Below, piece after piece: positions 1 through 55,804 of a stretch of DNA of 55,804 nt. Source of the stretch: a virus; IMG/VR virus record IMGVR_UViG_3300021138_000032, positions 1 to 55,804 of that record. One strand, given 5' to 3'. The notes beneath the pieces are model-generated. The model saw only the letters and a list, made by a program, of their open reading frames with translations, had not been told where the DNA came from and made no database searches. Numbering within the stretch: position 1 is the stretch's first letter; every line of letters starts with the position of its first letter. The position numbers and the translations under genes are program-made.

Positions 1-1947
1 GGTAACCGTGCTAAAAAAAGCTACATTTGGAACATTTGCCCCAATAACACCCGTAAAATATCCTGATAGTTGTCCACCACCAGTAGTAGTATAACTTGCA
101 GCTTTGCTTGCGCCAGACATGGTTGAGGTGGCACCAATTATAGCAGCACCAGTGTTGCCAATAGTTGCAGCCTGTACTAATGGAGAAGTTATAACAGTGC
201 CAGCATTTAATGTTGTTACTGATTCTTGTGTAGCATTTATAGTTGTAGCATTTAAAGTACCAGCATTCATTGTAGAAGCGTTTGCAGTACTAGTTGTTGA
301 TATTAATCCCGTAGTAGTAACTGTTGCACCAACAATCGCAGCACCAGCATTGCCGATAGTACCAGCATTTATCGCTACACCAGTGTAGGTGTTTGCGGCT
401 ACAGCACCAGTAAGAGTTGCAGTAGCACCAGTAAATGCAGCACCAGCATTGCCAATAACACCTGCGTTCATTGTTGCTGCTTTAATAGTTCCAACGCTTG
501 TTAAGCCAGTTAGCAACCCAAGGCTAGTAATATTTCCCTGAGCAGCAGTTATTAATGTGCCTTGTAATTGTGTGCTGCTTGAATTTCCAACCAACCCAGC
601 ATTTATAGTGTTTGTAGTAAGACTATCACCAATAAATGCTGCGCCACTATTTCCAATCGTAGCGCCATTAATAGCATATGCTTTTAGCAAAGAAGTAACA
701 GAACCATACTGAGTTATTGAATTGAAACCGTTGAAGACGGTGCTACTATTTCCAATGCTTGGCGCATTTATTCCTTGCGCGTATACACTGTTGTAAACAT
801 ATACTGGACCCTGTGCCTGTGTATTTCCATATATAATAGGATTAGTGATACCAATAGTGCCACTATCTGTTAAATTTATGGTTGACAAACCATGTTGTAA
901 TACCAATTGACTAAGACTTACATTTCCATTAGGATAATATTGGGTACCGTGAGATATACCAGTACCAACGCTTGTATCCCAATATATTCCGTTATTACCA
1001 CCCGCAATTTGCCAGATGTTACCAGTTAATCCAAGATCACCAGAAATTCCTACAGTCCAATATGGATTGTTGTCACCAAATCCATATTTTCCAGTATTTG
1101 TTATATATAGATCAGCTCCACCAGCATTTGCATCACCCGCAGTAAGTCTTAAATTTCCAGTTACTGTATGCAATCTAATAGTATCTAAACCAAAACCATC
1201 CGATTGTTTTTGGATATTTAAAATAGAAGAATTTCCTATTATTAATCCACCATCATTGTTTACAGTTATCGTTCCGATAGTACCAGTATTAGAATTACTG
1301 CGCATATAGGTTACATCGGCGTTTGCAGTTAATCCAAGTGATTCTCTAGCAATACTTACTGTGCCATTTAATTCATATCCAGCAGCTAGGTTTATACCAT
1401 TTTGTACCGTATATAAACCAGGCAAATTATAAGTTGAAAACGGCTCAGTTACTATTGCAGCAATTAAATTATTAGCATTATATAAACTAGTAACTGTATG
1501 AGATAATCCTTGGGTATCAGTTAATGTATTAACAATTTGTCCACTAACGCCTTGGTTAGTGGTATATGCTGGAGCAATGACTAGCCAACCAGTAAGAGTA
1601 AAAAATTTTAATTGGTTGTTTACTGTATCATACCAATAATCGCCAAAAGTATCACTTATTGGTGCAGTTGCGCTAACATTAATGTTATTGATTGCTTTAA
1701 AGATAGTACCATCATAAATATTAAGTCTGTGATTTACAGCATCCCACCAAAGTTGACCAATTATTGGAGAAGTAGGCGGAGTCAAGCTACTAAAATTTTC
1801 CATTAAATGCACAAGACTTTCAGCAATGGATTCAGCATATGCATTGTATCCAATACCTACTAGGTTCAATGATGTGCTAGTATTAATAGCACCATCATTT
1901 ACTATTGTTAGCAGATTGCCATCGGTCTTATAAACATTATAACTCAT
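1..1947 (-). CDS. Tail fibre / virion protein, 3' end outside the window
   Basis: The frame is open from an ATG at 1947 to the window edge (649 codons), so the C-terminus is missing. The first ~100 residues, including a KTDGNLLT start, a LMENF motif and GQLWWD, form a module also found at the N-terminus of the next gene (1978-2919); I infer it is a virion-attachment module. The rest is low-complexity and beta-rich, with repeats built on INAG(V/T)IGNAGAA alternating with TGATATLTG-like strands. Such repeats are typical of trimeric phage fibres. A perfect TATAAATA late-promoter motif lies 18 nt upstream, and AGGAAG is a plausible ribosome site. Receptor or attachment function is inferred from architecture and position at the end of the baseplate cluster. 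Confidence 0.75.
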   Translation of the reverse strand, partial: MSYNVYKTDGNLLTIVNDGAINTSTSLNLVGIGYNAYAESIAESLVHLMENFSSLTPPTSPIIGQLWWDAVNHRLNIYDGTIFKAINNINVSATAPISDTFGDYWYDTVNNQLKFFTLTGWLVIAPAYTTNQGVSGQIVNTLTDTQGLSHTVTSLYNANNLIAAIVTEPFSTYNLPGLYTVQNGINLAAGYELNGTVSIARESLGLTANADVTYMRSNSNTGTIGTITVNNDGGLIIGNSSILNIQKQSDGFGLDTIRLHTVTGNLRLTAGDANAGGADLYITNTGKYGFGDNNPYWTVGISGDLGLTGNIWQIAGGNNGIYWDTSVGTGISHGTQYYPNGNVSLSQLVLQHGLSTINLTDSGTIGITNPIIYGNTQAQGPVYVYNSVYAQGINAPSIGNSSTVFNGFNSITQYGSVTSLLKAYAINGATIGNSGAAFIGDSLTTNTINAGLVGNSSSTQLQGTLITAAQGNITSLGLLTGLTSVGTIKAATMNAGVIGNAGAAFTGATATLTGAVAANTYTGVAINAGTIGNAGAAIVGATVTTTGLISTTSTANASTMNAGTLNATTINATQESVTTLNAGTVITSPLVQAATIGNTGAAIIGATSTMSGASKAASYTTTGGGQLSGYFTGVIGANVPNVAFFSTVT

Positions 1948-1965
1948 AATTTAACTTCCTAAAGG

Positions 1966-1973
1966 TATTTATA
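1966..1973 (-). promoter_or_regulatory. T4-type late promoter motif TATAAATA
   Basis: The minus strand reads TATAAATA, an exact match to the T4 late promoter consensus recognised by gp55. It lies 18 nt before the ATG of the fibre gene ending at the window edge, leaving room for a short leader with AGGAAG. A gp55-like gene is present at 30613. Confidence 0.7.
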
Positions 1974-1977
1974 GGGC

Positions 1978-2919
1978 TTAGGCTACTAACCGAATGCTCA
2001 TACTGCTGTCAAGAAAATCTATGATACCGCCAGTATCTGCTGAAACAATTAACTGCAAAGTATCATTTGCATTGCATGAAATATATCCAGATGCAGTCAT
2101 TGGAAAAGCAAGAGTACTAGATGACAATATATTTTGGTGCTTTACTCTCGCGCCAATGCCAGTGCTGTTTTGATTTTTTAACCAATCCATTCGTTGAGTT
2201 GAAGTTATTGTTGCACTAGGATATCCTAAACTTACAGCATTGGCAGAAACTTGATATATGCCATTAACTGGACAAGTAAAAACGCCAGTGCTGCCATTAA
2301 AATAAGCACCAACATTAACTGTAATATTTGGAATCCAAGGTATTGGGTATAATAATCCAGTACCAACAAACTGAGCAGAGGCAGAATTTCCTGTTCCTTG
2401 CATTACTGGATTATACGCAGCATTTATTCGTCCATATGCATCAACAGTAAAGACATTGCTGCCGCCAATCTGTACAATAAAACTGTTTGTTCCACTGACA
2501 CGATTCATTCCATCATTTGTTGTTTGGGGACCAATAGTAATCCACTGAAAATTATCATAGTATTTTAATTGTTGGTTTGCAGTATCCCACCAAAAATCAT
2601 TTTGCTGAACAGAGGTTGGCGTAGTTGAACTATATGTAATATTTGCTAAATTTTGCCAATAGTTGTTTGCAGTGCCAGCACGATAATATTGCAATGTATT
2701 AGTGGCACTATTATACCAAAGTTGGCCAGTCAACGCAGGATTCGGACTTATAGTGTTAGCAAAATTTTCTAACATACTAACTAAATTTTGATTTAATAGT
2801 TGACCATAAGTTGGAAAATTTTTACCAACTAGTGTTATAGATGTCGTTGTGCTATCAATAGTGCCATCTGCTATTGACGCAAGTGTTGTTCCATTGGTTT
2901 TTTTAATATAAAATGTCAT
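1978..2919 (-). CDS. Fibre-like virion protein with C-terminal C1q-like domain
   Basis: 313 residues. Residues 1-100 repeat the N-terminal module of the neighbouring fibre gene: KTNGTTLASIADGTI, then LVSMLENFAN, then GQLWYN. A second NDFWWDTANQQLKYYD segment follows near 115. The last ~110 residues read like a C1q/TNF jelly-roll: a YFNGSTGVFTCPVNGIYQV strand pair, then aromatic and Gly-rich strands, ending GYISCNANDTLQL and SMSIRLVA. C1q-like heads are trimeric binding domains known from some phage fibres and bacterial surface proteins. The gene lies 3 nt downstream of the next minus-strand gene. Fibre tip or adhesin role is inferred; the C1q call rests on visible motif pattern only. Confidence 0.65.
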   Translation of the reverse strand: MTFYIKKTNGTTLASIADGTIDSTTTSITLVGKNFPTYGQLLNQNLVSMLENFANTISPNPALTGQLWYNSATNTLQYYRAGTANNYWQNLANITYSSTTPTSVQQNDFWWDTANQQLKYYDNFQWITIGPQTTNDGMNRVSGTNSFIVQIGGSNVFTVDAYGRINAAYNPVMQGTGNSASAQFVGTGLLYPIPWIPNITVNVGAYFNGSTGVFTCPVNGIYQVSANAVSLGYPSATITSTQRMDWLKNQNSTGIGARVKHQNILSSSTLAFPMTASGYISCNANDTLQLIVSADTGGIIDFLDSSMSIRLVA

Positions 2920-2922
2920 TGG

Positions 2923-3609
2923 TTATACCTGCGATGTTAGGTTAGTAAGTGTTTGAACACGAACCGTATAATCTACTTGGATTAAACGATTGAGGCTTTT
3001 TTGGATAGGATGAAAAACAACATGCGTAATTAAGTTTCCAGTATTAGTAGTTCCGCTGCCATTAGAAACTTTCAACCCAAGTTCATCAAATACAAAACTA
3101 TCATTAAAGTTAGTAGTGTTGTCAAAAGCTTGTTGACCGCTTGGCTCGCCATAGTCTAAAGTACAAGTAATGAATATATCGCTATAAACAGTACCAGTTG
3201 TATGACGAATTTGAATATTATTTCGGGTAGGGTCAAGATTAAATGCACTATTTCCATCAACTACTTTGTAGAATGTTTGGTTATACAAACTGCTGTTGCT
3301 ACCGCTAGTATTAGTTGGAAGATATGTAATAACACCCGTTGGGTCTACTGAAGTTCCGCCATTACCAAATGCCATTCCTTCAATTAATCCTTGTCCAACA
3401 TCTGAAATACTTTGAGCAAGAGCCAGTGAGAAATTTTCATAGTGAATAGCATTACGCTTGTTTATAAAAACTTCACCCGTTGTAGGATCATGTATCTTAA
3501 TGTGCCCCTGAAGTAAGAGACCAGTTTGTTCATTTGGCTTAGTCATTGGTTTTTCCCTGACGGTTTCATTGGTAGTATTTATTGGTTTATCTTTTGGTGT
3601 TTTATTCAT
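2923..3609 (-). CDS. Putative virion structural protein (baseplate/fibre region)
   Basis: 228 residues, starting directly after the stop of the giant gene at 3610. The N-terminal ~30 residues are hydrophilic and rich in K, T and P. From about residue 30 there is a conserved-looking core, GHIKIHDPTTGEVFINKRN followed by AIHYENFSLALAQSI. I recognise this pattern from uncharacterised structural proteins of marine T4-like phages. The C-terminal half is beta-rich with FVFDELGLKV and a final Arg/Val-rich strand. No enzymatic motif is visible. The position between the giant protein and the fibres suggests a connector or short fibre, comparable by place only to T4 gp8-gp12. Confidence 0.55.
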   Translation of the reverse strand: MNKTPKDKPINTTNETVREKPMTKPNEQTGLLLQGHIKIHDPTTGEVFINKRNAIHYENFSLALAQSISDVGQGLIEGMAFGNGGTSVDPTGVITYLPTNTSGSNSSLYNQTFYKVVDGNSAFNLDPTRNNIQIRHTTGTVYSDIFITCTLDYGEPSGQQAFDNTTNFNDSFVFDELGLKVSNGSGTTNTGNLITHVVFHPIQKSLNRLIQVDYTVRVQTLTNLTSQV

Positions 3610-6600
3610 TTAAAGTTCTCTTATAAACTTTGCTTGTTGACTTGCGCTAGTTTGTAAACTTTCGCCACTTGAAACAAACATTATGCCTTGCATAAGTGTT
3701 CCATTTGCAGGCACTAGCACATTTGTTCCAGCACTATTAGTTATATAAGTGTCATTACTTACAGTAATAACTTTATCACTACTATTTGGTATCATAAGTG
3801 TCGAACCGACATCATCAACTTGGCTTCCTACTTCATGGACGCTTGCTCCAGTTCCCGCTGTTCCTCTGCGAATATTGCCCAAACGATTGTTTACAGTATC
3901 AACTGTGCCATATGTAATTCTTTCACCGTTGACTAAAATTGCGCCAGCAATGTTAGTTTTTGGATCAGGGCTTTGCAAGTTAACTACGCTTTCAACATAC
4001 ACCCACTCGTCCGTAGGATTCAAAATTTTACTTAAGCGAGTTACACGGCTTGGTCTTACTGCATAGTATCTCGTGGTGTTATTAATATCTTTAAAAATTC
4101 TAAATTCAACCGCAGTTTCTCGTATAATACTTCCATAAATTCTAACAATAATAGTACTGTTGGTATATAATCCTAAACTATTGCTCATCGCCAACTTGGT
4201 TGGAGAAATAAGGTTATAATCATAATATGGCAACAATGGTCGCCCACCAGTTGTGCCTGGAGATTTTAAAGTTATATAAATTTGATTAATGTCTGTTACT
4301 GCATATGGCAATGTGTAAATGGCGTTTGAAATACTTGTGCTTAACTCATTATCAAATCCAGTATCATCAAAACCAATACCATCATAACCTAGATCAACAT
4401 CAACGATTGAATTACTTGCGTTACCGCTAAAAATTTTAGTATAAACTTGACTAGGATCGTGATTTCCTCTGGTAAGAACAGTTATCACACTGCTAGGATT
4501 TAATACTATATTTTGATTTAAAACAAGTGTATTTCCACCATATATTATATAATCGCTGTTACTTGAATCACTAATAGTAATTTTACTATTCAATGCTGGT
4601 GCAGCAGTGAATACTACTATTGGCATGCTTATTCCATCAGCACTGATAGTATAATCAATATTATATCTTTGAACAACTCCATCAACAATTACCAAAATAG
4701 CGGTTGGTGATATAGTTGCTACATAGTTTGCTAATTCAATTTCAATAGTAGCGCCGACATATGTGTCTGGAATATATGTTCTTGTTAAGCTAAATGCAGT
4801 TGTCACTGCATCACCCACATAATAACTTTGTTGTGGAGGAACCAAATCTGATGCATTAAGTCTTACAATTGAATAAGCACTTAGCGGTTCTTGATATTCT
4901 TCGGGATTAGTAAGCATATATGTATAATCGGCTGGGTAATTTGGTGCTGTACTCGTTATAAATGTTTGTTCAGTAATTTCTGTATATGCACGAGTTCCAA
5001 CTGCAACCGCGTATAAATGGACTTGGATATATGATCCCGCAACAGGGGCAGTATTGAATCTAACCGTTAATGTATTAATTCCATTCAACAGCTTATTAAC
5101 TAGTACCCAATTACTTACTGCTTTTCCATTTACTTTGACATATGCTTGCTGAACTGTACTTAATGTATTATCTGGAATTACAAAATCTGTTTGAATACCA
5201 TCTGCTGTATAATTTTGATCAAATACTGGATTTATTCCATTACTTCCCATCATTATGCAATAAAAAAATGTCGTGGTATTAGCATTATAATTTAAATTAA
5301 TGGTTTTATTTTGCCAATTAACCGTATAATCTACATCTTCGGCAAGCGGTCCTGCTATTCTATCAATAATAAAGAATTTTTCAATTCCTCCAACTGGCCA
5401 AGAAACACCTGTCAGTACTGTATCAAAACTAAAACTATTAGTTACACTATATTGGTTGGTGAATATCATAATATCGCCGCTGCCAGAATTTATTGGCAAT
5501 GTTCTAACTTTGATATCTAAAGTGTCATTAATTATTCCAGGAATTAATTCTTCTGGTGCATTACTTGAATACTTGTCAACAAATTCACCACCCAAAACAA
5601 TGATATCTGCTGGACGCAATCCAAGTCCAGTATCAGTAAACGAACTTTGAATATAGGTATCTTCTGCTTGTGCACCATAATCATCAAACACACCACCTAC
5701 ATCTTGGGTTCTTGAATCATATTCAATGCTATCAAAGTTGTTAACATCGTATCCTGGTGTCTGGTCAAAGTTTGGTCCTTTTGCATTTACACCACCATAC
5801 TCCATGCCAACCATTAGCTGCGCAAGATCGCGCCCAGCCATACCAGACATAGGAGAATAATATGCCCAAATACGATCTGCAGCATTATCTAACCACAAAC
5901 CATTATAGCTAACCAAGTTATTAGTATCAAACAATTCGCTACTTGTAAATGTGCTAATTGTTTTATAGCTAGTATTCTGATATATTACTATATCATTCAC
6001 CGCATATTCAGTATAAGGATACCATACTTTTACTTTTAACAGTGCAAATTTTGTAAAATCAAAGGTAGTTCCACTTGTATGTGCAGTGATAACTCTGTAT
6101 GGCTCTTCGTTATTGACAACAACTGAATCAACTGAGTAAAAAGTATTTGCCTTCCAATCAGATATGTTATTAAAATATGTATATCTGTCAAACTTAATAT
6201 TAGTGTTAAGAAGACGAACAGGACTATTGTCTAATATTACAGAAGCTTTCGCGCCAGAACCAAGACCATAAATCTTAGCTACTGCATATGTGTACCCAGA
6301 GCCTGGGTTAGTAACTTCAATAGTGTAAACACCCGTATTTAAAATATATGCTTTTGCAGTTGCGCCTGTGCCATCGCCTTCAATTATTACGGTAGTTGAA
6401 CTAGTATAACCTGAACCATTTGCAGAAACATCTATTCTTGAAACTTGGTATGTATGATTATTTCTCCAAGGCTGATAAAGAGTCTGTGTGTTTAGTGTCT
6501 TAGTATCCAAACTATTGTTTAGTTGAGGACTACGATACTTGCTTATTGCAGTGTTATAATATGGCTGCAAATCAAAATCTGTTAAACTTGAATATGCATA

Positions 6601-9600
6601 ATCAATATTATTAGAATTATCATATCTAGCAACATATTGTTTTATCTTAGTATGAAATGGTTTTACTTCGTTAAAGAAATCTGTTACAATAGTTTCTGGC
6701 TGTGGAAGATATACGGGCAGTGGATCAAGACCACGAACACGATGATATATGTCAACAAAACTTGTTTTCATCAGCCAATCAGTTTGTAGATGTTGAGTTG
6801 CAATAGTATCAATCATCAAACTCAAAATACTTTTCCAATCAGTTCTATATTCATATACAAGCAACAAATCGCGAACTATGCCAAATATTACAGAAAATTC
6901 TAAATTAGAATCGCTTGCAAATCCAACAGTTTCGAGGCTACTGGTTTGAAAACCTTGACCACTTGATATTTGGTCATACAGTGTTGAACTAAACTGAATA
7001 GTAGCATTTTCTTGTCCAATTAATTCTAATCCGTTAGTATTAACTAGTACTATTTTCCATCCATTGGCATTGCTATTTTTAATATAAATTAAATCATTAA
7101 CATTTAAGCTCAGTGATCCAATTTGGTTTTCAGTATCTATAGTGTAAGTTATGTTAAATTCAGGATTATACTTGTCGCTATACCAATCAGCATATGACCA
7201 ATAATCATTTACATTATAAGTTTGAACTTGATGAATTGACCAAGTTCTAGTATTTGGAAATTCTACATTTAGCTTGTATAAAGACCAGCCATTTTTTGCA
7301 GTACTGTCATTTGTGACCAATACCAAATCACCTTCGTTGTATACATTTGCATCTAGATAACCAAGTTCAGTTAAATTTGCAACAGAATTTACATATGTAT
7401 AACTTAAAGGTTGCGCCTCGCCTACATCTAATGCTAATACTGCACTTTTTCTAGTCAATACCATAGGGTATTTCATACAAATTTCATTTAGTTTTTCAAT
7501 GTAAAGTTTTCTGGCAGTAAATTGATCACTAAATAGTGTTTGGCGTGGTCGAATATTCATGCCATATTTTTGACCAATACTTAAAGTTGGATCAGGTATA
7601 ATTCTGCCACTATAATCTTGACCAGATAAACTATCGCTTATCTTATTAATAAATTCTGAGGCAATACCTAGGTCAGTGCCGTCATCAAACATTGTCCATT
7701 CATTATGGATAAGTTGTGGCTTAATGGTATTCTTATATTCAATTACTAAATTAGTATCTACATCTATTAGATTAGTAACATTATATAATGCAATAGAATT
7801 GCTAGAAATTACTGCCGCAAATGGTTCAGGAGATAGTTTAGGCTGTGAAATTGCAGTTTGAATTTCAAATGCGCTTGGTCTAACATTCTTTGGATCAACT
7901 CGTGTGCTATTGCGAACCCAGAAATAATACTTGGTTGTAACCAATCCAGTTGAATGATCAACGATATTTCGTGTGCTGTAAACATCATTAACAGTGTATA
8001 GCGGTGGATTTAATGGATGTGCTGCTGCCCAATCCTTTGGCAGAACCGAACTTTCAATCCATTCATATATTGACACTAAACTTACTGGAAATGCTTGTCC
8101 CCATCTATTGAACTTCTCAAGATTTGAGCCATATGAATTATCAAAGTATTTTATACTATTGGTGTCCCACCATAGTTTGCCAATTTGTTCTTCGCCCCAG
8201 TTGTTTTTCTTATCAACACTGAAACTAACTGTGCTAGGAACATTGCTATATACCGCAGGATCATAATTTATAGTATAATCAATATACGATTCTGCCGATA
8301 TAGGAAGACGATTATGAAGAATATCTAATACGGGCAAGTCTGCAATCAATTTGCTAGTAGCAGAATTGTATATATAAACTCTATCTATCATTCTACTATC
8401 TGTAGGAGTACTTGGTTCTCTGATAGTATTCCACACAGGAGAAGAATTTGCATTATAATAGATATACATTGCGCCTGTTTGATTTCCCAAAATTTTAGAA
8501 TTTGGAGAACCAACGAGAATAAAATTATCACTGATATCGACGCCAGTTGAAAATTTATCAAGGCTTGAAATATTTGGCTGAGTTAATAGCTTAGCATAAA
8601 CAAGGCTTCCCATATCTGACAAACTATTTGATTTTCCAGCAATATATTCAAATATATGCGCAGAACCGCTTGTATGAACAGTGTCAATAATTCTGATAGT
8701 ATTAATATCAAATGTTGTTTTGCCAATATCAAAAGTTGTTGTGATTTTATTATTGCTTAGTGTAGTTCCAACAACTACCGTATTAGCATCTGGGCTTAAA
8801 CTTAATTTTTCACCAAAACGCTCAGAATCTTGAATTATTGGGCTGAATAATTTTTGAGTTAGCTGCCAAGGAACGATGCCCATAGCAGTAAGAGGATCAC
8901 CATATTCATTACGAAGTCTAAGTTTGTTTACTGCTACTTGATCATTGCTTACTATTTGCACAGCACCTGAAGATGTTAGGCTAGCTGTTACACCAATAAT
9001 ATTAGCTGAATTAATATCTTTTACACACTGTGCAGCATTTCCGCCAGTAAATGTCACTAGAAAATCATTGATTCTTAACTGCAGGTTTGCAGCCATGTTG
9101 ACACTTGTGTTGGTTCCAGTAGTTATGCCATATCGCTTAGGTATATTGACAAAAGCAAACACTGCACCATTCTGATAACTTGTATAATTCCAACCTGGAG
9201 CACTTGCATATAGAGTCTGTGAATCTCTGGACATTTGTACAACTTGACCAAAATTACTACCAACTTGACCAGAATCAGAAGTAGCAATTTTTGTAATAAT
9301 AAATTGATTAGTCGATACTGCAACTATACTATCAGGGTTTGGTACACTAGTTAAAGTTACAGAATTATTAGCATAGTTAAATGTCGCCGCAGCAGCAACG
9401 CCATCTACGGTTACTGTAGGATGCGTTATAAGATTTGCGGTAGTAATAGTATCGCTTCCAGTAAAAGCATTACTCAAGCTAAAAGTAGAAGAAATGCCAT
9501 CTGATACAAAATTTTCTACGGTTCTTTCATAAACAAATGCTTTTCCTGAATTTGAATATGTTATATCAAATGCGCTGTTGCTATACGGCGCACCGATAAC

Positions 9601-12600
9601 AACTTCACGGCCATCATAGCTGCAAGAAACACTTGACCCAAAACCAGAAGCAGTTGGATCATCGGTAACAATCTGATTAACTTCTTGAAAGTAGTTTTCA
9701 TATACTATATTAATAGCAACACCATTTGCTGGCGCAGTATTGAATGTAATACTATCTGTTCCATCTGGACTTCTGATATAATCTAGGTATGGGACTAATT
9801 GTTTTCCACCCACATACACTTTAATATCAAGTGGACCAAGATTCATTCTATAAGCAGTTGGAGGATATGAAAATATAGTTGTATATCCATCACCTACTCT
9901 GTTTGAACTGCTTGGGTTTACAATTTGGTACTTGTAAACAAACACTCGTTGAAGAGTTGGCTCGCCAACAAACAACCAGTTTCCATCTGTGCTGGCACAT
10001 AAGCTTGTTCCAAATGCACTATTTGGTGTAAGTGTTGGATATATGGCAACATTTGCTCCGCCAGCAATTGTGCTGCTAGTAACTGCTAAGTTTGAACTAA
10101 TTCCAATAACATTGTATGGGTAACCAGTTGTAAGATTACTGATAACTGTTCCGCTTGCAATGTTTGCGCCAACAACTTTCATTCCTACTGCAAAGTTTGC
10201 AAGCCCATAACTACTATCTACTAATATTGCGCTGTTTCCATAAGGAGTAACAGGAGTACTAGCAGTAATATAAATGTTGTCATAATGTATAATTTGATTT
10301 ACGCTAATAGCTTGACTATTTGCAATTGCTGTATAAACGCTGCCTTTATTTGATGAGGGAGCGGATGCTACAACAATATTATTGTTGTTTACATCAACTG
10401 CAGCACCAAACCCAGAACTTCTGGCTTCAGGAGTTAATATTCCTAATTCTTGCCATACATTTTCTTGATTTTTTCCGTAAATGAATACTTGACCAGTAGT
10501 ATTTTTTCCAGCGGCACCCACTGCAGCAAAACTTTGAGTAAAGTTTACTTTGATACTTGAACCATATAAGTCGCTAGGTTTTGTGAAAACAGGACTGCGC
10601 GTTTCTGTAAATTTCCAACTATCAGTGTTTTGTAATACTTGATATCCGTTAGGTCCATTATCAATATAAACAATTTCACTATCTTGCCAACCACGAGTTG
10701 GCGTAAAATTAGCAAAATCGTTTACTGTGCCAAATCGCACATTTATCAACTTAAACATTGGAGCAGATAGTTTTCCACTGCTGATAGTAGTATTGTTAAC
10801 AATCTTTACTGAAAATGACACTGCATTTGGAACATTGCTGACTCTATAGAACCCACTTAAGTCAATAACACCAGATGTTCCAGTAGAAGCAACTATTTTT
10901 GCGCCCTTGATCATCACATAATCAAAAGTATTCAATCCATGCGGAATATCAGTTGAAAAAGTTATTTCGGTAGAACCTGTTTGATTTACGCCAGTAACAT
11001 TGACTCTACTTGTTTGCGTTAAACGATATACGCCCCACTTATTTTCGCTATCTGCTGCTATCCATATTTTGCTAGATTCGCCCAATATGCCATTTAGATT
11101 GCTAATATTATAAATTTTGTTTATATCATATACGCTTGCAGTAGTATCAGCAATATTAACTGGACCAGCCGTTGAAACTATTGGTTTTTGATACTCTGTT
11201 TGTGCAAAGATATTAGCGTTATAAGTTAGTGGAGCAAGAAGTAAATCACTTGGTTTAATACTGTTTAGATCACTGCTTACCGCATCATATTGATTAATGA
11301 ACTCAAATAGATATTGATTATTAATAGTCTTACTGTTGCCAATATTAAAATCTAATTTGTCAACATTATTTGTGCCACCATAATTGCCAAGTTTAACAGC
11401 CCACTGTTCAGAAACAGTAATTTCGCTATCAATGCCTTTTTGTTGATTTCTTAAGAAAGCATTTAAAACAGCTTGCGTTCCTTTTTGAGTAAGCATGCCC
11501 AAGTAGAACTTATACTGACTTGTGCGGTCTAAGCCTAAGTTAGTAAAGTATTGTCTGTCTTGGAAACCAGTTGCATGTTTACTTTGAATGTCTGCGCTAG
11601 TATTAAGATCGGCAGTGTCAGGATCATAAAAATTAGTAAATTGAGCAGCGTTGGATGTCATATTTGGAATCAATTGTTTTTTCAACAAGTCTCCAGAAAT
11701 TTTATACCAATCTGTAGAATTGAAATTAACAGCACCTGGAATGAAATTTCTTGCAGCATAATATTGATTCTTGAATAAAACGATGTCACCAGTATAATAA
11801 TCAGTATATGCTGTCCAATTAGCTATATCGCTATAATTTACCAAGAAGCCAGGCGCATATAAACTTCCGTTCCATCCTTGTGTCTTAACACCATCAAGGC
11901 GCAATCTAAATTGACGACTGCCAACTTGTTCATCATACAAGATGTCATTAAAAACAGTAGAGTTATCAAACACTAAACAATGTTCATACTGAACAATAAT
12001 AATATCTAATAAATGAATACCTTTTTGCGGATTCTTTAGCGTAATACTAAAGTTATTATCATCACGATAAACACGATAATCTCTTCCAGTTAATGTAGTA
12101 CCATCACTGTCAACTACTTTAGTATATGTTTGATCATTTGCAATCTTATCTACTACACCAAATACATTGCTGTAGTTTACTGAAGTTCCTGTTGGCGTTA
12201 ATCCAATAACTGTATTATTGCCCCAATTTTGTTGGTCCCAAAATAAAAATTCTTTAGCAGCAAGCGTCCAATCACTTACAGTTTGATTATCTGCAAGCAA
12301 ATCATTAAAGATAAACCCTTGATTTATCAGATATCTGCCATAGCTTATTAAGAAATCAACCACTTGCTGATATGTTGAAAATATTGTGCCATAAGGAAAA
12401 CTAGTTACAGTGTTTTCTGCATCTTTATAAATGATTCCAGTAAGCTGACCAACTGTTAATCCATAATTGTTACCACTGACTTTGCTAGGAATTGTCAAGA
12501 AATATGGACGAGTTTTATCAAAACCAGATATTTGATAACCAGTGCTTGTTTTTTGTACAACCACTGCGCTGTATATTGCTCTGCCTATTGGCGCACTTTT

Positions 12601-15600
12601 TGTAACTTTAATTTGATAATTTTCTGGCGGTATAAGAACACTATTATTTGTACTAGAAGGACTTACTTGGTCAGCCACAACTGTTAGATAACTTTTATCA
12701 GTATATCCAGACATTTTATAAACTAAGTTAAAACTACTATTTTTAGCAATATCTAACCAGTTATTAGTTACATCTAAGTTATTGCTAGTTAGTAAATCGC
12801 GTACCCAAACATTGAATCCAGGAATAAACTCACTTGAATTTGTAATACTGTAATCAAACACACGAGTATTTGTTTTTTGATTTATTATTTGTCCTAGTGA
12901 TTCATTGTAAAATACATCACGAGAATTATAATTTAATGCACAGTATTCAGCAGGTTTTGCTAGGAACCAAGCAATTTGCATTGCAAATGGATAACTGCTG
13001 CTGCGTCTCCATGCAGTTTCTGCTGGACTTTGATCGCCTACTCGCCAATTGTCATTTGCTGTTCTTGAATCATATTTTGCAACCAATGACTGTAGCGGAG
13101 CTAGCAAGTTGCCATGCTCGTCAACTGGTATTATTTGACTTAAACCAGTTCTTGTATATTTTGAATCAATATAACTTTTATTTGGAGCACCATTATAAAT
13201 TAAACCAAGTTCTAAATCTCCCCAAAGGGTACTATTTTGGCTTGTATATGGTGCAACGCCATAACGAGCTTCCCACCAACTTGGTTTTTCTGTAAAACCT
13301 AACATTTCCCATGGATTGGTATGCGGCTTATCAGTATCATAAAAGTAATTGTAAATTCCACGCCAGAAACCAGGCAATGTTTGACCAAATAACTTATCGG
13401 TTGCTTGACTGTAATTAAAACCAAACAATGAATTTGTACTATTATTGTTAGTAAAAATATCTACATTATTTTGTCCGCTCCAGCTTAGATAGTTGCCGCT
13501 TAACAACTGAGTCCATTCTGCAATACTGTAATCTGTTACTCTAAAAGCTCCAGGAACAACACTTACCAAACTGTAATCACTATTATTTTGATAATCTACT
13601 GCAATGTTATTGAATACGCGCTTTTCATATTCTAATAAAATGTCATCTCTATAATCATTCCATGCCAGATTATAACTTCCATCATGTCCAATTATCATAT
13701 TCTGTGGCGTATTATATGTATCGTCTAAAATTTTCTGAGGAACAAATTTAGGATATAATCCTAGCTTGCTCGGTGTTGCAGGAACATTACAGCCAAGAGT
13801 ACTTGGGTATTCATAGATACTTAAAGTATCGAGTCTTGAAATGCTAACATTAGATGATATTGTTACAGTAAAATTAGTAATCGTATAATCAACGCCGTTA
13901 ACCAATAGCTGCCGTGTGCCATATAATTTATTAGTTAGATAAACTAGAACCGCATTATAACTACTTTTCTTATTTGCATATGTATTAGTAAGATTAAATG
14001 ATCGATATGTATTATCTTGTATAGTATAGCTATTAGTAATATACTGACTGCCAGTTGCTAGCATATCAGTATAGTAAAATGTGCTGTTAGTGTTTGTCAA
14101 TTTAGTAAAATCTGACAAGATTAAATCTAGCGAACCGCGAGCGTCTGTTGGATCAGGAAATTCTTTGTTGTTAATTAAACCAATTAACTGATTTTTAAAA
14201 TTTTGATAGCTGTTTTCCGAGTATGTGATTGCACGAACTGGATCGACATCTGGATTTGCCAACAGTAAAGATGCTTGTCTTAAACTTGAACTATGTTGTA
14301 GAAGTTTACCACCAATATTTGAATAATTTAAATCTCTGAAATTGTTGCTACCTGCTGGTTCACCGCTTAAGTTTAAGCAATTATTTCCAATTTCAATCAA
14401 ATGATTTCTAATTTGACCTAAAGTAATAGTATTAAAATTTAAATTTTCACTGTTGTTAGTGATATTTTTGGGCATAGTATAGTTTTGCTTAAAAATATTA
14501 CTAACGCCGTTTATCTTTACAAATAATCTGTCACCTGCCGCCAAATCAGTATTAAATTTAATAGTAGTGGTAATATTATTAATTTGCACAGTATATGCAG
14601 TTGATGGAACAAAAACGCCGTTAACATACACAAATATGTTATTTTCATAATAACTGTGCTTATATGCTAACTCAAGATCAAAATTATTTTTCTTTGCTTC
14701 GCTGGCAATAATAACTTTTGTAATATATTGCTTACTTTTATCAGAAACAACTGACCATCCATTTTCAAAAGAATAATTTTTCCAATAATTTATTTTTGCT
14801 GCAAATCCCGTGCTGACATTAGTAACATTATCTTTAAAATTTAAATTATAATTAAATGTATCGGTGATATAATAATTTTCAAAAACAATATCACCGATGT
14901 TACCAACAGACTGCCTAACTAATGGAAATTTAAGAACGCTATCAATCGCTGCGGTTGAACTACCAATGGCATACCCAAAAAGTTTACTACCACGGAAATT
15001 ACTGCTCGGATAAACAGAAGTATCACTTAGACTAAATCCATTAATATCAATGACATCAAACAGCGGCAGTTGTCCACTATTACCTACTACGCTTAGTTGA
15101 GCAAGATTCCAGACGCCAGAATCATAAAAGTACACATTGCCTTGGTTTACCTCGCCTTCCATAGCAACAACATTATCACCATCTAAAACCTGTTTAACTG
15201 GAACAAGATGAATTTGATCTGCGCTGTTGTCAAAAGTTAGATACAACCCTGCTGCAATATCAGAATTTATTATAGTGCTAATATAAACTATGTTGTTTAC
15301 TGAATCAATTGATGTAACAGTAGTATTTGGTAAAATAGGAGTTGATAGTGGAATATACTGAACCAACACAGTTGTTCCAGTTGCTGGACCAGTTACAACA
15401 TAGTTAATAACAACTGCAGAACCAGTTGTCGGCGCAGAATTTAAATTTATAACAGGATGCCCATTTACATCTGTGCTAACAGTATAGTCGGTAGTAAGTG
15501 TCTTTAGCGCACCATTAACATAAACATCATATCTATAATTGGTAACAGAAGAAATAGCAGTATTGACTAAATCATATGCAGTTTGTCCAGCGGTGCTAAC

Positions 15601-18351
15601 AAAAGAGTAAGAATTTATTACTTTGTTTAAGAAATTAATAGTAGGGTTATAATAGCTTGAAGATGCCTGATAGACATTTATAGTAACACCAGAAGCAGTG
15701 GCAGTTGTTACCTTGCTTAACAGTAAATTTTGAGTACCACCGCCACTTATAACAGTAGTACCGTTTTGAAATATTCCGCCATTATCAACTATTACTTGGC
15801 CAGTTTGGATATTAACATAAGTTGTAACAGTTACTGATGTTAGTGACTGTGTACAAGTATTGCTTAAAGTCAATGAATTAGTTCCGCCGCCACTTATAAC
15901 AGTTGTACCAACTGGAATACCAGCGCCTGATATTGCTTGTCCATTTACTATACCACTTCCACTATTGATGCTTATAATATTGCTTCCAGATACTACGGTG
16001 GCGTATGTAGTGGCAATAGTTGGTAAAGTTATAGAATTATTTAAATTAATAGTACTAACAGTTGATGTAGCCAAACTTGAACCAGTGTAGTATACTGATT
16101 GTTGATATGTTACATTATAGTCTACATTATTAGTTTGCAGCACATTATTCAAATAAACATTAAAATAGTAAGCATCAAAATTACCAAGGTTTGAAATTAA
16201 ACTACAAAAGAAACTAGTTTGACCAGCAGTAGTTGTAAATGCTGGTTGAGTTTGCTGGATTAAACTTGAAGTTACTTTTTGGTTTACTTTAATATTTCCA
16301 ACATCTGCTAGAAAAATAGTATTTGTTCCTGCATGTGATGTTGCAATAGTTGGTAAATTATAAGTTGCAGAGCTGCGCGGACGAATACTTTGAACCTGAT
16401 ATATTGTTTTTCTTACAATAGGATCAACATCATTTAAAAATATTACAGTTTGACCATTTTGTAATAATATATTGTCGCTTACATATTTTCCGTTTTTGAT
16501 AAGTGCATAATTATTTTGACCTTCTACTTGAAAAAAAGCATCAGTTGTGTTACTATCAAGAACTGTTACGGCTCCAGCATAATTTGTACCATAATCAAAT
16601 AATTTTAAATTTGGAATAAATTCAACGATAGGTCGTTGAGCTTGTTGAGCAGCGTCAAAATTCCATATTTGATTTGACTTATCTGCAGCATATTGCAACA
16701 CTTCACGATGGAACCAACGATTATTGCGACTCCAACTATTGCCATCTGCGCTGGATCGATTTATTGTTATATAATCTTTTGTCGTTGGTGCGTTCGATGT
16801 TCCATCAAAATTATTATCATCAAAACCAATAATATCGCTGCCAAACAAATCACCGACATTTTGATTTATTATTTCTGGTGTTACCAAATCATTATATTTT
16901 AAAAGTTTAATACTAGTTCCGACGCCTTCGACAATATATTCATTATCTTGATATTCTGTTGGAAAAGTTATTCCAGTAAATTTTACTTTAAGACCACTTG
17001 AAAATTTAATGCCATTTGGACTTGTATACTGGTCATGCCCGATGATATCATTAATATTTAAAAAGGTTCCAGGCGCAGGATCAACTAATCTAATTTCACC
17101 ATAAATTAATGGATTATCAGCATCTTGATAATATAATGTGCTAAGAGGAGCAGTAATAGTTGGAAACTGAGTAATTACACCGTTTGAATTTCTATAAACA
17201 TATGTATGGCCATATTTGTCACCTTGATTGACAAAAGTCTTTGTGTTTTCTGTCCAATCATTCAAATACGCCAAGGTCATATTTCTATAGTTTGGATTGG
17301 TAGTTACGCCGTCAGGAAGAAATTTATTATTATCAATAGTAACTTGCCAAATTCCATTACGCTGGTTAGAAGGAACATCTAACCAGTCACCGTCATTAAA
17401 TGGCCAATCGATGCAGATTAACGCAGTAGAAAATGCTTTAACGCCGTCTAAATTATAATTTTGAATAAAGGTATCGTAGTTTTGTCCCTGCATGGCACTA
17501 TAAGGAACATGCGCTATCATATCTATATTTTGTATAGTATCTAATGATATTAAAGAATCTTGTGCTGTCTTCAGCGGCACATTGAAAATTAAAGTTCCAC
17601 TTTCACTGCCATTATTTGAAACACCTAACACATCTCTTGTATTAATGTTTGCTTGGACGCTGCTTACTCCACTTGTTCCAATTTCGCTTTGAATATAAAA
17701 TTTATGCCCTGTTTGTCCAAGATTAAATGTGTATCGGCCACCGCGCTGTAAAGTAATAGTTGGATTAACAATATTTTCGTATCCATCTATTGTATATCCA
17801 CTTTGACCTATACTAGCACTTTGTAACTCGCTTTGGTTATTTGCAGTGTAACTTACACGATGAACATTAAATTCTTTTATTAAAGAAATACCACTGGCAG
17901 TGACATCAACTGGTAGCGGACCAGTTGGAACCCAATAATATTGACGATAATTTGTTAACTTGTCAAGATCGACAAATCCGTTATAACTGTAATATCTGTT
18001 AGAAAACAAACGCTGATGGTCACTTGTAATTGCGCCACTAGAAACTAATTGATTTAATAAATCTGGATAGTTGTAGATATTATCGATAGTAAAAGTATTA
18101 CTATTTTTTTGTCGTTTCTTAATTACTACGCCAGGTTCAAGCTGATAAAACTGAGAATAGCTATCATTTTCATTAATATAATAATCTGATGAGCGAAATA
18201 CTGAACTTTGATCCTGTTGTCCAATATACCCATAAATCTTTTTAAGACTTGGTTCTTGAATTAATTGGTCAACCGTTGCATTTAGAAATCTTTGGTTAGT
18301 CTTAGTTCTAAAAACTGACGGTAGAAAATCAATACTTCTGCGCTTAGCCAT
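3610..18351 (-). CDS. Giant 4913-residue virion protein in gp7 position
   Basis: One uninterrupted frame of 14.7 kb, about a quarter of the window. It lies directly downstream of the gp6 gene, where T4 has gp7 (about 1000 residues), so it is probably a baseplate or baseplate-peripheral protein. The N-terminus (MAKRRSIDFLPSVFRTKTNQ) is followed near residues 200-270 by a GGRYTFNLGQTGHKFYI strand module. Residues ~2600-3290 hold repeated FG-GAP-like blades (FGAAVDVNNNNIVVASAP, FGSSVSCSYDGREVVIGAP, FGEKLSLSPDANTVVVG), suggesting a beta-propeller. At least eight modules of the type VxVNGxxxxxxDYTxxxxxIxFxxAPxxGxxIxV are scattered through it, and there are GSGYT repeats near 4000. No signal peptide, membrane segment or protease motif was seen. 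Function is unproven. Confidence 0.7.
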   Translation of the reverse strand: MAKRRSIDFLPSVFRTKTNQRFLNATVDQLIQEPSLKKIYGYIGQQDQSSVFRSSDYYINENDSYSQFYQLEPGVVIKKRQKNSNTFTIDNIYNYPDLLNQLVSSGAITSDHQRLFSNRYYSYNGFVDLDKLTNYRQYYWVPTGPLPVDVTASGISLIKEFNVHRVSYTANNQSELQSASIGQSGYTIDGYENIVNPTITLQRGGRYTFNLGQTGHKFYIQSEIGTSGVSSVQANINTRDVLGVSNNGSESGTLIFNVPLKTAQDSLISLDTIQNIDMIAHVPYSAMQGQNYDTFIQNYNLDGVKAFSTALICIDWPFNDGDWLDVPSNQRNGIWQVTIDNNKFLPDGVTTNPNYRNMTLAYLNDWTENTKTFVNQGDKYGHTYVYRNSNGVITQFPTITAPLSTLYYQDADNPLIYGEIRLVDPAPGTFLNINDIIGHDQYTSPNGIKFSSGLKVKFTGITFPTEYQDNEYIVEGVGTSIKLLKYNDLVTPEIINQNVGDLFGSDIIGFDDNNFDGTSNAPTTKDYITINRSSADGNSWSRNNRWFHREVLQYAADKSNQIWNFDAAQQAQRPIVEFIPNLKLFDYGTNYAGAVTVLDSNTTDAFFQVEGQNNYALIKNGKYVSDNILLQNGQTVIFLNDVDPIVRKTIYQVQSIRPRSSATYNLPTIATSHAGTNTIFLADVGNIKVNQKVTSSLIQQTQPAFTTTAGQTSFFCSLISNLGNFDAYYFNVYLNNVLQTNNVDYNVTYQQSVYYTGSSLATSTVSTINLNNSITLPTIATTYATVVSGSNIISINSGSGIVNGQAISGAGIPVGTTVISGGGTNSLTLSNTCTQSLTSVTVTTYVNIQTGQVIVDNGGIFQNGTTVISGGGTQNLLLSKVTTATASGVTINVYQASSSYYNPTINFLNKVINSYSFVSTAGQTAYDLVNTAISSVTNYRYDVYVNGALKTLTTDYTVSTDVNGHPVINLNSAPTTGSAVVINYVVTGPATGTTVLVQYIPLSTPILPNTTVTSIDSVNNIVYISTIINSDIAAGLYLTFDNSADQIHLVPVKQVLDGDNVVAMEGEVNQGNVYFYDSGVWNLAQLSVVGNSGQLPLFDVIDINGFSLSDTSVYPSSNFRGSKLFGYAIGSSTAAIDSVLKFPLVRQSVGNIGDIVFENYYITDTFNYNLNFKDNVTNVSTGFAAKINYWKNYSFENGWSVVSDKSKQYITKVIIASEAKKNNFDLELAYKHSYYENNIFVYVNGVFVPSTAYTVQINNITTTIKFNTDLAAGDRLFVKINGVSNIFKQNYTMPKNITNNSENLNFNTITLGQIRNHLIEIGNNCLNLSGEPAGSNNFRDLNYSNIGGKLLQHSSSLRQASLLLANPDVDPVRAITYSENSYQNFKNQLIGLINNKEFPDPTDARGSLDLILSDFTKLTNTNSTFYYTDMLATGSQYITNSYTIQDNTYRSFNLTNTYANKKSSYNAVLVYLTNKLYGTRQLLVNGVDYTITNFTVTISSNVSISRLDTLSIYEYPSTLGCNVPATPSKLGLYPKFVPQKILDDTYNTPQNMIIGHDGSYNLAWNDYRDDILLEYEKRVFNNIAVDYQNNSDYSLVSVVPGAFRVTDYSIAEWTQLLSGNYLSWSGQNNVDIFTNNNSTNSLFGFNYSQATDKLFGQTLPGFWRGIYNYFYDTDKPHTNPWEMLGFTEKPSWWEARYGVAPYTSQNSTLWGDLELGLIYNGAPNKSYIDSKYTRTGLSQIIPVDEHGNLLAPLQSLVAKYDSRTANDNWRVGDQSPAETAWRRSSSYPFAMQIAWFLAKPAEYCALNYNSRDVFYNESLGQIINQKTNTRVFDYSITNSSEFIPGFNVWVRDLLTSNNLDVTNNWLDIAKNSSFNLVYKMSGYTDKSYLTVVADQVSPSSTNNSVLIPPENYQIKVTKSAPIGRAIYSAVVVQKTSTGYQISGFDKTRPYFLTIPSKVSGNNYGLTVGQLTGIIYKDAENTVTSFPYGTIFSTYQQVVDFLISYGRYLINQGFIFNDLLADNQTVSDWTLAAKEFLFWDQQNWGNNTVIGLTPTGTSVNYSNVFGVVDKIANDQTYTKVVDSDGTTLTGRDYRVYRDDNNFSITLKNPQKGIHLLDIIIVQYEHCLVFDNSTVFNDILYDEQVGSRQFRLRLDGVKTQGWNGSLYAPGFLVNYSDIANWTAYTDYYTGDIVLFKNQYYAARNFIPGAVNFNSTDWYKISGDLLKKQLIPNMTSNAAQFTNFYDPDTADLNTSADIQSKHATGFQDRQYFTNLGLDRTSQYKFYLGMLTQKGTQAVLNAFLRNQQKGIDSEITVSEQWAVKLGNYGGTNNVDKLDFNIGNSKTINNQYLFEFINQYDAVSSDLNSIKPSDLLLAPLTYNANIFAQTEYQKPIVSTAGPVNIADTTASVYDINKIYNISNLNGILGESSKIWIAADSENKWGVYRLTQTSRVNVTGVNQTGSTEITFSTDIPHGLNTFDYVMIKGAKIVASTGTSGVIDLSGFYRVSNVPNAVSFSVKIVNNTTISSGKLSAPMFKLINVRFGTVNDFANFTPTRGWQDSEIVYIDNGPNGYQVLQNTDSWKFTETRSPVFTKPSDLYGSSIKVNFTQSFAAVGAAGKNTTGQVFIYGKNQENVWQELGILTPEARSSGFGAAVDVNNNNIVVASAPSSNKGSVYTAIANSQAISVNQIIHYDNIYITASTPVTPYGNSAILVDSSYGLANFAVGMKVVGANIASGTVISNLTTGYPYNVIGISSNLAVTSSTIAGGANVAIYPTLTPNSAFGTSLCASTDGNWLFVGEPTLQRVFVYKYQIVNPSSSNRVGDGYTTIFSYPPTAYRMNLGPLDIKVYVGGKQLVPYLDYIRSPDGTDSITFNTAPANGVAINIVYENYFQEVNQIVTDDPTASGFGSSVSCSYDGREVVIGAPYSNSAFDITYSNSGKAFVYERTVENFVSDGISSTFSLSNAFTGSDTITTANLITHPTVTVDGVAAAATFNYANNSVTLTSVPNPDSIVAVSTNQFIITKIATSDSGQVGSNFGQVVQMSRDSQTLYASAPGWNYTSYQNGAVFAFVNIPKRYGITTGTNTSVNMAANLQLRINDFLVTFTGGNAAQCVKDINSANIIGVTASLTSSGAVQIVSNDQVAVNKLRLRNEYGDPLTAMGIVPWQLTQKLFSPIIQDSERFGEKLSLSPDANTVVVGTTLSNNKITTTFDIGKTTFDINTIRIIDTVHTSGSAHIFEYIAGKSNSLSDMGSLVYAKLLTQPNISSLDKFSTGVDISDNFILVGSPNSKILGNQTGAMYIYYNANSSPVWNTIREPSTPTDSRMIDRVYIYNSATSKLIADLPVLDILHNRLPISAESYIDYTINYDPAVYSNVPSTVSFSVDKKNNWGEEQIGKLWWDTNSIKYFDNSYGSNLEKFNRWGQAFPVSLVSIYEWIESSVLPKDWAAAHPLNPPLYTVNDVYSTRNIVDHSTGLVTTKYYFWVRNSTRVDPKNVRPSAFEIQTAISQPKLSPEPFAAVISSNSIALYNVTNLIDVDTNLVIEYKNTIKPQLIHNEWTMFDDGTDLGIASEFINKISDSLSGQDYSGRIIPDPTLSIGQKYGMNIRPRQTLFSDQFTARKLYIEKLNEICMKYPMVLTRKSAVLALDVGEAQPLSYTYVNSVANLTELGYLDANVYNEGDLVLVTNDSTAKNGWSLYKLNVEFPNTRTWSIHQVQTYNVNDYWSYADWYSDKYNPEFNITYTIDTENQIGSLSLNVNDLIYIKNSNANGWKIVLVNTNGLELIGQENATIQFSSTLYDQISSGQGFQTSSLETVGFASDSNLEFSVIFGIVRDLLLVYEYRTDWKSILSLMIDTIATQHLQTDWLMKTSFVDIYHRVRGLDPLPVYLPQPETIVTDFFNEVKPFHTKIKQYVARYDNSNNIDYAYSSLTDFDLQPYYNTAISKYRSPQLNNSLDTKTLNTQTLYQPWRNNHTYQVSRIDVSANGSGYTSSTTVIIEGDGTGATAKAYILNTGVYTIEVTNPGSGYTYAVAKIYGLGSGAKASVILDNSPVRLLNTNIKFDRYTYFNNISDWKANTFYSVDSVVVNNEEPYRVITAHTSGTTFDFTKFALLKVKVWYPYTEYAVNDIVIYQNTSYKTISTFTSSELFDTNNLVSYNGLWLDNAADRIWAYYSPMSGMAGRDLAQLMVGMEYGGVNAKGPNFDQTPGYDVNNFDSIEYDSRTQDVGGVFDDYGAQAEDTYIQSSFTDTGLGLRPADIIVLGGEFVDKYSSNAPEELIPGIINDTLDIKVRTLPINSGSGDIMIFTNQYSVTNSFSFDTVLTGVSWPVGGIEKFFIIDRIAGPLAEDVDYTVNWQNKTINLNYNANTTTFFYCIMMGSNGINPVFDQNYTADGIQTDFVIPDNTLSTVQQAYVKVNGKAVSNWVLVNKLLNGINTLTVRFNTAPVAGSYIQVHLYAVAVGTRAYTEITEQTFITSTAPNYPADYTYMLTNPEEYQEPLSAYSIVRLNASDLVPPQQSYYVGDAVTTAFSLTRTYIPDTYVGATIEIELANYVATISPTAILVIVDGVVQRYNIDYTISADGISMPIVVFTAAPALNSKITISDSSNSDYIIYGGNTLVLNQNIVLNPSSVITVLTRGNHDPSQVYTKIFSGNASNSIVDVDLGYDGIGFDDTGFDNELSTSISNAIYTLPYAVTDINQIYITLKSPGTTGGRPLLPYYDYNLISPTKLAMSNSLGLYTNSTIIVRIYGSIIRETAVEFRIFKDINNTTRYYAVRPSRVTRLSKILNPTDEWVYVESVVNLQSPDPKTNIAGAILVNGERITYGTVDTVNNRLGNIRRGTAGTGASVHEVGSQVDDVGSTLMIPNSSDKVITVSNDTYITNSAGTNVLVPANGTLMQGIMFVSSGESLQTSASQQAKFIREL

Positions 18352-18365
18352 TTATTATGTATACC

Positions 18366-21300
18366 TTAATAATTTACTGTAGATAAAGTTATTCCAGCCG
18401 CATTAATACCACTGAGAACGCCAGAAACAACTTGGACATTTTCAACGGTTGCCGCACTTAGAAAAATTTCATTTGGTTGACAACGAATTTCATATAAGCT
18501 ACCAAAACTAGCGGAATTGTCAACAGGAACTAATACAATGCTGCTTATATATTCGCTAAGTTGCTGATGTAGATATGCAGATAATTCACTGAAATAGAAA
18601 GTATCGCCAAAATCCCAATTGTCTAACGCAAAGTATAGATTTATAGCATCAACTACACGACTTTGAATTTCAGTATTGCTGACCGTAGTGCTTGGATTTT
18701 TTACAACCTGAAAATTTGCTTGTAAGCTTGAATGCGCTTTTGCACCAAACAACAGTTTATATATACCTGCATTTAATATCATTTCATCACTTATCATTTT
18801 ATAATCAAATAAACCACTGTAGCTGTTGGTAAGCGTAACATTATCTAAATCTGCTGGTTTTTCTACAGTGCCTGTATTATCTGCAACATAGTTTCTATAT
18901 ACTTCGTCATAGCTGCGAGTTAATATATATGTGTCAATAAGATTAGTAGCAGCAGGGTCAATACGACGAGTATTTTCAGCATTGTGCTGGTATTCAAATA
19001 TTAAATTTTGTCTGCCAAGAAAAACTTGATATAAACTACTGACATCAACTACCGTAGCAATAGAATTTATAGATTGGATTTGATAGAACATTGCATCTGC
19101 GGATGCATAAAATACAGTACCTGTTGGAAATGTATTTCTAACATAGTTTATCTGTGAAAAAGTAGTATATAGTATATTAATACCACCAATAGGCACTAAA
19201 CTATATCGTATTAAATTATCGCTGTCAGTATACTGTTTAAAAAATACATATCCAGCACTGCTAGCAATTTTATTAAAAATATTTGGATCGGTTGGCAATC
19301 TGCTGGTACTGCTCACTGGATAGGTAACATATATTCTTGTGCTATCAGTATAACCATCACTCATCACTACATTTTTAAAAATGTTTAAATTAACATCATT
19401 TGATATATTTGAATTAACATCAAGAACACGAATGTTATCATTGACCAGTGTATTAGTTGCTGCATCATATACTGCGTATGGATTAGTATTAATAAAACTT
19501 ACTTGCGATGAGCTGCCAAAAACATAGTCAAGTTGACGATATGTTACAGTATACTTTACGCCATCTGTATTAAATTTAAATAACCAGCTACTATCGGTAG
19601 CAGTGCCTTGTGTAGTTAAATTAAATGCAGAAGTTGAATCAACGCTACTTATTGGAATAATATACCAAGGATCAGCATTGGATGCGGTAAGATTATATCT
19701 ATATTCGAGTGCAAATTCAGTTTTATTTAAAATATAACTAACAATAGTATTGATAGTGTTATATTGTAAAGTATTTGAAAACGGTGTATAAATTTGGTCA
19801 ACTATTGCGCCGCTTGGTATTGTTTCACTAATAGTTACTGCGCCAATTTTTCTTCCAGCAACAAGCACTGTACTGTTCCCCGTGCCTGTAATACTTTGAA
19901 TACTTGCCCAAATATAAGTTCTATCTGTACTAAGTTGTGGTGTTCCAGTAACCAAAGTATTGGTAGCGTCAAAATATTGACCAGTTGGTGCAGCAAATTT
20001 AATAAGACTTCCTATCAACAGATACTTTCTATAATCTGTGTTGCCTACACCAATTGATACAGGTTTTTTTGTAGTATCGGCTGATGCATAAAAGAAACCA
20101 GTGCTAGTGCTGGTATCATCGGTTGTACGAGTCCAAGTAGTTGGTTGTAATGAACTAAGTTCAATCGTAGACCAATTTTCATAATAAAAATGTTTCATAG
20201 GATAATCTCCCATGATTTTCATTATTTGAGCATTTAACACTGTTAATATATCGTTGCGACTTGCAAATGTAAAATTAAAAGTCTTGTTATATTGATTCTT
20301 ATAAAACACGCCATCTTTGGCATATAAATCTGTTGAAGTATATTTTCCTGTTGGATCAGTGATGTCTAATCCACGGCTAACTCCGCTTGCAAAGCGATTT
20401 ACGGATTTGACCTTAACAATATCGCTATAATTAGTATATGGAAGTATATTATAATCTTCTCCATTAACCATACGATTTTGAGTGTAATATGCTTGCGGCG
20501 CTTTTTGTTTAATTTCGTTTGTTAAATCGCGACGGCTGCTGTTACTAACAGTATATTGTAAACTTGCATTCAAGCTAAGTGTTTCAGTGCGACCATTGCT
20601 GCTAATATAAGGAATTGCAATGATTACATTGCCCATATCACTTGGAGATATTCTATAAGTTAATCCATTGCTGATGCGATAATAAGAACGATAATTTCCT
20701 AGTGGAATATCACTAAAGCTGCCATCACCAAATACTAAATCAATTTGGTCATTGATGCGAGTATTAACACTGTACAGTGTTCTTATTCCGCGAGCCACTG
20801 AATTGTATATTGCATTACTGCCAGAAGTATTAGCAACTTGCGTCCATTGAGTTCCTAATGTGCCATTTACTAATTCATACATCCATACATCGTTATTATT
20901 CACATTGTCACTACCAATGCTGAATACGCGATTAGCAATTTTTTCATTAATATTAAAATCTACGCTATTAAGTTGACCTTGCTTAAAGTATATAAAGAAT
21001 CCAGTATTTGCACTAGCATTTCCACGACTGTCATTTTGATATATTATACCAAATTGTCCACGAGTTCCTGGATCAGATTCAGTGATAGTATCAGTTGTTA
21101 AAATATTTGCAGATACTGCTTCAAAATTTGTTGGTATGCTGTTTACATTTGTGCCAAAATTAAATATTGGCAATATTGTGTTTGGTATAGCAATGTTATA
21201 TTGTTCTGTACGAACACCGTTAATTGTTTTACTAGCATATGGCTTACCAACTTTTTGACTACTGGTAAATGCCGCATTTAATACTTGCGTAAATTGACTT

Positions 21301-21758
21301 ACCCAATTAGCATTGTTAGCATCATTCCAAGTTATATTGGCGCGGCTTAAATTTTTGCTATTGATGTCATTGATGTTTTCAGTTGTATTAACAGAATTTA
21401 TTTTTAAAAACCCGCTTGCTGCAACATTGCGATTAGGAATATAATTTAGTTGTTTTACTAGTTTCAGGACGCTATCACGGCGTTCTGCTGTTTCAAGAAA
21501 GTTTTCACGAGCGTTTAAATCTGCACGAAAAGCTACACTTTGAGCAGTAAATGCAATAAGGTCAAGAAGAGCTACATATTCACTGCTTTCAATGAAATCA
21601 TTGAAATCTTCAGCATAATAAGTCTTGATATAATCAACCATTACTTTACGAAGAGTTTCAAAGTCATAGCTTTGAAAATCTGCATTAGAGAAGGTTGTAT
21701 AAATCTTCTTCCAATCTTCGGTAGCAAATATGTTAGTTTGTCTAGTATTAGATGCCAT
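18366..21758 (-). CDS. 6: Baseplate wedge protein gp6-like
   Basis: 1130 residues, longer than T4 gp6 (about 660). The N-terminal ~120 residues match the gp6/J-like wedge family pattern. They include YDFETLRKVMVDYIKTYYAEDF, FIESSEYVALLDLIAFTAQS, then FRADLNARENFLETA and RRDSVLKLVKQLNY. In T4, gp6 forms the iris-like inner ring of the baseplate and binds gp7 and gp25. Here gp25 lies directly upstream and the giant gp7-position gene 14 nt downstream, the same neighbourhood. The middle is beta-rich and less conserved. A GAGA-type ribosome site and an AATAAATA late-promoter motif precede the ATG. Confidence 0.88.
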   Translation of the reverse strand: MASNTRQTNIFATEDWKKIYTTFSNADFQSYDFETLRKVMVDYIKTYYAEDFNDFIESSEYVALLDLIAFTAQSVAFRADLNARENFLETAERRDSVLKLVKQLNYIPNRNVAASGFLKINSVNTTENINDINSKNLSRANITWNDANNANWVSQFTQVLNAAFTSSQKVGKPYASKTINGVRTEQYNIAIPNTILPIFNFGTNVNSIPTNFEAVSANILTTDTITESDPGTRGQFGIIYQNDSRGNASANTGFFIYFKQGQLNSVDFNINEKIANRVFSIGSDNVNNNDVWMYELVNGTLGTQWTQVANTSGSNAIYNSVARGIRTLYSVNTRINDQIDLVFGDGSFSDIPLGNYRSYYRISNGLTYRISPSDMGNVIIAIPYISSNGRTETLSLNASLQYTVSNSSRRDLTNEIKQKAPQAYYTQNRMVNGEDYNILPYTNYSDIVKVKSVNRFASGVSRGLDITDPTGKYTSTDLYAKDGVFYKNQYNKTFNFTFASRNDILTVLNAQIMKIMGDYPMKHFYYENWSTIELSSLQPTTWTRTTDDTSTSTGFFYASADTTKKPVSIGVGNTDYRKYLLIGSLIKFAAPTGQYFDATNTLVTGTPQLSTDRTYIWASIQSITGTGNSTVLVAGRKIGAVTISETIPSGAIVDQIYTPFSNTLQYNTINTIVSYILNKTEFALEYRYNLTASNADPWYIIPISSVDSTSAFNLTTQGTATDSSWLFKFNTDGVKYTVTYRQLDYVFGSSSQVSFINTNPYAVYDAATNTLVNDNIRVLDVNSNISNDVNLNIFKNVVMSDGYTDSTRIYVTYPVSSTSRLPTDPNIFNKIASSAGYVFFKQYTDSDNLIRYSLVPIGGINILYTTFSQINYVRNTFPTGTVFYASADAMFYQIQSINSIATVVDVSSLYQVFLGRQNLIFEYQHNAENTRRIDPAATNLIDTYILTRSYDEVYRNYVADNTGTVEKPADLDNVTLTNSYSGLFDYKMISDEMILNAGIYKLLFGAKAHSSLQANFQVVKNPSTTVSNTEIQSRVVDAINLYFALDNWDFGDTFYFSELSAYLHQQLSEYISSIVLVPVDNSASFGSLYEIRCQPNEIFLSAATVENVQVVSGVLSGINAAGITLSTVNY

Positions 21759-21775
21759 GTTTTTTCTCTATCATT

Positions 21776-21783
21776 TATTTATT
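21776..21783 (-). promoter_or_regulatory. Late promoter motif AATAAATA upstream of gp6
   Basis: The minus strand has AATAAATA (7 of 8 matches to TATAAATA) 18 nt before the gp6 ATG. This spacing is nearly identical to that at 1966 and 30576. It lies in the 45-nt gap between gp25 and gp6, so it would add a start point inside the baseplate cluster. Confidence 0.5.
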
Positions 21784-21803
21784 TTAATAATAATATGCTA
21801 CTA

Positions 21804-22190
21804 TTAAAGCACAAATAGATTATTGGCAACTTTATCAAATATCACAGATAACTGAGCAATCTTATTATCTGTAGCAAATTGTAGTTGAAAGTTTAGCACT
21901 AAACCACGACCATCTGGTGACTCTTGCACAAGTGTACTACTCACAACATTAAATCTAGGATCATATGCTATAATTCTATCAATATCTTTTTTAATTTCAG
22001 TTTTTAATGCTGGCGTTAACGGGTCAAACAGTCTATTCCAGATTATAGTACCAACATTTGGATTCATAAGTTTTTCACCTTTACGAATTTGCAAATGATT
22101 TAATAAATCTTGCACTATGAGATCATTATCGCTGATCGCACATGGTCCAAAATCTCTATTAACAGTACTATAACCTTTATACAATGCCAT
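21804..22190 (-). CDS. 25: Baseplate wedge protein gp25-like
   Basis: 128 residues, matching T4 gp25 (132). It has the GPW/gp25 family layout: an N-terminal GYSTVNRDFGPCAISDNDLI, a LLNHLQIRKGEKLMNPNVGT helix-turn with IIWNRLFDPLT, a basic helix KTEIKKDIDRIIAYDPRF, and a final two-strand segment. In T4, gp25 sits in the inner baseplate, bridging the wedge to sheath initiation. Despite an old 'acidic lysozyme' label for this family, it is structural and not an enzyme. It lies between the hub gene and gp6, as expected for a wedge operon. Confidence 0.88.
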   Translation of the reverse strand: MALYKGYSTVNRDFGPCAISDNDLIVQDLLNHLQIRKGEKLMNPNVGTIIWNRLFDPLTPALKTEIKKDIDRIIAYDPRFNVVSSTLVQESPDGRGLVLNFQLQFATDNKIAQLSVIFDKVANNLFVL

Positions 22191-22205
22191 GTTATATTTA
22201 CCTTA

Positions 22206-25200
22206 TTAACAACTGCCAGCGGCTGAGCCAGTGGCAGCACTTCCTTGTGGAGTAGTTTGTGCACCAGTTGTTGCTGCGCCACTGCCTGGATCGCTTGGCG
22301 GAGTAGTAATAGGCGCAGAAGTTGATGAATTAACCGTATTATCCGCACCTGAAGAATTTACCACTTCATTTGTACGAGGATCATATGTTAATCCAGCATT
22401 ACTTTGGTCTGGAGTAGCAGGAGTTTGGTTAACAATTAGATTATCAGATGGCGGCGCTGGAGGCGCAACGCCAATACCTACTGGCTGTTCGGTATAATCG
22501 CTATTTCTACCAATATCTGTTGCATTAAGTGTTTGGCTGTTATATGCAGTTGATGGCGCAGCAGCAGTTGGTTCTTCATAATAACCAGTAAAGTTACCCA
22601 TTCCATCATAAACTGGTTGTGGAGTAGTAGTAGTGGTCGATGATGTATCAGTTATAACTGATGTGCTGCTAGGAGAACTATACAGATATGATGTATCAGT
22701 TGCAGTTGGAGTAGTTCCTGTTTCAATCTGATTCATTGCACTTGGTGTAACAGTGGTGCTATCAGTTGCCGCAGTAGTATTATTAGCACTTCCATCACCA
22801 GAAACAGTAGTTCCAGATGGACTAGATGAATTATACAGATATGATGTATCCGTTGTACTAGAACTAGCACTAGAAGTACTGCTTGAACTTTGATTTACTA
22901 CTTCGCCTGTTCTTGGATCATAGTATGACCCCGCAGTAGATGTATCTGTTAGATTTCTTGCATCGCTTGTTGCAGTTGCAGTAGTAGCATTTTGTGCGTT
23001 TAGTTCTGCTTGCTGTTGTGGATCAAGTGTTCCAGTTGGCTGTCCAGGGTCTACTGTGCTGCTTACAGGCGATGGAGCGCCATTGACGAGGACGCCACTT
23101 GGATTTGTTGGTGTAGTAACAACAGCAAAATTCTGTGCTCCTTCTGGAGCATTTGGATCGACTGCGATAACTCTGGTACCACACGCATGTCCTGCCCACT
23201 GATCTTGCACCACAATACCTGTTACATTGCCGTTTGCATCTGTTTGTTGTCCAAGATAGATAGCGGCATGACTTTGACCAGAAACATTTTGATATGTTCC
23301 GTTGCTACCAAATGTAGCAATAACAGTTCCAGTTGGAGGAGGGTTACTGATAACATTGCTGCCTGGACTCCAAGTACCAGTGTAGCCAACATTGCTTGCT
23401 GCTTGAACTAGTGCAACGCATTGTCCGCTGCCAACGCTTGTTCCGATATATTGGGTGTACGCCGCGCCACCACTGCTTGCAGTATCACCAAGTCCTGTGG
23501 CGGCAGACACTGTGCTACTAACTGCACCAGAAACATTATTAACAACAGTGCTTACACCACTGCTTACGGTGTTTACAACATTGTTTACAGTGCCGCCAAC
23601 AGTGTTTACAACATTATTAACAACGCCGCCAACAGTAGTTCCAATAGCGGTACCAACAGTAGCAGCAACATTGTTAAGAACACCTCCTACTACACGATTA
23701 ACAACATTATTGACAATACCACCAATTAAGCTGCTACCACCACTTAGAAGCGATGGACTAGCTGGACTAATATATCCAGTTGTATAAGGCTGTGTTCCGT
23801 TATTTTGCCAAGGACCAGTTGTTGGCTGTGCTGCATTTGTGAATGTAGTTGGGTCTACTCCCAAACTTTCGGCACAACCAGTAGCAATTTGCTCATATGA
23901 ATAAATTACTCGTTTTTGGATATAATATATTACTGCGCTTGCCCATGCAATACGAGTTGCTGGATCAAGTAAACCAACATAAGCAGTTGGATCAACGCCA
24001 AGGGTGCTTTGCATAAAGCGAACAAACTGAGAAACAGCATTGTCTGTAACTTTTCCTTGCATATATGCTGCAATAAGCTGCGCACAGGTAAGTGGACTGT
24101 TGCCAGCAACACTATCAAATAATATCATTAGCGCAGCAATACCGTCTTCTGGGCGAGCATATACCGCTAAATTATTTGCAAAACCAACCGCAAACCCGTC
24201 ATTGCTACTGTATTGTAGATTACCTGGATTATTTTGAAGTTCGCCCGTTGAATACTGTGCGTTATTATAACTAGGTTGAGACTGTGAAACATCAAACGCA
24301 GCACCTGTACCAAATGATATATTTTGCAGATTGCTTAAAGTAGTATAAGATTGACCACCAGTATTGTTATTATAATTTGCAGGAGAATATTGTGCAAACG
24401 CACTGCTTTGACCAGCAAAACTACCCTGTGGACCGCTGTTATATGTAATTGGACCAATGTTATTGGTCATTGGTCCATAGTTTTGTGTTACAGTGCTACT
24501 GCCATAGTTATTGGTTGCGCCATATGGCCCAGCCGCACCAGCAGGTAGTCCTTGATTTGCGCCATAACTTGGCTGTGCTTGTGGATTTGCAACTCCTCCA
24601 CCAGACGCTGCTTTGTGACCACTCCATGCTTCTTTAGTAGGCATAGATTTAGGCGGGCTTGCTGAGCCAGCAGCTTGCGCTGGCGTAGCCCCTGCGGTGT
24701 TTAATGTAACGCAGCTTCCTTTAAGGTCAATGTGTCCGCCGCTTTGTATCTGTAGGCAGCTATCGCCTGTTAGATATGTACTTGCACCTTTCAAATGTAA
24801 TCCACTGGTTCCAAGAATTTTTGTAGTTCCACCGCCATTAATGTTTACATCTTTTCCTTGAATGTTTAGCGCAGCATCGCTTAATATATCAATTGTTCCG
24901 CCATGCAGTTTTAATGCGCCTTTGGTTTCTAGATTGATTCCACTATTTGCACTTATGTTTACTGCGCTTCCACTATAAACATTAATATCGCCTTGTGAAT
25001 TAATTTCAACCCAACTTGTTCCTTTACTATTAATTACATAGATAAAATCTTTAGTGTCATTCATCATTATCATATGACCGCCTGCTGTACGCAGGCGCAT
25101 CATTTGATTTTTTCCGTTAGCATCGCCATCATCCATAATAAAGGTGTGACCGCCTTTTCTACCTTTAACCGCTATCTTTTTACCTGGAGGCGTTCCATTA

Positions 25201-25898
25201 GGGCCTGGCACTCCAGGATTTTCTGGATCAGGAACTATTTGTGGGTCGGCTGGATTAATAGGAGCGCCTGGAGTGCTGATACCAAATACACGGCTTGGCG
25301 TTTCACGAAATGCGCTGCTTGTTCCTGGACCGCGATCTGGGTCTTGCAACAGTCCTTGTTTAGTCCAAATTGCTTCTTGTATACTATGTGGTAATTTTTT
25401 TAAAGTGGCAGGATTGTTTAACGCACTAGGATCAGTTTTATCATCAAAGAAATCAACAACAGGAGCAGGAGAAGAGCCATCAACTGGAGCACTAAGGCCA
25501 GGAATCATGTGCATACTAGGCCATTCAGGTATACATCCAAACCAATATCCACGGCTTGGGTCGCCACCAACAAATGTGCAAAGAACTTTAACGCCAATAT
25601 CTGGCGGAACAAACCACATACCATAAGAATGTGGACTTCCGCTATAATCGCTGCCATCACGATTATTAGTAACGCCGTAAAATGGAGTACAATAACTTAC
25701 TGTTCGCCAAGTTGAATCATCCGTTGGATCGCCGCCTAGTTCTGCTATCCAGACTTGAAGTTTACCGCTGCGGATAGGGTCAGTATTTGCTTTTACAATA
25801 CCTACAAATGGTCCAGCATTAATTCTAATGCCATCGGCTTGTTCTTGTGTACTCCATTTAGGAGCTTTTCTAAATTCTGTATGACTAAGATCGGCCAT
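22206..25898 (-). CDS. 5: gp5-like baseplate hub/spike protein with C-terminal peptidoglycan-active domains
   Basis: 1230 residues (T4 gp5: 575). Residues ~1-140 form an OB-fold-like domain (GPFVGIVKANTDPIRSGKLQ, WFVPPDIGVKVLCTFVGGDP). Residues ~280-405 are short strand repeats (INVYSGSAVNISANSGINL and similar) of the type that builds the gp5/VgrG beta-helix spike. A Gly/Tyr/Asn-rich linker follows. Residues ~550-680 resemble a lytic-transglycosylase-like structural domain (NNPGNLQY...ARPEDGIAALM). A repeat of GGVVNNVVNTV type leads to residues ~812-920, a BPSL0067/CHAP-like cysteine amidase fold with GQCVALVQ, SHAAIYLGQ and DQWAG as candidate Cys, His and polar residues. The tail is Ser/Thr-rich, with YDPRT(G/N)EVVN repeated. 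T4 gp5 carries its lysozyme between OB fold and helix; here the candidate enzymes follow the spike. Confidence 0.8.
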   Translation of the reverse strand: MADLSHTEFRKAPKWSTQEQADGIRINAGPFVGIVKANTDPIRSGKLQVWIAELGGDPTDDSTWRTVSYCTPFYGVTNNRDGSDYSGSPHSYGMWFVPPDIGVKVLCTFVGGDPSRGYWFGCIPEWPSMHMIPGLSAPVDGSSPAPVVDFFDDKTDPSALNNPATLKKLPHSIQEAIWTKQGLLQDPDRGPGTSSAFRETPSRVFGISTPGAPINPADPQIVPDPENPGVPGPNGTPPGKKIAVKGRKGGHTFIMDDGDANGKNQMMRLRTAGGHMIMMNDTKDFIYVINSKGTSWVEINSQGDINVYSGSAVNISANSGINLETKGALKLHGGTIDILSDAALNIQGKDVNINGGGTTKILGTSGLHLKGASTYLTGDSCLQIQSGGHIDLKGSCVTLNTAGATPAQAAGSASPPKSMPTKEAWSGHKAASGGGVANPQAQPSYGANQGLPAGAAGPYGATNNYGSSTVTQNYGPMTNNIGPITYNSGPQGSFAGQSSAFAQYSPANYNNNTGGQSYTTLSNLQNISFGTGAAFDVSQSQPSYNNAQYSTGELQNNPGNLQYSSNDGFAVGFANNLAVYARPEDGIAALMILFDSVAGNSPLTCAQLIAAYMQGKVTDNAVSQFVRFMQSTLGVDPTAYVGLLDPATRIAWASAVIYYIQKRVIYSYEQIATGCAESLGVDPTTFTNAAQPTTGPWQNNGTQPYTTGYISPASPSLLSGGSSLIGGIVNNVVNRVVGGVLNNVAATVGTAIGTTVGGVVNNVVNTVGGTVNNVVNTVSSGVSTVVNNVSGAVSSTVSAATGLGDTASSGGAAYTQYIGTSVGSGQCVALVQAASNVGYTGTWSPGSNVISNPPPTGTVIATFGSNGTYQNVSGQSHAAIYLGQQTDANGNVTGIVVQDQWAGHACGTRVIAVDPNAPEGAQNFAVVTTPTNPSGVLVNGAPSPVSSTVDPGQPTGTLDPQQQAELNAQNATTATATSDARNLTDTSTAGSYYDPRTGEVVNQSSSSTSSASSSTTDTSYLYNSSSPSGTTVSGDGSANNTTAATDSTTVTPSAMNQIETGTTPTATDTSYLYSSPSSTSVITDTSSTTTTTPQPVYDGMGNFTGYYEEPTAAAPSTAYNSQTLNATDIGRNSDYTEQPVGIGVAPPAPPSDNLIVNQTPATPDQSNAGLTYDPRTNEVVNSSGADNTVNSSTSAPITTPPSDPGSGAATTGAQTTPQGSAATGSAAGSC

Positions 25899-25908
25899 TT
25901 GTTATCCT

Positions 25909-28900
25909 TTATCCACCATCTTCGATTATGCCTTGTCCACGAGCACCTGTTATATTTGTTCCGCCTGTTGCATCGATAGCACCTACTCCACGATTACGAA
26001 AATCATCATTTCTTATTGGACCGCTGTATTTGTTTGTTGTCGAAGTGTTTGGCGCAGTTACTGTTTTTGTTGCTGGCTCTGCTGGCGGGTTTTCACTAAC
26101 CCCCCCAGTCAGTGCATTAACTGTCTGTGATGGTGCACTGTCACTGCGAGAAGGCGAACTTGGGCTATCTTTTTGATTACGAACACGATAATTTTTAAGT
26201 TTTTGTGTAAACTTGCCACCACTGAAACTACTTGTTACCATGCTAACTTGGAATATTCCACTGAACTGACTATATGTTTGTGCACTATTGAACAGCCCAG
26301 TTGTGTCATCATAATCAGTATTTGGTGTTGCAAAGTAAAAATTAAAATATGCTGGCTTTAAATAATTAACGCTATCACCAGCAAATACATTTGTGCCAAT
26401 AAGTGGGCCATATAGTGGAACATCTTGAGATATCCAATCTGGATCGCCAACAATTGTAATATCCAACTTAAACATGTCGCCACCATTATCATACAATTTT
26501 TCCATAAGATTTTGTACAGCAATTGTAGTATCATCAAGCGTTGGCGCACTAGTATTGTTACGATTTAAAATAGCTTCAACATAGTGATACTTTGGTTTCC
26601 AAAATCTATTGTCGCCAGTTCCATCATAAGAATCTGCTTGTCCAAATCCAGTAACATTGGGGTCTGATTGATCTCCTGGTGCGTCACCACTTTGTTTTTT
26701 AGTAACAGCACTGCCGTTTTTTACTTCAAAAAATGCCATGTTATATTCAATATTAACATCTAATATGTCTTTATTTTGTCCACTATAGATATACAAGTAT
26801 TGCTTGACAATCTCATCATTGCCAACTATTTGTTGGCCAAATCCTACTGCATCTGAACCTCGCACAACATATGGAGTAATAATATATTTTACAGTCCTCT
26901 GATAAAAATTTGTTGCCTTGTCAATGTCACCGAATTTAATAACAGGGTTAATCTTCCAAAGATTTAATGATTGATTGTCATGACCGCTAGGAGTATGTTG
27001 ATTTGTCATATAGCTGCTTACAGAAATAATGCTATTAATAAAATCGGTTATCTTTGTTCCGCTTTGTGCTTTAAATGAACCTTTTGTAAAATCTGCAACC
27101 AAGGAACCAGCTTTACCTGCTTGTAAACTCTGCGTATTATCTGGCGCAGTCATGCTTGTGCCTTGTTGATTAAACTTCTTAGGATTGGCAATAGTAGCAT
27201 TTAAAATTGATGGGTCAAATTGAAATTCATATACATTTGCTTTTGTTTGTCCTGCATTTTTTGGATTTGTTTTTGCAATTTCACTTTTATTAAGAGCATC
27301 TGCTAGCCCTTTTGTAACTGTAGTATTGTCAGCAACCTGACCATTTGTGTTAGCTATACCACTTGCTCTATCAGCAGGATTTTGTCCAGCTTGGTTTGTT
27401 CCATATTGTGCACTAGTAGCATTGAATAAATCTTGAATGGTACCGCCTTGTACCTCAACACTGAATGGAATAGTATTATCTAATGGCGTAGTTCCAACAC
27501 TGTGCACTGGAATGGCATCACAACTATACTTTCCACCGCTAGCAGATACTTTAAATTTCATCTTTGTAAAAGTAAATGGAATATATTTGGTAGTGTTTGG
27601 TATATTTTGCGGCTTACCTAAATCATCGTAGCCTAAAAATTCAATTTTCATAACAAAAAAAGTAAGCGCCCAATTGAAACCAGCTTCTGAATTTAATGAA
27701 GTAGCTAGTTGTTGTAATCTAGCTAAAAAATTAACAGTATATGGTTCAATGATATCAAATTTCATTTTATAGACATCGGTTCCACGAGTTCTATTATCAT
27801 TAGCAACAACTGTTTCTAATTCAAGATTATCGATTGATAAATCAGTTGGAAAAAATTGTCTACTTGCTCCTGCCTCACCATCTCCATATCCACCATCACT
27901 GCACACATAATATGCACCATTCAATAGTACACTTCCAACATTATTTGGCGTTAGTGTACCATTATAAGCAGCATTAATATTATCTCGTGGTACAGCATAT
28001 AAACTTACTCTATATGTCCAATTTACATAATCATGTAATTTATTTTCTTTAACATTAGAGCCGTTAAATCCAGCAGTTTTTGATGAATAACCGCCATTAG
28101 ATGCGCCACTGCCAGCAGAACTATCTCCACTTGGATTAGCTTTTGCAGGACCACTGCCAGTTACTGTTGCGGTAGATGATGGACTACTAATGCCAGTAGG
28201 TTGTAACAGTGGCCGCAAATCAGAAGATAAAGACGAAGGCGATTGGTCATTGAATATGGATGGAGTGGGCGTCCCATAATCACTTCCTGTTAGAGCATCT
28301 GATGCAGGACTTGCTTGATCTTCTACAGTACCAGTTGGCACTGGCGTAACAGGAACTGTAATAGTAGAATTTTGACCGCCAACAGATACAACTTCATTAA
28401 CAGGACTTACATTATTAGTATTTTCTGGCGCAGCAGGTGATACACTAGGCGTAACTGCACCAACGAATGTTGTTCCTTGTCCACTTCCAGTTGCAGTGTT
28501 TCGCGGATCAAGCGCGGCAACCGCATTGCTTTGTTCTATAATTTTGTTTTGTTTGGCAACTTGGTCAGCTAATGCTGCATCTGCATTTGCTTGGTTTCTT
28601 GCTACGCCAACAGGGTCTATGTTAGATGTGGGCTGAGCTATACCAATTTGTGAGTTAGTTGCATCACTGGCAGCAGTGGCAGCTACCCCTACGGTTGGAT
28701 CATTAGCACCGATTGCTGCAGTATTTGCATCTATTTCAGCTTGAAGAGCAGCGGTTCTTGCTTTGGCAGCAGCCAGTGCTGCTTGTGCATTTGCTAAATT
28801 TGTTTGGGATTGTTCTAAAGCAGCTTGACTTGCTGCATCTTGCGCAGCAATTGCGGCATCTTGCGCTGCAAGTAACTGCGCAGGGTCAGCGCCAATTGGG

Positions 28901-29202
28901 TTTTGCAGTATAGGCGTTCCTGTATAAATGCTGTTATCAGGAATATAGTTGCCGCCTTGTCCTTCTATAAAAAAACTATCAGGAGAGATTGTAACAGTTA
29001 ATCCACCACCAGGAACTTGAGGCGCTTGTATAGAACCAACATTTAATGCAGGATACGCACCCGTATTAAGTATAGCAGCTTTTTGATTGTTTATATCGCC
29101 CATAGTAATTTGATTTCCAGCGGCAATTTGCTGGTTTAACCAATTTTTATACTGTGCTTGTGCTGCAGCTAACTGATCGGTTGGTGTTAATGATGTTGCC
29201 AT
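25909..29202 (-). CDS. Large baseplate/hub-associated virion protein
   Basis: 1097 residues, encoded between the gp53-like gene and the gp5-like gene, in the hub neighbourhood. Residues ~105-175 are an Ala/Gln-rich coiled coil (AQDAAIAAQDAASQAALEQS and following). Residues ~180-390 are Pro/Ser/Thr/Gly-rich linker. From ~400 onward the protein is folded-looking: VNWTYRVSLYAVPRDNI, YKMKFDIIEPYTVNFLARL, FTKMKFKVSASGGKYSCDAI, later VEAILNRNNTS and GDPDWISQDVP. Similar large proteins beside gp5 occur in marine T4-like phages as unassigned structural proteins. No separate gp27 is visible, so this protein may supply the gp27-like hub domain; that is inference. The C-terminal 90 residues are again low complexity. 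Confidence 0.6.
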   Translation of the reverse strand: MATSLTPTDQLAAAQAQYKNWLNQQIAAGNQITMGDINNQKAAILNTGAYPALNVGSIQAPQVPGGGLTVTISPDSFFIEGQGGNYIPDNSIYTGTPILQNPIGADPAQLLAAQDAAIAAQDAASQAALEQSQTNLANAQAALAAAKARTAALQAEIDANTAAIGANDPTVGVAATAASDATNSQIGIAQPTSNIDPVGVARNQANADAALADQVAKQNKIIEQSNAVAALDPRNTATGSGQGTTFVGAVTPSVSPAAPENTNNVSPVNEVVSVGGQNSTITVPVTPVPTGTVEDQASPASDALTGSDYGTPTPSIFNDQSPSSLSSDLRPLLQPTGISSPSSTATVTGSGPAKANPSGDSSAGSGASNGGYSSKTAGFNGSNVKENKLHDYVNWTYRVSLYAVPRDNINAAYNGTLTPNNVGSVLLNGAYYVCSDGGYGDGEAGASRQFFPTDLSIDNLELETVVANDNRTRGTDVYKMKFDIIEPYTVNFLARLQQLATSLNSEAGFNWALTFFVMKIEFLGYDDLGKPQNIPNTTKYIPFTFTKMKFKVSASGGKYSCDAIPVHSVGTTPLDNTIPFSVEVQGGTIQDLFNATSAQYGTNQAGQNPADRASGIANTNGQVADNTTVTKGLADALNKSEIAKTNPKNAGQTKANVYEFQFDPSILNATIANPKKFNQQGTSMTAPDNTQSLQAGKAGSLVADFTKGSFKAQSGTKITDFINSIISVSSYMTNQHTPSGHDNQSLNLWKINPVIKFGDIDKATNFYQRTVKYIITPYVVRGSDAVGFGQQIVGNDEIVKQYLYIYSGQNKDILDVNIEYNMAFFEVKNGSAVTKKQSGDAPGDQSDPNVTGFGQADSYDGTGDNRFWKPKYHYVEAILNRNNTSAPTLDDTTIAVQNLMEKLYDNGGDMFKLDITIVGDPDWISQDVPLYGPLIGTNVFAGDSVNYLKPAYFNFYFATPNTDYDDTTGLFNSAQTYSQFSGIFQVSMVTSSFSGGKFTQKLKNYRVRNQKDSPSSPSRSDSAPSQTVNALTGGVSENPPAEPATKTVTAPNTSTTNKYSGPIRNDDFRNRGVGAIDATGGTNITGARGQGIIEDGG

Positions 29203-29203
29203 T

Positions 29204-29521
29204 TTACGAACCTAATGCTGCTTTTAAAGTGCCCGTAGTAGGTATATAGATATATGTTCCAGCAACAAAATCCCACAGTGGGTCAAACAATGTGTTAGGG
29301 TTTCTTGCTGCAAACACCCACCACAGCGCACTATTTCCATATAAATCAAATGCCATCAAATCAGGACGAAGGTTATAAACTGGTGCAATTTGTGTTAATA
29401 CATCGTTAGCTAATTTTGGTATAGGTCTGTATATTAATAAATCTAAAAATTTACCGTTATCAAATTTTGGAGTAGCATAATAAGGACTAGCTTGACTGTA
29501 TGTACTTGTGTTTATAGCCAT
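29204..29521 (-). CDS. 53: Baseplate wedge gp53-like LysM protein
   Basis: 105 residues from the preferred ATG at 29521. An in-frame ATG at 29530 would add three residues, but GGAGG lies 9 nt before the 29521 start and directly abuts the earlier one. The core reads IAPVYNLRPDLMAFDLYGNS, then ALWWVFAARNPN and DPLWDFVAGTYIYIPT, a LysM-like pattern typical of short gp53-like wedge proteins in T4-like phages (T4 gp53 is ~196). In T4 gp53 helps lock wedges around the hub. Its start overlaps the stop of the upstream gene (TAATG), implying translational coupling. Confidence 0.72.
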   Translation of the reverse strand: MAINTSTYSQASPYYATPKFDNGKFLDLLIYRPIPKLANDVLTQIAPVYNLRPDLMAFDLYGNSALWWVFAARNPNTLFDPLWDFVAGTYIYIPTTGTLKAALGS

Positions 29522-30558
29522 TACAACCATCCTCCAGTTCTAGTTCTGCCGCCACCAGCACCAGTTATTAAACTGCCATTGCTAAAATCAGCAAGTCCAA
29601 AGTTATTACTAACATTATTTCTGCTGTATGTTGGTATCATACTTAGGTTCACCGAAAGACTGGTGGGAACTCTTTGGATTTGATTATTGGTAGAACAACT
29701 GATATAGTCTACATCATTTGGAAATGTATAATCAAAACCAGTAATTACTACTGGAATATGATCAAAAGCATATGGACCATAAGCGTCTAGATATAATACA
29801 GGTGGCGGAGTTCCTGTTAAATTGCCTTTGCCATAAAACATTTTAGTTACTGTGCGGAAGAAATGTATCATTGCCATCATATATTCTGCTTCCGCAGGAT
29901 AGTTTGCAGTAAACATTCCTTGCACAGATATGTTATCAATTTGGCTATGTTGATATTGTGGCGTAACATAGTTAGTATGCACTAGTGACATCATGTCATA
30001 ACTTGCTTTATGCGCTACTTGAATAGTAGGAGTATAAGGAAATAATACACCAGCCATCGCCATCAGTGGCCTGAATACTTCACTTTCTCCTATGAATTGT
30101 CCAGTTTGATCATATATTAAAACACGAGTCTCAGTATCATCAGTAAACGCAGCATTGCTTGTATCACTAGTAGGTTGTAATAAATCAGCACTGATTCCGC
30201 CTGATGCTAGACCTGTGCCAAGAAGTCTGGTTGAACTTGGATCATTGCCTATAAGATTATCTGACACTGTACCAACCGCTGCATTAACTGCGCTATTGAT
30301 TAAAGTTGTTTTTAATGTTTGTATACCAAAATTAGTTGGGTTGTTTACGCCATAGTTTGCATAACTTTGTGCTGGCAGTCTATATCCAACAGTTCCAGGA
30401 TTAGGTATCTGTGGGTTATATCCGCTATATACACCAAAATTAGTATTAATACCATACGCAGGTGGCGCTGCCCCGATTCCACTAAAAGGATTTAGTGAAG
30501 TCTGCGGAGTTGGATTTCTCGTATAGTATTGACCTGGGGAATAAGTAAAATTAACCAT
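29521..30558 (-). CDS. Putative baseplate tube-cap/initiator protein (gp48/gp54-like)
   Basis: 345 residues, near the length of T4 gp48 and gp54 (364 and 320). The first ~110 residues are Pro/Gly/Tyr/Asn-rich. The conserved-looking part is residues ~185-310: VQGMFTANYPAEAEYMMAMI, then HFFRTVTKMFYGKGNLTGTP, then VVITGFDYTFPNDVDYISC. I associate this pattern with tube-cap type structural proteins of marine T4-like phages, but only from memory. It is the first gene of the minus-strand baseplate operon and is translationally coupled to the gp53-like gene. A late-promoter motif lies 18 nt upstream. An alternative is a generic baseplate structural protein. Confidence 0.5.
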   Translation of the reverse strand: MVNFTYSPGQYYTRNPTPQTSLNPFSGIGAAPPAYGINTNFGVYSGYNPQIPNPGTVGYRLPAQSYANYGVNNPTNFGIQTLKTTLINSAVNAAVGTVSDNLIGNDPSSTRLLGTGLASGGISADLLQPTSDTSNAAFTDDTETRVLIYDQTGQFIGESEVFRPLMAMAGVLFPYTPTIQVAHKASYDMMSLVHTNYVTPQYQHSQIDNISVQGMFTANYPAEAEYMMAMIHFFRTVTKMFYGKGNLTGTPPPVLYLDAYGPYAFDHIPVVITGFDYTFPNDVDYISCSTNNQIQRVPTSLSVNLSMIPTYSRNNVSNNFGLADFSNGSLITGAGGGRTRTGGWL

Positions 30559-30575
30559 GACTGCCTTAATAAAAA

Positions 30576-30583
30576 TATTTATT
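30576..30583 (-). promoter_or_regulatory. Late promoter motif AATAAATA heading the baseplate operon
   Basis: The minus strand reads AATAAATA (7 of 8) 18 nt before the ATG at 30558. It sits in a 54-nt divergent intergenic region shared with the gp55 gene, so early (plus) and late (minus) promoters would overlap here. Confidence 0.55.
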
Positions 30584-30600
30584 AATTAATAATAGTAGTA

Positions 30601-30606
30601 TATAAT
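30601..30606 (+). promoter_or_regulatory. Perfect TATAAT -10 box abutting the gp55 start codon
   Basis: TATAAT is followed by 6 nt and then ATG at 30613. A normal start 6-7 nt after the -10 would place +1 on or next to the ATG, giving a leaderless mRNA. No Shine-Dalgarno sequence is seen. The -35 is weak (TTTATT at 30578, 17-nt spacer). Confidence 0.55.
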
Positions 30607-30612
30607 AGTGAC

Positions 30613-31446
30613 ATGACAATAGCAAAAAGAACCCCTTACCTCACCAACAAAGAACTATTAAGAGAAATTCATAAAAGTAAAAACACTTATTGCAGTTTTT
30701 TAACTGATGAAGACAAACAATATGATATTATTTTACCTAGTCTCAGTAAAGTAAATCAGCGAACCATTGCAGAAGCAAAAAGAAATCGCGCCGATAGGAT
30801 AGCCAAACTAGCTTGGGAAGCAAAAACGCTCAGTGGCGTAAAAAGTAAACTAGATGACCATTCAATAGATTGGCATAAAATTACAAAGACAGAGCTTGTT
30901 TTTAGAATTATATGTTGGGATCATATTCCACTAGCGCCAGGCCGTAAAAAATCTCCAAAAGCAACAGCAGATCATTATACTAAAGTTAATTTTCCACCAT
31001 TTCAGCATTACAGATTCAATGAAAACGATGAACTAGTATGTGTAGCAAAGTCACATTGGGAAGGTGGTATTGTTAATGGTTGGTTTAATAAAGACCATGG
31101 CAAAATGACACCTATGTTGGCTCGCATGTTTATTAAACTATGTGAACGATATGGCTCAAAAGGCAACTGGCGTGGTTATACATACAACGATGAGATGCGT
31201 TCTCAGGCATTGTTACAACTATCACAAGTAGGACTACAATTTGACGAAAGCAAATCTAATAATCCTTTTGCTTATTATACTGCTACTATTACCAATAGCT
31301 TTACTAGAGTTCTTAATGTTGAAAAGCGTAATCAAAACCTCAGAGATGATATTCTGGAACAAAACGGTCTCAACCCAAGTTACACTCGTCAGACCGATAA
31401 TTCTATAAGATCATCTGATTTACCTAGTGGCAGTGAAACAATTTAA
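30613..31446 (+). CDS. 55: Late transcription sigma factor gp55-like
   Basis: 277 residues. gp55 is the small sigma-like factor that directs host RNA polymerase to TATAAATA late promoters. The N-terminal PYLTNKELLREIHKSKNTYC segment is the form seen in marine T4-like gp55 proteins. The sigma region-2-like part is near residues 185-255: GYTYNDEMRSQALLQLSQ, then FDESKSNNPFAYYTATITNS and FTRVLNVEKRNQNLRDDIL. T4 gp55 is 185 residues; the extra length lies between the two conserved parts (about residues 60-165) and includes LAPGRKKSPKATADHYTKVN. Late motifs of the expected type occur throughout the window. It is divergent from the baseplate operon and precedes gp47/gp46. Confidence 0.85.
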   Translation: MTIAKRTPYLTNKELLREIHKSKNTYCSFLTDEDKQYDIILPSLSKVNQRTIAEAKRNRADRIAKLAWEAKTLSGVKSKLDDHSIDWHKITKTELVFRIICWDHIPLAPGRKKSPKATADHYTKVNFPPFQHYRFNENDELVCVAKSHWEGGIVNGWFNKDHGKMTPMLARMFIKLCERYGSKGNWRGYTYNDEMRSQALLQLSQVGLQFDESKSNNPFAYYTATITNSFTRVLNVEKRNQNLRDDILEQNGLNPSYTRQTDNSIRSSDLPSGSETI

Positions 31447-31449
31447 TAG

Positions 31450-31478
31450 TTGACAAAATAAAGTTAGTGTAGTAAGGT
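31450..31478 (+). promoter_or_regulatory. Sigma70-like promoter before gp47
   Basis: A perfect TTGACA (31450-31455) is followed 17 nt later by TAAGGT (31473-31478), only 3 of 6 to TATAAT. The ATG comes 6 nt later, the same geometry as at gp55 and gp46. The AAGG within the -10 could also act as a ribosome site on a longer transcript, so the call is moderate. Confidence 0.45.
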
Positions 31479-31484
31479 AATACT

Positions 31485-32498
31485 ATGACAAACTTGTTTA
31501 AAAAAGCAGCAGTATTCACCGACCTACACTTAGGTTATAAGAGCAACTCCGCACAGTTTCTCGCAGACTGCGAGAACTATACAACATGGTTTATTGATCT
31601 AGTCAAGAGCGAGAATTGCGACACAATTCTTTTTCTTGGCGATTTCCACGATACTAGAAATAGTTTGAACATCAATACAATGGATGCAAGTTTGCGCACA
31701 CTTGAGCGTCTTAATGACCTTGAGATGCGAGTAATGTTCATAACTGGCAACCATGACTTATATCACAAAGACCGCAGAACTATTACAAGTATCAAGTATG
31801 TTGAAAAGTTTAAGAACATTGAACTAATCAATAATCAACATACAGAAGGCGATGTTACATTTGTTCCTTGGCTTATTGGCGAGGAATACAAGAGTATGCG
31901 CAAGATTAAGTCAAAATATGTTATGGGTCACTTTGAATTGCCAAGTTTTCTTATGAACGCCAAGGTAGAAATGCCAGACCATGGCGGTCTAAAGGTAGAT
32001 GACCTTGGTGGCGTAGATACTGTGTTTACAGGACATTTTCATAAGCGACAAATAAAAGGTAATGTCCACTATATTGGAAACGCCTTTCCACACAACTATG
32101 CTGATGCATGGGATGATGAGCGCGGCGCAATGATACTGCAGTGGGGCGAAACTCCTGTGTATCACAACTGGACTGCCGCACCTCGTTATCGCACACTTTC
32201 ACTGCTACAAATGCTAGATGCGCCGCAAGATCATCTTGATGATAGAACTTATGCTCGTGTTCAACTAGATGTTTCTATTTCATATGAAGAAGCAACTTTC
32301 CTTAAAGACGAGATGCAAAAAACATATGGCGTTCGTGAATTGAGCCTTATTCAGCATCGCGGAGAAGTCTTGACTGAAAATGCTATCGGTGATGTGCAAT
32401 TTGAAAGCGTAGACCAAATTGTGCTAAGTCAAATTAGTAACCTTGATACACAACATTATGATACTAAGTTGCTAATGGAAATTTACAATTCACTTTAA
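31485..32498 (+). CDS. 47: Recombination endonuclease subunit gp47-like (Mre11/SbcD family)
   Basis: 337 residues (T4 gp47: 339). This is the nuclease half of the gp46/gp47 complex that resects DNA ends for recombination-dependent replication and host DNA degradation. Calcineurin-like phosphoesterase motifs are in order: DLH at residues 13-15, GDFHD at 52-56, GNHD at 88-91, and GHFHK near 185. These supply the two-metal site. The partner gp46 gene starts 17 nt downstream. The upstream promoter-like geometry suggests early expression. Confidence 0.92.
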   Translation: MTNLFKKAAVFTDLHLGYKSNSAQFLADCENYTTWFIDLVKSENCDTILFLGDFHDTRNSLNINTMDASLRTLERLNDLEMRVMFITGNHDLYHKDRRTITSIKYVEKFKNIELINNQHTEGDVTFVPWLIGEEYKSMRKIKSKYVMGHFELPSFLMNAKVEMPDHGGLKVDDLGGVDTVFTGHFHKRQIKGNVHYIGNAFPHNYADAWDDERGAMILQWGETPVYHNWTAAPRYRTLSLLQMLDAPQDHLDDRTYARVQLDVSISYEEATFLKDEMQKTYGVRELSLIQHRGEVLTENAIGDVQFESVDQIVLSQISNLDTQHYDTKLLMEIYNSL

Positions 32499-32510
32499 TT
32501 CAGGTATAAT
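32482..32510 (+). promoter_or_regulatory. Strong sigma70-like promoter before gp46
   Basis: TTTACA (32482-32487), a 17-nt spacer and a perfect TATAAT (32505-32510). The gp46 ATG follows after 5 nt, so +1 would fall at about the start codon. No Shine-Dalgarno is visible. The promoter overlaps the last codons of gp47. Confidence 0.65.
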
Positions 32511-32515
32511 AAAGC

Positions 32516-34627
32516 ATGTTAAAAATTAACTCGTTGACAGTTAAGAATTTCATGAGCGTGGGCAATGCGACCCAAGCCGTGAACTTTGACCGTAGAGACC
32601 TGACACTGGTGTTAGGTGAAAATTTAGATTTAGGAGGTGATGACACTGGTGCTAGAAATGGCACGGGTAAAACCACAATCATCAACGCCCTGAGTTATGG
32701 TCTCTACGGTCAAGCGTTAACAAATATTAAGAAAGATAACCTTATCAACAAAACCAATGGTAAAAACATGGTCGTAACAGTTGATTTTGAAGTTCAAGGT
32801 CGTCAATATCGCATTGAGCGCGGTCGTCGTCCTAATATTACTAAGCTGTATATTGATGGACAAGAACAAAATGGCTATCAAGATGATAGTCAAGGCGATA
32901 GCCGCGAGACGCAGAACGACATTGATCGGTTGTTAGGAATGAGTGTAGACATGTTCAAGCATGTTGTAGCACTTAATACCTACACTGAACCATTCTTGAG
33001 TATGCGAGCAAATGATCAACGACAGGTCATTGAACAGCTTCTTGGTATTACTATTCTTAGCGAAAAAGCAGATAGCTTAAAGAACCAAATCAAAAATACC
33101 AAGGATTTGATCCAAGAAGAAAAAATTCGTATCAAAGCAGTTCAAGATGCTAATGTTCGTATTATGGAACAGATTGATAGTCTTAAGAAACGCCAGAAGT
33201 TGTGGCTCACAAAGCATGAAGAAGATGTTTCTAAGATTGAAAAAAATCTTATTAGCTTGGCAGACATCGATATTGATGCAGAAATTAACAATCATCGTCT
33301 GCGCGAGCGGTTTCTTGCTAATAAGAAACTAGAAGACCAGTTAAAAAGCATTACAGTTCGCCAAAGCTTATGGGAACAAAAGCAACTTGATGACTGTGAT
33401 GCAACTAAACTTAATATTGCAAATCTTTCTAGCATCGATATCGATGGTGAAATTGCTATTCACCGTGATATCGCTGATTATGATGCTAAAGTAAAGCGCC
33501 GTGATGAAGCAAAACGATGGATTGCAAGCATTGACACTGCCAATGCTAAAGAAGAAAAGACACAATCTAAGTTAAAGAAAGAGATCGAAGACCTTAAGAA
33601 CCATAAGTGTTATGCGTGTGGCAGCGAACTACATGATGATAATCAAGCAGATATTCTTGCAGCAAAAGAAGCCACTCTGCGTGAAAGTGTGTTGCAGTTG
33701 CTTGCTAACCATACGCAGAAATCTGAACACCTTGAAACTATTGAGTTAATTGGTGAGTTAACCGCACCACAAAAACCATATTACAGAGCACTAGAAGAAG
33801 CACTCAATCATCGCAATACTCTTGAGAATATGAATAAATCTCTTGAAAGCCGTATGCTAGAGAGCAGTCCGTTTAGTGAACAGATTACAGAACTAGCAAC
33901 TGAATTAAGCGATAGAGAGTGGATTGTTGAAAGTCAGATTGGCGCGTTCCATTATGATACGATTGAAGATGCGCTAAACCATAGAAATGTTCTTGAACAG
34001 TTGGCTAATTCTCTTATCCAAAAACAAGAAGAACCTGATCCGTATGGTGACCAAATTGTTGAAATGGAGCGAAATGCTATTCAAGAAGTTACATGGGATG
34101 CTATTAATAAGTTTACACAGGCGCAAGAACACCAAGAGTTCTTGTTGAAGATGTTGACAAACAAAGATAGTTTTGTTCGTAAGAAGATCATTGACCAAAA
34201 CCTTGCTTATCTTAATAGTCGTCTTGGTTCCTATCTTGCTGCTATTGGTCTTCCACATCAAGTTCAGTTCCAAAATGACCTTAGTGTTGAAATCACAGAG
34301 CTTGGTCGCGATCTAGACTTTGATAACTTGAGTCGTGGCGAGCGCAATCGTCTTATTCTTTCACTGTCATGGGCTTTCCGCGATGTGTGGGAATCGCTGT
34401 ATCAACACATTAATCTGTTGTTTATTGATGAGTTGATTGACAGTGGCATGGATGCAAGTGGTGTTGAAAATTCATTAGCAATCCTAAAACGCATGGGTCG
34501 CGAACGAAACAAGAGTATTTTCCTCGTGTCACATCGTGATGAACTGAGCGGTCGTGTAAATAATATTCTAACCGTAACAAAAGAAAACGGATTTACAAGT
34601 TATAGTAGTGATGTAGAAACAGTATGA
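32516..34627 (+). CDS. 46: Recombination endonuclease subunit gp46-like (Rad50/SbcC family)
   Basis: 703 residues (T4 gp46: 560). This is the SMC-like ATPase partner of gp47. Walker A is GARNGTGKT at residues 45-53, preceded by a glycine- and aspartate-rich stretch. Long coiled-coil arms flank a zinc hook, CYAC near residue 364. Near the C-terminus are the ABC signature LSRGERNRLILSLS, Walker B LLFIDELIDSGMD, and an SHRDE switch. All parts of a working Rad50-type ATPase are present. The stop overlaps the next ATG (ATGA), coupling translation to the radical SAM gene. Confidence 0.92.
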   Translation: MLKINSLTVKNFMSVGNATQAVNFDRRDLTLVLGENLDLGGDDTGARNGTGKTTIINALSYGLYGQALTNIKKDNLINKTNGKNMVVTVDFEVQGRQYRIERGRRPNITKLYIDGQEQNGYQDDSQGDSRETQNDIDRLLGMSVDMFKHVVALNTYTEPFLSMRANDQRQVIEQLLGITILSEKADSLKNQIKNTKDLIQEEKIRIKAVQDANVRIMEQIDSLKKRQKLWLTKHEEDVSKIEKNLISLADIDIDAEINNHRLRERFLANKKLEDQLKSITVRQSLWEQKQLDDCDATKLNIANLSSIDIDGEIAIHRDIADYDAKVKRRDEAKRWIASIDTANAKEEKTQSKLKKEIEDLKNHKCYACGSELHDDNQADILAAKEATLRESVLQLLANHTQKSEHLETIELIGELTAPQKPYYRALEEALNHRNTLENMNKSLESRMLESSPFSEQITELATELSDREWIVESQIGAFHYDTIEDALNHRNVLEQLANSLIQKQEEPDPYGDQIVEMERNAIQEVTWDAINKFTQAQEHQEFLLKMLTNKDSFVRKKIIDQNLAYLNSRLGSYLAAIGLPHQVQFQNDLSVEITELGRDLDFDNLSRGERNRLILSLSWAFRDVWESLYQHINLLFIDELIDSGMDASGVENSLAILKRMGRERNKSIFLVSHRDELSGRVNNILTVTKENGFTSYSSDVETV

Positions 34628-35535
34628 AGTTTGATATCTCCAATGTAAAAGTACTGCACTTAGAACCAACAAGCCGCTGCAATGCGGCTTGTCCTCAATG
34701 TGCAAGGTTCTTACTTGATGGGATTACTGTTGATCCACGATTAAATTTACAAGATTTATCGTTAGATAAAATTAAAGTTGTACTAACCGATGAATTTATA
34801 TCAAACTTAGACAAAATGTTTATGTGTGGTTCATTTGGAGACCCTGCTGCATCTGCACACACTTTGTCAATTTATGATTGGTTTCGTTATATTAACCCAG
34901 ATATGATATTGGGAATGAATACTAATGGCAGTTTGCGAAGCCAAAGTTGGTGGCAAATGCTTGGAAAAAGGTTAAACAAGGCTAAAGATTATTGCGTATT
35001 CAGTATCGATGGATTAAGTGATACAAATCACATATATCGCCGTAATACTCAATGGGATAAAATTATGAAAAACGCACAAGCATTTATTAATGCAGGTGGT
35101 AATGCCCATTGGGACATGTTAATTTTTAAACATAACCAACATCAAGTGGAGGAAGCTAAACAATTATCAAAAGATATGGGATTTAGTGTGTTTAGAGCTA
35201 AGGTAAGTCGTAGATTTACTACTAGACCAATAGATTTTCTTGAAGTACCAGATGGATATGAAAATACACTTATCAATACACCAACTATAAAATGTCATGC
35301 ACTAGAAGAACAAAGTTTGTATATGGACTATAGTGGAAAGCTATGGCCATGTTGTTTTATTGGAACCGATCCTTTTAATCCTGAAGTAAAAGATTTAAGT
35401 TATAAAAACTTTGATAATATAATTGACAGTTGGAAATCAGAAACACCTATCAATCACTGCGTAAATAGTTGCAGTATCAAAAACAACAAAAGCAACTTTG
35501 CCAAACAATGGGTAGAAGAAGTATATTTTAAATGA
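34624..35535 (+). CDS. Radical SAM protein with SPASM-like C-terminal cysteines
   Basis: 303 residues. The radical SAM 4Fe-4S motif CxxxCxxC is C19-NAA-C23-PQ-C26, in LEPTSRCNAACPQCAR. A GSFGDPAAS segment near 75 and an FSIDGLSDTNHIYRRNT segment near 125 fit the SAM-binding barrel. The C-terminus carries more cysteines (KCHALEE near 224, LWPCCFIG near 243, CVNSCS near 280), a SPASM/twitch-like pattern for an auxiliary cluster. Such enzymes modify peptides, cofactors or sugars; the substrate cannot be read here. The ATG overlaps the gp46 stop and its own stop overlaps the next ATG, so it is embedded in the operon. First gene of the accessory block. Confidence 0.8.
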   Translation: MKFDISNVKVLHLEPTSRCNAACPQCARFLLDGITVDPRLNLQDLSLDKIKVVLTDEFISNLDKMFMCGSFGDPAASAHTLSIYDWFRYINPDMILGMNTNGSLRSQSWWQMLGKRLNKAKDYCVFSIDGLSDTNHIYRRNTQWDKIMKNAQAFINAGGNAHWDMLIFKHNQHQVEEAKQLSKDMGFSVFRAKVSRRFTTRPIDFLEVPDGYENTLINTPTIKCHALEEQSLYMDYSGKLWPCCFIGTDPFNPEVKDLSYKNFDNIIDSWKSETPINHCVNSCSIKNNKSNFAKQWVEEVYFK

Positions 35536-36047
35536 CCAGTCCAAGTAAAAACAAAGGCAATAGTTGGGAGCGCGATGTTGCCAAACATTTAACAAACCTA
35601 TATAACGAAACATTTATTCGTGCGCCAGGCAGTGGTGCTTATGTTGGCGGCACCAATAATAAACGAAAAAAATATCTGCACGAAGGACAAATTCGTTCTT
35701 TTAAAGGCGATATTATTCCTGGCCAAAGTTTTCCTAAATTTAATGCAGAATGCAAAAGTTATGCAGATTTTCCATTCCATCAATTGTTTAGCGGCAGTTG
35801 TAAGCAGTTAGATGTATGGTTAGACCAGTTAATGGATGCTAGCGACGATGGTGACTTTAATATTTTAATTATGAAATTTAATCGTAAAGGCAAATTTGTT
35901 GCAGTTGAATTTGATTCTTATTACGATCATCCGCTATTTGTAGAATATTATATGCTGTATCAATATAAAGATGTTCGGTGGGCAATCATGGAATATAATC
36001 GTTTTTGGGAATTAAACAAAGATATGGTTTCAATAGCATGTGGATAA
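35532..36047 (+). CDS. PD-(D/E)XK-type nuclease (resolvase-like)
   Basis: 171 residues. The start KNKGNSWERDVAKHLTNLYN resembles the N-terminal helix of Hjc-like and other PD-(D/E)XK nucleases, with the conserved Glu in SWERDV. The central KGDIIPG supplies the candidate Asp and AECKSYADFPF the ExK motif. A later region (FNILIMKFNRKGKFVAVEF) continues the beta core. A T4 gp49-like resolvase is not seen elsewhere in the window, so this may serve in junction processing beside gp46/47; a restriction-like or repair role is also possible. Start and stop overlap both neighbours. Confidence 0.7.
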   Translation: MTSPSKNKGNSWERDVAKHLTNLYNETFIRAPGSGAYVGGTNNKRKKYLHEGQIRSFKGDIIPGQSFPKFNAECKSYADFPFHQLFSGSCKQLDVWLDQLMDASDDGDFNILIMKFNRKGKFVAVEFDSYYDHPLFVEYYMLYQYKDVRWAIMEYNRFWELNKDMVSIACG

Positions 36048-37032
36048 TATGATGTTTGATAAAAATGTATGGCTATTATATCCAGGCGGATACTATGGAA
36101 GTTATTTGCACTGGGCATTATGCAAAGCAAATCGTAAAACTGCTAGTACAACTGTAGAAACTCCATTTAAACGAGATGGCAGTGCGCATGTACATATTAA
36201 GAAACCAGCGCACCAAACTATTGAATTTATTATTCAAAGTATAATTAAACATCGTTGGTCAACAGGTACAATATATCCAGTTGGTTTTCGAGGCAATGTT
36301 ACTTTTGATCAAAATCAAAAAAATTGGATGAAAGGATGGCATAATAGTGTTTTTTGGATAATGAGAATTGAGGAAGAACCTGTTATTATCAATGTGCATG
36401 ACGAAAATAGTGAGTATCATCGCAAATTAGCTGCAATAAATCTTCACACAAAAGGTTTATGGAACATAAAGATGTTAAATGATGAAGAATATGGCAACCC
36501 ATTAGACAAAGACTGGATTGAAGGTAGAAATTTTATGGTAGATAATTGGGAAAGAATCTATCCGTATAATAATCATGTATTAACGCAAGATACAATAGAT
36601 ATGTTCAGAGAAAGATATAATTACGGAAATACTATCAGGGAACGAGATGACATTGGCGGCGATTCAACTGCGTATGATCGAAAAGAAAACGATGTCTATG
36701 TTACTGGAAAATATGTTTTTAATTATAGTATGAGAGAAATATTAGATATTGAATTTATATCAAAATTTGCTGCCGATATGGAATCAACTAATATAGCTGA
36801 TTTTGACTGGGGTGAAGTTAATTTTATGCATCCACAGTTTATAACACACAACTCAAAACAAATAATGATAGCAAACAATATATGGAATACTATAAAAGAT
36901 AAAAAACATTATGAAAATACAAGTGAAAATATACTATACGAGGCATTAGTAATTGACCAAATGCGCCGCGAAGATGTGTTGTGCGATAATTGGGAAACAA
37001 TGACCTTACAAGAAATAATAAAAAAATTGTAA
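36040..37032 (+). CDS. Unknown 330-residue protein
   Basis: Not confidently recognised. The longest frame starts at a GTG overlapping the upstream stop by 8 nt; ATGs at 36049 and 36052 are alternatives. The N-terminus, NVWLLYPGGYYGSYLHWALC, has a hydrophobic strand, a Gly/Tyr-rich loop and a helix. That order resembles the cofactor loop of sulfotransferase-like or P-loop proteins, but no canonical GxxGxGK(S/T) is present. The rest is mixed alpha/beta, rich in Trp, Asn and His, with no membrane segment or signal peptide. It ends the first accessory gene cluster, just before the structured RNA. Confidence 0.6.
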   Translation: MDNMMFDKNVWLLYPGGYYGSYLHWALCKANRKTASTTVETPFKRDGSAHVHIKKPAHQTIEFIIQSIIKHRWSTGTIYPVGFRGNVTFDQNQKNWMKGWHNSVFWIMRIEEEPVIINVHDENSEYHRKLAAINLHTKGLWNIKMLNDEEYGNPLDKDWIEGRNFMVDNWERIYPYNNHVLTQDTIDMFRERYNYGNTIRERDDIGGDSTAYDRKENDVYVTGKYVFNYSMREILDIEFISKFAADMESTNIADFDWGEVNFMHPQFITHNSKQIMIANNIWNTIKDKKHYENTSENILYEALVIDQMRREDVLCDNWETMTLQEIIKKL

Positions 37033-37047
37033 TCTTGCCGCAACTCA

Positions 37048-37055
37048 TATAAATA
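37048..37055 (+). promoter_or_regulatory. Perfect TATAAATA late promoter before structured RNA and ABC operon
   Basis: TATAAATA matches the T4 late consensus exactly. With the usual 6-nt spacing, transcription would start at 37061, precisely on the first base of the GGAGC that closes the RNA fold. That agreement supports both calls. Confidence 0.65.
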
Positions 37056-37060
37056 ATTTT

Positions 37061-37186
37061 GGAGCAAGGCCACATTTGGTGACCTCGGAACTCGTAATCG
37101 ACGCGAAGGACGCAAGTTCTGTACCGTAAGTAATGCCTTACCAAACGCCGACCGTAGTAGCTAGTCCCACCAATGCTACAAGCTCC
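37061..37186 (+). ncRNA. GC-rich structured RNA: candidate riboswitch or stand-alone ncRNA
   Basis: About half of these bases are G or C, against roughly a third around it. A closing stem pairs GGAGC (37061-37065) with GCTCC (37182-37186). Inside are a hairpin at 37068-37084 (GGCCAC/GTGACC), an inner junction stem TCG/CGA (37085-37087 with 37149-37151), GAACT/AGTTC (37088-37092 with 37115-37119), GTAAG/CTTAC (37126-37130 with 37137-37141) and GTAGC/GCTAC (37157-37161 with 37175-37179). The first hairpin's TTTGGT (37075-37080) can also pair with ACCAAA (37140-37145), and TTGGTG (37076-37081) with CACCAA (37168-37173), suggesting a pseudoknot or switch. It does not match TPP, SAM, glycine, cobalamin, c-di-GMP or guanidine riboswitches as I remember them. 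A terminator and an ABC importer follow. Confidence 0.6.
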
Positions 37187-37212
37187 TTTCATTAAAAATT
37201 TAATACTATACG

Positions 37213-37235
37213 CATCAATTATATTGATGTTTTTT
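37213..37235 (+). terminator. Intrinsic terminator between structured RNA and ABC importer
   Basis: CATCAAT (37213-37219), a 3-nt loop, ATTGATG (37223-37229), then six T. The stem is short and AT-rich but perfect. It lies 26 nt after the RNA fold and 34 nt before the start codon of the binding-protein gene. That is the standard place for a riboswitch expression platform, or the 3' end of a small RNA. Confidence 0.6.
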
Positions 37236-37269
37236 GTGTTATCTGTTAACTTTATGGAAGGAGAAAAAA

Positions 37270-38253
37270 ATGTTTAACAGAACAATAACAACTATCGCTC
37301 TATTACTATCTCTTGCGTCGGTTGCGCATGCAGAAACTGAAATTCGCGTCAATCGAATGATTAAGTATGCAAGCAGCGAACCACTACTATATAAAACCGT
37401 TGAATTGCTTCCAGAATATGCCAAGAAAGAAGGAATTAATGATATCAAGGTATCTTATGTAGATATTCTTGAAGCAACAAAAGCAAACGAAGCACTTTTG
37501 CTAGGTCAAATTGATATTGTATTTGGCGGAGCAAATGCGTTTGGTATTCTTTTTGATAAAGACCCATCCAAAGTTAAACTTTTAGCTGGCGGCGAAGAAT
37601 ATGATCAATGGATAGTTTGCGGCAATCCTAAAATTAAATCATTAAATGATATTACGCCAACTACAAAAATTGCCATGAAGGGCATGAATAGTGGTGAACA
37701 GATGCAATTGCGGCAATATACTGCTGCAAAGTTTGGTGACAAGGAATATGCCAAGTTCGATAGTAATATTGTTGTAATGCCTCGTGATCAAGCACTTGCA
37801 CAAATTACTAAAACAAACCCTGAAATTGATTGCGGTATTATTGGCGTTCCATGGCAAAATATTGCTGTCAGCAAGGGAGCGCATATTATTGCACACAATG
37901 AAGACCCAACTAAAACAACAGGTGTTCTTAATAGTGTATACTCTACAACAAAGTGGTTAGATGCAAATCCTAAACTTGCTCGTGCATGGGTTGCTGCACA
38001 AAAGGCAGCTATCGCAGAATTTGAAAAGAATCCACGCCCAATGTTGATTACCTATATGACAAAAGACGAAGTAGTTGAACCAACACTAAATGAGTTAGTT
38101 GAACAAAAGAAAGAAAACCATGATGTTTATCAGTATAAGACAGATAGTACGCTGCGATATATAGATTTCTTATATCGTGCTGGTATCTTGAGCGGCGCTG
38201 GTAAAGATAAAAAGCACAGTGACATGGTATGGGATGAAAAGTTAGTCAAGTGA
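37270..38253 (+). CDS. ABC importer periplasmic substrate-binding protein (NitT/TauT-like)
   Basis: 327 residues from the ATG at 37270, chosen because GGAGA precedes it and the protein then begins with a clean signal peptide: MFNRTITTIALLLSLASV, then AHA as the cleavage site. The frame extends upstream but that part has no ribosome site. The mature part has the NMT1/SsuA-like order: GQIDIVFGGANAFGILF, then KVKLLAGGEEYDQWIVCGNP, KIAMKGMNSGEQMQLRQY and CGIIGVPWQNIAV. This superfamily binds taurine, sulfonates, nitrate, thiamine precursors and related small molecules; the ligand cannot be deduced. ATPase and permease genes follow with overlaps, making a complete importer, very unusual in a phage. 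Confidence 0.82.
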   Translation: MFNRTITTIALLLSLASVAHAETEIRVNRMIKYASSEPLLYKTVELLPEYAKKEGINDIKVSYVDILEATKANEALLLGQIDIVFGGANAFGILFDKDPSKVKLLAGGEEYDQWIVCGNPKIKSLNDITPTTKIAMKGMNSGEQMQLRQYTAAKFGDKEYAKFDSNIVVMPRDQALAQITKTNPEIDCGIIGVPWQNIAVSKGAHIIAHNEDPTKTTGVLNSVYSTTKWLDANPKLARAWVAAQKAAIAEFEKNPRPMLITYMTKDEVVEPTLNELVEQKKENHDVYQYKTDSTLRYIDFLYRAGILSGAGKDKKHSDMVWDEKLVK

Positions 38254-38855
38254 TTAACCTTAGTAACCATACAGTTACCGTAAGTGATAATACTCCACTG
38301 TTTGCGCCGATAGATTTGTCGGTGCAAGCAGGGGAAATTGCTGTTATCATGGGAACAAGTGGAGTAGGTAAGACAAGTTTACTTGCGTCTATTGCTTCTA
38401 GATCAGATATCATATTCAAGAATCAATTTCGTGTTTTTCAAGAAAGTCATCAACTGTTTCCATGGATGACTGTGAAAAAAAATTTAGAATTAGTTTGCCA
38501 AAAACCATACATTGATTTGGTAAAACGATGGAATCTAGAACAATATCTAGATCATAGTCCAACAAATTTAAGTGGCGGACAACGCCAACGATTTACACTT
38601 ATTCGCAGTTTATGCAGTGGATTGCGCACATTGTTATGCGATGAGCCGCTAAGCGCCTTAGATGGTCTTACAGGGGCAACTGTCGCAAAAGATTTCCGTG
38701 AGATTGTTCACGAAGAAAATTTAACCGTTATATGGGTTACACACAATGTAACCGAAGCACGAATAGTAGGCGACAGCATATACTTGCTTAGCAAAGACGG
38801 TCTTAAAAATATAACCCGTGAGGATGATTTAATTGTTTCGATCCTTTCTTTATAA
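38250..38855 (+). CDS. ABC importer ATPase (SsuB/TauB-like)
   Basis: 201 residues, GTG start overlapping the binding-protein stop by 4 nt. All nucleotide-binding motifs are intact: Walker A GTSGVGKT (35-42), Q-loop in VFQESHQLFPWMTV (about 62-75), signature LSGGQRQR (107-114), Walker B LRTLLCDEPLSALD (125-138), and the H-loop in WVTHN near 170. It is shorter than typical SsuB/TauB ATPases (about 250), mainly through compact helical and C-terminal regions. It would power the neighbouring permease at the inner membrane. Confidence 0.88.
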   Translation: MINLSNHTVTVSDNTPLFAPIDLSVQAGEIAVIMGTSGVGKTSLLASIASRSDIIFKNQFRVFQESHQLFPWMTVKKNLELVCQKPYIDLVKRWNLEQYLDHSPTNLSGGQRQRFTLIRSLCSGLRTLLCDEPLSALDGLTGATVAKDFREIVHEENLTVIWVTHNVTEARIVGDSIYLLSKDGLKNITREDDLIVSILSL

Positions 38856-39579
38856 TGCGTTAGCTATTTCTATTATATTAATAGGATGGCATTTTTTATA
38901 CATTATTGTGCAAGAACCACTTATATTTCCTGATAGTACAAGTATTTTATCTGCGCTATACGATCTGATATGGACCAGCAAGTTTTGGTTTAGTTTCTAT
39001 TATACTATGCGAACACTTGTATTAAGTTATATTATTGGTATGTTTATTACTATTTGTATCATACTACTTTGCATGAAATACCAGTGGTTAAAGGCGTTAT
39101 TTGAGCGTTATTGTGCATACTTCAATCCTCTGCCAAGTTTCGTGCTGGTGCCCTTTATGAGCCTGTTTATGGGGCTAGGCGCAGCAGTCGTATACAGTAT
39201 CATTGTATGGAATATAGTATGGACTAGCGGCTTACAAATTCTACGAGCAATAGAATCAGTGCACGAGCAATGGGAAAAACATGTGCGAAATTTACAATGG
39301 AGTGGCTCTAAAGCACTGCTTAAAGTTTATATGCCAGCCGCTATTGGAAACCTAATAGGAATTGCAAGCACAAGCTGGGCCAATAGCTGGCGTATTCTTA
39401 TTAGTCTTGAAGTAGTTTTTGGAAGCATTGGTGGATATTTTGGGTTAGGAAGTTATATTATTGATGTTAAAAGTAAATTAGATATTGACCAGATGTATGC
39501 TATACTATTTGTTATTGCACTAACAGGCGTTACTATTAATAGTTTATTGAATAGTTTAAAAAAGAAATACAGTTATTAA
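38833..39579 (+). CDS. ABC importer permease (BPD-transporter family)
   Basis: 248 residues, TTG start overlapping the ATPase gene by 23 nt. Hydrophobic segments are clear: ALAISIILIGWHFLYIIV near the N-terminus, YIIGMFITICIILLCM, PFMSLFMGLGAAVVYSIIVW, and a C-terminal MYAILFVIALTGVTINSLL. The cytoplasmic EAA-like loop is present as LKVYMPAAIGNLIGIASTSW, the site that contacts the ATPase. Length and order fit SsuC/TauC permeases. Together with the two upstream genes it completes one transporter. Confidence 0.87.
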   Translation: MFRSFLYNALAISIILIGWHFLYIIVQEPLIFPDSTSILSALYDLIWTSKFWFSFYYTMRTLVLSYIIGMFITICIILLCMKYQWLKALFERYCAYFNPLPSFVLVPFMSLFMGLGAAVVYSIIVWNIVWTSGLQILRAIESVHEQWEKHVRNLQWSGSKALLKVYMPAAIGNLIGIASTSWANSWRILISLEVVFGSIGGYFGLGSYIIDVKSKLDIDQMYAILFVIALTGVTINSLLNSLKKKYSY

Positions 39580-39589
39580 AGGAATTATT

Positions 39590-40189
39590 ATGACTTGGTT
39601 TTATAAAATTTTACAAGATTTGCCGCATGTTCCGCAACACTTAATTGATCGTGCATATGCACAAATGGATACAAAATTAGAACAAATGCCACAGGGTAAA
39701 CGGCAAATAGATTGGAATAAAATTACCACTGACACTATTATCGTCGATGGTGTTAAGAAAATTAATGCGCCAAACTTAGCATATAGTTTAGATGATGAGA
39801 TGCGAGATTGGGTATATGCTAATATTACAGATAAAAGTGTAGTGAATATTCGTATTGCCAAGGCAGATACAGGCAAAGATGGCAAGGATACAAATGGCGC
39901 ACATTGTGATTTAAGCCGTAATTATAGCTTAATTTATTTGCTTGACGGCGGTGGCGAGGATCACAAGACAGTGTTTTACCATGAGCGCGGCAAACCACTT
40001 ATGCGAAACAATGGCGACCGCTGTAACGATCACAGTTTATTAGATATCGTTGAAAGTTTCCAGATACCGCTACGAACATGGACTGTTATTCAAACTCGTA
40101 TATTACATGGTGTTCGAAACATTCCTAGTCCACGAATCTCTATTCAAGTAGGATTAAACAGTGTTGAAGGACTAGGATTGGTTGACTAA
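39590..40189 (+). CDS. 2OG-Fe(II) oxygenase-like protein
   Basis: 199 residues with AGGAA ribosome site. The double-stranded beta-helix oxygenase pattern is visible: H105-C-D107 in NGAHCDLSRNYSLIYLLDGG as the proximal metal ligands, H173 in LHGVRNIPSPRISIQVGL as the distal ligand, and R176 or R182 as a candidate 2-oxoglutarate contact. Members of this fold are common in marine phages. Taurine dioxygenase is a 2OG enzyme next to TauABC in bacteria, but this protein is shorter and has no recognisable TauD sequence, so a shared pathway is only a thought. It is 10 nt after the permease and overlaps the next gene. Confidence 0.62.
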   Translation: MTWFYKILQDLPHVPQHLIDRAYAQMDTKLEQMPQGKRQIDWNKITTDTIIVDGVKKINAPNLAYSLDDEMRDWVYANITDKSVVNIRIAKADTGKDGKDTNGAHCDLSRNYSLIYLLDGGGEDHKTVFYHERGKPLMRNNGDRCNDHSLLDIVESFQIPLRTWTVIQTRILHGVRNIPSPRISIQVGLNSVEGLGLVD

Positions 40190-41288
40190 GTTTCATATAT
40201 TCAATGATGATAGCTATTATCTAGTCAATAATACTATTGAATATAGTAAACTTCGTGCTATTGAATTAGCTAACGGCGATTTAAATAAAATTCAATTTAG
40301 TTGGATGGAAAATACTTGGGCCAATATAGATTGGACAATTGATCCAAAAGAATCGTGGAGCGAACTTTTGCGCACCCGTTGTCAACAAATTCGTGACAAG
40401 TATACCTATTTGGCGCTGTGGTATAGCAGCGGCTATGATAGTCACACCATCCTTCGTGCCTTTGTTGACAATGGTATATTATTAGATGAGTTATTAATAT
40501 ATGATCGCCGTGATTTCTTTGACGACCCTGAAGTTGCGGTTGCAATTACTCATGCAAATTATATAAAAAATACATATTATCCTAATTTAAAAATTAATGT
40601 TGTTCGCAGCAATGCATCTTCAATAGAAAATTTTTATAATAAATTTGGTGAAGACTGGGTATACCATCCAGGTTATAGTTTAAAAATTAGTAAAACAAGC
40701 AGAGTTTTTGCTACTACTGTTATGGATGATTTTTTAAGTGCAAGCTATAAGAAAGGCATCCGTGGCGATATAATGGGTATTGATAAAGCAAAAGTATTAC
40801 TAAGCAACGGTAAATGGTACGCATTTTGCTCAGATAGCAGCGCATATGATTTTATGGGAACAAATCAAGAAAATTTTTACTATAGCAATGACTTACCGCA
40901 ACTTCATATAAAACAATGTCATATGGTAATTGATTGGTTTGAAAGTTTACCAGAGTTAACAAGGAATCTAGTGCATAACATTCAAGGCAAAGATAGAAAA
41001 CTAGGCGGAATACATACAAAACACTATGAAGATTGGAATTTAGCAATGGGCAGATGCAAGCTAATGCATAGTAATATTGCTAGTGTTGATGGAACTCATA
41101 AATTTTTTCACACAAATGATGAAAAATCTCCAGATTTTATTAACTATTTTAATCATATAAAAGAAAATGAGAAGAAAATTTTTAAAATATATGACAACGG
41201 TTTAAAAAGAATGAGAAGTTATGGAAATGCCATTGAAAGTACAATTTTAAGTAAGCAGTATTATCTGCGAGATAGAGTATACAAGTGA
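40182..41288 (+). CDS. PP-loop (asparagine-synthase-like) ATP pyrophosphatase, copy 1
   Basis: 368 residues, TTG start overlapping the upstream gene by 8 nt. The PP-loop is SSGYDS at 82-87, in LALWYSSGYDSHTILRAFVD, a variant of the SGGxDS motif that binds ATP in asparagine synthetase and related adenylating enzymes. No glutaminase domain is present. Other conserved spots shared with copy 2 are ELLIYDRRDFFDDPEV, KGIRGDIMGIDKA and IKQCHMV. Such enzymes activate a carboxyl or carbonyl group for transfer of nitrogen or sulfur. The substrate is unknown. Confidence 0.72.
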   Translation: MTKFHIFNDDSYYLVNNTIEYSKLRAIELANGDLNKIQFSWMENTWANIDWTIDPKESWSELLRTRCQQIRDKYTYLALWYSSGYDSHTILRAFVDNGILLDELLIYDRRDFFDDPEVAVAITHANYIKNTYYPNLKINVVRSNASSIENFYNKFGEDWVYHPGYSLKISKTSRVFATTVMDDFLSASYKKGIRGDIMGIDKAKVLLSNGKWYAFCSDSSAYDFMGTNQENFYYSNDLPQLHIKQCHMVIDWFESLPELTRNLVHNIQGKDRKLGGIHTKHYEDWNLAMGRCKLMHSNIASVDGTHKFFHTNDEKSPDFINYFNHIKENEKKIFKIYDNGLKRMRSYGNAIESTILSKQYYLRDRVYK

Positions 41289-42388
41289 GCAAATTTCATA
41301 TATCTAATAACGAAAGTTATTATCTAGTCAACGGAAATACGATTGAATATAGTAAAATTCGTGCTATTGAATTAGCTAATGGAAATTTTAACAACATTCA
41401 ATTTAATTGGATGGAAGACACTTGGTCAAGGGTAGATTGGACTGCGGAACCGCAAGAAACTTGGAGTGAGTTGATGCGCACTCGCTGTCAACAAATTCGT
41501 GACAAATACACATATCTGGCACTATGGTATAGCAGTGGCTATGATAGCCATACTATTCTTCGTGCGTTTGTAGATAACAACATATTGTTAGATGAATTAC
41601 TAATATATGATCGTCGTGATTTCTTTGATGATCCTGAAGTAGAAGTTGCTATATTACACGCCAACTATATAAAAAATACATATTATCCTAATTTAAAAAT
41701 CAATGTAGTGCGTGTTGAATCTAAAGCTATAGAAAACTTTTATAGTAAGTTTGGTAGCGACTGGATTTATCACCCAAGTTGTAGCTTAAAAATCAGCAAG
41801 ACTAGCAGAATATTTGCTACAACGGTTATGGATGATTTTTTGAAAGCAAGTTATAAAAAAGGTATTCGTGGCGATATAATGGGCATTGATAAAGCAAGAG
41901 TGTTACTGCGAGATGGCAAATGGTATGGGTTTTGTTCAGACAACATGGGTGTTGATTTCATGGGAGCAGACCAAGAAAATTTTTATTATAGCAGCGATTT
42001 GCCGCAATTACATATAAAGCAATGTCATATGGTAATTCGTTGGTTTGAATCACTTAAAATATTGACAGGCGGATTAGTACATGCTATACAAGGTAAGAAT
42101 AGATTAGGCAATGGCGTTAATACTAGGTACTATAAAGATTGGAATTTGGCTATGGGCAGATGCAAACTGCTACATAGTCATATAAGTAGCATTGATGGCA
42201 CACATAAATTATTTTCTAGCAACGATGAAAAATCACCAGATACACTTTCTTATTACAATCACATAAAAGACAGTGGGGATAAAATTTTTAAAATATACAC
42301 TAATGGATTAAATGTGATGAGAAGCCATGGTTCACTAATATCTCAAACTGTTATGAGTAACCAGTATTTTATTAAAGATAGAAGTTAA
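41285..42388 (+). CDS. PP-loop (asparagine-synthase-like) ATP pyrophosphatase, copy 2
   Basis: 367 residues, GTG start overlapping copy 1 by 4 nt. It is a clear paralogue of copy 1 along its whole length, by eye roughly two-thirds or more identical. The same PP-loop SSGYDS and flanking segments (RTRCQQIRDKYTYLALWY, LIYDRRDFFDDPEVEVAI) are kept. Differences cluster in the C-terminal third and in the segment after FATTVMDDFL. Both copies look intact, so they may form a heteromer or act on different substrates. The stop directly abuts the next ATG. Confidence 0.72.
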   Translation: MSKFHISNNESYYLVNGNTIEYSKIRAIELANGNFNNIQFNWMEDTWSRVDWTAEPQETWSELMRTRCQQIRDKYTYLALWYSSGYDSHTILRAFVDNNILLDELLIYDRRDFFDDPEVEVAILHANYIKNTYYPNLKINVVRVESKAIENFYSKFGSDWIYHPSCSLKISKTSRIFATTVMDDFLKASYKKGIRGDIMGIDKARVLLRDGKWYGFCSDNMGVDFMGADQENFYYSSDLPQLHIKQCHMVIRWFESLKILTGGLVHAIQGKNRLGNGVNTRYYKDWNLAMGRCKLLHSHISSIDGTHKLFSSNDEKSPDTLSYYNHIKDSGDKIFKIYTNGLNVMRSHGSLISQTVMSNQYFIKDRS

Positions 42389-43054
42389 ATGACCAAATTA
42401 ACGCAGCCATTTAATATACAAGGCATCGATGATGCAGCTCTTTCAAATATCTCATTAGATTTTTTTGTAAAACTTTCAAAAATTGATGTTATTAATAATA
42501 TTTTAAAAAATAAAATAATTGTTGACGGCGGAAGCGGTGTAGGACGATTTATACCTTTTTTTGATTTTTGTAAAGCAAACACCGTTTATTCAGTTGAACC
42601 TAATAAAAAATATTTTGATTTTCAAAAAAAATGGCTTAAAAATAAATTTTATTTTTTAAAAAATAAAAAAATAACAATAAATGTATTTGATTATCAAATA
42701 AAATTAGAAGATTTTATTGACAAAAAATTAAAATATGATACATTATGGTGTTCACAGGCGTTATCACAGGTTGATTTTGAATATGTTTTAAAAAAACAAA
42801 CTGCTGAATTTATTTTTGCAGAAAACATAAAAAAAGATACATACATTAGTAAATTACCTGAAGAAAAACTTATTGAATTACTTGGCAAATATGGCTATAC
42901 TATATTAATACACTATGAATATGTAATTGAAATTGGTGGCAACTCGTTCTTATATATAAAAGGCAAAGAAAGCAATTCTTTTAACATAAAGAAATTAGAG
43001 ACTGGCTCAGATAACACAGGTTACTTCGTAGTAGCGCAAAAACAGGCACATTAG
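42389..43054 (+). CDS. Class I SAM-dependent methyltransferase-like protein
   Basis: 221 residues. Motif I is IVDGGSGVGRF at about 43-54, followed by VYSVEPNKKYFDF, which places an acidic residue at the end of strand 2 as in class I methyltransferases. A LWCSQALSQVDFEYVLKK segment near 125 occupies the motif IV region. The gene is visibly more AT-rich and lysine/phenylalanine-rich than its neighbours, with long A runs, which suggests a separate origin. It is the last gene of the accessory operon. No target (DNA, protein or small molecule) can be assigned. Confidence 0.6.
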   Translation: MTKLTQPFNIQGIDDAALSNISLDFFVKLSKIDVINNILKNKIIVDGGSGVGRFIPFFDFCKANTVYSVEPNKKYFDFQKKWLKNKFYFLKNKKITINVFDYQIKLEDFIDKKLKYDTLWCSQALSQVDFEYVLKKQTAEFIFAENIKKDTYISKLPEEKLIELLGKYGYTILIHYEYVIEIGGNSFLYIKGKESNSFNIKKLETGSDNTGYFVVAQKQAH

Positions 43055-43061
43055 GCAATTT

Positions 43062-43265
43062 TGGCATTGACAGTCCCCCCATATATACCGTTAGAAGGTT
43101 GACAGCACTCCGTTCATTGCTGGCCTATCGGGACAAAGCACAAAAAATGATTGTGGCTCTGAGAAAAAGCAACCACAGCAAGATATTGTTCGTTAACAAG
43201 GGCAATATGTTGATCCGCTGGAATAGTCTACTAGATTAAAGGGGTACAGGCCAACCGCCCCGCTC
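43062..43265 (+). other. GC-rich structured intergenic region, possible ncRNA
   Basis: This is the main part of a 417-nt gap between convergent genes (43055-43471). It is clearly more GC-rich than its surroundings. Hairpins include CAGCA/TGCTG (43103-43107 with 43118-43122), TGTGG/CCACA (43152-43156 with 43173-43177), ATATTG/CAATAT (43183-43188 with 43203-43208) and GGGG/CCCC (43241-43244 with 43258-43261). TGGCCT near 43121 can pair with AGGCCA near 43247. Two TTGACA boxes (43067 and 43099) look like -35 elements but lack good -10 boxes. A 46-codon frame (TTG 43099 to 43239) is also open; its start has no proper ribosome spacing. No tRNA T-arm is seen on either strand. Confidence 0.35.
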
Positions 43266-43325
43266 AATTACACGAGTTCTTCTTGTTAATGTGATTACTG
43301 ATACTCATATGAAGTGTTATTAATC

Positions 43326-43351
43326 TATAGACTCCAGAAATGGAGTCTATA
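43326..43351. other. Perfect 10-bp inverted repeat
   Basis: TATAGACTCC and GGAGTCTATA flank a 6-nt loop (AGAAAT). There is no T-run on either side, so it is not a classical intrinsic terminator. It could be an RNA-stabilising hairpin at the 3' end of the plus-strand accessory operon or a protein-binding site. Confidence 0.5.
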
Positions 43352-43403
43352 TGAAAACATCAATCTATATGAAATGCAAAAGATTGATCGTTAAAAAGAA
43401 ATG

Positions 43404-43442
43404 AAAAAAGGTGAAGGAGCGATAGCTCCTGAACTAATCACC
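43404..43442 (-). terminator. Intrinsic terminator of the tail-chaperone operon
   Basis: On the minus strand GGTGA (43442-43438) pairs with TCACC (43414-43410). Between them sits the perfect inner hairpin AGGAGC-TATC-GCTCCT. Six T follow at once (43409-43404). It lies 30 nt after the stop of the second chaperone frame. An adjacent 8-bp hairpin (TAATCACC/GGTGATTA, 43435-43453) shares bases with it and could compete. Confidence 0.6.
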
Positions 43443-43471
43443 GAAGGTGATTATAAAACTCAGATAATAAA

Positions 43472-43666
43472 TTAGAAGTAAGGCAAACCACTTTTCTTAG
43501 TAGTTTCAAGGTTATCCTCAATGATCTTGGCAATAATATCTCGTTCTTGTCCAGACATCATCATTGCTTCTTCGTAAGAGATACCACCACGCATATGCCA
43601 GCACATTTTAAGAATATTCTTCTTAATGCTTCTTACATCACTTTCGTATCTCTCCACCAGTGCCAT
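43472..43666 (-). CDS. Tail assembly chaperone, second frame (T-like extension)
   Basis: 64 codons if started at its own ATG, with content MCWHMRGGISYEEAMMMSGQ, then ERDIIAKIIEDN. The frame is open upstream without a stop to the slippery site at 43711-43705, reading FRATILNLSHEEV before the ATG. It is exactly the -1 frame of the upstream chaperone gene. I infer it is translated mainly as a C-terminal extension by frameshifting, giving a fusion of about 356 residues. An independent start is possible, but the only ribosome-like sequence (GAGGT) is one base from the ATG, too close. It resembles the short WHMRGG proteins found after gp26-like genes in marine T4-like phages. Confidence 0.65.
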   Translation of the reverse strand: MALVERYESDVRSIKKNILKMCWHMRGGISYEEAMMMSGQERDIIAKIIEDNLETTKKSGLPYF

Positions 43667-43686
43667 TACCTCTTCATGCGAAAGGT

Positions 43687-44541
43687 TTAGGATAGTGGCT
43701 CGAAAAAATTTGCGTAATCAAATGTAACTGCAACATTATATTCAGTACTACATTCCTCACATTTAACTCTTGCTGGCGGTAGTCCTGCTGTTTCACTAAT
43801 ATCTTTGAGTTTTGCTTGAACTGCTTTAATATTTTTGTTACTAGTATTTGTATAAAACTCACTTATAAAAGCTCTATCTGTAACAACATCACCGCTTTCA
43901 GTAGTAATACTTTCTGTGCTCATGCTTAAAATATTAGTGTTGCTGTCAATGATCTTATTAAGATGCACATCAAATTGTGCTTTACGAGTGTCGGCGTCAA
44001 GGTCTTCGTTGTTCAGTAACTGAATAATCTTTTGTTCTTCAAAGCTAGCAATGTTATTTTTTGTGCTTTGTAGATAGTTAGTAGGTTTAAATTTAATTGT
44101 TAAACCATCAACTTCAACTGTCTTATCATAATCAGGTGAACGAACCTTCATAAGAACAGGACCAAGTTCTAACTGGTGACGATTATCATGCTTGCAATTA
44201 GGACAATCGCTGTCCATATCCATCTTATCGCCATAGGTAGCAATACGAATTGCTATTAACAGCGTATCTACATCAACGGTAGGCATTCCCCATGCGTTGA
44301 CAATGGCAGGGCAGCAACTTTGAATTACAGTGACAATCCCTTGTCCATTCATTAGTGCGTCTGGTGTGCGCAACATAATTTCATCTTTGGCTGTCATTGG
44401 CATCACACCAACTTCGCCATTGGCTGGTAAATTTAAACTTTGTGGTGCCCAATATCTTCCGCCGCTTGGCAGCTTGACAAAGATACTAGGTTGACGAAAA
44501 TGCCCACTTAGTGGGTTACCTGCGAGATTCATTGATTGCAT
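43687..44541 (-). CDS. 26: gp26/gp51-family baseplate hub assembly / tail chaperone
   Basis: 284 residues from the preferred ATG at 44541 (GGAAG 8 nt upstream); a longer form from 44556 lacks a ribosome site. The sequence has the T4 gp26-type pattern: IFVKLPSGGRYW, VGVMPMTAKDEIMLRTPDAL, then IAIRIATYGDKMDMDSDCPN. Two CxxC pairs (CPNC near residue 108, CEEC near 261) suggest a zinc site joining the two halves of the protein. In T4, gp26 and gp51 are needed for hub assembly and are not in the virion. The final codons contain a canonical -1 slippery heptamer leading into the next frame. The gene is divergent from the tape measure gene. Confidence 0.78.
   Translation of the reverse strand: MQSMNLAGNPLSGHFRQPSIFVKLPSGGRYWAPQSLNLPANGEVGVMPMTAKDEIMLRTPDALMNGQGIVTVIQSCCPAIVNAWGMPTVDVDTLLIAIRIATYGDKMDMDSDCPNCKHDNRHQLELGPVLMKVRSPDYDKTVEVDGLTIKFKPTNYLQSTKNNIASFEEQKIIQLLNNEDLDADTRKAQFDVHLNKIIDSNTNILSMSTESITTESGDVVTDRAFISEFYTNTSNKNIKAVQAKLKDISETAGLPPARVKCEECSTEYNVAVTFDYANFFEPLS
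43705..43711 (-). promoter_or_regulatory. Programmed -1 ribosomal frameshift site (A AAT TTT)
   Basis: On the minus strand, in the zero frame, the codons GCA AAT TTT TTC give the heptamer A-AAT-TTT. This fits the X-XXY-YYZ rule in the correct phase. The zero frame stops five codons after TTC; the -1 frame runs on 77 codons to 43472. The arrangement matches the G/GT-type tail chaperones of many long-tailed phages. I did not find a convincing downstream stimulator. Confidence 0.65.
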
Positions 44542-44553
44542 GTTTTTTACTTC

Positions 44554-44561
44554 CATAAATA
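44554..44561 (+). promoter_or_regulatory. Late promoter motif CATAAATA before the tape measure gene
   Basis: Seven of eight matches to TATAAATA, 52 nt before the tape measure ATG. It lies at the upstream end of the divergent chaperone gene. A minus-strand GTTAAATA at 44588-44581 (6 of 8) could serve the chaperone. Confidence 0.4.
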
Positions 44562-44613
44562 ATAATTGACACTCTGATAGTATTTAACAAGTGAAAAAAA
44601 CGGTGAAATTAAA

Positions 44614-47600
44614 ATGCCAGTAATAAGTGATGCAGAATATGAAATTTTTTCAAAACAGATAGGTTCAATAAGCGAAAGATTTACTGGTTTTGAATCAAGC
44701 CTTGAATCAATGAGGAAAAAAACTGATCTTGCTGCACTAGGTATTAAAGATGATACTGATTTAGCCAAATCATATTCACGGTTAATGAGAGACCGTAAGG
44801 AACGCGAAAAAGAACTTCTTGATGCTCAGAAAAAAGGCAAGGCAACTGCGGAAGAAACTAGAGCTAGTTTAAAGTTACTAAATGATCAAACAAAAAGTGC
44901 TGTTCCTCCAGAGTTTAGAAGAAGTGCAGATGCTTATATCTCTGCACAGGAACAAATAACCAATGACACAATTGCTACAAATGAAATATTAAATGGTAAA
45001 TTTGTAAAATCTATCAGTGCTGCCGCCAGTGGATTAACAAGTTTTGCTGGAGGAATGTTAAAATCATATCAAGGAACTAGTAATGGTCTTGATATGGCAC
45101 TTGACACTGCTACAATGGCAGTTGACGCTGCTGGTTCTGGCATGTCTGCTGTTGGCAAAGGACTCATGAGTGCTGCGCCTGGACTTCTAGCACTTGGTCC
45201 AGAAATGGCACCTGTCGTAGTAGGTTTGGAATTTTTAGGTGGTGCATTAAACGCAGCCGCTGCAGCTACTGAAGCTGTTGGCAAAGTAATGCCATTTATG
45301 AACAAAGAAGTACAGATGGTATCTGCTGCATTTAAAACAGCAAGCAACAGTGGCGCAGTTTTTGCTGATGGTTTTACTGGTTTAAAGAACGCATCACAAA
45401 ATGCAGGTCTTGATGTGCAAACATTTAGTGCTTCATTAAAAGAAAATAAGGAAAACATTGCTCAAGCATTTGGTGGAGTTACTGCAGGTGCTAGAAAAAT
45501 AGGAGATGTTACTAAAAAACTTGATGTTACCCAATTTCAAAAACTTGGATTTGGTTTAGAAGAAATTCCAGGTTTAATCGCAGATGTTGGCGCTAGAATT
45601 AAAAAAAGTGTTGGTGGTGGTGGTGCAAGTGATGCACAGCTCGCAGAAGCAACTGCACAGTATGCAAAAAACTTGCGAATTATTGCTGACATAACTGGTG
45701 AAGATGCTAGAGTCAGAACAGCCGAAATTGATAAAAAAAATCAAGAAGCGTCGTATCAAGTAGTTGTTGCCAACGAGTATTCTCAATCTGCACAGTTAAT
45801 TACTGATAACATGAACAAAATGCCAAAACTTGGCAGTGATATGCTTCGTGAGTTAATTGCCAACCATGGTAACATAACAACTGAAGCAATGAATTATGCA
45901 AAAACATTAAATCCTGCTATATTTGAGGTAGCATCCAAAACATATGAAGCATTAAAAGCAGGCACATTAAATGAAAATACTGCACTTGAAGCTACGGTTA
46001 GCAATAGAGATGCAATAATAGATGGTTTCAAGTCAATGGGCGATGCTGCATTTGCTGGCAAAATGGCTGGCGGAGAATTACAACAAGCAACCACTGATGT
46101 TATGAATAGTTATCAGGAAGTTTTAAAATTTCCAGCTACTATTGAAGAGTTGCGAACTACTTTACAAAGACAAGCTGAAGCACCAAAAACAAAAGATACT
46201 ACAACTGATCAACTTGCTACATTAGAACAGCAAGGAATGGAACAACGAGTAAAGTTACAAAATATTACAACTGATTCTTTAGGCGCATATATGAGTGCGT
46301 TAACCAAAATTAATGAAGCAACCTTAGCATTTGCAAAAGGTTTCAGTGATGTTGTTGATACTATGACTGGTAAAAATAAAGACAAGTTAACTGAACAAGA
46401 AAAACAAACAGGACAAACAATTGCTAGTAAAACAGAGCTATCTGACAAAAAAACTGGTATTCTTTCAGTACTTGGTATTGGAACAAATGAAAAACAAGAT
46501 TTAGGCAATGACCTTACAAGAATGACTATGGATAAAGTTGAGGAACTTGCTAAACTCAACAATACTACTGTAGAAGAAATGGCTAAGAAAACTGGGTATA
46601 CAGTAGAATCATTAGCAACAGCACAGAAAAATTATCAAGCAGACCAGCTTGCAGCAATTAATGCTGCTGCTGGTGAAGTTGACTCATTTATGACTGCATC
46701 ACCAGTAAATCCTCCATCGCCTACTGTTGCTACTGCACCAAATGAATCAGATAAACAAAAAGAACCAGAGGTTCCAAAAAAATCATGGTGGCAAAGTATA
46801 TTTGGTGGCGATGGAAGTGCTGGCGGTAACATTCTTAGTGGCAGCGCAGAAGGATTCTTTAGTAAACTGCATGGCACTGAAACAGTAATACCGCTACCAG
46901 CAGGTATGTCTGGCGATAGTTTCAAACAACTTCTTGAAGTAGCGATTGGTGCGCTATCAAATAAAGATAAACCTGCAGTTGCACCAAGTAATAGTGATAC
47001 TAAAATATCACAAGATTCGTTAAATTCGCTGACAGGTTCTATGACTTCATCATTTACTCCTCTTACTACTGGAATAAATGATTTTTCTAATAGTGTTAAC
47101 ACTATAAGTTCCACTATGACAAATTTTGCAAAATCAACAGTGCAATCTATTGCCAGTTATATAGAATCTGCTAATCAAGCATTTGACCCACTAGTTAAAA
47201 AAGATAGCGATACTGCATCTTCATTTGATGCAATTAAATCACAGATTACACGATTTGTAGATATTGTTCCTACATTAGCACCAAAAGTTACTCCAGATGA
47301 AAATGCAGTAGACCCTATGACTTATGGAATAACACAAGTTACAGATGCCATTTCATCAATGATGGATACGAATAATCCAACGGATAGTATCTCTGCGCTG
47401 ATAACACAAAGCAAAGAACAAGCTGCCACTATACAAGATCAGATATCAAAAATGATTACTGATAGTTCTGGCATAAACTCTGGCGATATTTCTACACTTA
47501 TTGGTAATATTTCAGGCAGCATTAGTGGTTCAATAAAGGAACTTATCGCAAGCGGTAGCCAAGCTACTGATGAATCTACTGCGATGTTACTTCAGCAAAT

Positions 47601-48159
47601 GCCAGAATTAACTGATTCGCTTACTAACGCAGTGACTCCAATGAGTGATGGCATGGATTCATTGATGAAATCTATTATGGAACAAACTGGATCACTAGCT
47701 GATTTTATTAAATCAAGCAGTGTGACTGGCGATATGTTCAGTAAGTTTTTAGATAGCACACAAACTGATCCAAATACAAACAATGAAAACACTATAAGCA
47801 GTTATATTGATTCTATTAACCATATTTTTGACCCATTTGTTCAAAAGAAAGTTGATGATACAGTTCCACAAAACCCAGATACAACTATATCTGATAACAT
47901 CTCTAGTTTTGGCAGTGATCTTTCAAGTCTAAGCAATACTTTAATTGAACAGTTTTCAAAGCTTCTTGAAAATAACACAGGAACAAAAGAATCTATGGAT
48001 AACCTTGTAACTAAGGTTACACCAGTGGAAGAGTTGATGGTTCGTGAACCTAGAACAGATGAGTTACTTGAAATTTTAAATCGCCAAGTAGCTGAATTAA
48101 TTAGTTTGACTAGCAGCGTGGCTACCCATACAGAAACTACTAGCCTAAGAATAATGTAA
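44614..48159 (+). CDS. Tail tape measure protein
   Basis: 1181 residues with GGTGA ribosome site. It has the usual tape-measure make-up: an alpha-helical, coiled-coil N-terminus (LMRDRKEREKELLDAQKKGK), then a hydrophobic small-residue segment near residues 180-220 (AAGSGMSAVGKGLMSAAPGL, LLALGPEMAPVVVGL). Long helical Gln/Asn/Ser/Thr-rich repeats follow. A partial internal repeat, SYIESANQAFDPLVKK and later SYIDSINHIFDPFVQKK, lies in the last third. T4 gp29 is ~590 residues, so a longer tail would be expected if length scales. It is directly upstream of the portal gene and divergent from its chaperone. Confidence 0.72.
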   Translation: MPVISDAEYEIFSKQIGSISERFTGFESSLESMRKKTDLAALGIKDDTDLAKSYSRLMRDRKEREKELLDAQKKGKATAEETRASLKLLNDQTKSAVPPEFRRSADAYISAQEQITNDTIATNEILNGKFVKSISAAASGLTSFAGGMLKSYQGTSNGLDMALDTATMAVDAAGSGMSAVGKGLMSAAPGLLALGPEMAPVVVGLEFLGGALNAAAAATEAVGKVMPFMNKEVQMVSAAFKTASNSGAVFADGFTGLKNASQNAGLDVQTFSASLKENKENIAQAFGGVTAGARKIGDVTKKLDVTQFQKLGFGLEEIPGLIADVGARIKKSVGGGGASDAQLAEATAQYAKNLRIIADITGEDARVRTAEIDKKNQEASYQVVVANEYSQSAQLITDNMNKMPKLGSDMLRELIANHGNITTEAMNYAKTLNPAIFEVASKTYEALKAGTLNENTALEATVSNRDAIIDGFKSMGDAAFAGKMAGGELQQATTDVMNSYQEVLKFPATIEELRTTLQRQAEAPKTKDTTTDQLATLEQQGMEQRVKLQNITTDSLGAYMSALTKINEATLAFAKGFSDVVDTMTGKNKDKLTEQEKQTGQTIASKTELSDKKTGILSVLGIGTNEKQDLGNDLTRMTMDKVEELAKLNNTTVEEMAKKTGYTVESLATAQKNYQADQLAAINAAAGEVDSFMTASPVNPPSPTVATAPNESDKQKEPEVPKKSWWQSIFGGDGSAGGNILSGSAEGFFSKLHGTETVIPLPAGMSGDSFKQLLEVAIGALSNKDKPAVAPSNSDTKISQDSLNSLTGSMTSSFTPLTTGINDFSNSVNTISSTMTNFAKSTVQSIASYIESANQAFDPLVKKDSDTASSFDAIKSQITRFVDIVPTLAPKVTPDENAVDPMTYGITQVTDAISSMMDTNNPTDSISALITQSKEQAATIQDQISKMITDSSGINSGDISTLIGNISGSISGSIKELIASGSQATDESTAMLLQQMPELTDSLTNAVTPMSDGMDSLMKSIMEQTGSLADFIKSSSVTGDMFSKFLDSTQTDPNTNNENTISSYIDSINHIFDPFVQKKVDDTVPQNPDTTISDNISSFGSDLSSLSNTLIEQFSKLLENNTGTKESMDNLVTKVTPVEELMVREPRTDELLEILNRQVAELISLTSSVATHTETTSLRIM

Positions 48160-48173
48160 TAGCTGTATATTTC

Positions 48174-48181
48174 AATAAATA
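48174..48181 (+). promoter_or_regulatory. Late promoter motif AATAAATA before the portal gene
   Basis: Seven of eight matches to TATAAATA, 19 nt before the portal ATG, with GAGG as ribosome site between them. Weaker TAAATA cores also precede the genes at 50021 (GCTAAATA), 50339 (ATTAAATA) and 54569 (GGTAAATA). Confidence 0.5.
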
Positions 48182-48200
48182 TCCTACGAGGATTAGAAAT

Positions 48201-49988
48201 ATGGCGTGGAAAAAGCATTGGCGTATTGTAAGTGATGGTGCATACAGCCCAGTTAATGGCAGTGTAACTGATTATAGCAGTTATAACTATCTTGGTTCAC
48301 AAGCAAATGCTGCATATCGCAACTATCAAAGCATGTTACCAGATGTTTACAGCGGTCATCCTAATCGTATTGATCGTTATACTCAATACGAGAACATGGA
48401 TTTAGATAGCGAAGCAAATAGTGCAATGGATATCTTGAGTGAGTTCTGCACACAAACAAACGAAGATACCAGAACAGCTTTTCAGTTACATTTTCATGAA
48501 GATGCTACTGAAAATGAAACAATGATTCTAAAAGAACAACTTATTGCTTGGTATAAGTTAAATGAATTTGACCAGCGCATGTTTAAAATTTTCCGTAATA
48601 CGCTGAAATATGGTGATCAAGTATTTGTTCGTGACCCAGAAACTTATAAATGGTTCTGGACTGAAATGAATCGCGTATCTAAAGTTATTGTCAATGAAAG
48701 TCAAGGCAAGGTTCCAGAAATCTATTATATCCGTGACTTGAATCCTAATCTACAGAACAATACTATTACAAGACCGCCTGGTCCAAATGACAGTTATGCA
48801 TTTGCTCCTTATATGGGCGGCAGCAGAAGTTATACTGCTGGTGGTGAATTATTTTCACCTAATACTCGCTTTGGTGCAGGTAACAACGAGTTTCCTGTTG
48901 CAGCAGAACATATTGTTCATTTGAGTTTGACAGAAGGTTTAGATGTTAACTGGCCGTTTGGCGTTAGTCTGTTTGAAGCTATCTTTAAAGTATTCAAGCA
49001 AAAAGAATTATTAGAAGACGCTATTCTAATCTATCGTATCTCTCGTGCTCCTGAACGCCGCATGTTTAAGATTGATGTTGGTAATATGCCAGCACATCTT
49101 GCAATGCAATTTGTTGAGCGTGTTAAGAATGAAATCAATCAACGCCGCATACCTACACAAAGTGGTGGTGGTAGCAATCTTATGGATGCTTCCTATAATC
49201 CAATGAGCATGAACGAAGATTTCTTCTTTCCACAAACAGCAGAAGGTCGTGGTTCATCTGTTGAAGTGTTGCCTGGCGGTCAAAATCTAGGCGAGATTGA
49301 TGATTTACGATTCTTTACTAACAAGATGTATCGTGCTCTTCGTATACCTAGTTCTTATCTTCCGACAGGTCCAGAAGAAAGTGAACGCGCATTTAGTGAT
49401 GGCAAAGTAACAACGGCACTTATTCAAGAATATCGTTTCAATGAATATTGCAAGCGTTTACAAAAATACATTTCTCCAAAGTTTGATACAGAATTTAAAT
49501 TATTTTTAAAATGGCGTGGATTCAATCTTGATAACTCTATCTTTGAATTGCGCTTTAATGAGCCACAGAACTTTGCTGCTTATCGTGAAATTGAGCTAAA
49601 CACCAGCAGAATTGGTGCATTTACTCAAATCGTTGCTACTGAGTTTCTTAGTAAGAGATTCATGATGAAGAAATATCTTGGTCTTAGCGAGATTGAAATG
49701 GCAGAAAACGATAAGATGTGGCATGAAGAGCGTGGCGAAAAAACTCCAGAAAGCGCAATGCAAGGCAGTGATCTTCGTACAGTAGGCGTAACGCCTGGCG
49801 GTATTAATACTGACCTTGAAACGCTAAGTGATATTGAAGCTACTGGTCAAGAAGGCGGATTAGAGGGCGGTCCTCCTCCAGAACCAGGCGGCGAAATTGG
49901 TGCAGCAGGTGCTCCAAGTCCAACTGGCGGTGCTGGCGGCGGTGCTGCAGGTGGCGCTACTGCTGGCGCAGCACTTGGTGGCGGTTAA
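48201..49988 (+). CDS. 20: Portal vertex protein gp20-like
   Basis: 595 residues (T4 gp20: 524). The family core is unmistakable. It includes IYRISRAPERRMFKIDVGNM, FVERVKNEINQRRI, MSMNEDFFFPQTAEGRGSSV, LPGGQNLGEIDDLRFFTNKM, then YRALRIPSSYL. The N-terminal half has ENMDLDSEANSAMDILSEFC, typical of gp20. The last ~50 residues are a Gly/Ala/Pro-rich tail. The portal forms the dodecameric DNA channel at one capsid vertex and nucleates head assembly with the core proteins encoded just downstream. Confidence 0.93.
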   Translation: MAWKKHWRIVSDGAYSPVNGSVTDYSSYNYLGSQANAAYRNYQSMLPDVYSGHPNRIDRYTQYENMDLDSEANSAMDILSEFCTQTNEDTRTAFQLHFHEDATENETMILKEQLIAWYKLNEFDQRMFKIFRNTLKYGDQVFVRDPETYKWFWTEMNRVSKVIVNESQGKVPEIYYIRDLNPNLQNNTITRPPGPNDSYAFAPYMGGSRSYTAGGELFSPNTRFGAGNNEFPVAAEHIVHLSLTEGLDVNWPFGVSLFEAIFKVFKQKELLEDAILIYRISRAPERRMFKIDVGNMPAHLAMQFVERVKNEINQRRIPTQSGGGSNLMDASYNPMSMNEDFFFPQTAEGRGSSVEVLPGGQNLGEIDDLRFFTNKMYRALRIPSSYLPTGPEESERAFSDGKVTTALIQEYRFNEYCKRLQKYISPKFDTEFKLFLKWRGFNLDNSIFELRFNEPQNFAAYREIELNTSRIGAFTQIVATEFLSKRFMMKKYLGLSEIEMAENDKMWHEERGEKTPESAMQGSDLRTVGVTPGGINTDLETLSDIEATGQEGGLEGGPPPEPGGEIGAAGAPSPTGGAGGGAAGGATAGAALGGG

Positions 49989-50020
49989 TAACGCTAAATA
50001 ATTTACTGGAGATTTTTATA

Positions 50021-50242
50021 ATGGTACTAAACGAAATGTTTAATGATGAGAACGGGGCTTTTCAAGACCTTAGCCGTGATCAAAGTACTACAAAAATGAC
50101 CGATCTTCGTAAAACTAGACTTACACTGGCACAAATTAATCAACTTCGTAAGATGAATGATCAACGCAATGTAGAGTATGCTGAACAAATGACTAGAGTT
50201 CGTCAGCAATATGGCGCTACTGCAGCAGCACCGCCAGCCTAA
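50021..50242 (+). CDS. Small head-region protein (gp67-position)
   Basis: 73 residues with GGAG ribosome site. Main feature is a basic helical segment, LRKTRLTLAQINQLRKMNDQ, then RNVEYAEQMTRVRQQYG. It lies between portal and acidic core protein, where T4 has the small core genes 67/68. The sequence is not like acidic T4 gp67, so only position supports that link. A similar LRK-rich small protein occurs at this place in marine T4-like phages as far as I recall. Role in head assembly is inferred. Confidence 0.6.
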   Translation: MVLNEMFNDENGAFQDLSRDQSTTKMTDLRKTRLTLAQINQLRKMNDQRNVEYAEQMTRVRQQYGATAAAPPA

Positions 50243-50338
50243 AATTCACAAAATCGTCAAAAACAATCTATTTGAACAGGTATTTACAGCGTCTTATTAA
50301 ATATAAACATAGGACAAAACCCAACAGGAGTTTAACAT

Positions 50339-51187
50339 ATGCGTAGTCGTTACGAACAACTTATTGAATACATCATCAATGATGAAACCGACAAGGCCAA
50401 GGAACTATTCCATAACCTCGTTGTCGAAAAGAGCCGTGATCTTTACAACGAACTTGTTGCTGAAGAAATGGAAGAAGAAATGGAAGAAAATTGGGATCAT
50501 GACATGGACGAAGCTGGCGACAGCATGGACCAGACAGATGACATGATGCATGATATCGAAGCAGATCATGAAGGCATGGACCATGACGATATGGACATGG
50601 GCGATGATGGTATGGAAATGGGCGACGACGATGAAGATGATAGCCTAGATTCAGATAATGATGGCATGGGCGATCATGACGAACCAGCAACTAAAGGCGA
50701 TCTTGCAAGTTTCGAAGATGAACTTGATGCTCTAAAAGCTGAGTTTGAAAAGCTAATGTCACAAGAAGCAGAAGAACCAGAACATCAGGGCATGGATACA
50801 CCAGAAGAAGGCGTAGTTCGTGAGTATGTTGAAAAAGTTTCAAGTCCAGGAAACAGCGAAGGTTCACCAGTTGGTGCAGTTAATAGCTACAAGTCTTCAA
50901 CACAAAAGAAGAGCGTAGTTGCTGGTAAGAACGACATGGGCGGAACTGCAAAGAATCTAGTTCGTGGCGACTCAAACGAAGACCCAGATGGCAAGACTTA
51001 TAAAGGGCCAAGTAACGAATATAGCAAGGGCGAAGGCAAGCTTCCAGGCAATGGTAAGTTTCTAAACACTCCAGGCGCAAACGCTGGTAAGGCTTTTTCA
51101 AATGCTAAGAAGCCACAAAGCGCAGAAGGCAAGTTTGCAACAGGCGGCGGTCCAAACATCAATAAGAAAGATGTTCTACCTCGCTAA
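50339..51187 (+). CDS. Acidic prohead core protein (gp67/gp68-like)
   Basis: 282 residues. The N-terminus MRSRYEQLIEYIINDETDKA is helical. Residues ~45-115 are strikingly acidic and Met-rich (DMDMGDDGMEMGDDDEDDS). The C-terminal half is Lys/Gly/Asn-rich and looks disordered (KGEGKLPGNGKFLNTPG). Charged, degradable scaffold proteins of this type fill the T4 prohead core, and the gene sits directly before the gp21-like protease that would digest it. Strong GGAG ribosome site and high-expression codon choice. Confidence 0.68.
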   Translation: MRSRYEQLIEYIINDETDKAKELFHNLVVEKSRDLYNELVAEEMEEEMEENWDHDMDEAGDSMDQTDDMMHDIEADHEGMDHDDMDMGDDGMEMGDDDEDDSLDSDNDGMGDHDEPATKGDLASFEDELDALKAEFEKLMSQEAEEPEHQGMDTPEEGVVREYVEKVSSPGNSEGSPVGAVNSYKSSTQKKSVVAGKNDMGGTAKNLVRGDSNEDPDGKTYKGPSNEYSKGEGKLPGNGKFLNTPGANAGKAFSNAKKPQSAEGKFATGGGPNINKKDVLPR

Positions 51188-51199
51188 TAAGGAATAATA

Positions 51200-51826
51200 A
51201 TGAGTAATTTGCTTATCGAAAATCTTAGTTACGATCAGGCTAAAATGGAAATGAGTCATTCAGATGAAGGCAAAAACCTTTATCTGAAAGGCATTTGTAT
51301 CCAAGGTGGTGTGAAAAACGCTAACAGTCGTGTATATCCTATCACCGAAATCAATCGTGCTATTGAAACACTCAATAAGCAAATTAAAACAGGTTATAGT
51401 GTGTTGGGTGAAGTAGATCATCCAACCAACCTACGCATCAATCTTGACCGTGTAAGTCATATGATTACAGAAATGTGGTTAGACGGACCAAATGGTTTTG
51501 GAAAGATGAAAATTTTGCCCACCCCAATGGGTAATTTAGTTCGCACCATGTTAGAAAGTGGTGTAAAACTAGGAGTAAGCAGTCGTGGATCAGGTAATGT
51601 TAATGAACACGACGGCGCAGTTAGCGATTTTGATATCGTTACTGTTGATATAGTAGCACAACCTAGTGCACCTAATGCCTACCCAACTGCAGTCTATGAA
51701 GGACTCATGAATATGAAAGGTGGACATCGTGTATTAGATATGGCTAAAGATTTAAACAAAGATCAACGAGTTCAGAAATATTTACAGGAAGAAATCCGTA
51801 AATTTGTTACTGAATTGAAAATATAA
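51200..51826 (+). CDS. 21: Prohead protease gp21-like
   Basis: 208 residues (T4 gp21: 212). The family is a herpesvirus-protease-like serine protease (S80). Visible motifs are KGICIQGGVKNANSRVYP, GEVDHP with H74, and KLGVSSRGSG with the candidate nucleophile S127 or S128. A third conserved stretch is SDFDIVTVDIVAQPSAPNAY. In T4 it digests the core and cuts capsid proteins after (I/L)xE. A matching LAE site is present in the capsid gene downstream. It sits between the acidic core gene and the gp22-like scaffold, as in T4. Confidence 0.9.
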   Translation: MSNLLIENLSYDQAKMEMSHSDEGKNLYLKGICIQGGVKNANSRVYPITEINRAIETLNKQIKTGYSVLGEVDHPTNLRINLDRVSHMITEMWLDGPNGFGKMKILPTPMGNLVRTMLESGVKLGVSSRGSGNVNEHDGAVSDFDIVTVDIVAQPSAPNAYPTAVYEGLMNMKGGHRVLDMAKDLNKDQRVQKYLQEEIRKFVTELKI

Positions 51827-51841
51827 GTTCGGGAGAAATTA

Positions 51842-52942
51842 ATGTTCGAAGCTCTAAAACCATTACTAGATAACGGAATCCTGAACGAAGATACTCGTAA
51901 GGCTCTGGAAGAAAGCTGGAATCAGAAACTTTCAGAAGCTCGTGAGCAGATTCGTACAGAAATCCGTGATGAAATGGCAGGTCGTTATTCACATGACCGC
52001 GCTGTTATGGTTGAAGCTCTGGACAAGATGGTTAACGAATCACTAACTGCAGAAGTTCGTAAGATTGCTGCAGAGCGTGAAGCAGTTACAGAAGATCGTG
52101 TGAAGTTCACACAGCAAATGATGCAGAAGGCAAAGAATTTTGATAGCTATCTATCAGAATCACTAGCTGGCGAAATTGCTGAACTTCGCAGTGATCGTGC
52201 TACAATGCAAAACACAATTAAGAAACTAGAAGCATTTGTTGCTACTAATCTTAAGGCTGAAATCTCAGAATTTACACAAGATAAGATTGATCTTGCTCGC
52301 ACTAAGGTAGCAGTTGTTACTGAAGGCCGCAAGAAGCTTGAAGCTCTTCGTGAAAGTTTTGTTAAGAAAGCAAGTTCATTGGTTGAAAACACTGTAACAA
52401 ATCATTTGCGTTCAGAATTAAATCAACTCAAGACCGATATTCAAGAAGCCAAAGAAAATAACTTTGGTCGCAAAATCTTCGAAGCTTTTGCAACTGAATT
52501 CGGCGCAAGTTATCTTAACGAACGCGCTGACATCAAGAAACTTACTAAAAAGATTAACGAAATGTCTAATCAAATTAGTGAAGCTCGCGATGCCGAAGCT
52601 CGTGCAATGACTGAAGTTAAGGTAAAAAACCAAGAAATCCGTCGTATCAATGAAAACATGGAAAGAAACGGTAAACTCAACAATTTGCTTAAGACATTAA
52701 GCAAAGACAAAGCCGCTGTGATGTCAACACTGCTGGAATCAGTCCCAACAGACAAACTAGACGCAGCATTTAAAAAGTATTTGAACCATGTTATGGAAGG
52801 CAACGCTGTAGTTGCTCCTGTTTCAAAGCAGGTAATTGCAGAAAGTCATACTGAAGTAACTGGTAACCGTACTGTTAAACCTGATCAGAGTTCAAACAAC
52901 ATCGTTGAAATGAAGCGTCTGGCTGGACTAATAAGAAATTAA
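51842..52942 (+). CDS. 22: Prohead core scaffold gp22-like
   Basis: 366 residues (T4 gp22: 269). Almost entirely charged, alpha-helical coiled coil, for example RKALEESWNQKLSEAREQIR near residue 20. The N-terminus FEALKPLLDNGILNEDTRKA is similar to gp22-type scaffolds. It is placed between protease and major capsid protein exactly as in T4. It would form the bulk of the prohead core and be degraded by the protease. The C-terminus ends NNIVEMKRLAGLIRN, a short conserved-looking tail that may bind the capsid protein. Confidence 0.85.
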   Translation: MFEALKPLLDNGILNEDTRKALEESWNQKLSEAREQIRTEIRDEMAGRYSHDRAVMVEALDKMVNESLTAEVRKIAAEREAVTEDRVKFTQQMMQKAKNFDSYLSESLAGEIAELRSDRATMQNTIKKLEAFVATNLKAEISEFTQDKIDLARTKVAVVTEGRKKLEALRESFVKKASSLVENTVTNHLRSELNQLKTDIQEAKENNFGRKIFEAFATEFGASYLNERADIKKLTKKINEMSNQISEARDAEARAMTEVKVKNQEIRRINENMERNGKLNNLLKTLSKDKAAVMSTLLESVPTDKLDAAFKKYLNHVMEGNAVVAPVSKQVIAESHTEVTGNRTVKPDQSSNNIVEMKRLAGLIRN

Positions 52943-52959
52943 AAATTGGAGAAGACCCT

Positions 52960-54156
52960 ATGACACAAGAACTAATTGAAGGCCGTTGGGACGAAACCAA
53001 AGCAGCCCTACTCGAAGGCTTAAGCGGTAATCGTCGTACAACAATGTCTATGGTATTGGAAAATACCAAGAAGTATCTAGCGGAAAATGCTACAGCAGGT
53101 GGTACTGCTGCAGGTAATGTCGCTACTCTAAACCGTGTAATTCTACCTGTTATCCGTCGTGTTATGCCGACTGTTATTGCCAACGAAATCGTTGGTGTAC
53201 AGCCAATGACTGGACCTGTAGCACAGATTCACACACTCCGTGTTCGTTATGCTGATAGCTTTACATCAACTGGTTCAGGCCAGTTTGGTACTAACGCTGC
53301 AGCAGGTGACGAAGCACTTTCACCTTTCAAGATCGCTAGCGGTTATTCAGGTGCTGCAGCAGGCGTTAATGGTGACGGTTTCCCTGGCGCAACTGGTGCT
53401 CTCGAAGGTACTCCTGGTCGTCGTTTGAATGTGCAAATTCTAAAGCAACCAGTTGAAGCTAAGACTCGTAAGCTCTCAGCTCGTTGGACTTTTGAAGCTG
53501 CTCAAGACGCTCAAGCAATGCATGGTCTTGATATCGAAGCTGAAATTATGGCAGCTTTGGCACAAGAAATCACTGCTGAAATCGATCAAGAAATCCTTTA
53601 CAGCCTACGCTCACTAGCTGCAACTGAATATACATTCAACCAAGCTACTGTAAGTGGTACTGCAACATTCGTTGGTGACGAACATGCTGCTCTAGCAGTT
53701 CTAATCAACCGTGCTGCTAACCTAATTGCACAGCGCACTCGTCGTGGTGCAGGTAACTGGGCTGTTGTTTCAAGTGCTGCTCTAACTGTTCTACAGAGTG
53801 CAACTACTTCAGCCTTCGCTCGTACTACTGAAGGCGCTTTTGAAGCTCCAACAAACACTAAGTTCGTTGGTACTCTAAACGGCGCAATGCGTATCTATGT
53901 TGACAGCTATGCAACTGACACTATTCCAGTTCTAGTTGGTTACAAAGGTTCAAGCGAAGCAGACGCAGCAGCGTTCTATTGCCCATACATCCCTCTAATG
54001 TCTTCTGGTGTGATCCTTGATCCATCAACATTCGAGCCAGTTGTTGGCTTCATGACTCGTTACGGATTCGTTGAACTTACTAACCCAGCAAGTTCATTCG
54101 GTAACGCAGCCGATTACCTAAGTGAAATTGCTGTAAGCAACCTCTCATTCCAGTAA
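52960..54156 (+). CDS. 23: Major capsid protein gp23-like
   Basis: 398 residues, shorter than T4 gp23 (521), suggesting a lean HK97-fold protein with smaller insertions. Family motifs include VILPVIRRVMPTVIANEIVG, VQPMTGPVAQIHTLRVRY, AKTRKLSARWTFEAAQDAQA, and IEAEIMAALAQEITAEIDQE. The C-terminus has YCPYIPLMSSGVILDP and FVELTNPASSFGNAADYL, both typical of gp23. The likely maturation cut follows E42 in KKYLAE-NATAG, matching the (I/L)xE rule of gp21. Codon use is the most biased of the window. A strong terminator follows. Confidence 0.94.
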   Translation: MTQELIEGRWDETKAALLEGLSGNRRTTMSMVLENTKKYLAENATAGGTAAGNVATLNRVILPVIRRVMPTVIANEIVGVQPMTGPVAQIHTLRVRYADSFTSTGSGQFGTNAAAGDEALSPFKIASGYSGAAAGVNGDGFPGATGALEGTPGRRLNVQILKQPVEAKTRKLSARWTFEAAQDAQAMHGLDIEAEIMAALAQEITAEIDQEILYSLRSLAATEYTFNQATVSGTATFVGDEHAALAVLINRAANLIAQRTRRGAGNWAVVSSAALTVLQSATTSAFARTTEGAFEAPTNTKFVGTLNGAMRIYVDSYATDTIPVLVGYKGSSEADAAAFYCPYIPLMSSGVILDPSTFEPVVGFMTRYGFVELTNPASSFGNAADYLSEIAVSNLSFQ

Positions 54157-54179
54157 TCTGGTTTAAAGTCCTAATAAAG

Positions 54180-54206
54180 AAAAACCCCCTGAAAAGGGGG
54201 TTTTTT
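54180..54206. terminator. Bidirectional intrinsic terminator after the capsid gene
   Basis: AAAAACCCCC, loop TGAAAA, GGGGGTTTTTT. The stem is perfect and there are T-runs in both directions. It ends the head operon on the plus strand and the DUF1127 gene (stop at 54257) on the minus strand. Confidence 0.9.
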
Positions 54207-54256
54207 ATTATCTTTCTCTGATTTCAGGCCAGCCAGGTGTCATGTTAATCTCCTTA

Positions 54257-54418
54257 TTAACGACTTACTTGCATCTGTGCAACACGAGGAATGTCACAGC
54301 GTGAAATTCCAATATCTGCAAGATCACGATTAGTTAGATTGCTTAGTTCAATAACAGTACGACGATAACGATTATATTTTGCTATCTTTGTTGCTATGCG
54401 TTTTACGATGGTATTCAT
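54257..54418 (-). CDS. DUF1127 (YjiS-like) small basic protein
   Basis: 53 residues from the ATG at 54418, preferred because GGAG lies 9 nt upstream; a longer 61-residue reading has no ribosome site. The sequence shows the DUF1127 pattern: an Arg/Lys-rich helix, then RRTVIELSNLTNRDLADIGI, ending SRCDIPR. DUF1127 proteins are abundant in alphaproteobacteria, where some members act with RNA or in nutrient and stress responses. In this phage it may adjust host RNA metabolism; that is inference. It is a lone minus-strand gene between the capsid gene and a fibre gene, with its own promoter. Confidence 0.85.
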   Translation of the reverse strand: MNTIVKRIATKIAKYNRYRRTVIELSNLTNRDLADIGISRCDIPRVAQMQVSR

Positions 54419-54440
54419 GTTTTTTCTCCACTTGTTATGC

Positions 54441-54469
54441 ATTATACGCCACTATTTATTGCGCTGCAA
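54441..54469 (-). promoter_or_regulatory. Sigma70-like and late promoter motifs for the DUF1127 gene
   Basis: On the minus strand TTGCAG (54469-54464), a 17-nt spacer and a perfect TATAAT (54446-54441) form a sigma70-like promoter. Within the spacer, AATAAATA (54460-54453) matches the late consensus at 7 of 8. The gene could thus be read both early and late. Confidence 0.6.
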
Positions 54470-54568
54470 CATCTTTTTGACTGCACTGCAAACCTACCTG
54501 ATATGCAACTATATCATGGGTTAATAAACATTAATCTAATGGTAAATATAAGATACTAGGAAATAAGC

Positions 54569-55804
54569 ATGGCTCTGCGTCGTTATTTTGGTAAATTAAG
54601 CCCGTTAGCAATTGGTAATCTCGTTGGACACAACGGTGAATTGGTAATTGATGAAACAACAGATTATGTATATGTTATGGACGGCATTACGCCAGGCGGT
54701 CAGCGTATTCTTTATACTAATGTTAATGCTGCTATTGGAAATATTTACGCTAATGTTAATCCAACAACTGACAATTATTTTACTTTGGGTAATTCATCCA
54801 ATCGTTGGAGTAATCTTTATATTAGCAATGCTATTATTCTTGATGGCGCATCTCTTACCATAGACAACAACGGAAATTTGAATATAAATGGTACTAATTT
54901 ATTAACTCAATTATATTCAAATGCTGCTTTACAATCAACTGCTATAACTAGTTTGGCAACATATGCTAATGCCAACAGTGCTGCATATTTTGCTAATAAT
55001 TATAGTGGAAATATTACTGCAGGTAATTTGACTGTAAGTGGAAATTTATTTGTAACTGGTAATATTATTACTCAAAATTACGAAACAATTTCTAAAACTG
55101 AATATGCAAATAGTATCATTGCAAGCGGTAATATAAACGCAAGTGGTAATGTTAGCGCAACATACTATAGCGGCAATGGGTATTATCTAAGCGGCGTTAT
55201 ATCAAATTATAGTAATACAAATGTTGCTGCATATCTTGCAAATAGTATTGTAACTGATATTAACATTACTGGCAATATTCTTCCATCTGGAAATGCAGTA
55301 TATAGTTTAGGCAGTATTGCTAATCAATGGAAAAGTTTATATGTAAGTAACAATACAATTTATATTGGTGGAACTGCTGTTCAAGTTGCCAATGGATCAT
55401 TGCTTATTGGTGGCAACACGGTAACCTCTGGTACAGCATACAGTAACTCAAATGTTGCTTCTTATCTGCCAACTTATGCAGGTAATATCAATGCTGCATT
55501 TCATATTGGTAATGGATACTATCTAACTGGTATTGCACAAAGCAGCACATATGGCAATTCTAATGTTGGTGTATATCTTCCAACCGATAGCACTATTATT
55601 GCGCTTTATAGCAATGCAGCTACACAAGCTAATTTGATCTCTGTAATTAATGCAAATATCACAGCGGCAAATAGTGCAATTTCTACTCTTACTTCAAATG
55701 CTGCGAGTCAAGCAAGCGACATCACAATTCTTTATAGCAATGCAGCTACACAAGCAAACTTGATCTCTGCAATTAATGCAAATATAACTGCTGCCAATAG
55801 TGCA
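54569..55804 (+). CDS. Repeat-rich fibre/virion protein, 3' end outside the window
   Basis: An open frame of 412 codons reaches the window edge. ATG at 54569 has AGGA upstream. The N-terminus MALRRYFGKLSPLAIGNLVG, followed by GELVIDETTDYVYVMDGITP, is a short head module I associate with marine phage fibre-like proteins. Two copies of an LGNSSNRWSNLYIS-type motif follow (second copy LGSIANQWKSLYVS, with TIYIGG). Other parts are Asn/Ala/Ser/Thr-rich beta-type repeats, GNIxAGN and SGNVSAxYYSGNGYYLSG. A 42-residue repeat begins near the window end. Role as tail or head fibre is inferred. Confidence 0.7.
   Translation, partial: MALRRYFGKLSPLAIGNLVGHNGELVIDETTDYVYVMDGITPGGQRILYTNVNAAIGNIYANVNPTTDNYFTLGNSSNRWSNLYISNAIILDGASLTIDNNGNLNINGTNLLTQLYSNAALQSTAITSLATYANANSAAYFANNYSGNITAGNLTVSGNLFVTGNIITQNYETISKTEYANSIIASGNINASGNVSATYYSGNGYYLSGVISNYSNTNVAAYLANSIVTDINITGNILPSGNAVYSLGSIANQWKSLYVSNNTIYIGGTAVQVANGSLLIGGNTVTSGTAYSNSNVASYLPTYAGNINAAFHIGNGYYLTGIAQSSTYGNSNVGVYLPTDSTIIALYSNAATQANLISVINANITAANSAISTLTSNAASQASDITILYSNAATQANLISAINANITAANSA
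55605..55804 (+). repeat. 126-nt tandem repeat in fibre gene (at least 1.6 copies)
   Basis: The unit beginning TTTATAGCAATGCAGC at 55605 starts again at 55731, a 126-nt period coding 42 residues (LYSNAATQANLIS, INANITAANSA, ISTLTSNAASQASDIT). The second copy is cut by the window edge. The pattern fits a trimeric coiled-coil shaft. Confidence 0.75.

Follow-up and report, generated by a model that had tools for sequence, protein, structure and literature searches.

A structured leader RNA at the predicted start of late messages for solute-uptake genes in uncultivated phages, a likely new class of gene-control RNA

The window analyzed here is the whole 55,804-nt stretch of the IMG/VR virus record IMGVR_UViG_3300021138_000032 (positions 1–55,804). 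It contains an operon for an ABC importer directly preceded by a structured RNA that has a late promoter of its own (Table 1), as the preliminary description of the locus had proposed. The RNA coincides with the GC-rich island described there (about 50% G+C vs. about 33% in the surroundings). The major capsid protein is 63–68% identical to those of the T4-like jumbo phages PA5oct, XaC1, and Phosso, the cultured relatives. Elsewhere in the window, the cargo region encodes two tandem paralogous PP-loop-like proteins with no Pfam match (40182–42388), and an open frame of 4913 residues lies among late structural genes on the minus strand (3610–18351).

Table 1. Features of the RNA locus and the downstream operon (window coordinates).
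Feature	Position	Strand	Basis or remark
T4-type late promoter, perfect TATAAATA	37048–37055	+	Sequence; TAAATA in relatives
Predicted late transcription start (+1), first base of P1	37061	+	T4-like spacing; onset of P1 pairing
Whole structured RNA domain	37061–37186	+	R2 match 56.9 bits, E 4e-10 (window also in R2 training set); covariation
P1, 5' strand GGAGC	37061–37065	+	Pairs with 37182–37186
Hairpin P2, GGCCAC ATTTG GTGACC, conserved C·A mismatch	37068–37084	+	Double changes of the basal pair
P6, 5' strand UCGG	37085–37088	+	Pairs with CCG-U-A at 37152–37156
P7, 5' strand	37098–37103	+	Pairs with 37146–37151; closes the P3/P4 junction
Hairpin P3, AGGAC GCAA GUUCU	37107–37120	+	Double changes at pairs in relatives
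Hairpin P4, GUAAG..CUUAC	37126–37141	+	Contains the strongest covarying pair on A2
3' strands of P7 (CGCCGA) and P6 (CCG-U-A)	37146–37156	+	Covariation
Hairpin P5, GUAGC..GCUAC, length variable	37157–37179	+	Covarying pairs
P1, 3' strand GCTCC	37182–37186	+	Pairs with 37061–37065
Anti-ribosome-binding-site segment CTCCTTTCAT, overlaps P1 3' strand	37183–37192	+	10 bp with 37254–37263
Terminator-like hairpin CATCAAT/ATTGATG + T6	37213–37235	+	Not conserved
Weak sigma70-like promoter TTGATG-N17-TAACTT, possible early promoter	37224–37252	+	p 0.72, not significant in the window
Ribosome-binding site region ATGGAAGGAG	37254–37263	+	Sequence; pairs with 37183–37192
ABC solute-binding protein, NMT1/SsuA-like	37270–38253	+	SsuA_fam below cut-off; Burkholderiales homologues 22–30% identity
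ABC importer ATPase	38250–38855	+	PF00005
ABC importer permease	38833–39579	+	PF00528

The fold consists of the outer stem P1, the hairpins P2 and P5, and, between these two, a P6/P7 helix that leads into a three-way junction with P3 and P4. The closing GGAGC/GCTCC stem and the four further stems proposed earlier (P2, P3, P4, and P5) exist and are conserved; P6 and P7 are additional to that list. P1 is seen in relatives as GGAGC/GCTCC, GGAGT/ACTCC, or GAAGC/GCTTC, and comprises only 2–3 bp in most copies. The basal pair of P2 shows double changes from C-G to G-C and A-U, and its C·A mismatch is present in 47/47 rows of A2, the MAFFT alignment of 47 diverse copies on which model R1 is based. 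A CGCC/GACG-like helix containing a C·A mismatch is common to P2 and P7 (GGCC/GACC in P2 of the window). P7 was discovered via the covarying column pair 42–96 of A2, which lies outside the first structure drawn and shows UA, CG, GC, AU, and UG types; model R2 was built after P7 had been added. P6 is nearly invariant, with double compensatory changes in two copies (UGGG/CCC at locus L181 and CCGA/UCG at L207). An ACG/CGU hairpin suggested by RNAalifold was rejected, since covariation is seen for the P7 pairs of that stretch and the P6 change at L181 is compensatory.

The nearly invariant core letters are UCGGA, GACGC, UUUA, AACGCC, and CCGU. As the search patterns fixed some core letters, their invariance in A2 is to some extent a product of the search; a scan demanding the 5' half only found the 3' core still mostly kept. 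The two alternative pairings drawn earlier for the first hairpin loop, with 37140–37145 and 37168–37173, are not conserved: most subfamily relatives have a short GNRA-like loop 1, so neither pairing can form there, and the first also overlaps the conserved P4. At locus L264 (3993–4200, minus strand) the inner P7–P3–P4 module is apparently duplicated in tandem, and two loci (L279, L291) carry degenerate copies, in which the promoter and P2 remain and the core is lost.

The folding energy is unremarkable (z = −1.1 for the island and −1.8 for the leader), and is insufficient alone; the support for the RNA structure comes from comparison. Model R2 has 104 matches on 100 loci, in about 100 IMG/VR phage contigs, the loci including the R2 training sequences. 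In the R2 alignment, which is fitted to the model, 89.8% of the pair cells hold standard pairs, vs. 72.8% for shuffles and 28–55% for slid partners; both sides are changed in 662 cells, vs. 212 for shuffles, and every helix covaries over the 104 copies. The significance of covariation was assessed for all column pairs with our own tree-based null, not with R-scape. In free MAFFT alignments, the significant column pairs fall on the structure in 5/5 cases with 47 sequences and in 9/11 cases with 102 sequences, the other two being one column off. Covariation, which the preliminary description had named as a check, is hence abundant among homologues, and no protein frame is kept, the alignments being full of 1–3-nt indels.

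Relatives of the binding protein are found on 11 viral loci, and both leader and promoter are conserved in all 10 whose upstream sequence is long enough to include them. Scans of viral contigs with sequence patterns show a family much larger than this window subfamily, with at least the matches listed, some of which are chance. So far, the family is seen only in contigs of uncultivated phages. Model R1 finds no copy in five cultured T4-like jumbo phage genomes, which differ from the window in this respect and have the TATAAATA promoter in common with it. Neither blastn with two family members nor tblastn with the binding protein yields anything in cultured phages, and 399 genomes of the order Burkholderiales give no more than two matches, both weak (E 0.035 and 0.04, calculated per single genome). 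Three bacterial pattern matches in genome contigs are accompanied by neither the promoter nor the fold context, and appear to be chance matches. Rfam 15 contains no class matching the RNA in the window or at ten family loci, a lax threshold adding chance-level hits only, and no description of this RNA was found in the open PMC literature. It is previously undescribed, and has the appearance of a new class of RNA for gene control.

The perfect TATAAATA reported upstream of the island is indeed present; such perfect elements occur twice in the window, vs. 9.6 expected by chance. The 29 TAAATA occurrences in the window are enriched outside large ORFs, 16 of them lying there while these ORFs make up 89% of the window (unannotated contig ends counted as outside), and several are directly upstream of structural genes. 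In the family, the promoter is linked to the RNA: TAAATA stands at near-constant spacing from it in 93 of 97 copies, and the remaining four have close variants. As expected of a late promoter, a TATAAATA-like element is found before late genes, at a fixed distance from a start predicted from sequence only. In the window, the spacing between promoter and predicted start matches that of T4 late promoters. In the family copies, where +1 was set by counting five bases after TAAATA, P1 positions are paired in 81% of 99 copies at +1 and in 97% at +2, vs. 55% at −1 and about 35% further upstream. Since P1 pairing starts at the predicted +1, the RNA seems to begin within its own first helix, i.e., at the first base of the late viral message, and the start that had been postulated earlier agrees with the structure.

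Such an onset of pairing is also consistent with the main rival explanation, a 5'-end stabilizer, in which the paired first nucleotide would hide the triphosphate from RppH/RNase E, so that late cargo messages last or are translated well with no ligand involved. The arrangement of most copies, with the RNA heading the message and the ribosome-binding site close behind, fits this as well. However, a stabilizer has no obvious need for two C·A mismatches or for a nearly invariant core, even if the invariance comes partly from the search patterns. Moreover, among the 13 records of at least 100 kb, model R1 finds one copy in 12 and two copies in one, hence, other late genes do without the RNA. We consider this explanation rather unlikely.

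The RNA is also linked to the type of gene behind it, which usually serves solute uptake (DctP, TctC, NMT1-type, or other binding proteins, TctA, porins). The Pfam scan of 84 next genes yields 23 DctP, 17 TctC, 4 TctA, 4 SBP_bac_8, and 4 Porin_4; NMT1-type binding proteins are seen behind the RNA in the window subfamily. The tie to one importer suggested by the window is unsupported, since the same RNA also precedes TRAP, TTT, and ABC binding proteins, porins, dioxygenases, and others, and genes this diverse indicate no single ligand. Two nearby copies are present at four loci; in three of them (L181, L267, and L207), the copies are about 1 kb apart and each precedes its own binding-protein gene, while at the fourth (L300) the gene behind the first copy is not assigned. 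The phage TRAP binding proteins at L127, L128, L133, and other DctP loci begin directly with the DctP domain and have no evident signal peptide. On another phage contig, a permuted tmRNA gene (L138:3623–3900; RF04321, 97.7 bits) is located about 110 nt before the RNA.

Downstream of the domain, the hairpin-T6 terminator noted earlier is present in the window, but does not hold as a defining part of the element: of the 11 subfamily members, only four have it in perfect form, namely, the window and three close relatives. No conserved terminator after the RNA was found in the family as a whole, a minority of members having one, and in most copies the RNA ends about 20–35 nt before the start codon, within the 5' UTR. 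Good sigma70-like sites between the RNA and the gene are seen in about a dozen members, in the matching place and better than that of the window. They hint at early expression without the leader in these members, as part of their message would then lack the RNA. The hairpin-T6 in these four members and the promoters behind the RNA speak for the alternative raised in the preliminary description, an independent small RNA that acts in trans and has a promoter and a terminator of its own. For the family, however, this is very improbable, because most copies lie near the start codon without a terminator, and each tandem copy sits before its own gene.

The 3' strand of P1 is complementary to the ribosome-binding site over 8–10 bp in all 11 members of the window subfamily, exceeding swapped partners (p 0.006). 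This pairing and P1 are mutually exclusive, clearly so in the 11-member subfamily and weakly elsewhere; the site-blocked state in the subfamily is favored by only 0.3–5.8 kcal/mol. In the rest of the family, the complementarity to the site is reduced or absent (3.7 bp vs. 3.4 bp for swaps, p 0.013), hence these data do not indicate a family-wide switch.

Since P1 competes with the ribosome-binding-site pairing in the window subfamily and terminators are rare, a cis-acting switch is favored. The element is a conserved structured domain in the 5' UTR, as is characteristic of riboswitches, and we give roughly even chances to its representing a new class of cis-acting phage leader RNAs, which would control the following gene as a translational ON switch. 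The late promoter would produce a transcript from the first base of P1, as the spacing and the pairing onset suggest, and this transcript would fold into P1, P2, the P6/P7 helix with the P3/P4 three-way junction, and P5, a fold shown by the covariation. In the window subfamily, the anti-site segment would pair with the ribosome-binding site when P1 is open; with the core folded and P1 closed, the site would be free. An input stabilizing the core, most likely a small metabolite, would then allow solute-uptake proteins to be made late; both the activity of this switch in vivo and the ligand nature of its input are inferred. More tentatively, the RNA may represent a riboswitch class exclusive to phages, which would respond to a metabolite late in infection by switching on phage-encoded nutrient uptake, the element being kept while the transporter changes between phages. 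If true, this would be a structured RNA class so far known only from uncultivated phages, situated at the first base of the late transcript and linked to auxiliary genes by which phages may feed the infected cell; the alignment and models are material for ligand searches and for the timing of phage metabolic cargo.

The compact conserved core would also fit a site at which a protein of the phage or the host binds to control the cargo gene, and T4-like phages do use translational operators bound by proteins. Usual operators of this kind are, however, smaller than this RNA of about 95–125 nt with seven helical segments, and no partner gene was identified, although without a systematic search; we regard a protein site as improbable.

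Compared with known RNAs, the weak match to the freshwater-2 RNA (RF02980; 21.3 bits vs. the cut-off of 49.9) at 37213–37272 covers the terminator-like hairpin and the ribosome-binding site, not the structured domain. The switch reading has parallels in orphan riboswitch candidates, cf. the former NMT1 motif, which is now the xanthine/uric acid riboswitch (PMC7373994): a conserved multi-helix domain in the 5' UTR before transporter genes and a P1 strand able to pair with the ribosome-binding site. Unlike these candidates, the phage RNA is without an Rfam match, is confined to phage contigs, is tied to a late promoter, and has unrelated types of transporters downstream.
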